DNA of 64,000 nucleotides from Candidatus Woesearchaeota archaeon (GTDB lineage: Archaea > Nanobdellota > Nanobdellia > Woesearchaeales > GW2011-AR9), in contig JABHQW010000005.1 of NCBI GenBank assembly GCA_018696595.1, forward strand, positions 1-64,000, written 5' to 3'. Position 1 is the first letter of the stretch. Each line of letters begins with the position of its first letter. This document shows positions 1 to 64,000 of this stretch, one piece after another. Under the pieces are notes generated by a model that worked only from the letters and a program-made list of their open reading frames with translations, was not told where the DNA came from and searched no databases. The translations under genes and the position numbers were made by a program.

Positions 1-978
1 CTCTTCTTCAAATTCTTTAGCGATATCTTTATCAGTAATAATCAGAACATTCTCATCATTCCTAGTATCTCCACCACCAGTTGGATTAAATGATCCAGTT
101 ACAACAGTTTCTTCATCGATGACGAAAACCTTATGATGCATGTTCTGCTTGTTGCCATCTTTAATCACATCTAAATCTTGGCCAATTAGTGATTCATAAA
201 CAGAATATTTAGTAACTTGTCTGGCTTCCATTACTCCCTGAATCTCAATATCTTCTAAACTTTTCAATAAGATAATATTTCCAATCCCTTCATTTGTAAA
301 TGAGAAAGTCATAAAGTGAATAGATTTCTTTGCTTTCTTTAATTCATCTTTCACTTTATCTGCACAATGATCTTCTGGACAGAAATAATTCTTGATAGTT
401 ATTCCATCAAGTTCAATCACAGGATTTAAAACTGGATCGCCTTTCTTAAAAGTACCGCTCCACATCTCTTGAAACTCTGCTTCATAATTAGTAGCAAGAG
501 CTTTAGATTCAATTAGAACCAAATTGTTGTTATTCTTAGTTGCACCGTTATTAGTTGGGTTCATACTTCCGGAAAAGATTTTCTTACCATCAACAATACA
601 AAACTTATTATGCATTAATCCCCATTTATCTTCAACAACAAACTCATGATTGAATTTCTTCAGATAATCATTATCAGTAACAATTTTAACATCAATTTCT
701 TTTTCTTTCTCCAAAAGTTTCTTTTGTAAAGATTCTAATCCTATATCAAACAAAGCGCAATGTAAAGTTTCTTCAGCAGTATCAATGAACTCAATCAAAA
801 CAGACTCACAATCTTCTCGCGGACAGAAATAAACTTCAATATTTCCAGTATCTCCGATTAGAGTGTTTACTTTTGTTTCTGTAATAGTTGCAGAAGTAAT
901 GTTTTCTAAATCAAAGTCTAGGAAGTAAGACCCTGCCATTAATAGAACAAACAATAAACCAAGAATCACCTTTTTCAT
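1..978 (-). CDS. Secreted phospholipase D-family protein with two HKD-like motifs (partial, runs off window start)
   Basis: Manual reverse translation from ATG at 978 gives MKKVILGLLFVLLMAGSYF... with LMHNKFCIVDGKKIFSGSMNPTNNG and NMHHKVFVIDEETVVTGSFNPTGGG. Confidence 0.8.
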   Translation of the reverse strand, partial: MKKVILGLLFVLLMAGSYFLDFDLENITSATITETKVNTLIGDTGNIEVYFCPREDCESVLIEFIDTAEETLHCALFDIGLESLQKKLLEKEKEIDVKIVTDNDYLKKFNHEFVVEDKWGLMHNKFCIVDGKKIFSGSMNPTNNGATKNNNNLVLIESKALATNYEAEFQEMWSGTFKKGDPVLNPVIELDGITIKNYFCPEDHCADKVKDELKKAKKSIHFMTFSFTNEGIGNIILLKSLEDIEIQGVMEARQVTKYSVYESLIGQDLDVIKDGNKQNMHHKVFVIDEETVVTGSFNPTGGGDTRNDENVLIITDKDIAKEFEEE

Positions 979-1000
979 TTATTTTAGTAAGATTGAAATA

Positions 1001-1309
1001 TTACTTAAACATTTCTACTATCGAGGATGTAGTATAGCTACCATCTGAACGGTAAAAACGATTTGGAGGCATTCCAGTAGGATCAGGAATACCTTCAGCA
1101 CGAAAATCATCTGCGGTTTCACAGCCTTGCAACATTGCCCTAATTAACCAATAAGCCCTTACACCACGTGGATCCTCAGAACCAGCAAACACTTCTCTTA
1201 AAGGAGGACCTTCTGCAATTTCTTTCATATATATTAGATGGGCCATACGATCTCCGATAACATAATTCAATCCTTCATCCACTTTATCATTAATAGCTGT
1301 ATCTCCCAT
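1001..1309 (-). CDS. Hypothetical protein
   Basis: ORF track; intergenic context. Confidence 0.5.
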   Translation of the reverse strand: MGDTAINDKVDEGLNYVIGDRMAHLIYMKEIAEGPPLREVFAGSEDPRGVRAYWLIRAMLQGCETADDFRAEGIPDPTGMPPNRFYRSDGSYTTSSIVEMFK

Positions 1310-1403
1310 ATTTAATAAAGTAATGAGAACAATTACTTAAACATTTCTAAGTTGTAGTCTCTAGTAAAGATAAATTTAAATAATTGTTTAGAATTAAAAA
1401 AAC

Positions 1404-1739
1404 ATGACAACTACAAGAGAAATCGGAAAAGGATTGGAAGAAATGTTAAAGAAAGATGGAGAAGGCATTAGAATTGGAACTCTTGTTGAAAATCATCGAT
1501 TAGATGTACAGACACACAGATATGAAGAGAATATAGTTTACAAAGCTTCTTGGGATGGGGTAGATTTAACATTAACATTATCTAAAAAAGATGGCCATTG
1601 GAACATTCAGAATTATCCAGACCAAACACCACATAAAACAAAATTATTATTAAATCGCTTTCTTAACGCTTCTTATCAGACTCTCTTAGAAATGCATGAA
1701 ACATCATACCCTATTCTTTTAGAAAAAGGTTTAATTTGA
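1404..1739 (+). CDS. Hypothetical protein
   Basis: ORF track. Confidence 0.55.
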   Translation: MTTTREIGKGLEEMLKKDGEGIRIGTLVENHRLDVQTHRYEENIVYKASWDGVDLTLTLSKKDGHWNIQNYPDQTPHKTKLLLNRFLNASYQTLLEMHETSYPILLEKGLI

Positions 1740-1802
1740 TTAGTTATTCCCAAATATTTATATATTAAAAACTACTTCTCAAGTTAAAAGAGGTGCATTC
1801 AA

Positions 1803-2828
1803 ATGAAAAAGATATTCGCAATAAGTACAATTTTAATATTCTGTTTAAGTTTCCTAGCAATTGCAGGACCAGACTTAACAGTAATGGATTTAGATATAGA
1901 CGCAGATTCAATTGTTCCAGGTGAAAAGTATCATTATACAATTGATATCAAAAATGTTGGAGATGAAGATTCATTTACAAGATTAGCAAATTTCTATTAC
2001 ATTGATGAAGAATATAAAGGAACTTATCCAGGAGCATTATTAACAGTACTAAGTGATAGAGCTCAGACAGAGATTTCTACGGTTACTATCATTGCTGCAG
2101 ATGGAAGTGAATCAAAAGTTACACCAGAAGACGGAACTATTCTTTACATGGCTCCTGCAGAATCTGAAGAAAGAATTCAGGAAAGAATTGAAGGCATGAT
2201 GGCAAGAGCAGACACTTTTGGATGGACTGAAGAAGAAATTCAAGAGAACATTGAAAACATTCAAGAAACGTTTGGTAATCCACACGAGGACGGAGTAGAA
2301 GGTCTTTTCATCACATTAGCACCGGGAGAAACGGTGAGATATGATTCAAAAGATACTTACCAGGGTTTTGGGGCATTAAGTTTTCCAGTTAGTACATTAA
2401 GTATTGATCCAATCCCAGTAACTTTAACCTTTGAGATTGACCCATTATTAGAATCTGATGATAACATTAACAATAATGTTTATACAACAGAGTTGGTAAT
2501 GGAACCAAACGTCATCCAAGGACCAAAAGAAGAAACCGATAAGAATAGAGAGCTAGACGACGAAAATGAATACTTCGCTTATGCTCTTGGTTGTACAACA
2601 ATTCAAGGTAAAGAGATTTGTGTTTCAGGAGACGACCCAAACATTCCGGATGAAGAAGAAAGTTTAATCATTTCTGTGGATGGGGTTGAACAAGAATATT
2701 CCCTTTACGGATTAATGATGGCTTGGCTTAACAACTTCTTTGGAGATGGTAAGGTAGCACCAACTGAGATAGTTAATGGAGTAGAAATCAGATTGTACGA
2801 CAACGGGTTTAAGTTTACCTTTGTTTAA
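1803..2828 (+). CDS. Secreted protein with CARDB-like N-terminal domain
   Basis: N-terminal signal peptide; 'PDLTVMDLDIDADSIVPGEKYHYTIDIKNVGDEDS' typical of CARDB-like domains. Confidence 0.6.
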   Translation: MKKIFAISTILIFCLSFLAIAGPDLTVMDLDIDADSIVPGEKYHYTIDIKNVGDEDSFTRLANFYYIDEEYKGTYPGALLTVLSDRAQTEISTVTIIAADGSESKVTPEDGTILYMAPAESEERIQERIEGMMARADTFGWTEEEIQENIENIQETFGNPHEDGVEGLFITLAPGETVRYDSKDTYQGFGALSFPVSTLSIDPIPVTLTFEIDPLLESDDNINNNVYTTELVMEPNVIQGPKEETDKNRELDDENEYFAYALGCTTIQGKEICVSGDDPNIPDEEESLIISVDGVEQEYSLYGLMMAWLNNFFGDGKVAPTEIVNGVEIRLYDNGFKFTFV

Positions 2829-2845
2829 TTTTTTTTTATTTCTTT

Positions 2846-5455
2846 TTAATTTTTTAGATTAGAAAAGAATTTCTTTATTTCTTCTTCTGTAAGTTCAAAT
2901 CCTTTTTGTTTAACACTAAGAAGATCCATTTCTCCAACTTTCTCAAAAATTTCCATTAATTCTTTCTCTGATTGAAATAATTGTAATTGTTTAGGAATCT
3001 TAAAATAGTGATCCATTTCCTTCATGAACCTAAAAAATTCTAAAGAAGTAGCCATGTTATGAACTTCATCAAAAACTTCTTCCACCACTCTTTGATTAAA
3101 AATTGAGAAATAAATTGCTTTTTTAGGTAATAGCTTTCCAATTAAATGCCTATTTTTATAATTGATTTCAATTGATTTCATAATTCCTTTATCAATAAGT
3201 TTTTTTGTTTCGTTTTTATCAAACAGTTTGTTTTGTAATATTTCTCCCCCCGCCTGATAGGTTTTATGTCTTGTTTTAATCCTACCAGTAATAAAATTAA
3301 AAATATATTGTTTCTCGAGAATAAATTTCTTTATTTTTTCATACTTCTTAAATAGTTTTTTATATTCTTTACTAGATTCATTCAATCGTTGTAATTCCCA
3401 GTAAATTAAACCAATCTTTTGAAAATAATGATACGAGACATAATTAAGTTTAGTAAGAACATTGGCTAATTCCGGATTTTCTTTTTTAACTTTTTGGAAA
3501 ACAGGTTCATCGATCAACATTACCATCTCTTCTTTATACTTTGGTAAATAATAATCAATATCGTTGATATAATTTTTCTGCTCTTTACGATAATTTTGAT
3601 ACCACTCTTTAAATTTAAATTCAGGAGTTCTTCGTATTGCTTCATCTAAAGCACTTTCATTAATTTCAGAAAGGTTCAAGTATCTTCCAAATAATTTGAA
3701 TATTCTTTTATTTTCTTTTTGTAAATGTTTTTCTATCCTCATTCCTCGACTACTATAAATAGAATAAGAAATTTCCTTTTCAATAGACTTTTTAATCCCG
3801 GATAAAATAAGATAAAAATAACCAATAGCATAAAATTCATTGCCAAAAACTCTTCCTAAAGTGTCAGGCAACACATAATTCTTGTTTAAAGATAGTTCTC
3901 TGATTTTTATCATAGCCGAAGAAAAACTATTAACAAATCTAGGTGAATCAAAGATAATGCCATTGTAAATATAATGAATATGTTTCTTGCCAGAAACTAT
4001 TTGAGCATCACGCCATTGTGTAATAGAATCAGAACGCAAATCACAAAGAAACTGCACTAACGCATTAATTCTTGGTGTAGGGTTAAGTTTGTATACTAAA
4101 TTCACTTCATAGTTACTATTAGGATTATTGATTTCATCAAAATGATGGGTTAGTTCATGTATCCACATATGTAAACGTGATATTAAATTATCATAAATTA
4201 CTTTTGGAAACTGATTATTAACACTATTATAATAAGCTTCCAAAGTCGTTTTAAATTCCTTTATATTAAGTGATAATTGAGGTTTATTTCTGTCATAATC
4301 CCAATTTTTGATATTAGGAACATTACTAAACCCTTTACCAACCTGATATGCTTTCTTTTCCTCAAAAAAGTGATTCTTTTCAGCAAACTCAACACAAAAT
4401 AAAGAAAAGTTAATTAGTAGACCATTAATGGACTCTACTAAGGCTGCTAATGACTCACCAGTTCCGGGTTGACAAGCCGCCCCATAAGAGGTTAAATCTC
4501 TAATACAACAATTAACATCAATATAATTTGATCTAATCAGTTTAGTTGATGATTTTAAATATGCTAATTTTAATATCAATTTTAAAAAGTTTAATAATAA
4601 CAGTGTGAAGCCATTTACATCTTCTTTGAAAAATTTAACCAATGCTTCAAATTTTGCTCTCTTTTCTAAAGCTTCTGATTCACCAAGATGAATATCGCGA
4701 AAATATGTTTTTTTAATATCTTCAATTAATTTGTCAGTAAACACCTCTTCAATAAATTCAACTTTATACATGTGGTGGATATAAACATGAAAATGAATTT
4801 TTGGTTTAAAAGTACCATACTTGTTTCTTAAAACAATATCTGGAGTCCAATCCTCTTCAACAGAATATTTCTTTAACATTTTTAAATCTTTATTAGAAAT
4901 GCCTCTTTCTTTTTGCATAAGATATTCTTTAGCCAGAATCAGTTTCCCTATAGGTTTTGTGTCAAATTCATTTTTTAAAGGAGTTTCATGAAGATATTCA
5001 ATAAATAACCCTTGAAGAATTTTATCTCCATAACGAAGTTGAAATGTTTCATTATAGAAACGTTGCATCTCCAGTTTTAATGGTGAAGGGAATTCTCCAA
5101 ATTCCTGTTTTACTTTTTGTCGAAACTCCATGAATTTATTATACCAAAATGTATAAGTATTCTCCAGCTCATTACAATTTTTAATAATCTTATTTAAGAT
5201 GCTAGGGTAATTGTGTTTTTCAAGTTTTTTTATCCCACTCACAATTTCTTTAGATCTTTTTTCTGAACTTTTAACGGTTCTATGATTAATCTCAAACATA
5301 ATATCTTTATAATAATGTCTTATAAAATCATTCATTGACTCGTTCAGATCATCAAGTCCTTTCTTAAATTTTATAAGAAATTCATCTTGGTACCATTTCA
5401 TGAACTGTTTAAAAGAATTAATTATTTCATCATACTCTTTTTTACTAGTAATCAT
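2846..5455 (-). CDS. Large protein of unknown function with an HExxH metallopeptidase-like motif
   Basis: 869 aa ORF; 'RLHMWIHELTHHFDEI'. Confidence 0.6.
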   Translation of the reverse strand: MITSKKEYDEIINSFKQFMKWYQDEFLIKFKKGLDDLNESMNDFIRHYYKDIMFEINHRTVKSSEKRSKEIVSGIKKLEKHNYPSILNKIIKNCNELENTYTFWYNKFMEFRQKVKQEFGEFPSPLKLEMQRFYNETFQLRYGDKILQGLFIEYLHETPLKNEFDTKPIGKLILAKEYLMQKERGISNKDLKMLKKYSVEEDWTPDIVLRNKYGTFKPKIHFHVYIHHMYKVEFIEEVFTDKLIEDIKKTYFRDIHLGESEALEKRAKFEALVKFFKEDVNGFTLLLLNFLKLILKLAYLKSSTKLIRSNYIDVNCCIRDLTSYGAACQPGTGESLAALVESINGLLINFSLFCVEFAEKNHFFEEKKAYQVGKGFSNVPNIKNWDYDRNKPQLSLNIKEFKTTLEAYYNSVNNQFPKVIYDNLISRLHMWIHELTHHFDEINNPNSNYEVNLVYKLNPTPRINALVQFLCDLRSDSITQWRDAQIVSGKKHIHYIYNGIIFDSPRFVNSFSSAMIKIRELSLNKNYVLPDTLGRVFGNEFYAIGYFYLILSGIKKSIEKEISYSIYSSRGMRIEKHLQKENKRIFKLFGRYLNLSEINESALDEAIRRTPEFKFKEWYQNYRKEQKNYINDIDYYLPKYKEEMVMLIDEPVFQKVKKENPELANVLTKLNYVSYHYFQKIGLIYWELQRLNESSKEYKKLFKKYEKIKKFILEKQYIFNFITGRIKTRHKTYQAGGEILQNKLFDKNETKKLIDKGIMKSIEINYKNRHLIGKLLPKKAIYFSIFNQRVVEEVFDEVHNMATSLEFFRFMKEMDHYFKIPKQLQLFQSEKELMEIFEKVGEMDLLSVKQKGFELTEEEIKKFFSNLKN

Positions 5456-5491
5456 TAAAAAAAGAAAAGAAAAAGAAATATATAAAATTAT

Positions 5492-6067
5492 CTATTGTCT
5501 TCTTAAGTTAGCTCTTCTACTTGGTCTAGCTTTCTCATAACCGTGACCTTTTCCACGTAATCCACGAGATTTTCTTCCTGCGCTAGTTTTACCATGGAAT
5601 ACTCTAGAGCCATGTTTCTTATCTTGTAACCAAGTTAAGTTTTTATCAGACTTAATAACCGGATGGTTTGGATCAACAAGAATAATTTCGTACCAGTAAG
5701 ATTTACCATCTTCTGCCACCCAATAAGAGTTCAGAACTGTAAGGTTCAAAAACTTCTTCTGACAACGTTCCTCAGCAATTTGTTTATAATTCTTATTTAG
5801 ATCTAATCTTGTTCCGTACCTTTTTGGACGCCTACCTTTCTTAATCTGCGGTCGAGTATGACCACCACGAGGAACTCTTTGTCTAACGACAATAAAACCT
5901 TGTTTAGCTTTATATCCTAAAGAACGAGCTCGATCAATCCGAGTAGGTTTTTCTATTTTAACAGTTACGTTTTCTTTACGCCACTTAATTAATCTTTCAC
6001 GCCACAATTCTGGCATGTTTGCCTTTGGTTTCTTCCAAAGATCTCTTACTTGTTTGTATAAACTCAT
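5492..6067 (-). CDS. rpl15e: 50S ribosomal protein L15e (start set at MSLYKQVRDLW)
   Basis: Characteristic MSLYKQVRDLWKKPK...RARSLGYKAKQGFIVVRQRVPRGG...GRRPKRYG. Confidence 0.95.
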   Translation of the reverse strand: MSLYKQVRDLWKKPKANMPELWRERLIKWRKENVTVKIEKPTRIDRARSLGYKAKQGFIVVRQRVPRGGHTRPQIKKGRRPKRYGTRLDLNKNYKQIAEERCQKKFLNLTVLNSYWVAEDGKSYWYEIILVDPNHPVIKSDKNLTWLQDKKHGSRVFHGKTSAGRKSRGLRGKGHGYEKARPSRRANLRRQ

Positions 6068-6181
6068 TTTATTTAGCCTCCTAATTTGCTTCAATTTTAT
6101 ACCAGTTCAGGCAAGCTACTGCCCACATTCGAGTATTTTATACTAAAAAGAGGGGTTATTTAAAAAGGTTACCTTAAGAAT

Positions 6182-6571
6182 TTACCAAAAGAATTTCCAT
6201 CTCTTGTCTTGCTGTTTCTCTTTAGCAAGATCTTTCAATCCAGCAGATTTAGCATTTAGTAAGAATTGTTTAGCAACTGCCTTTAATCTTAAATTATTAA
6301 TATCAGCATCATTTTGAAAAAACTCATATTTCTCCAATAAAGTGTCAAGAACACCGGCTTGAGTTTCCAGATTAATATGAATTATTCCATCACTAGCAAC
6401 TTTACGTTCTGTTTCTAAATCTTTCAATTTTTGTAGTTCAGGCAATAATGATTTAACATCATAATGAATGTCATTTAGAAATTCAACGATTGCATCAACA
6501 TCTTTAACTATGTCAACCTGATACTTTGCTTCTTTCTTTTTAGAACGTTTCCACCAACTCTTTTTTACCAT
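6182..6571 (-). CDS. Hypothetical protein
   Basis: ORF track, 129 aa. Confidence 0.55.
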   Translation of the reverse strand: MVKKSWWKRSKKKEAKYQVDIVKDVDAIVEFLNDIHYDVKSLLPELQKLKDLETERKVASDGIIHINLETQAGVLDTLLEKYEFFQNDADINNLRLKAVAKQFLLNAKSAGLKDLAKEKQQDKRWKFFW

Positions 6572-6632
6572 ATTACAAATAAATCTTTTTTATCTTATAA
6601 ACTTTACCATTTGAATAAAGTTTAATTATTAA

Positions 6633-6754
6633 TTTTGAGCAACATCGGGTTCGCTTCTTTTAAGGATTTTATAAGTGCGGGCCCTTCCCGTAAGGATCCC
6701 CCGCAGATTAATGTTTAGTTTTATAGAACACTCACATATTGATGGTGCTCAAAA
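6633..6754 (-). ncRNA. Structured ncRNA candidate, family 1 copy A
   Basis: GC-rich intergenic segment; terminal stem TTTTGAGCAcCATC/GATGtTGCTCAAAA; internal TGCGGG...CCCGCA hairpin with CCTTACGGG; shares blocks with 12818-12940. Confidence 0.65.
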
Positions 6755-6766
6755 ATAAGTACTTGC

Positions 6767-7414
6767 TTACCTTTCAATAACTATCCCTAATGGTCTAACA
6801 GCATCTACAAACAAAATTTTAGCCCAACCCAAATAAGGAATCTTAATCATACCTTTACCAAAGATCCGATCTTCAGAGATCTTCTCTTCTCCAAGACTGC
6901 CAGATAAACTCTGCTTATTATGATCTCCTTTAGTTTGGTAATAATACGAACCCTCTTCTTCCCAAACTTTTACAACTCGATGAATTATTGGTTGAATTTG
7001 ACTCCCTTGAAAGATTAATACATCTCCGGGATCAATATTATCTTTATTTGCTCTCCAGAGAATAATCACATCCCCTTTTCTAAAACCATCCCTAAATGGA
7101 AATTTCTTAAACTCTTCTTTAGTAATTCCGTTAGATTCATACCATTGTCCACAAACTTGCCAATAACTGTCAAAAGATTCTGGGAATTCAACAAATTTCT
7201 GACCACAAATAATGTCATTATGGGTTCCGTGTTCCATACTTTCAGAGATTACTGCTACTATCGGAAATGAAGTTCCTAAAACAAGTCCTAAAACTGGATA
7301 AACAATAAACCTAATAACTAAGAAAGCTACGATTATATTAGCGATCCAACTCCAGACGCTATCGTCTTCCCAAAAGAACTTCCAAGCTCTCTTACTATGA
7401 TCTCTTACTCCCAT
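6767..7414 (-). CDS. Signal peptidase I (archaeal Sec11/SipW-like)
   Basis: 'FPIVAVISESMEHG' Ser motif, 'PGDVLIFQ...IIHRVVKV', 'TKGDHN'. Confidence 0.85.
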   Translation of the reverse strand: MGVRDHSKRAWKFFWEDDSVWSWIANIIVAFLVIRFIVYPVLGLVLGTSFPIVAVISESMEHGTHNDIICGQKFVEFPESFDSYWQVCGQWYESNGITKEEFKKFPFRDGFRKGDVIILWRANKDNIDPGDVLIFQGSQIQPIIHRVVKVWEEEGSYYYQTKGDHNKQSLSGSLGEEKISEDRIFGKGMIKIPYLGWAKILFVDAVRPLGIVIER

Positions 7415-7477
7415 TGTAAGATATTATTATTTGTTTATTTAAAAACCTTTTTATAGATTAAAATAATACAATTACCC

Positions 7478-8284
7478 ATGTATCCAGAGCTTATCAAAGA
7501 AATCAAAAAGAAAAAAGAATTATCTGAATTAGATAATAAGTTCATCAAAGAAGAACTAGATCGTTTTTTCAAAAGAGAACCAAAAATTTTCAAGAATCTA
7601 AAAGAACAAACAAATCCGAAAGCTAAAGATTACAAAATTGTCATTAAAGAAGTTCGTGCAAAGTTAAGAAGATCTTATGGATTATTTCGTGTAGAAAAGG
7701 AAAGTAAAGATTTGAAAGAATTATTTAAGAAGAAAGATTACCAAAAAGTATTGGAAACACATTCTTCTACTAAAGAAAGATTACCTTTCTACAATCAATT
7801 ATACAAAAAAATATTCAAAGTAACAGGAAAACCAAAAACAATTCTTGATTTAGGAGCAGGATTAAATCCCCTGTCATATGAGTTTATGAAAACGAGATCA
7901 GAATATTACGCTTATGATTTAAGTAAAGAAGAAGTTAAAGTCTTGAATCAATTTTTCAAAGATAAAAATATTAACGGCAAAGCAGGGATTTTAGATTTAT
8001 TAGAAACAAATAAAGTAAAAAAGTTACCGAAAGCAGACATCGCTTTCTTATTCAAAATGACTGATGTTTTAGATAAAGGCAAAGGCCATAAAACTTCTGA
8101 GAAAATAATTACAGCAATCCCCGCAAAGTTTATTGTAGTAAGTTTTCCAACCTTAACAATGTCTGGTAAACCAATGAACCATCCCAGAAGAGGTTGGATT
8201 GAATTAATGTGTAAACGCCTAGAATACAAGTTCCAAGTTCTTGAATTTAGTAATGAAATTTTTTATGTAGTTAAAAAATCATAG
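7478..8284 (+). CDS. SAM-dependent methyltransferase resembling 16S rRNA m7G1405 methyltransferases (FmrO/RmtB/ArmA family)
   Basis: 'ETHSSTKERLPFYNQLYKKIFKVTGKPKTILDLGAGLNPLSYEF' and 'VVSFPTLTMSGKPMNHPRRGW'. Confidence 0.65.
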   Translation: MYPELIKEIKKKKELSELDNKFIKEELDRFFKREPKIFKNLKEQTNPKAKDYKIVIKEVRAKLRRSYGLFRVEKESKDLKELFKKKDYQKVLETHSSTKERLPFYNQLYKKIFKVTGKPKTILDLGAGLNPLSYEFMKTRSEYYAYDLSKEEVKVLNQFFKDKNINGKAGILDLLETNKVKKLPKADIAFLFKMTDVLDKGKGHKTSEKIITAIPAKFIVVSFPTLTMSGKPMNHPRRGWIELMCKRLEYKFQVLEFSNEIFYVVKKS

Positions 8285-8319
8285 AAATTCTTTTAAATTG
8301 GGCTGAATAATAGATAAAA

Positions 8320-8544
8320 ATGGAAAAAGAATATACTTGTAATTATTGTCAGAAACAAATAGAAAAACCCGAAGATGGAGTTATTGATCAAGTTAGTGGA
8401 AACTATTACCACAATGCAAAAGGATGTCCAATAAAAGATAAATCGTTGGGAGATAGTTGTTCTGAAATGCGCAATGGCACATTAGTAGAAAGAGTGCAGT
8501 CCCATTTAGTACCATTAATAGACTTAGTAAAACCAACAGATTAA
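8320..8544 (+). CDS. Small Cys-rich zinc-finger-like protein
   Basis: CNYCQKQ...YYHNAKGCP...SC; 74 aa. Confidence 0.5.
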   Translation: MEKEYTCNYCQKQIEKPEDGVIDQVSGNYYHNAKGCPIKDKSLGDSCSEMRNGTLVERVQSHLVPLIDLVKPTD

Positions 8545-10829
8545 CTAACCTTCTTCTTAGCTTCTTTTCTTAACCATTCTTTATACTCAAACAATATCCT
8601 AGAAGGATCTAAATCACCATATTTCTCTTTAGTTCTATCAGAAATTAATTTAAACATATCATTAGCAGTAACCACAAATTCTGCTTCCAGAATAGAATCG
8701 TCGTTCAGTTCTATAGCAATATCGTTAATCGCTTGTTTACAATCTGCTCTTAATTGAATATTGTTCCAGACGGCATCCCAATCACCAGCAAACTCTTTAA
8801 CTTTTCCCGCCATCCGTTTCAAGATTTCAGAGTTTCCGTTAATCAAATTATCAGTAATTTCCATTTGGTCTGTCTTAGGATTATAAATCATTAAATCAAC
8901 AAAGGCACCTTCAGCTAAAGGATCTTCTTCCCATTTTTTTCTAACTTCAGTGATTCTTAAAACTCGTTTATATTTTTTCAAACCAGAAATTACAGGATTG
9001 GTAGTTACGATAATATCGATTGCTTTAAATGAAGTTTTAGGAACACCAATATCGTTAACAACTCTGTCATAAACACCATAAGGAGAATCAGCGTGGATTG
9101 TTCCCGCTACAACGTTAGCAGCAGCACCAACACGCATTGCTTCAAACAAAGCAATTGCTTCCTTACTTCTAACCTCTCCAACAAAGATTGCTGAATCGCC
9201 AAGACGTAATGTTGATCTAATCCCAATACTAGGATCAACCTCCGAACCAGGAGAAGCTAAAGCACCAGCAACTTTCATGTTCTCAATATTATAACCAAGA
9301 GCACGCATAGCTTCTTGAGGAAGTTCAAAAGTATCTTCAATAGTAATAATTCTTGAACGTCGACTCATTTCAACAAGAAAACTTCCCAACAAACTACTTT
9401 TTCCAGAAGACCTTGTTCCAGCAACAAGAATCGTTGCATTGTTATCAATAATAAAACTAAGCAATCCCGCAGCAAGTGCATCCATGTATCTAATCTTTGA
9501 TTGCATGTATAACGGAAAGGTCCAAGGAAAATCTCTGTGTCTTCTAAAAGAGAAAGCTAAACCATTAGGACTTAAAGGAGCAGTAATCGCTGAAACCCTG
9601 GAAGAAAAACCCTCTACTTTTAATTCTGTATCTAAGATAGGATTTGCTTCATCTAAAGGCCTTCCCGAAATTAATCTTAACTTGGTTGCCCAAGAATCAA
9701 CTTCTTGCCTAGTCGGATAAATGTTTGTATAACAATCACCATAATCTTGATGAACAATAAAAATAGGTAATTCTCCATTTGGAGCGTTAATGTTTACGTC
9801 CTGAACTTTTGGATCTGATAATAAAAGTTCAATCAAACCAAAACCAACAGTGTAACGTAACAATGCTTTGGCTAATTCATCAATTTGTTCGTCAGAAACT
9901 TTTAAATTTTTATGTTTAACTAAATCAGAGATTAAATCGTTCCCAATATTCAAAAAGACTTCCCTCATTCTTTGGGGATCAACAAACTCTTCTCTTGTTG
10001 GCTTATGTTCAGACATAATTCTTTTAGCGTCATCAAGCAATTCGTAAACCTCTTCAGTAAATCGAAACTCTGGCGGAGTAAGATGATACATCGTTTTTAT
10101 GTTGTTATCAAAAGAGAAAACATTAACTTGACATTTATCTTTCCCATCACCAAAATCATAACTTTCCGCTAAATTCCCTTCAGGGAATTCGCTAATTAGT
10201 TTTGTATACATAAAGTCTGGCCGAGTAGTAGGATGGAAAATATTTCCATAAACTTCTCTTTTCCCTAATTCATAACCTTGAGAATGTGGCATTAACAATT
10301 GAATCAATTTTAATTGTTCAATTTTCTGAATTGCATCAACCATGATTTGAATATATCTTTGTTGAGAATGAGCATGTCTTTCATCAATCAAATTATTTAG
10401 TTTGGTTTTCTCTCTTCGTTCTAATCGTTTTAAAGAAACATAAGCTGCAAAAGGATCTTCTTTAAGTTTTTTGGCAATAATATTCTGAAATTCTGCATAA
10501 CTTCCTCTAACATATCGTTCATGTTGTGGATCAGTTACAATCTGAGAATATTGATACCTTTCATCTTTGTTCATTCTCTTGTAAAGAGAAGCCAACTCTA
10601 ATAATAAATGAGTTTGTGAATAATCATATTCATATTCTCTAAGTTGAGTAAGGGTTATAATTGTAACTCCTGTGTTTTCTAGTAAAGCATCAATTACTTT
10701 AGCCATACAGAACTCACTATATTCAATTGAAGGTGGAAACGTACATTTCTCTACAGAAATCTTTAGAATCTTATTTTCTCCTTCATGATAAGTTTCGTAT
10801 TCAAAACACTTTTTATCTGGTATCGCCAT
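8541..10829 (-). CDS. VirB11/GspE/FlaI-type secretion ATPase
   Basis: Walker A 'VAGTRSSGKSSLLGSFLVEM', 'RIITIEDTFELP', 'RSTLRLGDSAIFVGEVRSKEA', 'VAGTIHADSPYGVYDRVV'. Confidence 0.9.
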   Translation of the reverse strand: MAIPDKKCFEYETYHEGENKILKISVEKCTFPPSIEYSEFCMAKVIDALLENTGVTIITLTQLREYEYDYSQTHLLLELASLYKRMNKDERYQYSQIVTDPQHERYVRGSYAEFQNIIAKKLKEDPFAAYVSLKRLERREKTKLNNLIDERHAHSQQRYIQIMVDAIQKIEQLKLIQLLMPHSQGYELGKREVYGNIFHPTTRPDFMYTKLISEFPEGNLAESYDFGDGKDKCQVNVFSFDNNIKTMYHLTPPEFRFTEEVYELLDDAKRIMSEHKPTREEFVDPQRMREVFLNIGNDLISDLVKHKNLKVSDEQIDELAKALLRYTVGFGLIELLLSDPKVQDVNINAPNGELPIFIVHQDYGDCYTNIYPTRQEVDSWATKLRLISGRPLDEANPILDTELKVEGFSSRVSAITAPLSPNGLAFSFRRHRDFPWTFPLYMQSKIRYMDALAAGLLSFIIDNNATILVAGTRSSGKSSLLGSFLVEMSRRSRIITIEDTFELPQEAMRALGYNIENMKVAGALASPGSEVDPSIGIRSTLRLGDSAIFVGEVRSKEAIALFEAMRVGAAANVVAGTIHADSPYGVYDRVVNDIGVPKTSFKAIDIIVTTNPVISGLKKYKRVLRITEVRKKWEEDPLAEGAFVDLMIYNPKTDQMEITDNLINGNSEILKRMAGKVKEFAGDWDAVWNNIQLRADCKQAINDIAIELNDDSILEAEFVVTANDMFKLISDRTKEKYGDLDPSRILFEYKEWLRKEAKKKVS

Positions 10830-10834
10830 CTTTT

Positions 10835-11236
10835 TTAGTTTTGTTCTTCATTTATTAATTTTAATAATAAACTAATAATCTTTTCTATCTTAGAAGCATT
10901 AGATTCGATAAAACTTTCTTTGACACTAAATCCTTCATAAGAGATTCTATTTCTGTAATCTCTTAAATCTTGAATGAATTGTTTAGTAGAAATGTGAAGT
11001 TTATACTTATCACAAACATAATCAATAATCTGGAAATGTGCGCCCTCTCCTTTTATCTTGACACCATCCAAAGCGTTTAAAGCTTCCATTAATTTCCTAA
11101 TAATGTCATAATAATCTGTTAAAGTATTAGAAGGGTACTTCTCTTTATTTGTCTCTTTTAATCTGTCTAAAGTTATCTTAGCCATCTCTGTTAAAGATTT
11201 TGCTTTTGCTTTATCTGGGGCTGTATTGATAATCAT
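10835..11236 (-). CDS. HEPN-domain-like protein (toxin-like partner)
   Basis: All-helical 133 aa with 'LRDYRNRISYEG'; overlaps upstream MNT gene as TAATG. Confidence 0.55.
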   Translation of the reverse strand: MIINTAPDKAKAKSLTEMAKITLDRLKETNKEKYPSNTLTDYYDIIRKLMEALNALDGVKIKGEGAHFQIIDYVCDKYKLHISTKQFIQDLRDYRNRISYEGFSVKESFIESNASKIEKIISLLLKLINEEQN

Positions 11237-11781
11237 TAGTAGCCCTCCAAGTAACCTTCTAAAACAAGACCATTGATAATATTATTTTTTAAATCTTCAG
11301 GATATTTCTTAAAATGATCTTTGAAATGTAGTTGAATGTTTCTATGTAATGATTTTTGAAATTTGTTTAAGTTCATCTCCTCTTTTTTACATTCGACAAA
11401 TAGATCAATATCACTATCTTCAATGTCTTCTCCTTTTTGAAAACTTCCAAAGAGAACAATAGATTTTGGCATCAAATTGTCTTTTAAAAACTCAATTAAT
11501 TTTGATTCTTGTAGCTGAATCAAATTAGATATCTTCTTTTGTTTTTTATACTCTTTATCATTTATGTTGGCTTTATAGATGGGAAAAGTTCTTTTCCCTT
11601 TCTGCTCATGATGTTCCGTAATAATTGATAACCTCTTAAGTTCTAAAAGATGTTTTTTGACAGCAGTATGAGCTAAATTGGCTTTTTGACTAATTTCTAT
11701 CAAATAATGATCTTTAGTCGGCTCATTAAAAAAAACGCCGGCAACTTGTAAAATACTACATTTTTGTAACATATATGACAA
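11236..11781 (-). CDS. HTH + minimal nucleotidyltransferase (MNT) protein (antitoxin-like)
   Basis: 'SIVLFGSFQKGEDIEDSDIDLFVE' fits GSX10DXD; N-terminal HTH-like region. Confidence 0.75.
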   Translation of the reverse strand: MSYMLQKCSILQVAGVFFNEPTKDHYLIEISQKANLAHTAVKKHLLELKRLSIITEHHEQKGKRTFPIYKANINDKEYKKQKKISNLIQLQESKLIEFLKDNLMPKSIVLFGSFQKGEDIEDSDIDLFVECKKEEMNLNKFQKSLHRNIQLHFKDHFKKYPEDLKNNIINGLVLEGYLEGY

Positions 11782-11817
11782 CTATGTAACACCACTATTT
11801 AAATGTTGTTGTCTGAT

Positions 11818-11920
11818 GTACATATTTAGTTAGACTTGCACGCCACGATTACGGGAGCTTACTTATTAACAATTTTTGGCTCCCGTGTGGCTCCATTGGC
11901 AAAGCCAACTAAATATGTAC
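11818..11920. ncRNA. Structured ncRNA candidate, family 2 copy A (strand unknown)
   Basis: Perfect 14-bp terminal stem GTACATATTTAGTT/AACTAAATATGTAC; internal GCCAC/GTGGC and ACGGGAGC/GCTCCCGT; GCAC and TCCATTGGCA shared with 61292-61372. Confidence 0.6.
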
Positions 11921-11967
11921 TGTCGGGTGTTACTTTTTTGTAAGACGTATGACATTTATGTAATATG

Positions 11968-12267
11968 TTAACATAATCGTTTCAAAACATCCTGTAGAAT
12001 TCCATCTCTTAATCCATAATTACCAGTGTTACAGCTGGCTACGATTTTATCATTACTTGGATACCATTGAAGAGAGATTCGATAAGTGTCTTCATAATTT
12101 GGTTTGCGAGAATCTTTGCCTGCTCCAATTTGATTTCTTAAAAAAGTTTCTAGAACTTCCCCTTTACCTATATCATTGCAATCCCCACTAATTTCAAATG
12201 GACCATTTACGGTATAATCAATAATAATAGTTAAGTAATCTTTCATTATTTTAATGATTAGATTCAT
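11968..12267 (-). CDS. Hypothetical protein
   Basis: ORF track. Confidence 0.5.
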   Translation of the reverse strand: MNLIIKIMKDYLTIIIDYTVNGPFEISGDCNDIGKGEVLETFLRNQIGAGKDSRKPNYEDTYRISLQWYPSNDKIVASCNTGNYGLRDGILQDVLKRLC

Positions 12268-12358
12268 TCCATTAATAAATATTTATATCTTAAAAAACAC
12301 AATACTACTCTGGAGTACTCCCATAACTTTATTATATTAATTTCTTTATATCATAGTT

Positions 12359-12811
12359 ATGGACTTAAATTTCGGTGGAAAAGCAAAGAAAGAAGAGCAA
12401 CAACAACCAGAACAGCAAGGGTTTGATCCTGCTAAGTTATATCTCTGGGTGAAAGCTTTAGAAAGCAAAATCAATAATCTTTTAAGAGAAGTAGATTTGA
12501 TTAAGAATGATTTCATTAAGAAAAATAACGAAGTTAGAAAAGAATTGAAAACATTTAATGAAGATTTACTTGATTCTAAACATAAACAAGATAAAACTAT
12601 TGAAAAGATTGATTTAATTATTAAAGAGCTTAAACAAACTGCGGGTGTTGAAGAAGTACAAACATTAAAGAAGTATATGGAATTGTGGAATCCATTAAAC
12701 TTTGTTACTCAAAGAGATTTAGACCGAAGAATTGAAGAGAAACTTAATAATCCCAGGTATAGTAAATTAAAAGAAGTTAAAAAAGAAGAAACGCATAGTC
12801 CGTTTAATTAA
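12359..12811 (+). CDS. Coiled-coil protein
   Basis: Charged heptad-like composition, 150 aa. Confidence 0.6.
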   Translation: MDLNFGGKAKKEEQQQPEQQGFDPAKLYLWVKALESKINNLLREVDLIKNDFIKKNNEVRKELKTFNEDLLDSKHKQDKTIEKIDLIIKELKQTAGVEEVQTLKKYMELWNPLNFVTQRDLDRRIEEKLNNPRYSKLKEVKKEETHSPFN

Positions 12812-12817
12812 AACAAA

Positions 12818-12940
12818 TGAGCAGCGCCAAGTTGTGAGCGTTTTATCATAAAAAACATAAGTCTGCGGTGGGGGTCGTCCCTTACGGGGGTGAACCGCAC
12901 TAAGAAAATAAACATAAAGGAAGCGAACCGGCTCTGCTCA
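12818..12940 (+). ncRNA. Structured ncRNA candidate, family 1 copy B
   Basis: TGAGCAGCGCC/GGCTCTGCTCA terminal stem; TGCGGT...ACCGCA hairpin with CCCTTACGGG; GTGAG, AACAT, GAAGCGAACC blocks shared with copy A. Confidence 0.65.
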
Positions 12941-12979
12941 ACAAATAACAATTATAAAATAAATAAAAAGGTGATAATA

Positions 12980-13573
12980 ATGGCAACAAATCCAGTACAA
13001 CATATTTTAGAATTGAGACAGCAAGGTCTTTCTGATGAAGTGATTACTCAAGAACTTACCCGTAAAGGGATGAGCCCACAAGATGTAGGTATGGCTATGG
13101 AACAAGCTGATACCCCACCAATGCCAGGCGGAGGAGCCCCACAAATGGGTAATCCTGCAGGAGGACAAGACATGCCACCAGGCCCAGGACAAGCTCCAAT
13201 GGGGCCAGGACAATCTGCAGCAGCAATGCCTGCCGAAGAGAGCAACATCTATGAAAGGGTTGAAGCGATCGTAGAAAGTATGATTGACGAGAAATGGGAT
13301 GATTTGATCGCTGAAGTTAGAAAAATTGTTGAATGGAAAGATAAGATTGAAGAGAAGCAAAACAGTATGATGAACGATTTAGAGAAACTTAAAGAAGACT
13401 TTAAAACTTTACATCAAGGAGTTCTTGGCAAGTTAGAAGATTATGATCATCGAATGCAAGATGTAGGCACAGAATTAAAAGCTGTAGGTAAAGTGTTTAA
13501 GGATGTTATTCCTGAGTTTGTAGATAATGTTAAAGAATTGAAAGATATTACTCGAGGAGCTAAAAGAGAATAA
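12980..13573 (+). CDS. Pro/Gly-rich linker plus coiled-coil protein (start corrected to 12980)
   Basis: MATNPVQHILELRQQGLSDEVITQELTRKGMSPQDVGMAME; upstream extension overlaps the ncRNA. Confidence 0.7.
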   Translation: MATNPVQHILELRQQGLSDEVITQELTRKGMSPQDVGMAMEQADTPPMPGGGAPQMGNPAGGQDMPPGPGQAPMGPGQSAAAMPAEESNIYERVEAIVESMIDEKWDDLIAEVRKIVEWKDKIEEKQNSMMNDLEKLKEDFKTLHQGVLGKLEDYDHRMQDVGTELKAVGKVFKDVIPEFVDNVKELKDITRGAKRE

Positions 13574-13605
13574 AAAGAAAAAGTTTATTTTTTTATTTCC
13601 TATTT

Positions 13606-14163
13606 CTATCCGCCGCTCAAAAAGGCAATTGCAAAGATAGCAATTCCAAACAAGATAATCAAACCTAGAACTTTTGGATGAAACAAAGTAGACATTAAAC
13701 TTCCAGAGAAACTGGTACTAGCAACACCCCCACTTGTGGAAACAGTTGTAACATTATCCCCATCAGAGAAAGCAGCTTCAGTTAAACCTTGTCCAGCAAC
13801 GTTTCCAATTGCAGCTAAAAGAATGATTAAACTAATACCAATAATTGCCCAGTAAACAGTCTTATCTGCTATCGCTGCAGCCAAATTAATGTTCTTATCA
13901 AAAGTTTGGAAAATTAAAAGCATTAAAACAAAAAAGATAATAACAACCACAAACCAAGGAATCATAAAACTGATAACACTAACTAAAGTTTCAGACAATA
14001 AAATCATAAATGCTGCAGCTGCAGCAACAATAGCGTTAATGCCCATAGCTTTACCAAGGGCTTCAGTTTTCTGTAAAATTGCAAACACTATACACCAAAC
14101 TGCTAATGCAACAAAAATTACATCAAAGTACTGTAACAATCCCAAATCTAACACGGTTGCCAT
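13606..14163 (-). CDS. Polytopic membrane protein, paralogue of the next two
   Basis: TM-rich; 'IVFAILQKTEALG'. Confidence 0.65.
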   Translation of the reverse strand: MATVLDLGLLQYFDVIFVALAVWCIVFAILQKTEALGKAMGINAIVAAAAAFMILLSETLVSVISFMIPWFVVVIIFFVLMLLIFQTFDKNINLAAAIADKTVYWAIIGISLIILLAAIGNVAGQGLTEAAFSDGDNVTTVSTSGGVASTSFSGSLMSTLFHPKVLGLIILFGIAIFAIAFLSGG

Positions 14164-14176
14164 TTTTATTTCCTAA

Positions 14177-14758
14177 TTATCTTTTTTCAGCCAATTTGCC
14201 TAAAACATCTCCAATTCGGCCAAATGCAGTTTTATCTCCAGGTTTCTTTGGTTCTTTAACAACAAACCAAACAATTACTCCGAAGACAAGTAAAATTATC
14301 ATCAACTCAGTTACTTCTGACGTCCACCAATAAAATACATCTGATGGTCCCACCCAAAAGTTTAATGCTGAACCAAAAATGTAAACTACAAAACCTAATG
14401 AAGCAATTGCAATAACTGGTGCCATTGCGCTAGTAAAGTCTGTTCCAAAGATTCCCATTAAGATTAATAACATAATAGCTGCCACTGCAACTAAAGCTAT
14501 ACTTGGTATGGATTCATTCATAACTTGCACTGGATCATAACCAAGAGGATAATATCCCATTAAGTGTGGAACTACAAATAGTAAAGCGATTACTAAAGCA
14601 ATAATTACATTAAAATTCTTTTTATCCCCTAAAATCTGTGTTTTTTGCATCACCGCATAGATGATTGTAAACACTAATAAGAATGGTAGTAAAAAATCCA
14701 TAATTCCATACGCCTGAAAATAGTACCCTAATTTTGAAAATCCGCCAGCAAAAGCCAT
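14177..14758 (-). CDS. Polytopic membrane protein, paralogue
   Basis: 'MDFLLPFLLVFTIIYAVMQKTQILGDKKN'. Confidence 0.7.
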   Translation of the reverse strand: MAFAGGFSKLGYYFQAYGIMDFLLPFLLVFTIIYAVMQKTQILGDKKNFNVIIALVIALLFVVPHLMGYYPLGYDPVQVMNESIPSIALVAVAAIMLLILMGIFGTDFTSAMAPVIAIASLGFVVYIFGSALNFWVGPSDVFYWWTSEVTELMIILLVFGVIVWFVVKEPKKPGDKTAFGRIGDVLGKLAEKR

Positions 14759-14833
14759 TTTTGTTATCCTCCAATTGTGTTAATGATGATTATTTTTTAT
14801 TTATTTTTTTCTATTTGTTTATTTTTATTTTAA

Positions 14834-15388
14834 TTAATCTTTCTTTGCACTCGCTGGATTAGGATCACGAACAATGTAAACCATAAATCCGGCAATTACG
14901 GCTAAGAATATAATTCCTGCCGCCCATTCACTATCCCAATAAATAAAGACCGCAAATATAAATTTTAACCAATCTAAAGCATTTAGGAAAATGACCACAA
15001 TGCCAATGAACATTAAAATCATGAAAAATTTGGTCCAACCTGGAAACTTCTCAAGAGTAAACTCCCCAGTTCCAAAAAAGACACCAACTAACATTAAAAA
15101 GCAAACAGCTAAGATTAATAGTAAAACAACGTGAGACATAACCTCGCTAATTAATGAAACTAGTTGAGAAGAAGCAATCACTAAAAAAGCAACAACAAAA
15201 GCAACCATTGAATTTAGATTCTTTTTTGTAGTTTCATTCCCACCTACGTTTTCAACACCCAATACTTTTGTTTTTTCTAGAATTGCAAACATAATAGTAA
15301 AAACTAGTAAGAAAGGCAAGATAATGTCATAAACACCGATCTTTGCTAAAAAGTCAATAACTCCGCGAAAAATGCTTTCCTCTACCAT
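14834..15388 (-). CDS. Polytopic membrane protein, paralogue
   Basis: 'YDIILPFLLVFTIMFAILEKTKVLG'. Confidence 0.7.
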   Translation of the reverse strand: MVEESIFRGVIDFLAKIGVYDIILPFLLVFTIMFAILEKTKVLGVENVGGNETTKKNLNSMVAFVVAFLVIASSQLVSLISEVMSHVVLLLILAVCFLMLVGVFFGTGEFTLEKFPGWTKFFMILMFIGIVVIFLNALDWLKFIFAVFIYWDSEWAAGIIFLAVIAGFMVYIVRDPNPASAKKD

Positions 15389-15462
15389 CTAAAGTGTATA
15401 CCTCTTTTAATGTACTTTAATAAAAAAGGAGAGTATATAAATGTTTCTTTTCAAATGGAAGG

Positions 15463-16965
15463 TTGGAAGCGAAGACTTTAAATAGAAGTATAATTTTATT
15501 TTTTATTAAATTAAGAAAGTTTGAGGTGGAAAAAGTGAGGGGAAAGGTATTTTTATCATGTTTAGTAGTGTTGCTGTTTGTACTTTCAGTAAGCGTTTGT
15601 GCAGAATCAAGCATTAAAGTTACAAATCTCAAAAATAACATTGCAATTGGCGAGAAAGCCAAATTTAAATTAGAAATTACTAACAATGCTGAAGAAAAGC
15701 AAAGGTATAGCATTTATTCTTTACAGTCCGGCCAAGGTTGGAACGTTGATCCTTACCCCCTAAGAGATAAAATTATCGAACTTCTACCTGGAAAAAGTTA
15801 TAGTACAACAATTCAAGCAGAACCCTTGGAAACTTTTTCACCGGGTATCTATTATGTTCAAATTTCAATTGCTAGTGACTTAGGAGAAGCTTATAGTAAA
15901 TCATTAAAAATTTATCTTAGTCCAGAAAAACCGATTGATTATCTTCCTTCAATCAAAGCAACAATAGATATGGACGAAAAGATTAATCCAAAAGAAGCGG
16001 TATCAATCAAGATGTTTCTTGAAAATAAAAACCCGTTAGATTTATCAGATTTAAAAATAAAAATTCAAAGTGAGATGCCAGAGTTTGTTAAAGAGCTCTC
16101 AGTTAATTTACCACCATTAGAGAAAAAAACAGTAGAGTTTACAATAAGCCCAAATAAGTATCAACAACCAAAAGACTATACATTATTTTTCGTTTTTGAG
16201 AAGAATGGCGAAGTGGCTAAGATTATAGAACAAAAAGTAGAAATTTTGTCATTATTACCAGACTTCAAAACAGAAGTGAAAGGAGAAACTATTGTTTTAA
16301 AAACATTCAATGAATTAATAGCAACCAATGAAGGAAATGTTTTAAACACACAGACTGTCAAACATCCAATTTCGTTATGGAAATCCTTGATTACAATTAG
16401 TAATGGTAAAACCCAAAAGATTGAAGGAGAAAGATATTTGACTTGGGAAGCAACATTATCTCCAAATGAATCTGTTGCCCTTAACTTTACAACAAATTAT
16501 AGGATTTTACTCTATGTACTAATTGTTTTGATTGTAGGTGCTTCATTTTACTTCTATGTACAATCACCTTTAGTAATTAGTAAAGAAGCGATAACAACAA
16601 GAGATGGAGAAGACCAAGACACACTATCTGAGATCAAGATCACCTTAGAAGTTAAAAATAAAACAACCAAACCTATTAAAGAAATTAACATAACAGATTT
16701 AGTTCCAGGCATTGCTAATGTAGAAAAAAGCTTGGAGTTAGGCACTTTAAGGCCAAAAGAAGTCAGACATACTAAACAAGGAACTAAAGTTATTTGGTCT
16801 CTTGCAGAGTTAGATGCTCACGAACATAGGTTAATTACTTATAAAGTTAAAGCTAAACTTAACATTGTAGGAACATTTAGCTTGCCAAGAGCAATAGTAG
16901 ATTATAAAAAAGGCAAGAAGAAAATTAAAAAATCTTACTCAAACATTTTTCGTTTGAGTAGCTAA
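15463..16965 (+). CDS. Membrane-anchored extracytoplasmic protein with Ig-like/conserved-repeat domains
   Basis: Signal peptide-like segment, TM near 16500, 'ITDLVPGIANVEKSLELGTLRP'; true start may be downstream. Confidence 0.65.
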   Translation: MEAKTLNRSIILFFIKLRKFEVEKVRGKVFLSCLVVLLFVLSVSVCAESSIKVTNLKNNIAIGEKAKFKLEITNNAEEKQRYSIYSLQSGQGWNVDPYPLRDKIIELLPGKSYSTTIQAEPLETFSPGIYYVQISIASDLGEAYSKSLKIYLSPEKPIDYLPSIKATIDMDEKINPKEAVSIKMFLENKNPLDLSDLKIKIQSEMPEFVKELSVNLPPLEKKTVEFTISPNKYQQPKDYTLFFVFEKNGEVAKIIEQKVEILSLLPDFKTEVKGETIVLKTFNELIATNEGNVLNTQTVKHPISLWKSLITISNGKTQKIEGERYLTWEATLSPNESVALNFTTNYRILLYVLIVLIVGASFYFYVQSPLVISKEAITTRDGEDQDTLSEIKITLEVKNKTTKPIKEINITDLVPGIANVEKSLELGTLRPKEVRHTKQGTKVIWSLAELDAHEHRLITYKVKAKLNIVGTFSLPRAIVDYKKGKKKIKKSYSNIFRLSS

Positions 16966-17056
16966 ATGTAATTGTTAGAGCATAAAAACATTTATATATA
17001 AGAGTGTTATCAATATTAAATAAACATAAATAATTACAATCAAACGAAGAGAGGGC

Positions 17057-17455
17057 GTGAAAATGAAGGATTTTTTTTTACAATTAAAGGACAAATTTGC
17101 AAAACCAATAGAAGAAGACGAAGATTTAGAACAAACAGATACTTATGTAGAGTTGGGTGCTGCACCTAGTAAAGATGAGCAATCTAAAGTTTTAGTTCGA
17201 CCTTTTGTTATTGAAGAGTTTGAAGACATTAAAGAGATCTTAGATGTCTTAAGGGAAGGATCTACAATTGCTTTAGTTAACATTAAGCCATTAAAAGACA
17301 AAGATTTAGTGGAGCTTAAGAGAGCAGTTTCCAAGTTAAGAAAGACTTGCGAAGCAATTGAAGGAGACATTGCTGGGTTTGGAGAAGATTATGTTGTAGC
17401 AGTACCATACTTTGCATCCATCCATAGAAATAAAGTTACTCAGTTAGACGAGTAA
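17057..17455 (+). CDS. sepF: SepF-like cell division protein
   Basis: 'KVLVRPFVIEEFEDIKEILDVLREGSTIALVNIKPLKDKDLVELKRAVSKLRKTCEAIEGDIAGFGEDYVVAVP'. Confidence 0.8.
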   Translation: MKMKDFFLQLKDKFAKPIEEDEDLEQTDTYVELGAAPSKDEQSKVLVRPFVIEEFEDIKEILDVLREGSTIALVNIKPLKDKDLVELKRAVSKLRKTCEAIEGDIAGFGEDYVVAVPYFASIHRNKVTQLDE

Positions 17456-17485
17456 TTGTTTTTATTTTCTTTTTTATTTATTATT

Positions 17486-20400
17486 TTAATAATTCTTAAC
17501 TCTGAAAATTAAATAAATACTAGATAGAATTACAATTAACCCAATGATACCCACTAAAACTAATCCCTGGGTTCCTAAATCAGAAAATGTATCTACAGAA
17601 AATGCCCCTGTGATTAAACTAAACATTCCAGATTCTGGTTCGTTTTCTTCTGTCTTAGAATTGTCTGCTTCTAAAATTTCTTGAACTTCAACAGTTTCTT
17701 CAACTAACTTGGTTTCAGGTTCTTCTTCAATCTCTTCAATAGGAGTATCAGCAACTGTTTCAGTTACAGCAGCAGAAGTTACTGTTGTAGATCCTCCACT
17801 ATTAGAACTTCCCCCAGAACCGCCTCCAGATCCGCCTCCAGATCCGCCAGACCCACCACTAGAACTAGAATCACTGGAGTCAGAATCACTACTTGCACAA
17901 GCACTACAACTTCCGCCACAATCTGTTCCCGTTTCATCACCGTTCTGAGAACTGTCTGAACAGGAAGTGAAAGTTACAAAATAAGTGCCAATATTTTGAT
18001 TATTAGAATTGTCAAAAGCGCTAACATTAATTTGATGAACCCCAACATCTTCATTTTCAAACGTAATAGTCCAAGAACATTCTTTAGTTGTGCTGTCAGT
18101 ATCTTCACAATAAGAATCTGTGGGGAAAGTTATGTTGTCAAAAAGAACAGTCAAATCTGAGATGCCAGAATAATCATTTACAGTAACACCTAAAGACATT
18201 GCCCCGTCCCTTTCTAAATGCACTTCAGAATCGTAAACAGTAGAGATTTCAGGACCAATACTTTCGTTAGCAATTATAACAATTTCCCTTGAAACATTCC
18301 CATAAGAATCAGAAACTCCAACACTAACTGTAAAAGTTCCAGCTGAACTATAAATATGACTTGGATTTTGTTCAGTTGAAGTTGTAGAATCACCAAAGTC
18401 CCATAAGTAAGTCAGAGCATCCCCGTCGGAATCAGAAGCGATTGTAGTAAATTGTGTTTCTGCTCCCACCTCAACAACAATATTATCGTCAGGAGCAGTA
18501 ATATTAATTATTGGTAAACGATTTTGAACAATAAAAATAAACAATTCAGAAACCCCAACATTTCCAGCAAAATCTGTTGCATAAAAGCGATAACTAACAA
18601 CCTCTTGATTAGATAAATTACTATTTCCTTCAAAAGAATAATTATAAGTATTATTTGATTCTAGGTCCATCGAATAATTAATCCAAGTCCCAGAAAAATT
18701 TGAAGAGAACAAAACAGCAGAATTATCTAAATTATTATCTGAAACATCAACAGTAAGAATAACAAAATTTTCATTATAAACAATTCCTGGGTCTCGAGTA
18801 ATTGCAGATAAGAAAGGAGTAGCTCTATCCACAGTGAATTGTACCTCTTCTCTCACTGAATTGTTAAAATCGTCTGTGGCAAAAACAAGTAAGGTATAAA
18901 CCCCATCTACTAAAGAAACAGAATCGTTTAGGATAAAATAATTATAAGTTAGATTTGAAAAAGAGTTATTTTGTATCAAAACTCCAGAAGTATTAGTAAT
19001 ATTAAATCCTATAACAGAAAAGAGATCTCCATCCGATAATGTAATATTGAGATTAAAGTCATTATTGTAATATGAATTGTTAGTAGGAAGATTAAAAGTA
19101 ATGATGGTTACGTTATCAGTAACATTCCCTGTATTATTATCTGATTGATTAGACTCTTCAGAAACAATAAAGTCAACAGTTCTTAGTTCAGTAATGTTAA
19201 TATTATTTGCTAAATCAAACCCATATACACGATAATTATAAGTTCCATTGGATAAGTTTGTTTTTGTCAAATAAAAGTTAGCCTCGCTACCAGACATTGA
19301 TTGATTAGTTGAATTAAGCCCATCATCCCATTCTAATACTGCTTGACCAAGATGTTCATTACTAGTAATGTTAATTATAAAGGTAGAGTTTTCTTCGCTT
19401 GCATCCATCGGAGTAGGGTCCACAAAATTAATTCTTGGAATGGTTGCATCTAAAGAAATGATTGCTTGATAAACATCAACCAAAGAAAAGTTCAATTCAT
19501 TTCTATTATCATAAACACTCTTACCAGTAGACTGTAAAATTGATTTTATTTCTGCTGGTGTTAAAGTAGCATTATTAATTTGTTTACTAAACTGTTGTAA
19601 TAACATTGCGGTTCCAGCAACATGGGGAGCAGCCATCGAAGTTCCACTTTTGGTACCAAACTTATCTAAAAGAATTGTAGACTTAATTGCGTGGCCAGGA
19701 GCTAAAACACCGAGAATAGGAGCAGTATTAAACCCAGAAACCTGACCAGATTTGGTTACAGAACCCACTGAAGTAACATTCTCTCCACAAGAAGGAGCAG
19801 TTATTCCCAAAGCACCTTTACTATTTCCCGAAGAAGCATCAACAAAAATTCCTTGTGAAGCCGCCCAACTAGATTTTGCTGCCAAGGGATCATTAGCATC
19901 ACAAGTGGTTAAATAAGGAATTTCATTTCCTTGATTATCAGTTACACCAATACTCATTGTAATTGCAGAAATGTTAAATTTCGATGCATTGTAAACACAC
20001 CAATCAATTGCAGCTAAAGCATAAGCAGTATTTCCAGAACCAGAATCAGAAAAAACTTTCATTGCTACAATTTTTGCTCCTGGGGCGACGCCACGATACT
20101 TTGAATCTTCAGAAGCAACAATTCCTGCGACGTGAGTTCCATGACCATGAACATCTTGAGGATCATTATCATTATTACCAAAATCATAACCCCTAATTAC
20201 TTTTTCACAACTATTATTCAAGAATTCTTCAGTAGTACAACCACCTAAAGCAGAATGAGTATAATCCACACCAGTATCAATGATACAAACCGTTTCTCCG
20301 TTTCCGTCAAGATTAATCCCATTGTAAGTTAAATCGTTAACATCATCCGCATTAATTAAAGAAACAGAATCGTCTAGTGAGAAAGTAATGGGATTGTTAA

Positions 20401-20875
20401 AATCAATTCTTTCAACATTAGAATTTTCTTTAAGTTTCTCTAATCCCTTTTTAGTAATTTCTCCAGCAATAGCGTTAATAGTAATATATTGTTGTTCTAC
20501 TTTTAGTTCTGGTTGTTCAGTAACACCCAAAAAACCTCCTTGTTCTTCCAATTCAAAACCAGACAAAACTTCTTCTTGTTTTTCTTTAATGGCTTCAACA
20601 CGTTCTCCAAGATTTTCTGTTTGAGTTCCTTCGTCCTCTCTCAAGGAGATGATTACAGACACTTTTCCTTCTTGAACCCCAATAGCATTCCCAGTGATTG
20701 AATTGCCTTCCGGATTAGACAAAAGTCTCTCTATTGTAGGATCAACAATAACTTCTGACAAAGGACTGATTTCAGTTTGAGAAGTAAAATCTAAGTTAGC
20801 AACAAAAAAGTTAATGAAGAACAAACTAACAATAAGCAATATTGCTGTTCCAATTACACGCCCTCTTTTATTCAT
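17486..20875 (-). CDS. Secreted subtilisin-like S8 serine protease with PKD domain and C-terminal TM
   Basis: 'VCIIDTGVDYTH', 'DVHGHGTHVAGIVAS', 'GTSMAAPHVAGTAML'; PKD 'DALTYLWDFGDSTTSTEQNPSHIYSSAGTFTVSV'. Confidence 0.92.
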   Translation of the reverse strand: MNKRGRVIGTAILLIVSLFFINFFVANLDFTSQTEISPLSEVIVDPTIERLLSNPEGNSITGNAIGVQEGKVSVIISLREDEGTQTENLGERVEAIKEKQEEVLSGFELEEQGGFLGVTEQPELKVEQQYITINAIAGEITKKGLEKLKENSNVERIDFNNPITFSLDDSVSLINADDVNDLTYNGINLDGNGETVCIIDTGVDYTHSALGGCTTEEFLNNSCEKVIRGYDFGNNDNDPQDVHGHGTHVAGIVASEDSKYRGVAPGAKIVAMKVFSDSGSGNTAYALAAIDWCVYNASKFNISAITMSIGVTDNQGNEIPYLTTCDANDPLAAKSSWAASQGIFVDASSGNSKGALGITAPSCGENVTSVGSVTKSGQVSGFNTAPILGVLAPGHAIKSTILLDKFGTKSGTSMAAPHVAGTAMLLQQFSKQINNATLTPAEIKSILQSTGKSVYDNRNELNFSLVDVYQAIISLDATIPRINFVDPTPMDASEENSTFIINITSNEHLGQAVLEWDDGLNSTNQSMSGSEANFYLTKTNLSNGTYNYRVYGFDLANNINITELRTVDFIVSEESNQSDNNTGNVTDNVTIITFNLPTNNSYYNNDFNLNITLSDGDLFSVIGFNITNTSGVLIQNNSFSNLTYNYFILNDSVSLVDGVYTLLVFATDDFNNSVREEVQFTVDRATPFLSAITRDPGIVYNENFVILTVDVSDNNLDNSAVLFSSNFSGTWINYSMDLESNNTYNYSFEGNSNLSNQEVVSYRFYATDFAGNVGVSELFIFIVQNRLPIINITAPDDNIVVEVGAETQFTTIASDSDGDALTYLWDFGDSTTSTEQNPSHIYSSAGTFTVSVGVSDSYGNVSREIVIIANESIGPEISTVYDSEVHLERDGAMSLGVTVNDYSGISDLTVLFDNITFPTDSYCEDTDSTTKECSWTITFENEDVGVHQINVSAFDNSNNQNIGTYFVTFTSCSDSSQNGDETGTDCGGSCSACASSDSDSSDSSSSGGSGGSGGGSGGGSGGSSNSGGSTTVTSAAVTETVADTPIEEIEEEPETKLVEETVEVQEILEADNSKTEENEPESGMFSLITGAFSVDTFSDLGTQGLVLVGIIGLIVILSSIYLIFRVKNY

Positions 20876-20895
20876 CTTTGATGTTTGTGATTGTT

Positions 20896-21813
20896 TTAAA
20901 TTAACATTAAGCCGTTATTATTTTCTAACAATATAGCCCCAATGCCCTTGCCTAAGTTAAATGAAAGATCTGTAAATACTTGTGACAAGACGTCTAAGAG
21001 TCCCACTTCCTTTTGATACACTAAAAAGTTAACCTCTTCTAGACCATAAGTTTCTTGAATATATTCTTTAGCAATTTCTTTATCTCCCAGTTGATCAATC
21101 AATCCCAAGTCAAGTGCTTCCACTCCTAAAAAGATTTCTCCAGTTGCTAGTTTTTCCACTTGACTTTTCTCAAGATTTCTATTATTGGCAATCTCTTCAA
21201 TGAAATAATCATGAATTTTATTTATTTTACCTTGAAGATATTTCTCTTCATCCTCAGTTAACTTCTTAAATGGAGTGCCAACATCTTTTTTGTCACCTGC
21301 AACTAATCTTTGATAACTAATACCGTATTTATCCATTAGGTCACTAAATTCCATATAAGAAGATAACACACCTATGCTTCCAGTAATAGACATCTTGTTA
21401 GCAATAATATGATCTGTTGCAGAAGCAACCCAATAACCACCAGAAGCCCCAGCTTCTCTAATTAAAGAAACAGTTGGCTTTTTTGTTCTTTTAATTGCTG
21501 TAGCAATTTCGTCAGTAGCAACTGCACTACCGCCTGGAGAATTAATTTCAATTAGTATTACTTCAATCTGTTCATTCTCTGCAGCAGATTCTATGAATCT
21601 TACGATGTCTTTAGAGGAGATTGTACTTGATCCTAGATAACTCGCCCCATTACCAGTAATTGTTCCTTCTACTGAAATCAAAGCCACGTTCTCTGCTTCA
21701 TAGTTTATGAAAGATGAGAATAATGGAATTACAATGAAACCAACAATGATTACAGACAATACTGCAAGAAATATAGGTACTACTAGACTTTTCTTTTGTT
21801 TCCTCTTTTTCAT
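20896..21813 (-). CDS. sppA: Signal peptide peptidase SppA (S49 family)
   Basis: 'EVILIEINSPGGSAVATDEIA', 'REAGASGGYWVASATDHIIANKMSITGSIGV'. Confidence 0.92.
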   Translation of the reverse strand: MKKRKQKKSLVVPIFLAVLSVIIVGFIVIPLFSSFINYEAENVALISVEGTITGNGASYLGSSTISSKDIVRFIESAAENEQIEVILIEINSPGGSAVATDEIATAIKRTKKPTVSLIREAGASGGYWVASATDHIIANKMSITGSIGVLSSYMEFSDLMDKYGISYQRLVAGDKKDVGTPFKKLTEDEEKYLQGKINKIHDYFIEEIANNRNLEKSQVEKLATGEIFLGVEALDLGLIDQLGDKEIAKEYIQETYGLEEVNFLVYQKEVGLLDVLSQVFTDLSFNLGKGIGAILLENNNGLMLI

Positions 21814-21880
21814 TATAAGAATAAAATGTAAAAAGTATATAAATCTTGTTGTTAAAATAAAATCAATTAAGTTATTAAAT

Positions 21881-22513
21881 TTAAGAATGATATCGGTCCC
21901 TAGCTTTTGGATGAGAGGCTAGAACAATAATTTTCGCATTCCCGGAATCACCCTCTACTTTATCAGTAATATCTTCAACTGCAAAGTCCATATTTCTAGT
22001 TAAAACTTTTTTTAAGTATCCGCGAGAAACATTTAAAGTATCAGCTAACTTTGTTTGACTAACATCAGAATCATAACCACACAACCCAGCAAGTTGATCT
22101 TTTCCAATACTGTAAGCCGGCAAGATCTGATCTGGCTTCCAGGTCCATTCTGGACAACTTAACTCGTCTGCAACTTCAGTTAAGACTGAAACTAAACGAG
22201 ATTCTCCATGAACACAATGTAATTCAATCCTAGTAAGGAGATTATTTCGTTCATATGTTGGGGGATGAACTTCTTGATGGTCATTCTCCATCCCTAAAAT
22301 AACTGTCTTTCGAGGATCATCAATAACGGCCAGTGCTGTATAATAAATTGTTTCAAATTCATCATCAACATCCTCACCATGTTCAATTTTCTCGTACCAT
22401 AAACCCCTATGATGTAATTCACTAATAAGGTTCTGCATTCCTTGTGTTTTTTCTTCAATAGTATAGCCAGTTAATAAAACGACTCTCCCTGGTCTAATTA
22501 TATCTTTATCCAT
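21881..22513 (-). CDS. Hypothetical protein with possible C-terminal HTH
   Basis: 'VSQTKLADTLNVSRGYLKKVL' HTH-like. Confidence 0.55.
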   Translation of the reverse strand: MDKDIIRPGRVVLLTGYTIEEKTQGMQNLISELHHRGLWYEKIEHGEDVDDEFETIYYTALAVIDDPRKTVILGMENDHQEVHPPTYERNNLLTRIELHCVHGESRLVSVLTEVADELSCPEWTWKPDQILPAYSIGKDQLAGLCGYDSDVSQTKLADTLNVSRGYLKKVLTRNMDFAVEDITDKVEGDSGNAKIIVLASHPKARDRYHS

Positions 22514-22581
22514 GATTAGAATGTGTTTTGTGTTTAGTTATAAATATTGTTTAACTAGAAGATATAGGTCAGGAAGAAAAG

Positions 22582-23073
22582 TTATAAAGATTTTAACAAA
22601 GCATCCATGGCAGAAACTACACCTGGGCGCTCTTTTCTAGCAGGAAAAATATGAAAATGTAAATGGTCAATTGTTTGGCCCGCTTCTTTTCCTCGATTCC
22701 CCCCAGAGTTATATCCAGTGGGCATAATTCTTAAATCAGGATGACTAAGCATCTTCTCAGCACAATGGCCAGCTTTTTCAAAAGATGGTTTTTGTTTAAC
22801 CATTTCATAAAAAGCAACAACTCTTTCAACATCTGTGTCATAAATCCTTTGTAGTTCTTCAAAAGCCTCGGGAATAGCACATAAAAGCCCCCTTGATTCC
22901 ATACTACCTAGTTCTCTTAAATCTTCAACATGTCTCCTTGGAAAAACAAGTAATTGCCCTGGAATAATTGGATCAAACGTTAATATTGCACCAGCATGTT
23001 GGTTCTCGTAGATTAAAGTGCCATTCTGTTTCCAAATAGCATAATCATCGCAAAAAATATCTTTCTGATCCAT
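22582..23073 (-). CDS. HIT-family hydrolase
   Basis: 'PIIPGQLLVFPRRHVEDLREL' and 'AGQTIDHLHFHIFPARK'. Confidence 0.85.
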   Translation of the reverse strand: MDQKDIFCDDYAIWKQNGTLIYENQHAGAILTFDPIIPGQLLVFPRRHVEDLRELGSMESRGLLCAIPEAFEELQRIYDTDVERVVAFYEMVKQKPSFEKAGHCAEKMLSHPDLRIMPTGYNSGGNRGKEAGQTIDHLHFHIFPARKERPGVVSAMDALLKSL

Positions 23074-23120
23074 AAATATTCAAAACCAGGGTGTTTTTAT
23101 AAAGTTTAGTTAGAAAAATG

Positions 23121-23205
23121 TAGCCCCGTTCAGACACCAATTGAATAACTATTCACAAATAAGGGCCTACTTGTAGGGACTCGAACCATCTGGATTGACT
23201 CCTTT
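23121..23205 (-). other. tRNA-like 3' remnant / possible att region
   Basis: Minus strand GGAGTCAATCCAGATGGTTCGAGTCCCTACAAGTAGGCCC...GAACGGGGCTA; TTCGAGT T-loop signature but stems do not complete. Confidence 0.35.
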
Positions 23206-23480
23206 TTTATGTATGTAGAAATTGATTGAGATTTATAAATCTTTGCAGAAATATTAGTTTCGTATATAGAAATTAGTGTTTTTTAAAATTGTCAAATTGA
23301 TTATAAAAATTCTGTATGTGGTTAATTTTTTGATTTCTTTAATTCTTGAAAAAGTCTGAATTTTTTCACCATACAAAACCACATTTTTTCACTAAAAATA
23401 GGCATTTTCTCGTCGATAAAAAGATTTTTATAGAAGTTATACTCTTAATCAATTTATTACTTTTTTGATGGAAAAATAAA

Positions 23481-23621
23481 ATGAAAAATAAACAAATGAT
23501 TTTCAAGCTGGAAATGGACTTATACGAAAGAGTAAGAAGTCAAGCTTTCCGAAGAAGGACAAGTATGTCTGAATTATGCAGAAAATCGTTAAGTTGTTTT
23601 TTGGAGAATATTGATGACTAA
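23481..23621 (+). CDS. Small ribbon-helix-helix protein
   Basis: MKNKQMIFKLEMDLYERVRSQAFRRRTSMSELCRKSLSCFLENIDD (manual translation). Confidence 0.6.
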   Translation: MKNKQMIFKLEMDLYERVRSQAFRRRTSMSELCRKSLSCFLENIDD

Positions 23622-23739
23622 AACATTAATTGATGAGCTACAACTTATTGAAAAGAATATATATCTTAATAGAATTCGTTCTAATCGTAGTTTAAGGCCC
23701 CTAGAGAAAAATTCAAAGGAAGGTGGGGATTTATCATGA
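23614..23739 (+). CDS. Small hypothetical protein, overlapping neighbours
   Basis: MTKTLIDELQLIEKNIYLNRIRSNRSLRPLEKNSKEGGDLS; ATGA-type overlap with the next ORF. Confidence 0.4.
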   Translation: MTKTLIDELQLIEKNIYLNRIRSNRSLRPLEKNSKEGGDLS

Positions 23740-23975
23740 GAATTACACCTCTAAAAGCTGTTAGACTCAAATGTCTTGAAGATTGTATGTGTGGTGCTTT
23801 TAATGAAGTTAAAGCATGTTCAAGTATTTCTTGTAACTTATGGAAATTCAGATTAAATAAACACCCATTCACTAAAAAAAATAGAAATGATCCTTTCTTA
23901 CAAGAATCTAATTTTGAAGGATTGGAAAATAAATCTGCTAAGGAAGTGATAAAAATTATTGAAAATAAGAAATAG
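23736..23975 (+). CDS. Small Cys-containing hypothetical protein
   Basis: 'CLEDCMCGAFNEVKACSSISCNLW'; ATGA overlap. Confidence 0.5.
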   Translation: MRITPLKAVRLKCLEDCMCGAFNEVKACSSISCNLWKFRLNKHPFTKKNRNDPFLQESNFEGLENKSAKEVIKIIENKK

Positions 23976-24043
23976 ATTGTAGACGAGATGATTAGTATAC
24001 GAAACTCCAAAGTGTTTGAAGGAGGAATTGAAAAGGATTAAAA

Positions 24044-24235
24044 ATGGAAATAATCAAGATTGTATGGAAAGATAATGGAAAAACAAAGATTGCTAAAGGT
24101 AGTCTTATTGAAGAAGATAATTCATTTATCACCGTAGCATCTGAAAGTGGGGATAACATTTCTGTTTCAAAATCATTTATTGTTTCTATAAAGAGATACA
24201 ATAAAATATTTGAGAAAGGTGATTCAAATGCCTGA
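24044..24235 (+). CDS. Small hypothetical protein
   Basis: ORF track. Confidence 0.5.
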   Translation: MEIIKIVWKDNGKTKIAKGSLIEEDNSFITVASESGDNISVSKSFIVSIKRYNKIFEKGDSNA

Positions 24236-25190
24236 CTCAATACAAATAATGTCTCTTAGAAATCTTATTGAAAGTGATATTCCAGAGCCAGAATGGTGGG
24301 TTAAAGATATTTTACCGAAAAGAGGAACTACTATTATAGGGGGCGATAGTGGAAATAAAAAAACATTTCTTGCATTAGAAATTGCAATTAAATGTAGTAC
24401 TGGGGGAGATTTTCTTGATATGTTTGAATGTAAAAAAGCTAAAGTTCTATATATTGATGAAGAGAATGATAAATCTTTAATTAAATCAAGAATGATAAAA
24501 TTATTGAAAGGAAATCAAATATATGAAATTCCCAATCTTCTTGCTTTTGCTTTTGGAAATCAATTAAAATTAAATAAAAAAGGTAAAGGTTTATTAGATA
24601 AATTATTAACTGAATATAAACCAGATATAGTAATCTTGGATTCTATGGTTCGTTTTATTGAGGGGGATGAAGATAGGTCTTCAGATGTAAAAAAGAATAC
24701 TGGCGTTTTGAAATTTTTAACAAATAAACATAATTGTAGCTTTCTTGTATTGCATCATACTACTAAAAGAAAACCTGGAAGTAAACATTCTCTTAGAGGA
24801 TCAGGGGAATTTTCAGCATTTGTTGATTTATTGATAATGGTGAGTGGAACTGTTAACTTAAAGCTTAAACAAGAAAAAAATAGATATGATGGTGCAGTCG
24901 AGATTGGAGGATTTGAATTAATTGATTGTGAAAACAATGGTTTGAAAGTTGTTTCCATTGAAATTGATAAAAATACAAAGACTAAATTTGAGCAATCAAA
25001 AGAGATAATACCCAAATGGATTTCAGAAAAGAAAGTGTCACAGAAAGTATCTTTTAATGATATTTGGAAATATATGGAATCAAAAGGGTTCAAGAGAAGT
25101 TTAATTTCTAAAGCTCTTAAAACAATTAGTGAAGAAGGAATATTAGTCAAACATAAACATGGAATTTATGAAATTCCAAAATCCAATTGA
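24228..25190 (+). CDS. RepA/AAA_25-like RecA-fold ATPase with C-terminal winged-helix-like region (start set at MPDSIQ)
   Basis: 'GTTIIGGDSGNKKTFLALEIAIKCSTGGDF', 'VLYIDEENDKSLIKSRM', 'PDIVILDSMVRF', 'SFLVLHHTTK'. Confidence 0.75.
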   Translation: MPDSIQIMSLRNLIESDIPEPEWWVKDILPKRGTTIIGGDSGNKKTFLALEIAIKCSTGGDFLDMFECKKAKVLYIDEENDKSLIKSRMIKLLKGNQIYEIPNLLAFAFGNQLKLNKKGKGLLDKLLTEYKPDIVILDSMVRFIEGDEDRSSDVKKNTGVLKFLTNKHNCSFLVLHHTTKRKPGSKHSLRGSGEFSAFVDLLIMVSGTVNLKLKQEKNRYDGAVEIGGFELIDCENNGLKVVSIEIDKNTKTKFEQSKEIIPKWISEKKVSQKVSFNDIWKYMESKGFKRSLISKALKTISEEGILVKHKHGIYEIPKSN

Positions 25191-25204
25191 TATAAGGACA
25201 TAGG

Positions 25205-25249
25205 TTGGAAAACTTTTAACCCTTAAGGGTGTTAAAAGTAATTTTCCAA
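25205..25249. repeat. Inverted repeat just downstream of repA-like gene
   Basis: TTGGAAAA CTTTTAAC CCTTAAGGGT GTTAAAAG TAA TTTTCCAA. Confidence 0.7.
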
Positions 25250-25283
25250 TATTCCAAATTCCAGATGTTTCAAATTAAGAGGA

Positions 25284-25703
25284 TTGGATTTTGGATTTTT
25301 AATTAAGCGAGGTAAAACTAAAATGGGAAGATATGTAACAGGAGATTGGAAATGGAAATTTGAATTAGGTGAACAAAATAGTTCATTTGGTAGAATAATG
25401 GAACAAATTTGTATGAACTGTAGCAAATGCAATTGTAAAAGAGAAGGGCCAACTAATATTCGTGGTGAATTGAGTGAAAAAATAGAATTAGATATAAAAG
25501 ACCCAAAGGAGTTCATCAATTCTTGTATGAAATTCATTGGTAACTTTAAAAGAAAACGTCTAGAAGAGAAATATATCTCTAAACATGGTGACTTGATATT
25601 CGAGAAAGAATATTGGGACAAACTAATGATTAGAACTTTCTTAAAAGATATGAAAGAAGATTTGTACTATAAAGAAATTTTGCATTTTTATGTGGAACAT
25701 TAA
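25284..25703 (+). CDS. Hypothetical protein with Cys cluster
   Basis: 'CMNCSKCNCKREGP'. Confidence 0.5.
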   Translation: MDFGFLIKRGKTKMGRYVTGDWKWKFELGEQNSSFGRIMEQICMNCSKCNCKREGPTNIRGELSEKIELDIKDPKEFINSCMKFIGNFKRKRLEEKYISKHGDLIFEKEYWDKLMIRTFLKDMKEDLYYKEILHFYVEH

Positions 25704-26085
25704 TTTGATATTTAATGATGACCTATAAATTGGAAATTTTCACAAAAGATATATTTCGCCCACCTCATTATATTAAAGGTTCAAAATTGCAAGTTTTTAG
25801 TAACCATTGTAAGTTCTTAATATTTCTAAACTTTTAGTAAAATGGATGATTTATTTTTTTGAAATGTCTTCAATAGGTTATATTATTTATTGAAAAATAT
25901 TATAGTTAATATAAACTATTATTTGGGCCATTTTTTATAAAAATAAATGACTCATTTTAGCTCCAATCAATATTTATAATGTTATATATAACAAAACCTA
26001 AAATAATGGTTAGTTTCCTTACTAGAAAGGCAATTTTAGTGAAAAATTTATTGATTTTAAGTCATTTTGTATGGCAAAACGAGTG

Positions 26086-26105
26086 GGATCTATATTTTTA
26101 GATCC
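26086..26105. promoter_or_regulatory. Palindromic operator candidate 1
   Basis: GGATCTA-TATTTT-TAGATCC. Confidence 0.65.
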
Positions 26106-26118
26106 AAAAAACCAAAAC

Positions 26119-26128
26119 CTTTATATAA
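26119..26128 (+). promoter_or_regulatory. Archaeal TATA box candidate of BREX operon
   Basis: tttatataag about 25 nt before ATG at 26150, consistent with a leaderless transcript. Confidence 0.55.
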
Positions 26129-26148
26129 GGATCTACATTTATAGATCT
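26129..26148. promoter_or_regulatory. Palindromic operator candidate 2
   Basis: GGATCTA-CATTTA-TAGATCT, ends 1 nt before the ATG. Confidence 0.65.
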
Positions 26149-26149
26149 C

Positions 26150-26923
26150 ATGAGTTCAAAAAATGTAACTTTGAATGTGGATTCCAGATTATATGACCAA
26201 TATAGATCATATTGCAGAAAAAATAGAGTATTAGTTTCTCAACAATTTGAAATTATGATGGAAGAAAAGGTTGGTTCTAGTTACAAAAAAGAAAAATCCA
26301 AATCTAAAATTATATCTAATGGAGGTATTAACAAATATGTTGGTTCTTTAACTGGCGAGCCAATTATGATTCATGAGAATAAAATTGTTGCAAACTTATT
26401 ATTAAAAGACCAATCTCCTAGTTCTATTAAGGAACTTGTTGTTCAAGAAAACTTATTTGGATACAAGACCACTAAAAGTATCCCAAAAAGAGTGAATTCT
26501 ATCTTAAAGAGAATAGGAAATCTTGATAATTTATTGCTTAATAAGATTGTTAATGATCTAAGCGGTGATGGAAGAGTTGTAATTTTATATTCTATTTATT
26601 TAAGGGATAGATTATTTAATGAATTATTGAATGAATTGATTATAGAAAAATTTGCTATAAGGGATTTTGAATTTGAAAAGAGAATGATCCAAAAGTTCAT
26701 TAGCGATAAGTCCGAAGATGAGAAAAAGATTCAAGAATTTACTAAAGAAACAAAAGATAAGTTAGGAACTGTTATGTTTAATATTTTAAAGGAAGTAGGA
26801 TTAGTTGTATCACTAGATAAATCATACAAATTACATAATTTAATGATTAGTTCTGAGTTGAGAAATTATTATGAAAATAAAGGAGAAACTAAATTTCTAA
26901 GAAGTTTGGGTGCATCATTATGA
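26150..26923 (+). CDS. brxA: RHH-BrxA fusion: ribbon-helix-helix N-terminus plus BrxA-like (DUF1819) domain
   Basis: N-term 'KNVTLNVDSRLYDQYRSYCRKNRVLVSQQFEIMMEEKV'; then 'ENKIVANLLLKDQSPSSIKELVVQENLFGYKTTKSIPKRVNSILKRI' BrxA-like; first gene of BREX operon. Confidence 0.7.
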   Translation: MSSKNVTLNVDSRLYDQYRSYCRKNRVLVSQQFEIMMEEKVGSSYKKEKSKSKIISNGGINKYVGSLTGEPIMIHENKIVANLLLKDQSPSSIKELVVQENLFGYKTTKSIPKRVNSILKRIGNLDNLLLNKIVNDLSGDGRVVILYSIYLRDRLFNELLNELIIEKFAIRDFEFEKRMIQKFISDKSEDEKKIQEFTKETKDKLGTVMFNILKEVGLVVSLDKSYKLHNLMISSELRNYYENKGETKFLRSLGASL

Positions 26924-27501
26924 AAATTGAAGAACGACTGGATAAGTTAAATGAAAAGTTACAGGAAACTCGTTTTTTAGAAATGAAAGGTCTTGGAAAT
27001 GAAGTTCCTTTTTATATATTTGATTATCCTGCTGAAAAAGAATTGTTAATTAGAGAAACTGTTGCTAAACTTAAAGATTCTTTTTTGAAAAAAGAAATTA
27101 ATATTCTAGAGATAAATTTATATGATTTAGTATTAGGTGTTTTGTTTGAAAGAATTCCTACTGAAAAAATTATTGATTATGAAAAAAAGAAAGGATCAAA
27201 CGAATTACTAAATAAGCTTCGACCTATGCTTAAAATAGATCTTGTTAAAGAAAAAATTGCTTCTCTTTTATCTAAAGAAAAATACAATATTATATTTTTA
27301 ACAGGAATTGGTAATGCTTGGCCATTAATCAGATCTCATAAAGTACTAAATAATCTACAATCTGTAATTAGTAAAATTCCTTTGGTTGTTTTTTATCCAG
27401 GCCACTATACTAAATATGATTTAAATTTATTTGGAAAGTTTAAAGATGCTAATTATTACCGTGCATTTAGATTAATAGATTATGCTGAGGAGGAGAATTA
27501 A
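26920..27501 (+). CDS. brxB: BrxB-like (DUF1788)
   Basis: 'EINLYDLVLGVLFER', 'NIIFLTGIGNAWPLIRSHKVLNNLQSVISKIPLVVFYPGHYTKYDLNLFGKFKDANYYRAFRL'. Confidence 0.85.
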   Translation: MKIEERLDKLNEKLQETRFLEMKGLGNEVPFYIFDYPAEKELLIRETVAKLKDSFLKKEINILEINLYDLVLGVLFERIPTEKIIDYEKKKGSNELLNKLRPMLKIDLVKEKIASLLSKEKYNIIFLTGIGNAWPLIRSHKVLNNLQSVISKIPLVVFYPGHYTKYDLNLFGKFKDANYYRAFRLIDYAEEEN

Positions 27502-27502
27502 A

Positions 27503-30500
27503 ATGGAAAATTCAATAAAAATCAAAGAAATGTTTACAAAAGATATTACACGAGATATTAATGGAGTAATTAAAGTAGATCAAAAGGATGAAAATCATGT
27601 TTATACTGAATTAGATGAATATGTAATCACCCAAGAAACTAGAAAATATTTTGATGTGTTCTTTGAGAGATTTATTGAATCAATAGATAGTCCTACTGAT
27701 AAAATTGGAGTATGGGTTTCAGGATTTTTTGGATCTGGTAAGTCTCATTTTATCAAAATGATTTCATATCTTCTTGAAAACAAGGAGATCAAAGGTAAAA
27801 AACCATTAGAGTTCTTTAAAGAAAAAATAAATGATCCTCAGATAACTAGTAATATTGAAAAAGCAGTAGGAAAAGGAACAAAAGATGTTATCTTGTTTAA
27901 CATTGATTCTAAAGCAAACTCAGCAGGTGCAGGTGCAGAACAAATAGTTAATGTGTTTATGAAAGTATTTAATGAAAAAAGAGGTTATCTTGGTGATGTA
28001 TTTTGGATTGCGGAGTTAGAAGAAGATTTAGATTATAAAGGGCTATATGATAAATTTAAAGAAGAGTTCAAAAAAATATCTGGCAACACTTGGGAATCAA
28101 AAAGAGAAGCATATGCATTTGAACAAGATGCAATCATAGAAGCACTTAATAAAATTGATTATCAAAGTAAAGAGTCTTTAGAAAGATTGTTTGAAAGTGA
28201 TGGAAGTTCTTATTCATTAAGTGTAGAAAAATTTGCTAATAAAGTTAAGAAATATTGTGATAAAAAAGGAAAGGATCATCAAGTTTTGTTCTTAGTGGAT
28301 GAAGTTGGACAATATATTGGAGAAAGTAGCGATTTAATGCTTAATTTACAAACAGTAGTAGAAGATTTAGGAACAAGATTACAAGGAAAGTCGTGGGTTA
28401 TAGTAACATCTCAGGCAGACATAGATACAATTACTAAAGAACAAGTAAAAGGAGGAGATTTTTCTAAGATTCAGGGAAGGTTTGGAAAACCTTTGAACTT
28501 ATCAAGTGCTAATGTTGATGAAGTTATAAAGAAAAGGCTTCTTGAAAAAACTCCAGAAATAAAGAAATCATTAGAATCTTATTATGGGGAGAAAGAAACT
28601 ATTCTTAAAAATTTAATCTCTTTTACACAAGGAACTGCTGAAATGAAAAGCTATTCTTCAGCAGAAGGATTTTCTGAAGTATATCCTTTTGTTCCATACC
28701 AATTTAATTTATTGCAGAAAGTATTTGATCAAATAAGAATCACAGGATTTACAGGAAAACACCTTGCAAAAGGTGAGCGTTCTATGTTAAGTGCGTTTAA
28801 AGAATCAACTGAAAACTTAGTTGAGAATTCAATGGGTATATTAGTTCCTTTTTCAGATTTTTACAATTCAATTGAAAGTTTTTTAGATCCAATAATCAAA
28901 AGAACTATTGATCATGCAAAAGCGAATACTAGATTGAATGAGCAAGATATAAAACTATTAGAAACTTTATTCTTAATTAAACATATTAAAGAAATTAAAA
29001 GTAATGTAGATAATTTAACTGTTCTTTCAATTAACAATATTGATGAAGATAAACTTCAATTAAAGAAAAGTATTATTGAAAGTTTAGATAAGCTTAAAGC
29101 AGAAACATTAATTCATCAATCTGATGATTGTTATTATTTTTTAACAAATGAAGAACAAGAAATTAATAAAGAAATTAAAAATCAAGATGTTGATAGACAT
29201 TCAGTTAGGGATGATATTTTTAATATTGTTTATGATGATATCTGTCCTCCAAAATATGGGATATACCAATTTAATAAAATTCTTGATGATAGAACCAAAC
29301 CAATTCAAAAAGCAGATCTTACAATAAAATTTGTGACTCCTCAATATGTAGAACCAATTTATAGTGATCAACAAAACATTGGTGGAAGTAAACAATGTAT
29401 CATAGATTCAACAGATACTTTGTTAATTATTTTTCCAGAAAATAGTGAGTTTGTAGAACAAATAAAAGAAAATAGAAAAATTAGCAGTTACTTAGCTCAT
29501 AAGTACTCTAATAGTCAACCAGATGTAATTAAAAAAATACTCGATGAGAAAACTGGAGAAAGAGATAAATTAAAAAGTCTTGCAAAAGAAAATATTAGAT
29601 CTAGATTAGTAGAAGCTGAAGTTTATATAGATAATACTAAAGTAGATCTTGATTTTAAAGATCCTGCAGACTTTATTAAAGAAGGATTAAAGATCCTAGT
29701 AGAAAATGTATATAGGAAAGCAGGACACATAACCCAGGAGTATGAAACAGAAGATGATCTTAGAAGAATTCTTCAAAACAATGATATGGAAAAATGGGGT
29801 ATTGGAAATACAACTAATGCTAATGCAATAAAAGAAGTTTTAGATTATATTAAAGCAAATCATGAACAAAATGTAAAACTTTTATTGGGAGAAATAAAAT
29901 CAAAATATACAAAGAAACCATATGGTTGGAAAGAGATGACTATTGCTGGAATTCTTACTATTCTTTACATAAAAGAAGATATTACAATCAAATATCAACA
30001 AGAAGTAGTTAGTTATGATGTAGATAAAGTAACAAAATATCTGTCAAAAAGAGATTATTCTGATAAAATCCGTATTGGTCTTCGTGAAAAAGCTGGAGAA
30101 CAAGAGATAAATGAAGTTAAAAAATTACTTAGAGAATTATTTGAGAAAACAGATATTCCTTCAACTGAAACTGATTTGTATAATTATACAAAAAAAGAAA
30201 TTGATGAATTACAAGCTTTTTGTAGTAGTACTTTGAATGAATATTCAATAAATTCATATCCTGGAAAAGAAGCAGTTGATAAACTTGAGAAATACTTAGG
30301 TGGTTATAAATTTTTAACTGAACCTAGTTTATTACTAAAACATCTTGCAGAAACAAAAGATGAATTTAAAGAGCTTCTTGAAGAAGTTAATCCTGTTAAG
30401 AATTTCTTTAAAAGTACTCAGATTAAGATATTTTCTGAAGGAAGAGAAAAATTAGAAAGATTCGAAAGAAACAAAGTTTATTTGACTGTAAAAGGTAAAA

Positions 30501-31024
30501 CTAACTTTGATGATTTGAAAAAAATAATTGATCTTCAATCACCATACAAAGAAATTAAAAATATTCCTTTACTAACAAAAGGTATAGAAACTGAATTAAG
30601 TTCTGTTGCAAAGGATAAAAAAACTAATTTGATATCTGCAGTTGATAATTCTGTTAAATTAGTACAAGAAGAATTAAACAAGCACACTAAACTTTCTGAA
30701 GACTTTAAGACAGCTATTTTTACAAGATTAAATGATCTTAAAGGAGTATTGGAAAAATCAGAAGATTGTACTCTAATAGTAAGTCAGAAAACAAGAATTG
30801 ACGAAACAAAAGGAACCCTATTTGAAGAAATAAGTCATGAAGTACAAAGAATTGCAGAAGAAGAAGGGAAGAAAGATACTAGAACAACAAAAAGCATTTC
30901 TGGGGGAGAGTTCTTTGGATATCCTAAAACCATTGAAAATGAAGAAGATATTAAAAAATATCTAAAAGAACTAGAAGAAAAACTTAAAGACCTAATTAAA
31001 AAGCAAAATCTGAGGGTTTACTAA
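27503..31024 (+). CDS. brxC: BrxC P-loop ATPase (start set at MENSIKIKEMF)
   Basis: 'MFTKDITRDINGVIKVDQ', Walker A 'VSGFFGSGKSHFIKMISYLL', 'LFLVDEVGQYIG'; order. Confidence 0.92.
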   Translation: MENSIKIKEMFTKDITRDINGVIKVDQKDENHVYTELDEYVITQETRKYFDVFFERFIESIDSPTDKIGVWVSGFFGSGKSHFIKMISYLLENKEIKGKKPLEFFKEKINDPQITSNIEKAVGKGTKDVILFNIDSKANSAGAGAEQIVNVFMKVFNEKRGYLGDVFWIAELEEDLDYKGLYDKFKEEFKKISGNTWESKREAYAFEQDAIIEALNKIDYQSKESLERLFESDGSSYSLSVEKFANKVKKYCDKKGKDHQVLFLVDEVGQYIGESSDLMLNLQTVVEDLGTRLQGKSWVIVTSQADIDTITKEQVKGGDFSKIQGRFGKPLNLSSANVDEVIKKRLLEKTPEIKKSLESYYGEKETILKNLISFTQGTAEMKSYSSAEGFSEVYPFVPYQFNLLQKVFDQIRITGFTGKHLAKGERSMLSAFKESTENLVENSMGILVPFSDFYNSIESFLDPIIKRTIDHAKANTRLNEQDIKLLETLFLIKHIKEIKSNVDNLTVLSINNIDEDKLQLKKSIIESLDKLKAETLIHQSDDCYYFLTNEEQEINKEIKNQDVDRHSVRDDIFNIVYDDICPPKYGIYQFNKILDDRTKPIQKADLTIKFVTPQYVEPIYSDQQNIGGSKQCIIDSTDTLLIIFPENSEFVEQIKENRKISSYLAHKYSNSQPDVIKKILDEKTGERDKLKSLAKENIRSRLVEAEVYIDNTKVDLDFKDPADFIKEGLKILVENVYRKAGHITQEYETEDDLRRILQNNDMEKWGIGNTTNANAIKEVLDYIKANHEQNVKLLLGEIKSKYTKKPYGWKEMTIAGILTILYIKEDITIKYQQEVVSYDVDKVTKYLSKRDYSDKIRIGLREKAGEQEINEVKKLLRELFEKTDIPSTETDLYNYTKKEIDELQAFCSSTLNEYSINSYPGKEAVDKLEKYLGGYKFLTEPSLLLKHLAETKDEFKELLEEVNPVKNFFKSTQIKIFSEGREKLERFERNKVYLTVKGKTNFDDLKKIIDLQSPYKEIKNIPLLTKGIETELSSVAKDKKTNLISAVDNSVKLVQEELNKHTKLSEDFKTAIFTRLNDLKGVLEKSEDCTLIVSQKTRIDETKGTLFEEISHEVQRIAEEEGKKDTRTTKSISGGEFFGYPKTIENEEDIKKYLKELEEKLKDLIKKQNLRVY

Positions 31025-34000
31025 TGAATAATAAGAAAACTTCATTATTTGCTGATACTTTAAGAGAGAAATTAAGAGCTGAAGTAATTGCAAAAGCTGG
31101 CAAATTAGGTTTTACATCATCAGGTATAGCTGATGTTAAAGAATATGAAGATTCAATAATTATTAATGGGCAAGTATTTGGAACAGATCTAAAAAAACAA
31201 AGAGCAGAATTTAAAGAAGTTATTCTAAAGAAAGGATATGAAGTTGTTATTGATGAAATTACTTATACTTGGTTTAATAGATTAGTTGCTTTAAAGTTCA
31301 TGAGTGAAAATGGATATGTTCCAATTAAAGTATTTAGTAGTTCTATTGAAGGAAATGCTGAACCAGATCTTCTTACAAACTGCCTTGACATAGATTTTAT
31401 GCAAATAGACAAAAAAAAGTTATTAGAACTTAAAACTGCTGGAGATGACGAAGAACTCTATAAGTTCTTAATATTATCATTATGTAATCATTTGAATACA
31501 ATCATGCCTTTCTTGTTTGAAAAAATAGCTGATTATACAGAACTAATGTTTCCAGAGAAATTATTACGAACAGATTCTATATTAGTGGATATTAATTCAA
31601 TAATTCCAACAGAAGATTGGAAAGAAGTAGAAGTAATTGGATGGTTGTATCAAGATTATATTAACCCAAGAAAAGATGAAGTATTTGCAAAACTAAAGAA
31701 AAATGTTAAGATTTCAAAAGAAAATATTCCTGCTGCAACTCAATTGTTTACTCCTAAATGGATTGTTAAATATCTAGTTGAAAACTCAGTTGGCAGATTA
31801 TGGTTAGAATCAAATCCAAATGCTGATTTGCAAAGTAAATTAAAATATTTTATTGATCAAGAATTTGAAGTTCCTTCTGATAAAGTTGTTTCTCCTGAAG
31901 AAATAACAGTATTAGATCCTGCAATGGGATCAGGACACATGCTCGTATATGCATTTGAAGTTTTATTTAATATTTACAAATCTCAAGGATATACTGAATC
32001 TGAAATTGCACAAACAATAATTAATGAGAACTTGTATGGCCTTGAAATAGATAACAGATCAACACAACTTGCAGGATTTGCAGTAGTAATGAAAGCAAGA
32101 GAATATGATAAGGACTTATTTTCAAAAGAAATTGATCTTAATCTAGTAGCAATACAAGAAACACCATTAGAATGTCCAATAGATGAGAAAAAATATCCAG
32201 AACTTTCACATTTATGGAAGTTTTTTTACGATGCAAAGAACTATGGATCCATCTTGAATGTAGAAGGCTATGATTTCAATAAAATAGATGAAGAATATTT
32301 ATCTTTTATCAAAAGTTATTCCTTAACAGCACACTTTGATAGAGAACTAATTGCAGGAATCATTAAACAAGCAAAGATCATGAGTGCAAAGTATGATGTG
32401 GTTGTTACAAATCCCCCTTATATGGGGACTAAGGGAATGAATATTGATTTAAGAGATTATGCAAAAAAACATTTCCCAAATACTAAATCAGATTTGATGA
32501 CTATTTTTATGGAAAAAGGACTTCTGCTGTGTAATAAACGAGGTTATATGGCCATGATTAATATACCTTCGTGGATGTTTTTATCAAGTTACACATTATT
32601 CAGAAAAGAATTACTTTTAAATAATTATATTTCATCAATTTTGTTAAATGGAAGGGGTGTTTTTGGATCAGATTTTGGATCTGTAACATTTGTTTTTAAA
32701 AAGGAATTAATTAATAAAAACAGTATATTTCGAAAATTATATGATAATCCTGTATCTGTAAGAAATAATGAAGTTATCAAATCAATCTTTTTAAATAAAG
32801 AGGATAAACGATATATTTTAAAACAAGAATCTTTTTTAAAAATACCAGGTAATACTTTTGCATTTTGGATTTCTGAAAAAATATTAGATCATTTTGAGAA
32901 ATGTACCCCCTTAAGAAATGAATCAGTACCGAGGCAAGGTTTAGCTACAGGCGACAATGATTCTTTTTTAAGATTTTGGCAAGAAATATCTCTAAAAACA
33001 ATTTCATTTAATTCAAAAGATATTAATACCTTTCATAATTCTAATAAAATGTATGCTCCATATAGTAAAGGGGGAGAATTTAGAAAATGGTATGGCAATA
33101 ATGAATTATTAATTAAATTTGATAAAAATTCATTTGAAAAATTATCAAATCAAGGAAACAATTTACCTTCAAAACAATATTATTTTAAAGAAGCACTAAC
33201 TTGGTCATTTATAGGTAGAACTGCTCTAGGTGTGAGATATAGAAAAAAAGGATCAGTTTTTGATGTACAAGGTTCTTCAATATTCCCAAAGTCTCAGATG
33301 ATTTTATACATACTTGGATTTATGTGCTCTAGATTAGTTAATGAATTTATTTCTATTTTAAATCCTACTATGAGTTTCCAAGTTGGCAACATCGGAGATT
33401 TACCAATAATCTTTCCATCTGATGACGCAATAAAACAAAAGATTGATCAACTAACTCAAGAGAACATCGACATCTCAAAAGAAGAATGGGATTCTCGAGA
33501 GACTTCTTGGGATTTTAAGGTTAACGAATTAATCAAACATAAAGATGAGTCTAATAAGTTAGATGTTGCTTTTAGAAACTATTGTGAGTATTGGAAAGAG
33601 AAGTTTTTCAAGCTACACAAAAATGAGGAAGAACTAAACCAGTTATTCATAGATATTTATGATCTTAATGATGAGCTTGACAATAAAGTTCCTTTAAATG
33701 AAATTACTATTCTAAAAGAAGAGTCTGAGATTAAAGATGATCAATTAGTTTTCAAAAAAGAAGTTATTGTTAAGCAATTCTTGTCATACATTGTTGGTTG
33801 TATGTTTGGAAGATATAATCCTGAAAAAGAAGGGTTAATACTTGCTAATCAAGGAGAAACAATAAGTGATTTTCCAATACAATCTCAGTTTAAACCAGAT
33901 GATGACAATCTCATCCCAGTAACAGATAAAGATTATTTCCCTGATGATATTGTTGGAAAAGTAAAAGAGTTCCTAAAAACATATTTCGGAGCAAACAATA

Positions 34001-34449
34001 TTACTGAAAATTTAGATTTTATAGCATCAGGACTCAAGGGATCTGGATCATCTGAAGAAAAGATTAGAAGATACTTCCTAAAAGACTTCTTTAATGATCA
34101 TAAAAAGACATACAAGAAAAAACCTATTTACTGGTTGTTTACATCTGGAAAAAATCAAGGTTTTAACACATTAATCTACATGCACAGATACAATAAAGAA
34201 TTATTGGCAAAAATGAGAATGGATTATTTACATGAATTACAAGGTAAGATAGAAGCAAATATTAGCACAATTAGAGATGATGATGCAAGATCACAAAGAG
34301 AAAAAGAAGATTTGTCAAGACAATATGAAGAGATGAAGAAGTATGATGAATTATTGAATCATAAAGCTTCAGAATATATCGAGATTGATCTAGATGATGG
34401 CGTAACAGTTAATCATGCTAAATTCAAAGATCTTGTGGAGAGTATTTAA
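31024..34449 (+). CDS. pglX: PglX/BrxX adenine-specific DNA methyltransferase
   Basis: 'TVLDPAMGSGHMLVYAFEVL', 'YDVVVTNPPYMG', 'FTPKWIVKYLVENSVGRLW'. Confidence 0.93.
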   Translation: MNNKKTSLFADTLREKLRAEVIAKAGKLGFTSSGIADVKEYEDSIIINGQVFGTDLKKQRAEFKEVILKKGYEVVIDEITYTWFNRLVALKFMSENGYVPIKVFSSSIEGNAEPDLLTNCLDIDFMQIDKKKLLELKTAGDDEELYKFLILSLCNHLNTIMPFLFEKIADYTELMFPEKLLRTDSILVDINSIIPTEDWKEVEVIGWLYQDYINPRKDEVFAKLKKNVKISKENIPAATQLFTPKWIVKYLVENSVGRLWLESNPNADLQSKLKYFIDQEFEVPSDKVVSPEEITVLDPAMGSGHMLVYAFEVLFNIYKSQGYTESEIAQTIINENLYGLEIDNRSTQLAGFAVVMKAREYDKDLFSKEIDLNLVAIQETPLECPIDEKKYPELSHLWKFFYDAKNYGSILNVEGYDFNKIDEEYLSFIKSYSLTAHFDRELIAGIIKQAKIMSAKYDVVVTNPPYMGTKGMNIDLRDYAKKHFPNTKSDLMTIFMEKGLLLCNKRGYMAMINIPSWMFLSSYTLFRKELLLNNYISSILLNGRGVFGSDFGSVTFVFKKELINKNSIFRKLYDNPVSVRNNEVIKSIFLNKEDKRYILKQESFLKIPGNTFAFWISEKILDHFEKCTPLRNESVPRQGLATGDNDSFLRFWQEISLKTISFNSKDINTFHNSNKMYAPYSKGGEFRKWYGNNELLIKFDKNSFEKLSNQGNNLPSKQYYFKEALTWSFIGRTALGVRYRKKGSVFDVQGSSIFPKSQMILYILGFMCSRLVNEFISILNPTMSFQVGNIGDLPIIFPSDDAIKQKIDQLTQENIDISKEEWDSRETSWDFKVNELIKHKDESNKLDVAFRNYCEYWKEKFFKLHKNEEELNQLFIDIYDLNDELDNKVPLNEITILKEESEIKDDQLVFKKEVIVKQFLSYIVGCMFGRYNPEKEGLILANQGETISDFPIQSQFKPDDDNLIPVTDKDYFPDDIVGKVKEFLKTYFGANNITENLDFIASGLKGSGSSEEKIRRYFLKDFFNDHKKTYKKKPIYWLFTSGKNQGFNTLIYMHRYNKELLAKMRMDYLHELQGKIEANISTIRDDDARSQREKEDLSRQYEEMKKYDELLNHKASEYIEIDLDDGVTVNHAKFKDLVESI

Positions 34450-34450
34450 G

Positions 34451-37024
34451 ATGGCAAATGTAGAAAAAACAATAAAAGGATTACTATCTAAATTTAACGC
34501 CAGAGAATCTTATGAAACTAGAAAAATTGTTTTTTGGTATGATACAGATAAAACAGCAAAAGAAGAAGATATCAAAGAAATTCAATCAGAACTAGAAAAA
34601 CAAGATATTAAAATAGTAATCTTAAAAAATAACTTTTTTGAAATAAAAAAGATTATAGAACATGACAATCCAGAATCTAACTTCCTAGTTTATTCTCAAG
34701 AAAACGAAAAGAAATATGAAGAAAATTGGTTATTAGATGTTCAATTATACTCAACAAGGTTTGAAAATAGCCGAGTTGCAGATGTAAAAAGTATTTTTAA
34801 TATAGATGGATCCAAATTGGATAAATTTATTGATGCACATTATAACTTTTTTCAAAGCAAAACAAGAGTTGAGCTATTAATACAACTCTATCATCCCTCA
34901 TGGGATGAAAGTGATTTTGAAAAAGGATTATTAGCAGTTATAACAAGAACAAAAGTTCTTGATACAAATAGTATTGTTAGGAATTTATTAATAAAGTCAT
35001 TAGAAGAACAAGAAAATGAATTTTGGTTGGATATTGAAAAGTATAACATTTCTTCTTCGTTTTGGGATTTAGTAAAAAATACTTATGGATATAAATCAGA
35101 TTATCCAAAGCTATCAAAATTATTTTATAGTTTTATAGTAACACATATTGAATATCATACAAAAACAATCCTTAAAGGATATAATTCATATATTAATGAA
35201 AGAAAAAATGATTGTGAAGTATTTTTAAACAGTTGGATTAGAGATTCTGAAAATCTAAAAGCATATCAAGAATATGCATCTCATTTTGAAGAATCAAATT
35301 TTGATGATTTAAGATCTCAATTTGATAAAAAGACTAATAAGGATATCTGTGAGGCTGAAGCATTGGAATTCTTTGATAAAGCTTTGATCATAAACATTTC
35401 AAATCAGTTGTCTAATAATGGTCAGAATTATTCATCATATAAAGAATTAATAGAACATAGAAAAGGAAAGGTTTGGTATAAAAATTATAAGCCAGTATAT
35501 CAAGCATTAGATAGTGCTATTTCTTTATTTGAATTTATTTCAGGAGAAAAGATTGATCCTAATTCATTATCTAAATTATATTCCTTATACAAAACTAAAT
35601 ATCATAAAGCAGATTATTATTATAGAAAATTCTATGAGCATTTTGATCAATGTAAAAGTGACATACTTAAGAAGAAATTGCGTTCTGAAGTAGAAAAGAT
35701 ATATCATAACAAATTTTTAGATAGATTTATTGAAATTTGGACAAATGCAGTAACTTCTGAAAATAAAAAGGATTGGAGTATTGGATCTAATTCAACACAA
35801 AATGAGTTTTATGATTTGTATGTTAAAAAGTATGCATCTAAAAAAAATAAAGTAGTAATTATAATTTCTGATGCTTTGAGATATGAAGTTGCAAATGAAT
35901 TAAAAAATAAATTAAATGTCCAATTAAGGGGGTCAACAGAGATTAAAGACTTAGTTGGAGTAGTTCCTTCTTGTACTAAAATTGGTATGGCTTCATTATT
36001 ACCTCACAAAACTTTAAACTATAATCAAGGAACAGTATCCTGCGATGGTATTAACACTCAAGGAATCAAAAATAGAGAAAAAATACTACAAAACAAGAAT
36101 AATGATTCAATAGCAATTAATTACAAAGAATTAATTAGACTAACACGACAACAAACAAGAGATTTATTTAGAGGAATGAATGTAGTATACATTTATCATA
36201 ATAAGATTGATGATGTTGGTGATAATGCTAATTCAGAAAATGAAGTATTTAGTGCATGTAAGAATGCAATTGATGAAATAAAAACTTTAATCAATGATTT
36301 AACTAATTCAATTTCATTAGCAAATATAATTGTAACTGCAGATCATGGGTTTATATATAAGAGAGAAACATTAAAAGATGTAGATAAAGTTGAATTGAAC
36401 AGATTTAATAGAACAAATATTGTTGATTCTTCAAAAAGATATGTTGTTACTAATGAAAATATCGATATGGATAATGTTCATAAATTCTCGTTAGATTATG
36501 CAGAAGGAGATCTTTTAGTATATGTACCTAAAGGTAATTTGAGATTTAAAACTCAAGGTGCTGGAGTTAACTTTGTTCATGGAGGAATAACTCCTCAAGA
36601 AATAACAATTCCTGTCTTAGTGTATAAACATACTAGATCTGACAAAGATTTAGATAAAAAGAATGTTAAACATGGATATGTGAATGTAACTTTATTAAAT
36701 ACTTCTAGAAAAATAACCACTAACATAACTCCAATTAACTTGTATCAAACTGAGAAAGTAACTGAAAAATTAAAACCAATTAAATGCAAAATTTCTTTGA
36801 TTGATCCAGATACTAAAGAAAAAGTTAGTGATGAAAAAACATTAATTATTGATAGCGGTTCAGAAAATCCAGATAGAAGAAAATACAATACAAATCTTAC
36901 ACTTAAATCATCTGTTGAAAATAAAAAACATCTATTAAGGATATTAAAAGTTGAAGAGGAAAAAGAAGAATTAATTCAATTTGATATAGATTTAGCTATG
37001 ACAAATGATTTTGATGATTTTTAG
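34451..37024 (+). CDS. pglZ: PglZ alkaline-phosphatase-fold protein (start set at MANVEKTIKG)
   Basis: 'KVVIIISDALRYEVANEL', 'IIVTADHGFIYKRE', 'FVHGGITPQEITIPVLV'. Confidence 0.92.
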   Translation: MANVEKTIKGLLSKFNARESYETRKIVFWYDTDKTAKEEDIKEIQSELEKQDIKIVILKNNFFEIKKIIEHDNPESNFLVYSQENEKKYEENWLLDVQLYSTRFENSRVADVKSIFNIDGSKLDKFIDAHYNFFQSKTRVELLIQLYHPSWDESDFEKGLLAVITRTKVLDTNSIVRNLLIKSLEEQENEFWLDIEKYNISSSFWDLVKNTYGYKSDYPKLSKLFYSFIVTHIEYHTKTILKGYNSYINERKNDCEVFLNSWIRDSENLKAYQEYASHFEESNFDDLRSQFDKKTNKDICEAEALEFFDKALIINISNQLSNNGQNYSSYKELIEHRKGKVWYKNYKPVYQALDSAISLFEFISGEKIDPNSLSKLYSLYKTKYHKADYYYRKFYEHFDQCKSDILKKKLRSEVEKIYHNKFLDRFIEIWTNAVTSENKKDWSIGSNSTQNEFYDLYVKKYASKKNKVVIIISDALRYEVANELKNKLNVQLRGSTEIKDLVGVVPSCTKIGMASLLPHKTLNYNQGTVSCDGINTQGIKNREKILQNKNNDSIAINYKELIRLTRQQTRDLFRGMNVVYIYHNKIDDVGDNANSENEVFSACKNAIDEIKTLINDLTNSISLANIIVTADHGFIYKRETLKDVDKVELNRFNRTNIVDSSKRYVVTNENIDMDNVHKFSLDYAEGDLLVYVPKGNLRFKTQGAGVNFVHGGITPQEITIPVLVYKHTRSDKDLDKKNVKHGYVNVTLLNTSRKITTNITPINLYQTEKVTEKLKPIKCKISLIDPDTKEKVSDEKTLIIDSGSENPDRRKYNTNLTLKSSVENKKHLLRILKVEEEKEELIQFDIDLAMTNDFDDF

Positions 37025-37036
37025 GAGGGTAAAAAA

Positions 37037-39067
37037 ATGGTCGAACAAGATACTGATATAAAATTAAACGAAGTATTTGCAGGAAAAGTAGTGAGGAAAG
37101 ATTTAACTAAAACTTTAGGTAAAAGTGAAAATGTTCCAATATATGTAATAGAGTATCTTTTAGGGCAATATTGTGCAACTGATGACGATAATATCATAAA
37201 AGAAGGATTACAAAAAGTTAAAAATATTTTAGCAGATAACTTTGTTCGACCAGATGAAGCTGAAAAAGTAAAATCAAATATCAGGGAAAAAGGATACTAT
37301 ACTGTCATTGATAAAGTCACAGTTAAATTAAATGAAAGACGAGATGTTTATGAAGCAGAATTTTCAAATTTGGGATTAAAGGGTGTTGAAGTAGAACCAA
37401 ATGATGTTAAAAGATTTGAAAAACTTCTTTGCGGAGGTATTTGGTGCATTCTTAAAATAAGCTATTCAACTGAAGAATCTAAAAATCCATTTATTATTGA
37501 AAGTTTAAAACCAATTCAAATTGCTAGTATGAAAATTCAGGAGTTTATAGATGCGAGGGAAAAATTCCAGACTGAAGAGTGGATTGATGTTATTTTAAGA
37601 TCTATAGGGATGGAACCAACTCAATTAGAAGAGAAAACTAAATGGCATATCCTGGAAAGACTTGTACCTTTAATAGAGAATAATTATAATTTAGTAGAAC
37701 TTGGCCCAAGAAGTACAGGAAAATCTCATGTTTACAAAGAAATTTCTGCCAATTCTATTTTAATGTCTGGTGGTCAAACTACAGTTGCAAATCTATTCTA
37801 TAATATGTCCACTAGAAAAATAGGTCTTGTGGGTTATTGGGATGTAGTTGCATTTGATGAAGTTGCAGGAATGAACTTTAAAGATAAAGATGGAATTCAA
37901 ATCATGAAAGATTATATGGCATCAGGATCATTTGCAAGAGGAAAAGAGGAAAAGAATGCTAATGCTTCAATAGTATTTGTAGGTAATATTAATCAAAGCG
38001 TTTCATCATTGTTAAAAACTGCACATCTATTTCAACCATTTCCAGAATCTATGAATAATGATAGTGCTTTCTTTGATAGGATTCATTACTATTTACCTGG
38101 ATGGGAAGTTCCAAAATTTAAACCAGAACATTTCACAGATAGATATGGATTTATTGTTGATTATTTTGCAGAATTTCTAAGGGAAATGAGAAAAAGAAAT
38201 TTTAGTGATCAAATTAGTAGCTATTTCAAACTTGGTAATAACCTAAATCAAAGAGATGTAATTGCAGTTACAAAAACATTCTCTGGATTAATGAAATTAT
38301 TGTATCCTAATCAAAAAGCAACTAAAGAAGAAATACAACAAGTTCTTGAATATTCACTTGAAGGGAGAAGAAGAGTGAAAGAACAACTAAAGAGAATGGG
38401 AGGGATGGAATTCTTTGATGTTAATTTTTCATATATAGATAATGAAACTTTAGAAGAACATTTTGTAAGTGTGCCTGAATCAGGAGGAAACAAATTAATT
38501 CCTGAAGGAGTTATGAATCCAGGACATATATTCACAGTAGGATATGCTAATGGTACAAAAATAGGTGTCTATAAACTTGAATTACAAGTAGTTAATGGAA
38601 CAGGAAAATTTGAAAAATCTGGTTTAAACTCTAATGCCAAAGCAAAAGAAGCCGCAAATACTGCAATAAATTATTTTAAAGCAAATGCTAAAAACATTAG
38701 CCAAATGATCAAGTATAAAGAAAAAGATTATTTCTTACACATACAAGATCAGTATGGTGTTGGTCTAACTTCAGACATTGCTCTTGCATACTTCATTAGT
38801 TTATGCTCTGGATCATTAAATAAGCCAGTAGATGAACAATTAGTGGTGTTAGGTACTATGACTATAGGTGGATCTATTAATTCAATAGAGAACCTAGCAG
38901 ATCAATTACAAATATGTTTGGAAGCAGGAGCAAAGAAAATATTATTGCCTATGTCTTCTGCAGGAAAAATGTCTTCAGTACCTCCGGAATTATTTAGTAA
39001 ATTTCAAATTGCATTTTATTCAGACCCAATAGATGCAGTTTACAAAGCATTGGGGTTTAATCATTAG
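37037..39067 (+). CDS. brxL: BrxL, Lon-like AAA+ protein
   Basis: 'NLVELGPRSTGKSHVYKEIS', 'WDVVAFDEVAGMNF', C-terminal Lon-like 'VLGTMTIGGSINSIENLADQLQICLEAGAKKILLP'. Confidence 0.92.
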   Translation: MVEQDTDIKLNEVFAGKVVRKDLTKTLGKSENVPIYVIEYLLGQYCATDDDNIIKEGLQKVKNILADNFVRPDEAEKVKSNIREKGYYTVIDKVTVKLNERRDVYEAEFSNLGLKGVEVEPNDVKRFEKLLCGGIWCILKISYSTEESKNPFIIESLKPIQIASMKIQEFIDAREKFQTEEWIDVILRSIGMEPTQLEEKTKWHILERLVPLIENNYNLVELGPRSTGKSHVYKEISANSILMSGGQTTVANLFYNMSTRKIGLVGYWDVVAFDEVAGMNFKDKDGIQIMKDYMASGSFARGKEEKNANASIVFVGNINQSVSSLLKTAHLFQPFPESMNNDSAFFDRIHYYLPGWEVPKFKPEHFTDRYGFIVDYFAEFLREMRKRNFSDQISSYFKLGNNLNQRDVIAVTKTFSGLMKLLYPNQKATKEEIQQVLEYSLEGRRRVKEQLKRMGGMEFFDVNFSYIDNETLEEHFVSVPESGGNKLIPEGVMNPGHIFTVGYANGTKIGVYKLELQVVNGTGKFEKSGLNSNAKAKEAANTAINYFKANAKNISQMIKYKEKDYFLHIQDQYGVGLTSDIALAYFISLCSGSLNKPVDEQLVVLGTMTIGGSINSIENLADQLQICLEAGAKKILLPMSSAGKMSSVPPELFSKFQIAFYSDPIDAVYKALGFNH

Positions 39068-39075
39068 ATGTTAAA

Positions 39076-42000
39076 ATGACAAACGAAATAAAAACTCAAG
39101 TGGATAAAGCATGTGTGATACTTGCAGGTGCAGGAACTGGTAAATCTTACACTATTAAACAAAAAGCCAAATATCTCGTTGAAGAATTAAAGTATAATCC
39201 TGAAGAAATCCTTTGTCTTACTTTTTCAAATGAAGCAACTAATTCACTAAAGAAAGGAATGCAAGAAGAGATTAATTCAACAGAAGATGTTGATGTTAAA
39301 ACATTTCATGCATTTTGTGCAGATATATTAAGAGAAGAAGGTCATTTAGTTGGCGTTCAAGAAGGTTTTGAGATATTGCTTCCTGATGATGCTAAGATTT
39401 TTATGCATAAATATTTAGAAATTAAACCTTATTGGTCAAACAGATACATAAACACAATATCTACTGCAAAAGATTTTGGTATTAGTATAGATGATATTAA
39501 AGGACATTTGAATAAATTAAAAGAGAACTTGTCTGGAGATAATCTTGAAGAACAAACAACTGAAATGAAAGTTGAATTAAAAACTCTTTATCTTGAAGAA
39601 AACACTAAAGAACTTAGGGAGCGAAAAAAAGAAATACAACAATTCTTGAAGGGATTTGATAATTATTCTAGATTAAAAGAATTTATCAAAGCATGGGATG
39701 ATTTTGACAATTTAAAAAAAGAAAAAAATTATCTTGATTTTTCAGATCTTAATTTTTTTACATTAAAATTATTTAGAGAATTTGGTGCAAAAAAAGATAA
39801 ATACAAATATGTATTTATAGACGAATTTCAAGATACAAATAAATTACAATTTGAGTTAATAGAATTCATTGCAGGACAAAATATCACAGTAGTTGGAGAT
39901 CCAAATCAATCAATTTATGGGTTTAGAGGATCGTATAAAGAAAGTTTTGAACATTTTAAGAAAGTTTTCAAAGTAGAAGAAGTTCATAAACTTGATAAAA
40001 GTTGGAGATCACCAAATCAAATTCTTAATGCATCTCATGAATTAATAAAAAATAATTATGAAAATCCTGAAGATTGTATTAACATTCAAAATGCTAATGG
40101 GGATGAAGGCGATAAAGTTAATGTAATTGAACTTGTAAATAAATATGAAGAAGCTAGATATATTGCTGATTTAGTGCAGAAAAAGATAGATGAAGGAATT
40201 TCTAAAGATGAAATTTGTATTCTTCATAGAACTCATAAACAAGCTGAAGAAATAAAAAAAGCATTAGAACTTAAGAACATACAATTTATTTCAGCAGGAA
40301 AAATAGATCTACTTCAAAAAAGAGAGATAAGGACAGTAATAGGATATTTAAGCATATTATCAAATTTAATTAATAGATCTGGTACTGGGGAACAGTCATG
40401 GTGGGATTTATTTCATTTTCAAAATACATTAAGTCCAGAAGACTCAGTTAAAATTGGAAGATATCTTAAAAAACATAACAAACATGAAATGCCTATAGAA
40501 GATCAAATAGGGATCGATGAATTATTATTAAATTCTATCTCAGAGTTGAACCTATCGAATGAAGCAAAAGTAATTATAAAAAGAGTAGTTGATCTGTTAA
40601 GAGAAATACTTAAATCTTCAAACAAGCCATTACCAGAGATAATCCTTGATATATTTGAAATTTCTGGATTGAATAGGGCTTTTAGTCATCAAAGAAATAT
40701 TCAGAACATTGAAAGTTTAATGAATTTAAAAAAATTCTATGAAATTGCGAAGAATTATTATAATTTACATGAAAAAAATCTAACTGAATTTATTAAGTAT
40801 CTAGAAATGGTTGACACTTTAGGAGTTAGTATAGATGCATCAAAAATATTACACATTGATGCTGTTAGATTAATGACGATTCATGCGTCAAAAGGATTGG
40901 AATTTGATGTAATTATAACTTGTAATCTTGCAAAAGATAGATTCCCTGTTGGTAGGACAAGGAATGAACCATTAATTCCTAAAGAATTGTTACCAGATTT
41001 CAAGGCACAAATAGATGATTGGAAAGAAGAAGGTCTTAATGAAAAGGAAATTGAAAAGAAAATAAAAGATTATGATAAGTCTATTCAATTATTTGAAGAA
41101 AGAAGACTTTGTTATGTAGCTTGGACTAGGGCTAAGAAGGAATTACATTTAACTTATGCAAGAAGTTATAATGATGAACCAGATTCAACGACAAAATCAA
41201 TTTTTTTAGACGAAATAAAATATACTGAAACTTGTGAATTTGTAAAAGATGATGAAGAAAAATCATTATTGATTGCACCAAATTCTAATTATGAAATTTA
41301 CAAATCTATGTTAAAAAATCAATTAATGAACTCTTTAGATACTGAAGGCGTAGATGATTTGAAGAAAAGATTAATCACTTATTTGGTTTGTAGGGATAAA
41401 AAATTAATTGAGGATGATTCATCAGATAAAGCTGAATTACAAAGGCATTTAGATAAATGTAATGAAGATGTATCTGGAATTAAATTTAATTCTTCAGATT
41501 TTACATTTAGTCCAACAGCATTAATTGAATATTCGGAATGTCCAAAAAAGTTTGAACTTAGCAAGATATATCAAATGCCTCAAAGAGGAGATTTTGAATC
41601 AGACGGTGGAGGGGCATCACTTGGATCTTTTATTCATAAAGTCTTAGAATTAGGAGTAGATCAAAAAACAGACAAATTGGAAGGATATATTGAATTAGCA
41701 AAGAAATTAGTTAAAGATAATGAATGGGAATCAATAAATATTAATGATGCAATTCCTTTAATTGAAATATTCTGGGAGAGAAATAAAAATAAAATAAATG
41801 AAAACTCCAAAACTGAATTAAAACTGCCTGTAGAAATCGAAGGTTTTAGATTTTTTGGCCTTGCAGATAGAGTAGATACATTGGATGATGGAACAGTTGA
41901 AATTGTGGATTATAAAACAAATAAAGATGCGATACCTCCTAAAAAAAGGGCATTGCAATTAGGTTTTTACGCATTAGCTCTTCAATCAAAAGGATTCAAA

Positions 42001-42252
42001 GTTTCAAAATTAACATTAGATATGTTAAAACTTGATAAACCAATTGAAATGAAAATTGAAGGTGATGAAGTTATTGCAGTATTGGGTTGTAATAAATCAG
42101 CCAATTTCAAATTATCAGAATTAAAAGCAGAAATAGTTGAATTAACAAAAAGTATAAAGAACGATTATGAACATTCGTTTGATTGTACTGATGATGAAAA
42201 TTCATGTAGATTTTGTGGGTATAAATTTTATTGCCCTAAGTGGGATGAATAA
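39076..42252 (+). CDS. UvrD/RecB-like SF1 helicase fused to Fe-S PD-(D/E)XK nuclease domain
   Basis: 'VILAGAGTGKSYTIKQKA', 'YVFIDEFQDTN', 'VVGDPNQSIYGFRG', 'MTIHASKGLEFDVI', 'YVAWTRAKKELHL'; C-term 'SPTALIEYSECPKKFEL', 'VEIVDYKTNKD', 'CRFCGYKFYC'. Confidence 0.9.
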   Translation: MTNEIKTQVDKACVILAGAGTGKSYTIKQKAKYLVEELKYNPEEILCLTFSNEATNSLKKGMQEEINSTEDVDVKTFHAFCADILREEGHLVGVQEGFEILLPDDAKIFMHKYLEIKPYWSNRYINTISTAKDFGISIDDIKGHLNKLKENLSGDNLEEQTTEMKVELKTLYLEENTKELRERKKEIQQFLKGFDNYSRLKEFIKAWDDFDNLKKEKNYLDFSDLNFFTLKLFREFGAKKDKYKYVFIDEFQDTNKLQFELIEFIAGQNITVVGDPNQSIYGFRGSYKESFEHFKKVFKVEEVHKLDKSWRSPNQILNASHELIKNNYENPEDCINIQNANGDEGDKVNVIELVNKYEEARYIADLVQKKIDEGISKDEICILHRTHKQAEEIKKALELKNIQFISAGKIDLLQKREIRTVIGYLSILSNLINRSGTGEQSWWDLFHFQNTLSPEDSVKIGRYLKKHNKHEMPIEDQIGIDELLLNSISELNLSNEAKVIIKRVVDLLREILKSSNKPLPEIILDIFEISGLNRAFSHQRNIQNIESLMNLKKFYEIAKNYYNLHEKNLTEFIKYLEMVDTLGVSIDASKILHIDAVRLMTIHASKGLEFDVIITCNLAKDRFPVGRTRNEPLIPKELLPDFKAQIDDWKEEGLNEKEIEKKIKDYDKSIQLFEERRLCYVAWTRAKKELHLTYARSYNDEPDSTTKSIFLDEIKYTETCEFVKDDEEKSLLIAPNSNYEIYKSMLKNQLMNSLDTEGVDDLKKRLITYLVCRDKKLIEDDSSDKAELQRHLDKCNEDVSGIKFNSSDFTFSPTALIEYSECPKKFELSKIYQMPQRGDFESDGGGASLGSFIHKVLELGVDQKTDKLEGYIELAKKLVKDNEWESININDAIPLIEIFWERNKNKINENSKTELKLPVEIEGFRFFGLADRVDTLDDGTVEIVDYKTNKDAIPPKKRALQLGFYALALQSKGFKVSKLTLDMLKLDKPIEMKIEGDEVIAVLGCNKSANFKLSELKAEIVELTKSIKNDYEHSFDCTDDENSCRFCGYKFYCPKWDE

Positions 42253-42271
42253 AATTATTAATAATTAAGAG

Positions 42272-42514
42272 GTGTTTATTATGGATAAAAAAGAGGAAAT
42301 TCGTAAAAAAACTTTAGAAGAATTGGAATCTATGAAGGATAATGTAGATAATGCAATTAAGAATATTAAAAATTTCGAAGGAGTTGATTTTGGATATGAA
42401 GTTATGCAAAATGGTGCGTTTATAACAAATATAAAAAATATTATGGATCTATTAAAAGATGATAGATCATTTAATGGTGATTTTTGGGTAATAAAGAATG
42501 AAAAAATAGATTGA
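42272..42514 (+). CDS. Small hypothetical protein at end of BREX operon
   Basis: ORF track; co-directional 20 nt after helicase-nuclease. Confidence 0.5.
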   Translation: MFIMDKKEEIRKKTLEELESMKDNVDNAIKNIKNFEGVDFGYEVMQNGAFITNIKNIMDLLKDDRSFNGDFWVIKNEKID

Positions 42515-42520
42515 ACAAGT

Positions 42521-43294
42521 TTAGTTATACAAAACAATAATCTCAAATTCTTCTTTATCATGATTAATCGCTTGCCAAAGAATATTACATTCTGAATTTA
42601 ATTTCTCAGTACAGATCTCTGCAATTTTATTTATTTCATCCAGAGAAGTATTTTGTGGAACTTTCATAGCAATAAGGTAGTTTGATATGCCTTCATCCTT
42701 TTTTATCAGTTCGTTTAGTTCAGAGGGTTGTTTGAACGAAAAATACGACATCTCACAAGCTTTGTCTAAGACTGATTTATGAACATCAATGAAATCAAGT
42801 CCACAAAGTCCTATTCCAAACATTACTTTTTTCCATTCTCTAAAATTAGGATTTTTTGATAATTCTTCATTATTTTGAATTTTCAAATTAGGTAAATAAT
42901 ATCTATTAACAATGTCTCCTCTTTGAATGATTGTTTGAGCAATTGCGTTAAATTGGTTCTCGTATGATTCAGTTATTTGTGGTATTGGTAATTGATAAGG
43001 TTCTTCATTTTTCGCACCAAACCAACATCCTTCAATTGTTGAAACAAATTTATCATCTTGCTTCGCAATCTTTAACAAAATTAATCCATCAGAAAAAGTT
43101 ATGCTATCATCTTCCCAAGATTCAACATCAAGTTCGTGAGGTATTTCAAATTCTTTATCATTTTGTATATCATTAAGAATCTTAAATACAACTTCTTTGT
43201 TTTCTGGTTTTTCTTCTAATAGTATATGGGCAGTATTAACTACTTCTTCTTTCAAATCTTGATATTTCATTAGTGGATCTGTATATTCTGTCAT
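42521..43294 (-). CDS. Unknown protein; C-terminal half resembles FtsZ C-terminal domain
   Basis: 'WKKVMFGIGLCGLDFIDVHKSVLDKACEMSYF' and 'SNYLIAMKVPQNTSLDEINKIAEICTEKLNSECNILWQAINHDKEEFEIIVLYN'; no tubulin GGGTGS signature. Confidence 0.4.
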   Translation of the reverse strand: MTEYTDPLMKYQDLKEEVVNTAHILLEEKPENKEVVFKILNDIQNDKEFEIPHELDVESWEDDSITFSDGLILLKIAKQDDKFVSTIEGCWFGAKNEEPYQLPIPQITESYENQFNAIAQTIIQRGDIVNRYYLPNLKIQNNEELSKNPNFREWKKVMFGIGLCGLDFIDVHKSVLDKACEMSYFSFKQPSELNELIKKDEGISNYLIAMKVPQNTSLDEINKIAEICTEKLNSECNILWQAINHDKEEFEIIVLYN

Positions 43295-43424
43295 TTTTTA
43301 TGCCTCAAAACTGTCAAAAACTGTTCCCTTTTCTATGTTTGATATATGGTTTTACCAAAGCAAAAGGGAAAACTAATCATAACTATATGAAAAGTTTAAC
43401 TACTAATAAAAGCTTTTGTTTTTT

Positions 43425-43769
43425 TCAGACTTTTATCACGATGGGGCTTTTTGGAATTTCATCCAGATTGATTATTTGCCAACCTCTACGCTTCCAATGT
43501 ATGACTAATCTTGATTTTACTGGAGGATTTGCTTTAGCTGTATCAATTAATTTCTGAAGTTGCTCTTTCATCTTTGTATCAACAGTCAGTTTTTCTTGTG
43601 AAGTGCTTTTCACTTCATCCAGATAGACTTGACCATCTTCAACAGAGATTACATCACAAACACCGAACTGTCCACAGCCACTTCCAGCAATCCTTTGTGC
43701 AAAACCAGAGCAATTCACAATCTTAACATATTTTCTTTCAGAGTCCTTGATATGTTTTTGTGAAATCAT
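43425..43769 (-). CDS. Hjc/PD-(D/E)XK-like nuclease
   Basis: 'VCDVISVEDGQVYLDEVKSTS' D-Xn-ExK pattern; ATGA overlap with recombinase. Confidence 0.55.
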   Translation of the reverse strand: MISQKHIKDSERKYVKIVNCSGFAQRIAGSGCGQFGVCDVISVEDGQVYLDEVKSTSQEKLTVDTKMKEQLQKLIDTAKANPPVKSRLVIHWKRRGWQIINLDEIPKSPIVIKV

Positions 43770-45061
43770 TTTTGCACCTCTACAGATTCTTGAGCTTCTT
43801 GAATCAATTTTGTGTTTTCACTAATGTCTCGATTCATTATTTTCATCAATTGCTCTTTTATTGCTGGATTTTGCAACAATTCCATAAGTGCTGGTTCGTA
43901 TCTTTCAAAGCCACTAACTTTTTTCTTGTAGTTGCCTACTTTGTCTGTAAGCATTTTGTTTTCAATTATTAGTTGATCGTTGATTAATCTTTCATCCATT
44001 GATTCAGATTGAAGTATTGCTCTTTCCGAAGAAAATATTTCGTTCATAACTTCAGAATTTTTTACTCCAGCTCTTTTGTAGTAGATGTCTGGTACTCGAC
44101 TTGCAAGATTCCAACCAAATCTGTAGCAAAAGTTTTGGTATGTCTTGATTCTTGTTGCGTAATAGGTGGCACTTGATGCCCTGATTCTGTGTGGAGTTAC
44201 ACTTTTACCTAAAACTTTCATTCCTTTTTGATAAAGTTTGGTTCGTATTGCATCATAGCTGTAATTAAACAAGTATGCTTCTTTGTTGTTTGGGTCTGTA
44301 TGATGTTTTTCAATATACTTTAACAAGTAAATGCTTGACAAGTATAATCCTATGGTTCTTCCATTGCCACTTTTTGCAATTGAGTTTGTTATGTTTATTG
44401 AAACATATCTTGCTTGTGCATTTGGATAAACTATATCTTTAATTTTTAGGTTAAGAATCTCGTTTATCCTTGCTCCAGAATCAAACATTAACATTACTAA
44501 AGTTTTCATCTTGAATTTGGTGAATGAATCTTTCATCAATTGGAGTTCATCTATTGAGTAGATTTGTCCTTCTGGTCTTGGTTCGTAAGTATCCATCCAT
44601 ACTACTTCTTTTGGATAAAATTCATTTTTGCCTTTTAGCCATTTCCAAAATTTTCTTATGACTTTCTTGATGGTTGCTTTAGTTGTTTCTGCATATTCTT
44701 TTCCAGTTAATGGTGATACAAGGATTCCATCTTCCAACTTTTCAACAAAATCTCTCATATCTTGTTCGTTTATTTCTCTGAACTCTTTTCCTTGCATCCA
44801 TCCATCAAAATTTCTTAAAATGCCCATTACTCTTAATGCTCGGCTTTTACCTATTGACCTTTTTTCTTGCTTTTTAGAGGGGTCACCAGTTCGCATATCT
44901 CTTAAATAATGCAAAATGTCACTTTTGTTCACACTTTTACTATCTTCAAAGAATTTAGTTTTGGCTTTATCGTACACAGATTCGTGGTCTTGTATCCATC
45001 TTCGCCCATTTTTGCCTATTCTATCTACTACTGTTTCTACAATTTGTACTTTAGTTTCCAT
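43766..45061 (-). CDS. Tyrosine recombinase/integrase
   Basis: 'FDSGARINEILNLKIKDI', 'TPHRIRASSATYYA', 'VPDIYYKRAG' catalytic R, HxxR, Y. Confidence 0.88.
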   Translation of the reverse strand: METKVQIVETVVDRIGKNGRRWIQDHESVYDKAKTKFFEDSKSVNKSDILHYLRDMRTGDPSKKQEKRSIGKSRALRVMGILRNFDGWMQGKEFREINEQDMRDFVEKLEDGILVSPLTGKEYAETTKATIKKVIRKFWKWLKGKNEFYPKEVVWMDTYEPRPEGQIYSIDELQLMKDSFTKFKMKTLVMLMFDSGARINEILNLKIKDIVYPNAQARYVSINITNSIAKSGNGRTIGLYLSSIYLLKYIEKHHTDPNNKEAYLFNYSYDAIRTKLYQKGMKVLGKSVTPHRIRASSATYYATRIKTYQNFCYRFGWNLASRVPDIYYKRAGVKNSEVMNEIFSSERAILQSESMDERLINDQLIIENKMLTDKVGNYKKKVSGFERYEPALMELLQNPAIKEQLMKIMNRDISENTKLIQEAQESVEVQK

Positions 45062-45223
45062 TTTTTTATTCCTCCTTATCGGAGAAATCCAGAATTAGAA
45101 TCCTCAACTTTTTGCCACTTTGTGGACAAGTTTCGTGTCTATGGATTTCAATGATTTGGTATTATCAGTCGCCCTTTGCGTGAACTTGCTTTCAGACGAG
45201 AGATAATAATAGCCCCACGCGGA

Positions 45224-45265
45224 CTTTCAAATCTTCAGGAAGATTTGTAGTCTCCCTAAAGGATA
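45224..45265 (-). other. tRNA-Gln T-loop intron at about 59/60 (42 nt)
   Basis: Removal restores the T-arm; UUCA/UGAA pairing with bulges AA^U and AG^U. Confidence 0.75.
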
Positions 45266-45286
45266 TTTGAACCGCGGTCAATGCCT

Positions 45287-45305
45287 CTCTTTCCCAATAA
45301 AGGGT
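45287..45305 (-). other. tRNA-Gln intron at 37/38 (19 nt)
   Basis: BHB: CUUU/AAAG central helix, 3-nt bulges GG^A and AG^A, flanking CCC/GGG and GCC/GGC. Confidence 0.85.
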
Positions 45306-45394
45306 CCAAAGGGCACTATGATAGTCCACTACACCATGGGGCTGTAAGACTATCTTTGTCTAAGTTCTTTATAAAATTTTTGGATAATCTTTCC

Positions 45395-45781
45395 TCAATT
45401 CCCCTTAAACTTTAAGGATAAGGAATTAATACAAAAACGTTTACCCGTAGGTTTTGGGCCATCACGAAACACATGACCTAAGTGTCCACCACATTTCTTG
45501 CAAACAACCTCTTTTCTTGGAATTAATAGTTTAAAATCAGTTTTAAATTCAACAGCATCTTTCTTAGCATCATAAAAACTGGGCCAGCCACAATTAGAAT
45601 CATATTTAGTGTTAGAACCAAATAATTCATTACCACAAGCAGCACAAACATATTTTCCTTTTTTATTATGCTTAACATACTTGCCAGAAAAAGGCGCTTC
45701 TGTTCCTTTCTTTCGAAGAATATGATATTGCTCTTTAGTAAGTTTATTTTTCCATTCTTGTTCAGAAGTCATAAACACAAG
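45395..45781 (-). CDS. msrB: Peptide-methionine (R)-S-oxide reductase MsrB (start approximate)
   Basis: '[15 protein letters not shown]', 'CAACGNELF', 'GWPSFYDA', '[29 protein letters not shown]'. Confidence 0.92.
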
Positions 45782-45846
45782 TAATGCTTTTCTGCTTATA
45801 TAATTTTCTTTAATATACAATCTAAAAAAAGAAAAAAATGCAAAAA

Positions 45847-46269
45847 TTAAATCCCCAACGTTTGCATTAAAACGTATTGTTGTTTCTTGCTAATCTCTTG
45901 ACCTGCAAGAACACTATCGTAAATATTCTTCTCCTCTGATGTCAAAGCATCCATAATGCCCGGACAATCAGATTCCAGTTCACCCATTCTAGCAACAACA
46001 ATGCTTGGATCTAAAGTCTGCGTTAAATTCGAAACTATCCGTCCTATCCGCTCAATATCTCCACTATTTGCACTCTCATGCAAAATAGCACCAATATCAT
46101 CAGCAGGAAGAACCTTTCTGAGATTCGAATCACTAGAGATGGTTCTTCCAATCGCTCCAAGATTATGCGCTCTTACCTCACTCTCAATCATTCCACGAAA
46201 GCCGTACTGGTGAGCCACCAAAACAGTACAAATCATTCCAATTCCAATCAACATTAACATTTCAATCAT
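45847..46269 (-). CDS. Hypothetical protein with N-terminal TM
   Basis: ORF track. Confidence 0.55.
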
Positions 46270-46560
46270 TTTATTTTACCTCCAAAGTATTTTTATTTTT
46301 TATTAATCTCAAAACCAACAATTTAATTTGCCAAGAACTAATTTTCAGACCCCATCAATTCCAGAATTTATTTTCCAGAAACTGTAAGAATTTATATTAG
46401 TTCTAATTGTATTTAATAGAAATAGTGCCAACTAGTAATAAGAAAAGTTCCTTTACCAATACTCATCGTAGTTTTCATAACTATAAAGAATCAGTAAAGG
46501 TATAAGTTACTTCCCCCGAATAAATGAGTCATAATAAGAATTAAATGATAAGAAAAGATA

Positions 46561-46692
46561 TGTGGGCGGCAGGAATTTCGAAAAAACCGCACTTGTTCCA
46601 ATTCATTAAGCACAGCTTAATACTCGAACCTGCGTAAGCACTAAGCTACTGGGTCCTAAGCCCAGCCCATTTGACCACTCTGGCACGCCCAC
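46561..46692 (-). tRNA. tRNA-Leu(TAG) with T-loop intron
   Basis: GTGGGCG/CGCCCAC acceptor; CTGGG-CTTAGGA-CCCAG; long variable arm; GCAGG-TTCGAGT-CCTGC after intron removal. Confidence 0.85.
46575..46622 (-). other. tRNA-Leu T-loop intron at about 59/60 (48 nt)
   Basis: UUCG/CGAA central helix with bulges AG^U and AU^U; removal restores the T-arm. Confidence 0.78.
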
Positions 46693-46769
46693 ATAATTAT
46701 TCTTTAAAAGAGGTAAACACTTTAAAAACATTTCTATTTAGAAAGCTTAATAGAAAAAAAGGAAGAGGT

Positions 46770-47087
46770 TCACATTCCCATGAAAGTTCCAATAATCCCA
46801 AGCACTATAACAAAACAAAGAAAGAACATAACCACTGAGCTAATAACAATTCCAACAATGGCATAATTACTTCTCTCTTTCTGAACACGACTGATTATTC
46901 CAAATACTAGCCCTAAAATAGAAGCGGCTATAACAATAAAGAAGAATAAGAGAATGAATATGTCTAAAAACGAATCTTCTAAAGGTGCAATATAAGACAA
47001 TATTAAGTAAATAAAAAGGTTGACAAAGCTAACAATAGAAGATATAAAACTTATCCCGCCAAAAATATTTTTCTTTTTTTTACTCAT
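46770..47087 (-). CDS. DUF4190-like small membrane protein
   Basis: Three TM segments, 'ILGLVFGIISRVQKERSNYAIVGIVIS'. Confidence 0.6.
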   Translation of the reverse strand: MSKKKKNIFGGISFISSIVSFVNLFIYLILSYIAPLEDSFLDIFILLFFFIVIAASILGLVFGIISRVQKERSNYAIVGIVISSVVMFFLCFVIVLGIIGTFMGM

Positions 47088-47193
47088 AAGTTATAGTAAA
47101 TACTCTTGTTCTTTTAATATTTTTGGTTTTTATTAAACCCAAACTATAAACACATCAAAAACATTTATAAAAACAAATATAATCCTCAATCTA

Positions 47194-48642
47194 ATGGCAA
47201 AGAAAGATCAGAAAGGATTAACTGTAAAGAAAGAAGATTTCAATGAATGGTATCCGCAAGTTATTCAAAAAGCGGACTTAGCAGATTATTCATCCGTCTC
47301 TGGATGTATTGTTTACAAGCCCAATTCATATGCTATCTGGGAAAAGATCAAAGAAGTTACTGACAAGAAATTTAAAGCAGTTGGTATTAAAAATGCCTAT
47401 TTCCCATTATTAATCCCAGAATCATTATTACAAAAAGAAGCTAACCATATTGAAGGATTTGCCCCCGAAGTTGCGTGGGTAACTCATGCTGGCAATTCTA
47501 AATTGGCTGAACGCTTAGCAATTAGACCAACATCTGAAACAATCATGTACGATTCATATTCCAAGTGGATTCGTTCATACAATGATTTACCTCTTCGTAT
47601 TAACCAATGGAATAACGTTGTTAGATGGGAATTTAAACATCCAACACCATTCTTAAGAGGAAGAGAATTTTTATGGAACGAAGGACACACTTGTTTCGCT
47701 ACAAAAAAAGAAGCAGAAGCAGAAGGGCCAGAAATAATTGGAATTTATGATGATGTTTGTAAAGATTACTTAGCAATGCCTTCTTTGATTGGAAGAAAAT
47801 CTGAGAAAGAAAAGTTTGCTGGTGCTGAATATACAACAAGTTTAGAATTTATTATGCCTAACGGAAAATCTATTCAAGGACCTGATTTCCATTTTGACGG
47901 GCAAAACTTTTCCAAAGCCTTTGAGATCTCTTTCACCAACGAAAAAGGAGAAAAAGATTATGTTTGGCAAAATACATGGGCAATTTCTACCAGAATGATT
48001 GGCGTTTTAATCGCTATGCATGGAGACGATAAAGGATTAGTAATCCCACCAAAATTAGCAATAACTCAAGCAGTAATTGTTCCAATTTTATTTGAAGATT
48101 CTAAAAAAGATGTTTTAAAGAAAGCTAAAGACATCAAAAAAAGTTTAGAAAAAAAAGGAATTTCAGTTTACTTAGATGATCGTGAAAATTATAGTCCTGG
48201 TTGGAAATTTAACGAATGGGAAATGAAAGGCGTTCCCGTTAGGATTGAAATTGGACCAAGAGATTTAGAGAAACATCAAGCGATGGTCGCACGTAGAGAT
48301 ACTTCTGAGAAACAAGCTTTAGAATTAACTGCTATCGCTGATGAAGTTAGAATTTTATTAGATGACATTCATAAAAATTTATTTGATAAAGCTCAAAAAG
48401 TTTTGGATAACTGTATTGTTAAAGTGGATAATCTTAAAGATGCTAAGAAAGCTTTCAAGGACAAGAAAATTGCTTTTGCACCTTGGTGTGGTTCTGTTCC
48501 TTGTGAAGATATTTTCAAAGAAAAAAGCGGAGCCAAATCATTAAATTCTCCAGAAGAACAACCTAAACTTAAGAAAGGACAGAAATGTTCATTCTGTAAA
48601 GAAGAAGCCAAGTATTGGTTTCATTTTGGAAAAAGTTATTAA
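47194..48642 (+). CDS. proS: Prolyl-tRNA synthetase, archaeal/eukaryotic type
   Basis: 'RPTSETIMYDSYSKWIRSYNDLPLRINQWNNVVRWE', 'PFLRGREFLWNEGHT', C-terminal Zn-binding region. Confidence 0.96.
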   Translation: MAKKDQKGLTVKKEDFNEWYPQVIQKADLADYSSVSGCIVYKPNSYAIWEKIKEVTDKKFKAVGIKNAYFPLLIPESLLQKEANHIEGFAPEVAWVTHAGNSKLAERLAIRPTSETIMYDSYSKWIRSYNDLPLRINQWNNVVRWEFKHPTPFLRGREFLWNEGHTCFATKKEAEAEGPEIIGIYDDVCKDYLAMPSLIGRKSEKEKFAGAEYTTSLEFIMPNGKSIQGPDFHFDGQNFSKAFEISFTNEKGEKDYVWQNTWAISTRMIGVLIAMHGDDKGLVIPPKLAITQAVIVPILFEDSKKDVLKKAKDIKKSLEKKGISVYLDDRENYSPGWKFNEWEMKGVPVRIEIGPRDLEKHQAMVARRDTSEKQALELTAIADEVRILLDDIHKNLFDKAQKVLDNCIVKVDNLKDAKKAFKDKKIAFAPWCGSVPCEDIFKEKSGAKSLNSPEEQPKLKKGQKCSFCKEEAKYWFHFGKSY

Positions 48643-49115
48643 TCCTTGGAAACCCCATTTAAGCTTTCAAACATCTTTCTTTTTTGTGTTTCTTGGTCAA
48701 ATCCTAGTTCTTCCCATAAAGGATTGTATAACCCATTAGAAACATTTGGACGAATAACTTTACGAGTGACATTACGACCTTTAAGTTCTTGTGCGATTAA
48801 ATCAGCAAAAGTATCTGCGACGTCAACAGGAACAGGTCCAAAAGTTTCATTCGCACTATAAAAATGAATAAAACAATTCTGATCTTCAACCTGGCGAGGT
48901 TGTGGACCTTCAAAGCTCCAAGATCGAGAAACTGCAACAAAATATTTTCCACCACCAACGACCATTTGATTATTTATCAAACAATCTTTTGGGATGTCAT
49001 TTCGAAGATAAAGAAAGAGATCATTTTTATGACCCAGAGTTACCAAGAATCTGTTGTTTCCCAATAATTCATGACAAAAGTTCTTTTCTCCAAGATGATA
49101 TTCTAAATTTGACAT
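48639..49115 (-). CDS. Hypothetical protein
   Basis: ORF track. Confidence 0.55.
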   Translation of the reverse strand: MSNLEYHLGEKNFCHELLGNNRFLVTLGHKNDLFLYLRNDIPKDCLINNQMVVGGGKYFVAVSRSWSFEGPQPRQVEDQNCFIHFYSANETFGPVPVDVADTFADLIAQELKGRNVTRKVIRPNVSNGLYNPLWEELGFDQETQKRKMFESLNGVSKD

Positions 49116-49218
49116 TTTGGTTATAATTTGGTGATTTATTTAAAAATAATTTGGTTGTTAAGAACAATGATAGATTCAAACCACTACATTTATATTCTTA
49201 AAAGTTATGGTTCTATAG

Positions 49219-50364
49219 ATGTCGTTAAAAAAAGAGGTAATTGTACTTAGTGATATAGAAATGGGTGCAGGCAATCTTACAGATGATTTTATTAGTGATA
49301 GACTATTAGCAGAATTAATTGTAGAGTTAAGTAATCGCCCACACCCTGTTGATTTAATCTTTAACGGAGATAGTTTTGACTTCCTTAAATGCCCCTCTTT
49401 CCAAACCAACCAATTAGTTTATCACAGACACATTACAGAAAAAGTTTCATTAAATAAATTAAATCTTATTTATCATGCGCACAATAAAGTTTTTAGGGCG
49501 TTAAAGAAATTTTGTAAAACAAAAAAACACAGATTAATATTTACAATTGGAAATCATGATATGGATTTAGTTTACAAAGGAGTACAAAACAAAATAAAAG
49601 AGTATTTAGGGAAACCAAAAAATGTTTATTTCAAAGAAAAGTATCGTTACAAAAATATTTATGTTGAACACGGACAACAGTATGATTTCTTAACAAGAAT
49701 AAATTTTGACAAACTGTTTCTTTCATATAAAGGAGATACAATATTAAATCAATCATTCGTCTCATTTGGGATTATTAGCAGAGCCATGGAACTTAAAGAG
49801 AACCACCCATTTATGGAAAGGATTTTTCCTAGAAAACAGTTATTAAAGTTACATCGTTCTGCAATCAAAAAAATAACCAGAAGAACTGTTGGCTATTTTT
49901 TAAAGAGCATGTTATATTATCCAATACGTTATTATTATGATCCCACTTATACCTATCCTCGAGAATTGTTTAGAGAATTGTATTTAAGATTAAAGAATGT
50001 TCATTGGGACGTTGATAAAGTAATCCCCACATTTAAAAGAAAGAAAAGACGTTCATTAAAGCAAGGAAAAATTTTCATTTTGGGACATATTCATGAAAAA
50101 CATATTGAAGATCATAAGGGAGTTGTTATTGTTCATCCCGGAAGTTGGAGAGATGAATATGATTTAGATATGAACACAAGAAAACTAACATCACGATTAA
50201 AAAGATATGTTCAAGTTCTTGTCACAGATGAAGGAACGGAATATCAAGTGATAGATGTTCCAGTAGATAGAAGTTTTTTTAATTTTGATAAAGTTATTAA
50301 GAATGAAGTTAAGTATGTTATGCTGGCTGCTAAAGAAGAACGGTTTACTCCTGCTTTAGTTTAA
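49219..50364 (+). CDS. Calcineurin-like metallophosphoesterase
   Basis: 'VLSDIEMGAG', 'IFNGDSFDF', 'TIGNHDMD', 'LGHIHEKH'. Confidence 0.82.
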   Translation: MSLKKEVIVLSDIEMGAGNLTDDFISDRLLAELIVELSNRPHPVDLIFNGDSFDFLKCPSFQTNQLVYHRHITEKVSLNKLNLIYHAHNKVFRALKKFCKTKKHRLIFTIGNHDMDLVYKGVQNKIKEYLGKPKNVYFKEKYRYKNIYVEHGQQYDFLTRINFDKLFLSYKGDTILNQSFVSFGIISRAMELKENHPFMERIFPRKQLLKLHRSAIKKITRRTVGYFLKSMLYYPIRYYYDPTYTYPRELFRELYLRLKNVHWDVDKVIPTFKRKKRRSLKQGKIFILGHIHEKHIEDHKGVVIVHPGSWRDEYDLDMNTRKLTSRLKRYVQVLVTDEGTEYQVIDVPVDRSFFNFDKVIKNEVKYVMLAAKEERFTPALV

Positions 50365-50413
50365 TCCACTTAATTACACAAAATTCTTAAAGCATTAATT
50401 ATTAATAAGAAAA

Positions 50414-50743
50414 ATGGAAATTAAAAAAAAAGAGTTGCCAGCTAAAGTGATAAGAATTTCTTTATCAGAAAACAAACAAGAAGTGGGGTGGGTAAGAGTT
50501 TACTTAATTAAAAACGAATCTCACAATTGTTATTATGCTCTTATTGAGAATCTATTTGTTAATGAAGAACATCGTAGAAAAGGTTATGGCAAACAATTAA
50601 TGTTGGCAGCAATTGAAGAAGCAAAGAAACAAAAATGTACTTGGATTATTGCTAATAGCAGATATTCCAGAGAACAGATTCATCAATTCTACCAGAAACT
50701 GGGATTTGAGGATTATGGAAAAGAGTTTAAGATGGTTCTTTGA
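50414..50743 (+). CDS. GNAT-family N-acetyltransferase
   Basis: 'IENLFVNEEHRRKGYGKQLMLAAIEEAKKQ', 'FYQKLGFEDYGKEF'. Confidence 0.88.
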   Translation: MEIKKKELPAKVIRISLSENKQEVGWVRVYLIKNESHNCYYALIENLFVNEEHRRKGYGKQLMLAAIEEAKKQKCTWIIANSRYSREQIHQFYQKLGFEDYGKEFKMVL

Positions 50744-50830
50744 ATAATAGTGTTTTACTACTAATTCACAATTAACAATATTTATATAGATTAGTGATTC
50801 CATTTTAATTTCGTTTAGGGGTGGTATATT

Positions 50831-51442
50831 ATTTTAGAAAAGGAAATAGATCAATTAATAGAAAAGTATTCTAGTTTCAAAGAGATTGAATCCGCAGTTC
50901 ACCAGTTTATTCTAGAAGAAAGTTCTGTTAAAACAAAAGATAATGAAAAGAAAAAGGAAAGCCCCCTGGAGAAAGAAGTTTCTAAAGAAAAGATTGAAAA
51001 TCCAATAAAAAGCAAAGTAAAAAAAGAGGACCCTGATTTAAAAGTTGATAAAAAAGAAAAAGACACAGAAGAAACAGTTACTTCAATCGATTATTCTTTA
51101 GAAGAACAGTTTTTGGCAGAGAATTTCTATAAATCTAATCTTGATTATAATAGTTTATTTTCATATTCATTTTCTGGAGTGGGTTCTAATTCTTTTGGAG
51201 AAATTTATGAAGAGAACATGGATGAAGCTACCAGTAATAATTCTGAAACAATGGATACAGAAGAAGCAAGAGAAATGCTTGTTGCGGTTCAATATGCTAA
51301 AGTTTTAGGAACAATGACTGAATTAAGTCATGAAAAAAGAAAACAATTTACTAACTGGGTAACTTTTAACAAAGACTTGATGGGATTATTTCATTCTATG
51401 TATGCAGTAACTGGTGATGTTGATTATAGTAAGAGTTTTTAG
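50831..51442 (+). CDS. Charged hypothetical protein; likely AUU start
   Basis: Frame open from after TAG at 50816-50818 with no ATG/GTG/TTG until TTG at 51113; GGGGTGG purine-rich SD-like run just before ATT ATT. Confidence 0.5.
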   Translation: MLEKEIDQLIEKYSSFKEIESAVHQFILEESSVKTKDNEKKKESPLEKEVSKEKIENPIKSKVKKEDPDLKVDKKEKDTEETVTSIDYSLEEQFLAENFYKSNLDYNSLFSYSFSGVGSNSFGEIYEENMDEATSNNSETMDTEEAREMLVAVQYAKVLGTMTELSHEKRKQFTNWVTFNKDLMGLFHSMYAVTGDVDYSKSF

Positions 51443-51463
51443 AAACCAAATAAAATTGCTGTC

Positions 51464-51575
51464 TGCATCATCAAGTCAAAATTAAATCAATAATCTAAAT
51501 CAAGCTCGTTGCGAGGGGTTGCTCCATCCGGGAACGCAGAGCTAACAAGAAAACATAAAGAATTTTGAAGGTGCA
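51464..51575. ncRNA. Structured intergenic RNA candidate, possible divergent family 1 member
   Basis: GC-rich core GCTCGTTGCGAGGGGTTGCTCCATCCGGGAACGCAGAGC; outer TCAAAATT/AATTTTGA and TGCA/TGCA. Confidence 0.45.
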
Positions 51576-51687
51576 TTAAGCAATTCTATAAATTTAAGAA
51601 TAGGAGAGAAAAAATAAGAAAGAAAAGAAAAAATAAAAAAACTAATAATTAAACAAAATGCAAAAAAAAGCATTTTGAAAATTGTTT

Positions 51688-53592
51688 TTAGTAATTAACT
51701 AATACTTGCACATCTCTTCCAAAGATGTTCTTCAGATCTTCAAAGACTGGTTCTTTAATGAAAGCACGCTTAGGCATTTTCAAAGAAGCAAGAGCTTTCT
51801 CAAACTCTTCCAAACTAGAATCCTTTAAAGTTCCTAAACTTCCATCTTCGTTGATTTTAGCTTTCTCAATCCTCTTCTCTTTAGCATCAATGTCATGAAT
51901 TATAAAAGCAAGATCATCAAGCAAGATAACTTCCCCATACTTGTCTCCATGCTTAACTTTAATCTTAGTTCTTTCAAGTTCCCTTCCACGTTTTCTCTGC
52001 ATGTACTCAACTAAGAACCGAATTAAGCCACCAGATCCTTTTCTAGCTTTCTCAACATCTGCTTTAGTTAATTTCTTTTTATCGCTTTTCTTTTTAGCTT
52101 CAATAATCTCATTTAAATCTCTAAGATAACGAGCAGGAACTTTTCCAGTAGAGATTAGTTCATCTTCAAATAGCTTAATAATTTCTGCATCTTGAGCTTT
52201 CTCAATACCTTCTAACTTCAAGACATCTCTGATGATTGTTATGATTTCATCATAAAGAACGACTACGCTTTTCTTATCATGCATTAGTTCAATTTCTTTA
52301 AACAATTTCTTAATTCTTTCAAGATATTTTTCTGCATTCTTAATTAGCTCATCAAGTTCGGTCCCAGACAATTCTTTCTTTGTTCCATGTTCAATCTCTT
52401 TTCTAACTTGAACATTTTTCTTTAAGATTTCTACGTATTCTGGTTCCAACAACTTTTCTCTCTTCACAAAGATTTCTTCCAAAACTTCAGGTGTTTCTTT
52501 TGGCGTAGGCGGAGGAATCCCGTACAACATTAAAGCTGCTTGAGTTGGTGTTAAGATTGCATAGAATGTATCTTCCATACCCATGTCTTTCATTTTCAAT
52601 TTAATTCTTTTAACACTTTGTTCACCAGTACTCATGAACAAATCAATTGCTTCTCTGCTTGGCTTGATTCTTCCCATTCTAAGCAACTGTTTCCAAGGCA
52701 TAAAAATACCCCGATCATAAAAGGGAACTCCGTCTCTTAACAAAGTAAAGATGATTGGATTAGCATCTTTCAAAGAATCCCAGAAGTCTGTTAAAATGTA
52801 AACCTGAATGTTTAATTTGTTTTTAATCCCAGTCATTTCTCCAGCTTCTACCCCCATTCCAATAATGATTGCTCGTAATTTATCCTTCAACTCTGCTCGA
52901 GTCATTTTCTTAACATCAGTATCATCAATTACTATCCAAACATCAATGTCTGAAGTAGCAGTAGCTCTTCCTTGTGTTAAAGATCCAGCAAGAACATAAC
53001 TTAAGATATATTTATCAAACTTCTTGATAACCATGCTTTTATGAATTTCAGCAATTTTTATTGCTGCAAGCATTCCGGTATCATAAATTGGGGCTCCCAC
53101 AGAAACCATCTTGTTCATATCATACTTAGCATCATAAGAATTCTGCCAAATGTCTGTTAACAAAACACTCTGAGCTTTGATATTTTTATCGGTCTCTTCG
53201 GCGAATTTACCGATGATACTAGAAAATTTATGATGTAATTCATCTTTACTCATCTTCTTAGAAGTGGTATCATCAACAACAACTAAAACGTGAATTTCAT
53301 CAGGATTTGGTTTCTTCTCTTCTTTTTTAGTAGCTTGCGGTGCTTGTCCTTGAGGAGCTTGTGCGGGTTGTTTTGGAGGGGGTAATAATGTAATTCCCAC
53401 AATATAATCTCCAAACTTATCAACAACTTTGTCTTTAAATTTGTCTAACTTTGTTTTGAGAGCTTTAAGTTTCTTCTCCAATTCAGGAGGCAATTTTGGT
53501 GCTCCTGCAGGAAGTTGAGGTTCATTCTTTCCCTTTGCGGGTTTTACACTTTTAGGTTTAACAGATTTATTTGATTTAGTTTTTTTTGCCAT
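51688..53592 (-). CDS. Large nucleotidyltransferase-domain protein, possible tandem NT domains
   Basis: 'YVLAGSLTQGRATATSDIDVWIVIDD'; earlier similar 'IHVLVVVDDTTSKKMSKDEL' block. Confidence 0.65.
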   Translation of the reverse strand: MAKKTKSNKSVKPKSVKPAKGKNEPQLPAGAPKLPPELEKKLKALKTKLDKFKDKVVDKFGDYIVGITLLPPPKQPAQAPQGQAPQATKKEEKKPNPDEIHVLVVVDDTTSKKMSKDELHHKFSSIIGKFAEETDKNIKAQSVLLTDIWQNSYDAKYDMNKMVSVGAPIYDTGMLAAIKIAEIHKSMVIKKFDKYILSYVLAGSLTQGRATATSDIDVWIVIDDTDVKKMTRAELKDKLRAIIIGMGVEAGEMTGIKNKLNIQVYILTDFWDSLKDANPIIFTLLRDGVPFYDRGIFMPWKQLLRMGRIKPSREAIDLFMSTGEQSVKRIKLKMKDMGMEDTFYAILTPTQAALMLYGIPPPTPKETPEVLEEIFVKREKLLEPEYVEILKKNVQVRKEIEHGTKKELSGTELDELIKNAEKYLERIKKLFKEIELMHDKKSVVVLYDEIITIIRDVLKLEGIEKAQDAEIIKLFEDELISTGKVPARYLRDLNEIIEAKKKSDKKKLTKADVEKARKGSGGLIRFLVEYMQRKRGRELERTKIKVKHGDKYGEVILLDDLAFIIHDIDAKEKRIEKAKINEDGSLGTLKDSSLEEFEKALASLKMPKRAFIKEPVFEDLKNIFGRDVQVLVNY

Positions 53593-53788
53593 TATGATAT
53601 AATCTCCATTATTTATTTAATTATACTATTTTGACTGTCACGTAATAATCAGTCTACTATGAAATATGTTTTAAAGTATTATAATTGTTTTTATAAGTGG
53701 TGAGACCCAAAAGTCATGGTTAAGTTGAATTAAACCATTCCTCTTCAGAAAAGAAATATTTAAATAGGGCTTATGTTTACTTGGAAGT

Positions 53789-54436
53789 ATGTCTGAGAAA
53801 AAAGAGAGTGCTATTGATAAACATCAAAAAGCTTACAAGAAAATCGAACCTGCTGTTGATACTACAGATCATCATCATAGGGCAGCTTATCTTCAAGCAG
53901 AGAAAAATGTTTTGATGGATGACAAAGGGGAAATTGAGTATGGTCGTTTAGATAAAGGATTCGAAAAAGATGGCAAAAAAATAAGTGCAGAAGATGCTCG
54001 TAAGCAATTTAGAGTAGAAATGAAGGATTATTATGAAACAAATGTTGTTAAAGATTCAAAACTTAAAAAAATTCTTAAAGATATGCCTAAAGAACTAAAA
54101 AGTGGTTTTTTGAAAATATTAACTGGTTATGACGAAGATACCCTAACTCAATATCATGATACTCTAGGAGGAGGGATGAAATGGGACACCTACCAAAGAG
54201 AAGTACTCCCAGGTTTTAAGCAAGAGAAAAGACAAGCGTTAGAAAAAAATACAACAGAGCACATATCTAAAGGTGACATTAGTGACATAATTGAAGAAAC
54301 AGAAATGGAAGTTCATTCAGATCCAACACTTACTGAAGCTAAAAGATTACTAGAAGCACATAGCAGAGGTAAAGGACATATTAGTGAAGACGAAGCTAGA
54401 AGAATTCTAAAAAATAAATACAAAGGCCACAAATAG
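53789..54436 (+). CDS. Charged hypothetical protein
   Basis: ORF track. Confidence 0.55.
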   Translation: MSEKKESAIDKHQKAYKKIEPAVDTTDHHHRAAYLQAEKNVLMDDKGEIEYGRLDKGFEKDGKKISAEDARKQFRVEMKDYYETNVVKDSKLKKILKDMPKELKSGFLKILTGYDEDTLTQYHDTLGGGMKWDTYQREVLPGFKQEKRQALEKNTTEHISKGDISDIIEETEMEVHSDPTLTEAKRLLEAHSRGKGHISEDEARRILKNKYKGHK

Positions 54437-54506
54437 TTTTTGTTGCCACTAACCAGTAATAATAAACGAAAGGTTTATAAAGAGAGTTAACCATTTATAT
54501 TAAATA

Positions 54507-56801
54507 ATGGCTAGAAATCTTGCTTTTTTTGGAGATCCGCATGGTAACTTTCAAGGCCTAGATTTAGCTGTAAAAGTAGCTAAAGATAAAGGTATTGAAA
54601 GTAGAATTTGTTTAGGAGACATCCCCTTACATTTAGTTGCAGATTTCACAAAGGACCAGGCATCTTTCTCTTCTCAATTTAGAGAACAGATGGCTAATGG
54701 CACCCCATACAGAACAGCTGTAGAAGAAGGCCTCTATAGTGATGCACAATTAGAAAGATTAGCTAATCCACATAAACAAGCATTAGAATCATTGTTAAGA
54801 CATGGAACATCAACTTATGAACTTGTTAAACAAATTGACCCAGGGTTAAAAGTTGTTGCAGGAAACCACGACATTGAAAAACCGATTAAAGAAGTTCTTG
54901 CTGAACAATTTATGGACAATGTTGCTTCTGTAGAAAATGGATTAAAAACAGTCTGGGCATCAGGAGGGGGAAGTGTTCCAGTTGGTAATGTTGGAATTAA
55001 AGAAGGGTTTATGGCAGATGACTTTGACAACAGAGTTTATCGATTTAAAGGACTAGAAAAACTATTATTACAACCACAAGGATCAACCCAAGAAGAAAAT
55101 GAGATTGATTTATTAGTTACTCACATTCCGCCAACCATTGCAGGTAATCACGCAGATTCATATTCGGAACATGTAGTAGAAATGTTAGTGCAAAGAGACC
55201 AACTAAATTTACCATTACCAAAAACAATTGTCCATGGTCATCACCACAATAGTGATGCCTTAATAGATTGGCAAAAATATAAAGACAAACATTCTGGACA
55301 AGAAGTAGAAATTCTAACCCTTTCACCAGGAATATTAGCAAGAGAAAGGAATTCCGGGTCTCATTCTAGTTTTTGTTTAACTACATTTGATGAAGATACT
55401 AAACAGTTAATTAAAGTAGACGAATATCGTATTTACAACGCACTTTCTGGAATTAAAAAAGTTGTTTTATATGGGGAACATTTAGTTAACAACGAAGATA
55501 AGAAAATTGAATTCAACCTTATTAATAGAACAATTATTAGTGAAGCAAATCGTGAGATGTTCAAAAAAAGTTTAGATTTAGACAGACATTATGAATTGGA
55601 TAGCAAAGGACTAATTACTAGTTATGAAAATATGGCTCCAGAACAATTAGATTTTACAATTAGACAAAATTTAACTATTATTAACAGAAAAACTGAAGAA
55701 GCAACTAGAACAATTAAAAACGTTTTAGATTATGTTAAAAATGAATGGATCTGTGGAAGAAATCCAGAAAGTTCTTTTACCAATCAAGAATTATTAGAAA
55801 AACAAATTGAAACTGCAGACCTACTAGGAAAAGAAGCAGCCAAGATATTTAATGTTGATTTAGCAGAAATTGATTGTACAGCCGATGAAAGAAAATGGTA
55901 TAATAGAATCTTAATGAAAACTGCTTTTGGAATTGATTTAGATGATTTACAAGAAGCCACTGACGTTAAAAATATGACCTATGAAAGTATTGCGTTTAAT
56001 TGGGGAATGAGTTTACAAAAGAAAGTTAGCCAAGAATTGGGAGGTAGAGGACAAAGTCACATCCTAAAAGACATTACAGAAGAAATGTGGATGTCTGTAG
56101 TTGATGAAGTTTATCTTCCGCAAAACTTAGAAAGAAAAACAACCCTTAATAGAAGTGAAGCGATTGGACTTTATTCAAAAGGGCTTAATCAAGGATTATT
56201 AAGTGAAGAAGATGCCCTAGATACAGGGGCTTATCAAAAAAGACCAGGATTTGTAGGCAATCAAAAAACAGTTACTGAAATAGAAGAGATGTTTGGAATT
56301 TCTAAAGAAAAAGCCGCAACTAGTTTATACAGTAACGAAATCACTGAACTAAATCAAGAAGCAGTTCCAGACTTACAAGAAAAGATTAATGCAGGATTAA
56401 AAATATTAACAAACAATTCTGGAGACTATATTCTTACACAAGAGGGAGCTAAATATTTGACTGAAGAAAGGAAATCAGAATTAGATTATGTTCCAGTAAC
56501 AATGAAAGATTTATTAGACCAAGATAAAGTCAAACTTGTTAAGATGGAAGATGATTATTTAATTAATTATGGAGAAGGTATTGTAAAAATTAATCCTGAA
56601 GAAGAAGGTATTGACCCCCAAGATTATAACACTCAACCACTATGGCAATTTACTCAACAACAACAAACAAGGCAAAGAGAACAACAAACATTAATGAATA
56701 GATTAGCTCAACAAGGACCAGCCCAACATTTGAGAGAACAAAATAATAGTGTAAATAGACCCAATCCAGAACGATTACCGTTGCCTCCAACAAGAGAATA
56801 A
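54507..56801 (+). CDS. Large protein with N-terminal metallophosphoesterase domain
   Basis: 'AFFGDPHGNF', 'ICLGDIPLH', 'VVAGNHDIEKP', 'IVHGHHHN'. Confidence 0.8.
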   Translation: MARNLAFFGDPHGNFQGLDLAVKVAKDKGIESRICLGDIPLHLVADFTKDQASFSSQFREQMANGTPYRTAVEEGLYSDAQLERLANPHKQALESLLRHGTSTYELVKQIDPGLKVVAGNHDIEKPIKEVLAEQFMDNVASVENGLKTVWASGGGSVPVGNVGIKEGFMADDFDNRVYRFKGLEKLLLQPQGSTQEENEIDLLVTHIPPTIAGNHADSYSEHVVEMLVQRDQLNLPLPKTIVHGHHHNSDALIDWQKYKDKHSGQEVEILTLSPGILARERNSGSHSSFCLTTFDEDTKQLIKVDEYRIYNALSGIKKVVLYGEHLVNNEDKKIEFNLINRTIISEANREMFKKSLDLDRHYELDSKGLITSYENMAPEQLDFTIRQNLTIINRKTEEATRTIKNVLDYVKNEWICGRNPESSFTNQELLEKQIETADLLGKEAAKIFNVDLAEIDCTADERKWYNRILMKTAFGIDLDDLQEATDVKNMTYESIAFNWGMSLQKKVSQELGGRGQSHILKDITEEMWMSVVDEVYLPQNLERKTTLNRSEAIGLYSKGLNQGLLSEEDALDTGAYQKRPGFVGNQKTVTEIEEMFGISKEKAATSLYSNEITELNQEAVPDLQEKINAGLKILTNNSGDYILTQEGAKYLTEERKSELDYVPVTMKDLLDQDKVKLVKMEDDYLINYGEGIVKINPEEEGIDPQDYNTQPLWQFTQQQQTRQREQQTLMNRLAQQGPAQHLREQNNSVNRPNPERLPLPPTRE

Positions 56802-56890
56802 GTTTTATAAACAAAAAAGTCTTTCTTACAATTATTATCAATTCAAAGAAAATAGAAAAACTTACAAAAAGCAAATAAATTTATTAAAAA

Positions 56891-57127
56891 CTAATTATTG
56901 CCAACACTTTCTTCAAACTCTTCTGCACAAGCTTCAGAACAAAAAGTATGGGGCTCACCTTCAAATTCTTTGATAAGTTTTTTCTCATTAATTGCACCAC
57001 CACACTCGGCACATTCAACAATCTTTTCTTCATCAGTGTAACCCTTCATGAAACTTTCTTCTAAATTTTCTTCCTCAGAGTAGTTCTCTTTTTTTACATT
57101 TCCTTCTTCAGCACTATATTCTTCCAT
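56891..57127 (-). CDS. Small TRASH/YHS-like zinc-finger protein
   Basis: 'CAECGGAINEKKLIKEFEGEPHTFCSEACAEEFEE'. Confidence 0.6.
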   Translation of the reverse strand: MEEYSAEEGNVKKENYSEEENLEESFMKGYTDEEKIVECAECGGAINEKKLIKEFEGEPHTFCSEACAEEFEESVGNN

Positions 57128-57214
57128 TTTTAGGTTATTTCGGGGGTTTTGCTTTTAAAGTTTTCTATTATACTATATATACCCATATACTTTGTGAAGG
57201 GGGGCATATAAGAA

Positions 57215-58345
57215 TTATTCCAAGATTATGCGCACAATCTTATTGATTGATCTTTCCCAAGAGAAAGAATAAGCGACTGTTTTACGAGCATTTCTACCCA
57301 AACGTTCCATTAATTCTTCATTCTTAAGCAATTTTTCAATTTTAATGGCTAACATAGTAGAACTATTCCTAGGAAAAAAGATCCCATTGTGATTACGAAT
57401 CAGATAATTCTTGATAAAACCAACCTTAGTTGCAATAACAGGTAAACCACAAGACATCGCCTCCAATGTAGCCAAAGAAGTTGTTTCTGTCAAACTAGGC
57501 ATTACAAAAATGTCCATCGCTTTAATGTATTTCTCAACATTATCAACAAAACCAGTAACTTTACAATTCTTGAGTTCTTTAAGTTTCTTAACTAATTCTG
57601 GATTCCCGTCTCCAACCATCAATAATTGTAAATTACTTTGCGCGGGTAATTTCTGAAAGGCTTCCATTAAGATGTTTATGTTTTTCTCATTAGAAATTCT
57701 TCCGACATAACCAATTACTTTTTTGTTTGGGTTAAGACCACACTTCTTTTTTTGTTCGGCTTTATCTTTTGAAGGGGAAAACTTTTCAATATCCACACCT
57801 AAACGGGCAACCTTAATGGGTGTCTTGACACCCCTCTTAACAAGTTCTTCTTTTAATTCTTGATAAGGAGCAATCACTAAAGAAGAAAGGTTTCCCAATC
57901 TTTTCATTAAAGGTTTCATAAAAAAATAAAGAATCTTTGTAAGGGGAGTAATTAGAAATTTCTTAAAAAAATCCCACAAATTAACATGCATATAAAAAAC
58001 TACTTTTTTCTTTTTTATTCTTCCTAAAACAATAGCAATCGCACTTAACATTGCTGGTCCTTGAACAAAAACAGTGTCTGTTTGATTAATTTGATTGATA
58101 ATCTTCTTGTAATTTTTGAAGGAAAATAGTTTTATTGAAGCATATCCTGATGATTTAATTATTTTAGAAACACCAATAAAAGTTATTTCCTTAGTGTCTT
58201 TTTTCTTTTCAAAGTTGGGAACAAGTAAATGATAATCAAAATCTCTATTCGCTCTTTTAGTAAATTCTTCAACAAATTTTAAAGTACCATCTATTTTAGG
58301 ATAATAAGTGTCCACCACAATTAATAGTTTTGGTTTTTCATTCAT
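57215..58345 (-). CDS. Family 4-like glycosyltransferase
   Basis: 'VIGYVGRISNEKNINILMEAFQKL', 'DIFVMPSLTETTSLATLEAMSCGLPVIATKVG'. Confidence 0.92.
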   Translation of the reverse strand: MNEKPKLLIVVDTYYPKIDGTLKFVEEFTKRANRDFDYHLLVPNFEKKKDTKEITFIGVSKIIKSSGYASIKLFSFKNYKKIINQINQTDTVFVQGPAMLSAIAIVLGRIKKKKVVFYMHVNLWDFFKKFLITPLTKILYFFMKPLMKRLGNLSSLVIAPYQELKEELVKRGVKTPIKVARLGVDIEKFSPSKDKAEQKKKCGLNPNKKVIGYVGRISNEKNINILMEAFQKLPAQSNLQLLMVGDGNPELVKKLKELKNCKVTGFVDNVEKYIKAMDIFVMPSLTETTSLATLEAMSCGLPVIATKVGFIKNYLIRNHNGIFFPRNSSTMLAIKIEKLLKNEELMERLGRNARKTVAYSFSWERSINKIVRIILE

Positions 58346-58992
58346 TTTATTCGAAAGAACTTTTCCGCAAAGAGAGTTCTAATTTTAATGCCATTTTTGA
58401 TTGCTCGAAATACCAGTAAGATAAATGGATATGCAACGTGAACTTTTTGGCTTTTAAATTCTTTTAAAGCATCTAACTTTCTGGAAAATGTTTTTCTTAC
58501 GTCTACATATAAAGCAGGCCAACTTGTTTTAAACGAAACAGGATTCCAAACAGAATAAACATAAACTTCTGGTTTTGGTTGAAAATTTACTTTTTCATAA
58601 AGATCTAAAGTTATTCTTTGTACTGTTTTATGGTCTGGGTGGGGATCTTCAATACTGTGAGTGAATATTTTAGTTGGTTTCTCTTTGTTAAGAATTTTAA
58701 GTAGTTTTTCTTCCAGATGATATTTATCATAATCTTCTTGAATCTTTTGATCACCTAACTTTAGAAAGATTGTTTCGCAACCCATTAATTCTCCCGCCAC
58801 TAGAGTTTCTTGGGATCTAATTCCTTTGATAACATGATCTTTTAACCAGAAATGTGATAATTCCCCCAAAGAGAAAACAACAGAGATTACTTTCTTACCT
58901 TCTTCAATGTATTTAGCGATAGTTCCGCCTGCCCCAATAACAAAATCATCAGTATGGGCCCCAAATACAAAGATTGTCTCTTTTTTCGCCAT
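58342..58992 (-). CDS. PIG-L/LmbE-family deacetylase
   Basis: 'FVFGAHTDDFVIGAGGTIAKY', 'THSIEDPHPDHKTVQR'. Confidence 0.9.
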   Translation of the reverse strand: MAKKETIFVFGAHTDDFVIGAGGTIAKYIEEGKKVISVVFSLGELSHFWLKDHVIKGIRSQETLVAGELMGCETIFLKLGDQKIQEDYDKYHLEEKLLKILNKEKPTKIFTHSIEDPHPDHKTVQRITLDLYEKVNFQPKPEVYVYSVWNPVSFKTSWPALYVDVRKTFSRKLDALKEFKSQKVHVAYPFILLVFRAIKNGIKIRTLFAEKFFRIK

Positions 58993-59076
58993 TGTAATGG
59001 GAAATATATTTTACTTTATTTAACTTTTTGTTTTATGGTAACTTTTATAAAGAAATAGTGAAATTAAACCTTTATT

Positions 59077-59182
59077 GCACCCGTAGTTTAATGGCTAGAA
59101 TCCGGGCCTTCCATAAGGCCTGTAATCAACTACTCGCTTTTGAAGTGAGCCTGTGATCCGGGTTCGAATCCCGGCGGGTGCA
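59077..59182 (+). tRNA. tRNA-Gly(TCC) with anticodon-loop intron
   Basis: GCACCCG/CGGGTGC acceptor; CGGGC-CTTCCA^A-GCCTG; CCGGG-TTCGAAT-CCCGG. Confidence 0.9.
59114..59147 (+). other. tRNA-Gly intron at 37/38 (34 nt)
   Basis: BHB: CUUC/GAAG central helix with 3-nt bulges CA^U and UG^A. Confidence 0.85.
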
Positions 59183-59196
59183 TTTATATTTCTTAT

Positions 59197-59556
59197 TCAA
59201 CCTAACCAGATCTGATCATCTTTAGAAAGAATTGTCCCCACATAATTCTGTTCTGCAAAATATTCAACTTGTTTCTTAGTCATCTTAGAAACAGGAACGT
59301 AACCAAAATCACGTTGAGGAACAGAATGTTCAATTCTTTGTTTTTTCAATTCCGTTAGAATCTGGTTTAAACCCAAGCTACCACACCGATAAAAGTGAAA
59401 GAAAGTCTTTCCATTACCAATCTCTTTGTAACCTTGAAAATTGTAACCAGTACCAAAAATAACCACATCAAATTTAGCGCGATTACTACTAGAAGCAGCA
59501 AGCTTTTCTTCCAAAGTTTCCGAAAGTTCAGGTAGTTTAAGCACTTTCCTGCCCAA
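59197..59556 (-). CDS. Hypothetical protein
   Basis: ORF track. Confidence 0.5.
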   Translation of the reverse strand: MGRKVLKLPELSETLEEKLAASSSNRAKFDVVIFGTGYNFQGYKEIGNGKTFFHFYRCGSLGLNQILTELKKQRIEHSVPQRDFGYVPVSKMTKKQVEYFAEQNYVGTILSKDDQIWLG

Positions 59557-59626
59557 ATATCAATGTAATATATAAAAGATTACATTCTGAAAGAGATAGT
59601 AAATATTAAATACTAATTATATTTCT

Positions 59627-59980
59627 TTGAGTATAGGTGATAGCATGAAGATAACTATTGATACAAAACACGACACTCATGAAGACATTCGCAAAGTGTT
59701 ACACATTCTAACTCACATTCTTGAAAACAAAGAAAGTAATGCTAAGTTAGATTCTAATTTTAATATCAATTCTAATATTAATTCAAATCCCGTAACTACT
59801 GAAGACAAACCAGCTGGATTTATGAACATGTTTGGAGATTCTTCAACATCAACACCAAGCGATGAACCCACTCAAACAGAACAAGAAACGGCTCCAGACT
59901 TCAGCAACTTCATGAATCTAATGAACAAGAAAGAAGATGATGGTGAAAATAAAGAAGAACCTAAGCTAGAGTTTTTCTAG
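59627..59980 (+). CDS. Hypothetical low-complexity acidic protein
   Basis: ORF track; N/S/T-rich. Confidence 0.5.
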   Translation: MSIGDSMKITIDTKHDTHEDIRKVLHILTHILENKESNAKLDSNFNINSNINSNPVTTEDKPAGFMNMFGDSSTSTPSDEPTQTEQETAPDFSNFMNLMNKKEDDGENKEEPKLEFF

Positions 59981-61221
59981 AAAACCCACATTAATCCCAA
60001 ACCCAAAAGAATTAGTACAACATAAAACGCTAGAATGATCTTACCAAATTTCTTTCTATCTCCAAAGATGTAAGCAATTCCGCCTTTCACACCAACATTA
60101 GTTAAAGCAGCAAGAAGAATTCCATTTCTCGCAATATCTAAAGATAAACTGGTTTTCGATAGTTGTGATAAAGAAACAGTAATTGCATCAACATCTGCAA
60201 ACCCTGAAATAAAACTTACTAAATAAACTCCTTTTGAAGACAAATAAACGTCAGCAACTTTTACTAAAGCTAAGATTACAGCAAAGAACACACCAAACTT
60301 TAATGCCGGACCCAAAGTAAAAGGAGAACTTAAATGAACTTTACCTTTAGCCTCTTTAGCTTTTCTCCATAACAGATAAGAAAAGATTGCACAGATCACA
60401 ATCAAGATTGAAATTGGCAAAATTAATTCCCACAACAATTCTTTATTAATTACAAACACTTCAATTAAAATTCTTACAAACATAATTGTATTGGCAAGAA
60501 TAACACCTAAAACCAAAGTACGATAAATCTTTGTTTCTTTCTTGCTTCTTACTGCGAAACTTGAAGTAACTGCTGTACTGGAAACTAAACCACCAAGAAT
60601 ACCAGCGATTGTAATTCCTCTTTCACCAAACCATTTCATTAACACATAACCAGCAAAACCAATCCCAGAAATGAAAACGACCATTAACCAAATAACGTAA
60701 GGATTAAACATTTCTAAAGGGCCGTAACCTTGATTTGGTAATAAAGGAAGAATAACAAAAGCAATTACTGCAAACTTTAAAGTGTCTGCCATCTCTAATG
60801 GTTTAATCTTTTTGGCAAAGTGATGCAACATTGATCGAGCATAAAGAATAATCGTAATAATAACTGCTAGGACAATTGCAAGAGTAACTTCCCCATAATA
60901 AGATAAAACGCCTAAAAAGAAAACTAAAAACCCAGCAACTTCTGATGTTGCCCCAGAATGATGCCGAGAATGGCCAGCAATGTTATAATAAGCAAAGATA
61001 ATAAGTATTCCCGTCAAGACAATACCAACAATCAGAATCATGGGAGAGATTAGTTCTCCAAGGTAAGCAGATAACGCACCAAACAAAGCAATTAATGGAA
61101 ACGTTCGAATACCAGCATAATCATTGCCTCTTTTTCTATACCTAGCATATTCTCTTTCTAGCCCGACAAGTGCTCCTAACGCTAACGCAATTAAAAAGTT
61201 TTGTAAGATTGCTAATTCCAT
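59977..61221 (-). CDS. MgtC/DUF4010-type membrane protein
   Basis: 'LALGALVGLEREYARYR', 'GIRTFPLIALFGAL', 'GGLVSSTAVTSSFA', 'SGFADVDAITVSL'. Confidence 0.82.
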   Translation of the reverse strand: MELAILQNFLIALALGALVGLEREYARYRKRGNDYAGIRTFPLIALFGALSAYLGELISPMILIVGIVLTGILIIFAYYNIAGHSRHHSGATSEVAGFLVFFLGVLSYYGEVTLAIVLAVIITIILYARSMLHHFAKKIKPLEMADTLKFAVIAFVILPLLPNQGYGPLEMFNPYVIWLMVVFISGIGFAGYVLMKWFGERGITIAGILGGLVSSTAVTSSFAVRSKKETKIYRTLVLGVILANTIMFVRILIEVFVINKELLWELILPISILIVICAIFSYLLWRKAKEAKGKVHLSSPFTLGPALKFGVFFAVILALVKVADVYLSSKGVYLVSFISGFADVDAITVSLSQLSKTSLSLDIARNGILLAALTNVGVKGGIAYIFGDRKKFGKIILAFYVVLILLGLGLMWVF

Positions 61222-61291
61222 TAATGTACCTCTTTTTAGTTAAGTAATGTTTTTTTGTTTATATATTTAACTCACCAACTCATTTAATTTT

Positions 61292-61372
61292 GTTATAAAA
61301 CCAACATGCACGGCGCTTTAGATTTCTTCTAGCGAAGAAATGCGCCTCCATTGGCAATGTAGGTTTTATAAC
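61292..61372. ncRNA. Structured ncRNA candidate, family 2 copy B (strand unknown)
   Basis: Terminal stem GTTATAAAACCaACAT/ATGTaGGTTTTATAAC 15/16; GGCGC/GCGCC; TTTCTTC/GAAGAAA; GCAC and TCCATTGGCA shared with copy A. Confidence 0.6.
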
Positions 61373-61387
61373 TAGATGAGCAACTAT

Positions 61388-62023
61388 CTAACCACACTCT
61401 TCTTTAACGCTCTTAATAGTAAACGTGAACTGAACAGACTTAATCGTTGGATGAGTAACAACTTCACTTTTTTCACCAACTAAAACAATAATGTATTGTT
61501 CGCTAAGTAATTTCCCTGCATTCTTTTTCTTAATCTTTACAGGAACAACAATATCATCAGATTCGGGACAATAATTTGGACCGGAAGCTAAAGCCCATTC
61601 TAAAGCGCCAGCAGCAGTATAATCTCCTTGTCCTCTGTTTAAAGTAAAAGTTTGACCATCACTTGTTTCAATTACAACAGAATTAAAGTTACATTTCTCT
61701 GTACAACCTTCTGTTTTATACAGGTTCGCAATCGTCCCACAATCCCCATCAATACAGAAAGTTCCAACTTCACATTCAGCATTAGTTTGACAACCAACAG
61801 TTTCTTCTACTTCTGGTTCGGGTTCTTCAGAAACAACGGGTTCTTCAGTTTCTTCTAAAGTTGTCTCAGGAATAACTTCTTTCACTTCAGAATCAATTCC
61901 TAAGGCGTCACCTAATTTTTCATAACTCTTTTCTTTCACATAATCGTAACTCAAATATCCAGTGGAAAATAGAACAACTAAAATCAACACAATAATAATT
62001 AATAACTTTTTCATCAATATCAC
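61388..62023 (-). CDS. Membrane-anchored Cys-containing protein
   Basis: N-terminal TM; 'CQTNAECEVGTFCIDGDCG'. Confidence 0.6.
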   Translation of the reverse strand: MILMKKLLIIIVLILVVLFSTGYLSYDYVKEKSYEKLGDALGIDSEVKEVIPETTLEETEEPVVSEEPEPEVEETVGCQTNAECEVGTFCIDGDCGTIANLYKTEGCTEKCNFNSVVIETSDGQTFTLNRGQGDYTAAGALEWALASGPNYCPESDDIVVPVKIKKKNAGKLLSEQYIIVLVGEKSEVVTHPTIKSVQFTFTIKSVKEECG

Positions 62024-62077
62024 CTGAAAATAAAGAAAGTTAATTGGTATATAAAAGTTTTTATGGTACCCTACAAT

Positions 62078-63184
62078 TTATTTCTTATCTTTATGTTTAA
62101 AATTGAAGCAACCAACAGTTCTAACATAACCATTTTTTAACAATGATTCAGTATTCAATTCTTCTGTAGCCCTACCTAAACAAGAAAAACATTTCTTTTC
62201 TTCATAGTTCTTGCAGGAATCTATACACTTACCAACATAATTATGTCCTCTAATAATCTTTGTAATGTCCTTTTCCCAAATCTCTGCCAAACTTTCCTGC
62301 TTAACATTTCCAAGAACGACTTGATCAGAAGCCACACAAGGATGTACGCCCCCTTTTTTATCAAGGTACAAATGATGATTAAATCTTGTACAGGGTGGAC
62401 TTGCTATATAAGTTCCGTGAGATTCCCATTCATTCCCGTATTCTTCTCTGTCAATCTGACTTAATTTTTCAATAACAGGTTTAGCAATTTTCTCAATAGC
62501 ATCAAGATTACAAGTTTTTCCCCTTCCACGAGAAATTGGAGTATCTGCATCAAAAATTAAATTATTATCCCGGGCATATCTAAAAATGTTTGGAAACTCT
62601 TTAGAACTTTCTTCTAAAAGGGTAGTGACTACTCCTAATCTACTTCCGTCATTATATCCTCTGTTAATCATTCTCTTTAGTGCATCATCTCTTCTTGCAG
62701 TGTATCCCTTGGAATCAACAATTTTGTCCTGGACAGCATTTATTTGGCTATTGTACTTAACCAACAATCTAATGTTTTGGTAATCGTCTAACTGATCTAA
62801 GACTTTATCTGTCAGTAAATCCCCGGTAGTAAAAATGGTGGTAAAAATATCTTTTGATTTATTGTAACCTAAAATATTGAACAAATCTGTTATATTTCTT
62901 TTATGAAATGGTTCTCCAGCCCCCACAATTCCAATTCTCGTCCCACCAAAAGAAGAGAATTCATCAATCACATCTAAAATTCTTTCAATCGAAACATTAT
63001 CTGAAGAAGAATCAACCCCACCAGACTCAGCAAAGCAATAACCACACTTAAGATGACAGCTCCCTCCAATCTCTAACCAAATTTCATCTAGTCGATCAAT
63101 TATGCAACCCAAGCCTTCGTGTGCAGATGTTTTCCAGTTTTTAATAGTTGTTTTGTTACCCATTAGTGAATAATCTAACGACAC
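62078..63184 (-). CDS. Radical SAM protein with SPASM-like C-terminal Cys cluster
   Basis: 'CHLKCGYCFAESGG' CxxxCxxC; C-term 'CIDSCKNYEEKKCFSC'. Confidence 0.88.
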   Translation of the reverse strand: MSLDYSLMGNKTTIKNWKTSAHEGLGCIIDRLDEIWLEIGGSCHLKCGYCFAESGGVDSSSDNVSIERILDVIDEFSSFGGTRIGIVGAGEPFHKRNITDLFNILGYNKSKDIFTTIFTTGDLLTDKVLDQLDDYQNIRLLVKYNSQINAVQDKIVDSKGYTARRDDALKRMINRGYNDGSRLGVVTTLLEESSKEFPNIFRYARDNNLIFDADTPISRGRGKTCNLDAIEKIAKPVIEKLSQIDREEYGNEWESHGTYIASPPCTRFNHHLYLDKKGGVHPCVASDQVVLGNVKQESLAEIWEKDITKIIRGHNYVGKCIDSCKNYEEKKCFSCLGRATEELNTESLLKNGYVRTVGCFNFKHKDKK

Positions 63185-63259
63185 AGTAATTAAACATTTC
63201 TATTAAAATATTTAATAAATGGAGAAAGTTTTATATAAACTATGCCCTTTTATTAAATA

Positions 63260-64000
63260 ATGACCCTAGATTTGAAAGACAAGAAAATACTTTTTGAATT
63301 AGACAAGGATAGTAATGCCAGTTTCTCAGAGATTGCTAAAAAAGTTCGACTTAGTAAAGAAGTAGTTTTTCATAGAATCAACCGACTTGTAGAAAAGAAA
63401 ATAATCTTAAAGTTTCATACTGTACCAGCAAGCTATCGATTTGGCCTAACTGCTTACAAAGTATATTTAAGATTAAGTGATATTTCAAAAGAAAACTGGG
63501 ACACATTAGTTAATTATTTAATAAAGAACAAAAAAGTTTTTTGGATTGGCACATGTAAAGGCCGGTGGGATTTAATATTTGGAATTTGGGCAAAGACAAT
63601 TGAAGATTTTTTTACAATTCATGATCAAATTTTAGATAAATTTAATAAATATATCCAGGACAAAGAACTTTCTATAAGTCGTGAGAGCTTCCAATATAAC
63701 AGAAGATGGTTTTATCATGACATATTAGACCCAGTAGAATTTAATTTTGGAGAAAAAGAAGAGAAAGTCCAATTAGATGAAAGAAATCAAGAAATATTAA
63801 ATATCTTGACAGATAATTCAAGAACAAAATTAATTGAAGTTTCCAAAAAAATTAAACTAAATTCTAAGATGGTAGCTTATAGAATTAAAAGAATGAAGAA
63901 AGAAGGAATAATAAAAGGTTACAAAATTTTATTAAACCCTTCTTTGATGGGATTTAGTACATGTAAAGCTTTTGTTTTTTTCAAAAATATAAATGAAACT
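63260..64000 (+). CDS. Lrp/AsnC-like regulator with two HTH modules (partial)
   Basis: Manual translation: 'LDLKDKKILFELDKDSNASFSEIAKKVRLSKEVVFHRI' and 'LDERNQEILNILTDNSRTKLIEVSKKIKLNSKMVAYRI'. Confidence 0.75.
   Translation, partial: MTLDLKDKKILFELDKDSNASFSEIAKKVRLSKEVVFHRINRLVEKKIILKFHTVPASYRFGLTAYKVYLRLSDISKENWDTLVNYLIKNKKVFWIGTCKGRWDLIFGIWAKTIEDFFTIHDQILDKFNKYIQDKELSISRESFQYNRRWFYHDILDPVEFNFGEKEEKVQLDERNQEILNILTDNSRTKLIEVSKKIKLNSKMVAYRIKRMKKEGIIKGYKILLNPSLMGFSTCKAFVFFKNINET

Follow-up and report, generated by a model that had tools for sequence, protein, structure and literature searches.

A woesearchaeal genome carries a complete type-1 BREX locus whose first gene encodes a BrxA with an N-terminal extension: a domain that modeling predicts to be ribbon-helix-helix-like (RHH), followed by a disordered linker. 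The window is the whole stretch of DNA that was analyzed, 64,000 nucleotides from contig JABHQW010000005.1 of a Candidatus Woesearchaeota archaeon, and the fusion gene lies at 26150-26923 on its forward strand. The reading we favor, with a probability of roughly 0.72, is that the protein both takes part in BREX and regulates its own operon. The domains and linker, the complete operon, the palindromes flanking the TATA box, the homology to a family of small leader proteins and the recurrence of the fusion in a second genus are shown. Dimerization, DNA binding, repression and titration are inferred, and there are no binding, dimerization or expression data.

The 257 aa open reading frame is confirmed, running from the ATG at 26150 to the stop codon ending at 26923. 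The BrxA family (PF08849) matches residues 62-243 (E=7.6e-37, 127.3 bits against a gathering cut-off of 23) and PADLOC also recognizes BrxA (5.5e-39). Residues 1-61 are covered by no BrxA model, and Pfam finds BrxA alone in the fusion protein, with no WYL domain. In the full-length AlphaFold2 model, two helices (residues 12-24 and 31-41) are followed by a linker with pLDDT below 50 and by a confident BrxA domain, which Foldseek matches to 3BHW and 7ZGE (E 9e-8 and 1e-7, TMt 0.82-0.85) and which has the all-helical double helix-turn-helix (HTH) fold of these structures. On the forward strand, the RHH domain (residues 1-42) occupies 26150..26275, as delimited by homology to stand-alone proteins of 44-55 aa and by AlphaFold2 and Foldseek; the flexible linker (residues 43-58), read from both the translation and the DNA, occupies 26276..26323; and the BrxA domain (residues 59-257 plus the stop) occupies 26324..26923. 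Folding used alignments A3 and A7, made separately; when MAFFT aligned RHH and BrxA rows jointly, it misplaced the BrxA starts, and that alignment was left out. A further alignment (A6) excluded two rows from plasmid records. The start codon at 26150 is supported by the stand-alone homologues, which begin at the identical residue. Neither the translation nor the DNA holds an ATG, GTG or TTG between the RHH domain and the point where the conserved BrxA domain begins, and BrxA with its conserved start can therefore be made solely as the fusion.

The nature of the N-terminal domain rests on prediction. When folded with 40 homologues it reaches a mean pLDDT of 81 and a pTM of 0.50, with helices at 12-24 and 29-46, and its structural neighbors in the PDB (Arc, CopG, StnY, VapB, AmrZ, CdbA, TacA, MatP, PrpA) are nearly all RHH proteins. 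The Foldseek E-values of the individual RHH neighbors are weak (best 1.7), as expected for a domain of only about 45 residues. The sequence has a strand-helix-helix pattern with a conserved "KNITLxV" strand segment; the beta-strand itself is unformed in the monomer model, and we infer, without data on dimerization, that it would form only in the dimer. No RHH family of Pfam is reached above cut-off by the N-terminus or its relatives. Below the cut-off, members of the family give weak hits to RHH_5, RepB, CcdA, RelB, ParG and BrnA, and there is a weak profile match to protein 56B (2KEL, E=0.2); the N-terminus alone finds nothing informative in Pfam, PHROGs or the PDB sequences. Weak hits of family members to Pox_D5 and P3A were taken as chance. 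The call of an RHH fold is thus based on the consistent list of neighbors, the strand-helix-helix pattern and the weak RHH-type Pfam hits of the relatives. We take the missed cut-off to reflect a profile threshold and not a biological feature, but it leaves the fold call weaker and still open. The domain resembles the Arc/CopG/MetJ repressors and protein 56B in its length of about 45 residues, its strand-helix-helix order and its structural neighbors, and it differs from those repressors in lacking a family-level Pfam match and in being fused to a subunit of a defense complex. The first-pass annotation had read the first ~45 aa as an RHH motif and the remaining ~190 aa as BrxA/DUF1819: the second claim holds, and the first holds as a model, the result that would have overturned it (a structure prediction without an RHH fold) not having been obtained.

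That the gene leads an archaeal BREX operon, as the same annotation proposed, is also confirmed. The genes brxA, brxB, brxC, pglX, pglZ (type A) and brxL lie together on the forward strand in that order, as an overlapping operon. After the fusion gene come brxB (26920..27501; PF08747 2.4e-42, PADLOC 2.5e-70), which overlaps brxA by 4 nt, brxC (27482..31024; NF033441, 1153 bits), the BREX-1 adenine methyltransferase gene pglX (31024..34449; NF033452, 1258 bits), BREX-1 type A pglZ (34415..37024; TIGR02687, 795 bits) and brxL (37037..39067; TIGR02653, 1156 bits). A UvrD-family helicase with a C-terminal PD-(D/E)XK nuclease (39076..42252, forward strand; PF00580, PF13361, PF12705) begins 8 nt past brxL and, judging from this spacing, is probably co-transcribed with BREX. 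The successive gaps from brxA through the helicase gene are -4, -20, -1, -35, +12 and +8 nt. UvrD-type helicases or related ATPases also stand beside BREX genes in some Methanosarcinaceae loci (L010 489-3278, L022 4-1800, L008 1632-4245), and such a helicase could be an accessory of archaeal BREX.

The locus is bracketed by a RepA-like AAA_25 ATPase, probably a mobile-element gene (24210..25190, forward strand; PF13481 4.8e-25), and by a tyrosine recombinase, or integrase (43766..45061, reverse strand; PF00589 1.3e-9), and the BREX stretch has 26-29% G+C versus about 31-34% on both flanks. For these reasons it looks like an acquired island. Relatives do not share it: among 382 sampled genomes of the phylum, BrxA exceeds the family cut-off only in the source genome, a 1.19 Mb draft. 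A search for attachment sites around the island gave no direct repeat, the window holds no tRNA, and no WYL or other regulator gene was recognized between the promoter and the integrase. A Hjc-like nuclease accompanies the integrase among the mobile-element genes at 42265-45061, with the RepA-like ATPase on the other side.

The N-terminal extension is not a usual part of BrxA. It is absent from all 66 other BrxA frames taken from BREX loci, which begin at the BrxA domain. When the fusion is aligned with 25 other BrxA rows, the family starts at an invariant Tyr63, and the extension is common only to the protein from one further genome (G182); plasmid BrxAs align from residue 63 only. Among Thermoplasmatota, the phylum of the nearest archaeon with a BrxA (L015), the BrxA frames measure 131-223 aa. 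The claim that known BrxA is a stand-alone protein therefore stands, and the possibility that typical BrxA proteins share the segment is ruled out for those compared. A search for the same fusion in other genomes yielded this one additional case, from another genus of the same family. Its contig (C35) ends inside the gene, retaining residues 1-82, and the rest of BREX was not found in the assembly (no BrxL, no PF08849 match). The two fusions are 90% identical over the first 58 residues, the linker carrying substitutions without a stop or a shift, and their DNA is 87% identical over 441 bp, promoter included. No close RHH homologue was found in phage records, nor beside other BREX loci (best E=0.18). 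A TIGR04540 protein encoded just upstream of brxA in Bacillus was considered as a stand-alone counterpart and rejected, as it belongs to a different family with no evident sequence resemblance.

The loci with the closest BrxC, at about 47-59% identity, come from Methanosarcinaceae and a related MAG (L007-L014, L016-L022 and L025, in genomes G400-G407 and G409-G416). They have brxB-brxC without an adjoining PF08849 BrxA, and no such BrxA occurs anywhere in these 16 genomes; Methanosarcinaceae-type BREX may lack a recognizable BrxA or possess a very divergent one. In Pseudanabaena (L055/L091, genome G418), brxB-brxC stand without an adjoining brxA, and a BrxA match lies elsewhere, on a contig of equal length (58.9 kb).

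The extension has relatives that are separate proteins. Stand-alone frames of 44-55 aa match the first 59 residues of the fusion with up to about 60% identity, and profile matches at E<=1e-6 occur in 154 of 382 genomes of the phylum, with at least one in each. The DNA surrounding 63 of these matches was taken, and the 30 nearest with a Pfam-scanned downstream gene were counted. A restriction-modification (R-M) gene lies directly downstream in 18 of them, versus 0/27 among the upstream neighbors (Fisher p=2.9e-7). This value overstates independence, since some loci are related by descent, and the upstream stretches were only about 700 bp long. The R-M partners include C5, N6/N4 and EcoRI-type methylases, HsdM, HsdR/ResIII, Mrr, NgoPII, a type IIG-like enzyme, PLD-helicases and a HARE-HTH/PD-(D/E)XK endonuclease. 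The other 12 downstream genes comprise three helicases or nucleases (UvrD, Schlafen-type, PDDEXK), two Bro-N proteins, two surface proteins and five without a Pfam match. In most R-M cases the next start is within 14 nt of the leader's stop codon, usually with an overlap (1-14 nt), so a single lost stop could create a fusion. A tree of 61 RHH domains places the BrxA copy within a clade of 24 rows (support 93/88) made up mostly of leaders of R-M or nuclease genes, apart from the group that precedes surface proteins, although with only 47 columns its inner forks are weak. The simplest history is that a defense-leader gene standing before brxA lost its stop codon. The window would then hold a defense-leader RHH regulator, probably specific to this lineage, fused to a core protein of BREX; its regulatory role is inferred and not shown.

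Several members of the RHH family deserve separate mention. A sister group of leaders, of the AIMLSKKVELWMKKE type, precedes large secreted surface proteins of 1038-1496 aa (L193 in G246:C13, L194 in G362:C1, L139, L147, L150 and L163), and two of them read in frame into the surface protein. The frames of G246 and G362 that enter large ORFs were accordingly rejected as defense fusions; the G362 surface protein possesses a Met of its own and a signal-peptide-like stretch right at the junction. In another locus (L141, G430:C112:1-300), an RHH leader is in frame with a downstream N6/N4-methylase gene, homologous to those of L132, L133, L195 and L199, and cut by the contig end; this is possibly a second fusion of leader and effector. 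Finally, genes without a Pfam match follow defense-type leaders in L124, L135, L137, L143 and L155. They are candidate new defense genes, for which the leader is a practical marker.

Two near-identical palindromes of 20 bp each (GGATCTAtATTTtTAGATCC and GGATCTAcATTTaTAGATCT) flank a TATA box just before the start codon of the fusion gene. The first (GGATCTATATTTTTAGATCC) lies at 26086..26105. The TATA box (TTTATATA) is on the forward strand at 26120..26127, 30-23 nt ahead of the start codon, and the second palindrome (GGATCTACATTTATAGATCT), at 26129..26148, ends 1 nt ahead of the ATG, the distance between palindromes being 43 bp from start to start. With up to 2 mismatches, the pattern recurs at no other position of the 1.19 Mb genome, and a reversed control pattern has no site at all. 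The second fusion genome keeps the TATA box, the spacing and both palindromes, as AGATCTACATTTTTAGATCT and AGATCCACATTTATAGATCT; the first shows a symmetric change at both ends relative to the window, and the second matches at 18/20 positions. A single palindrome of equal quality is not rare in such AT-rich DNA, being matched in 15 of 200 shuffles, and the case for operators therefore relies on the two copies, their placement, their uniqueness in the genome and their conservation, not on the strength of either palindrome. Both remain candidate operators, inferred from sequence without binding data. In the stand-alone RHH genes, a TATA box stands at a comparable position, followed just after by a recurrent ATATGTGCANATATTT-like sequence that is strongly palindromic in some leaders (L125, L127 and L136, for example, with 0-1 of 200 shuffles as good). 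It is likely, again by inference, that leader genes in general carry an operator after the TATA box. The operator-like sequence of BREX differs from the family-typical ATATGTGCANATATTT, which counts against the regulator reading. GATC is present in all four half-sites of the BREX palindromes and kept in both genomes; elsewhere the window has only a single group of four GATC within 64 bp.

From these elements an autoregulation model can be proposed. The RHH half would dimerize and thereby make BrxA a dimer, which would bind both palindromes from one side of the double helix, as 43 bp correspond to about four turns. The bound protein would block the TATA box and the start site, repressing its own operon. 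Since the repressor would also be a BREX subunit, repression would track the pool of BrxA not built into BREX complexes. Assembly of BREX components on invading DNA would then deplete the free BrxA and lift the repression of the operon. The weak points of the model are the low Foldseek scores of the RHH domain, the absence of any Pfam match above cut-off and the truncation of the second fusion by a contig end, without the rest of BREX.

The main rival explanation is that the RHH domain serves BREX itself, by dimerizing BrxA or by adding grip on target DNA, and has no part in transcription. Known BrxA already has two HTH motifs and binds dsDNA (PMC9240713), DndE of another modification system scans DNA via RHH domains (PMC10853773), and the flexible linker would permit such a role. 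However, the palindromes are found genome-wide only at the BREX promoter, which regulation fits better, and the homologues are separate leaders ahead of unrelated R-M enzymes. We consider this rival unlikely. Less plausible still is a neutral accident, in which a leader lost its stop before brxA and the RHH domain is now either dead or working as before. The few-base overlaps of leaders with the next gene make fusion easy, and the leader of L141 also runs into a methylase gene at a contig end, but the RHH domain and linker remain open and similar in two genera, both palindromes are kept, and BrxA is made only in fused form. An antitoxin-like role, in which the small RHH proteins would restrain the downstream enzyme and not the promoter, is likewise hard to credit. 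RHH proteins are common among type II antitoxins, and the family has weak Pfam matches to CcdA, RelB and BrnA; yet its partners are unrelated to one another (C5 and N6/N4 methylases, HsdM, HsdR, Mrr, NgoPII, PLD helicases), and proteins of roughly 48 aa have no C-terminal toxin-binding segment. The type II arrangement of an RHH antitoxin beside a small toxin is absent too: the gene downstream is brxB in the window, and at other loci it is an R-M gene or another large gene. Lastly, an error of sequencing or assembly joining two genes, conceivable in a draft genome of 8 contigs, is all but excluded by the same junction in the second genome, with 87% DNA identity and linker substitutions without stop or shift, and by the position of the window copy inside an 89.7 kb contig.

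The autoregulator reading can be compared with known systems. BrxA of E. fergusonii (pEFER, PDB 7ZGE) is a monomer with two HTH motifs that binds dsDNA (PMC9240713). The fusion shares its domain, its fold and its position in a type-1 BREX operon, but neither known BrxA nor the 66 compared here have an N-terminal RHH domain. A 2026 survey of BREX domains describes some BrxA with an extra C-terminal wHTH, whose regulatory role is left open (PMC12839542); the terms RHH, MetJ, ribbon and CopG are absent from its main text. The first-pass annotation had credited BREX regulation to separate WYL/BrxR-type proteins, and BrxR is indeed a separate wHTH-WYL-WCX protein that heads its operon and binds a pseudo-palindrome at the BREX promoter (PMC9122589); its loss is toxic in Acinetobacter (PMC9122589). 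Both BrxR and the fusion lead an operon with a promoter palindrome, binding by the fusion being inferred. The putative regulator of the fusion differs in being a small RHH domain held covalently in BrxA, without a WYL or ligand-sensing domain. That the protein is a regulator fused to BrxA, which the annotation called an unusual solution, is supported by the leader family and the promoter palindromes, regulation of BREX by the fusion still being inferred. The stand-alone leaders for their part recall the controller (C) proteins of R-M systems, as genes for small DNA-binding proteins placed just upstream of R-M genes (18/30 here). C proteins are HTH proteins. Their fold is of the Xre type, whereas the leader family models as RHH-like, and they bind their own promoter, while binding by RHH leaders is only inferred. 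The RHH regulators that one review sets beside C proteins (Omega, PaaR) belong to toxin-antitoxin and not to R-M systems (PMC3874152). In the open-licence literature searched, no title or abstract mentions RHH joined to BrxA or R-M operons led by RHH proteins, which is not proof of novelty. A type-1 BREX variant with an RHH-BrxA fusion is probably new, and the small RHH leader family of defense operons may be undescribed as well.

A bolder reading is that a general class of RHH controllers heads many kinds of defense operons in this archaeal lineage, several R-M types and BREX among them, and that in BREX such a controller has become part of a working subunit, the free amount of which would set the output of the operon and make it a titration-type sensor of BREX engagement. 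We hold it tentatively, the odds being slightly against it. As part of it, the GATC half-sites leave room for a BREX switch that might also read DNA methylation.

How defense operons spare their own cell is an open question for BREX, and one that seems almost unstudied in the small-genome archaea of this group. The locus described here is a compact and testable case, with a structural subunit and a putative regulator on one polypeptide. Beyond BREX, the leader family suggests that a large archaeal group may have a widespread, RHH-based equivalent of the C proteins of bacteria.
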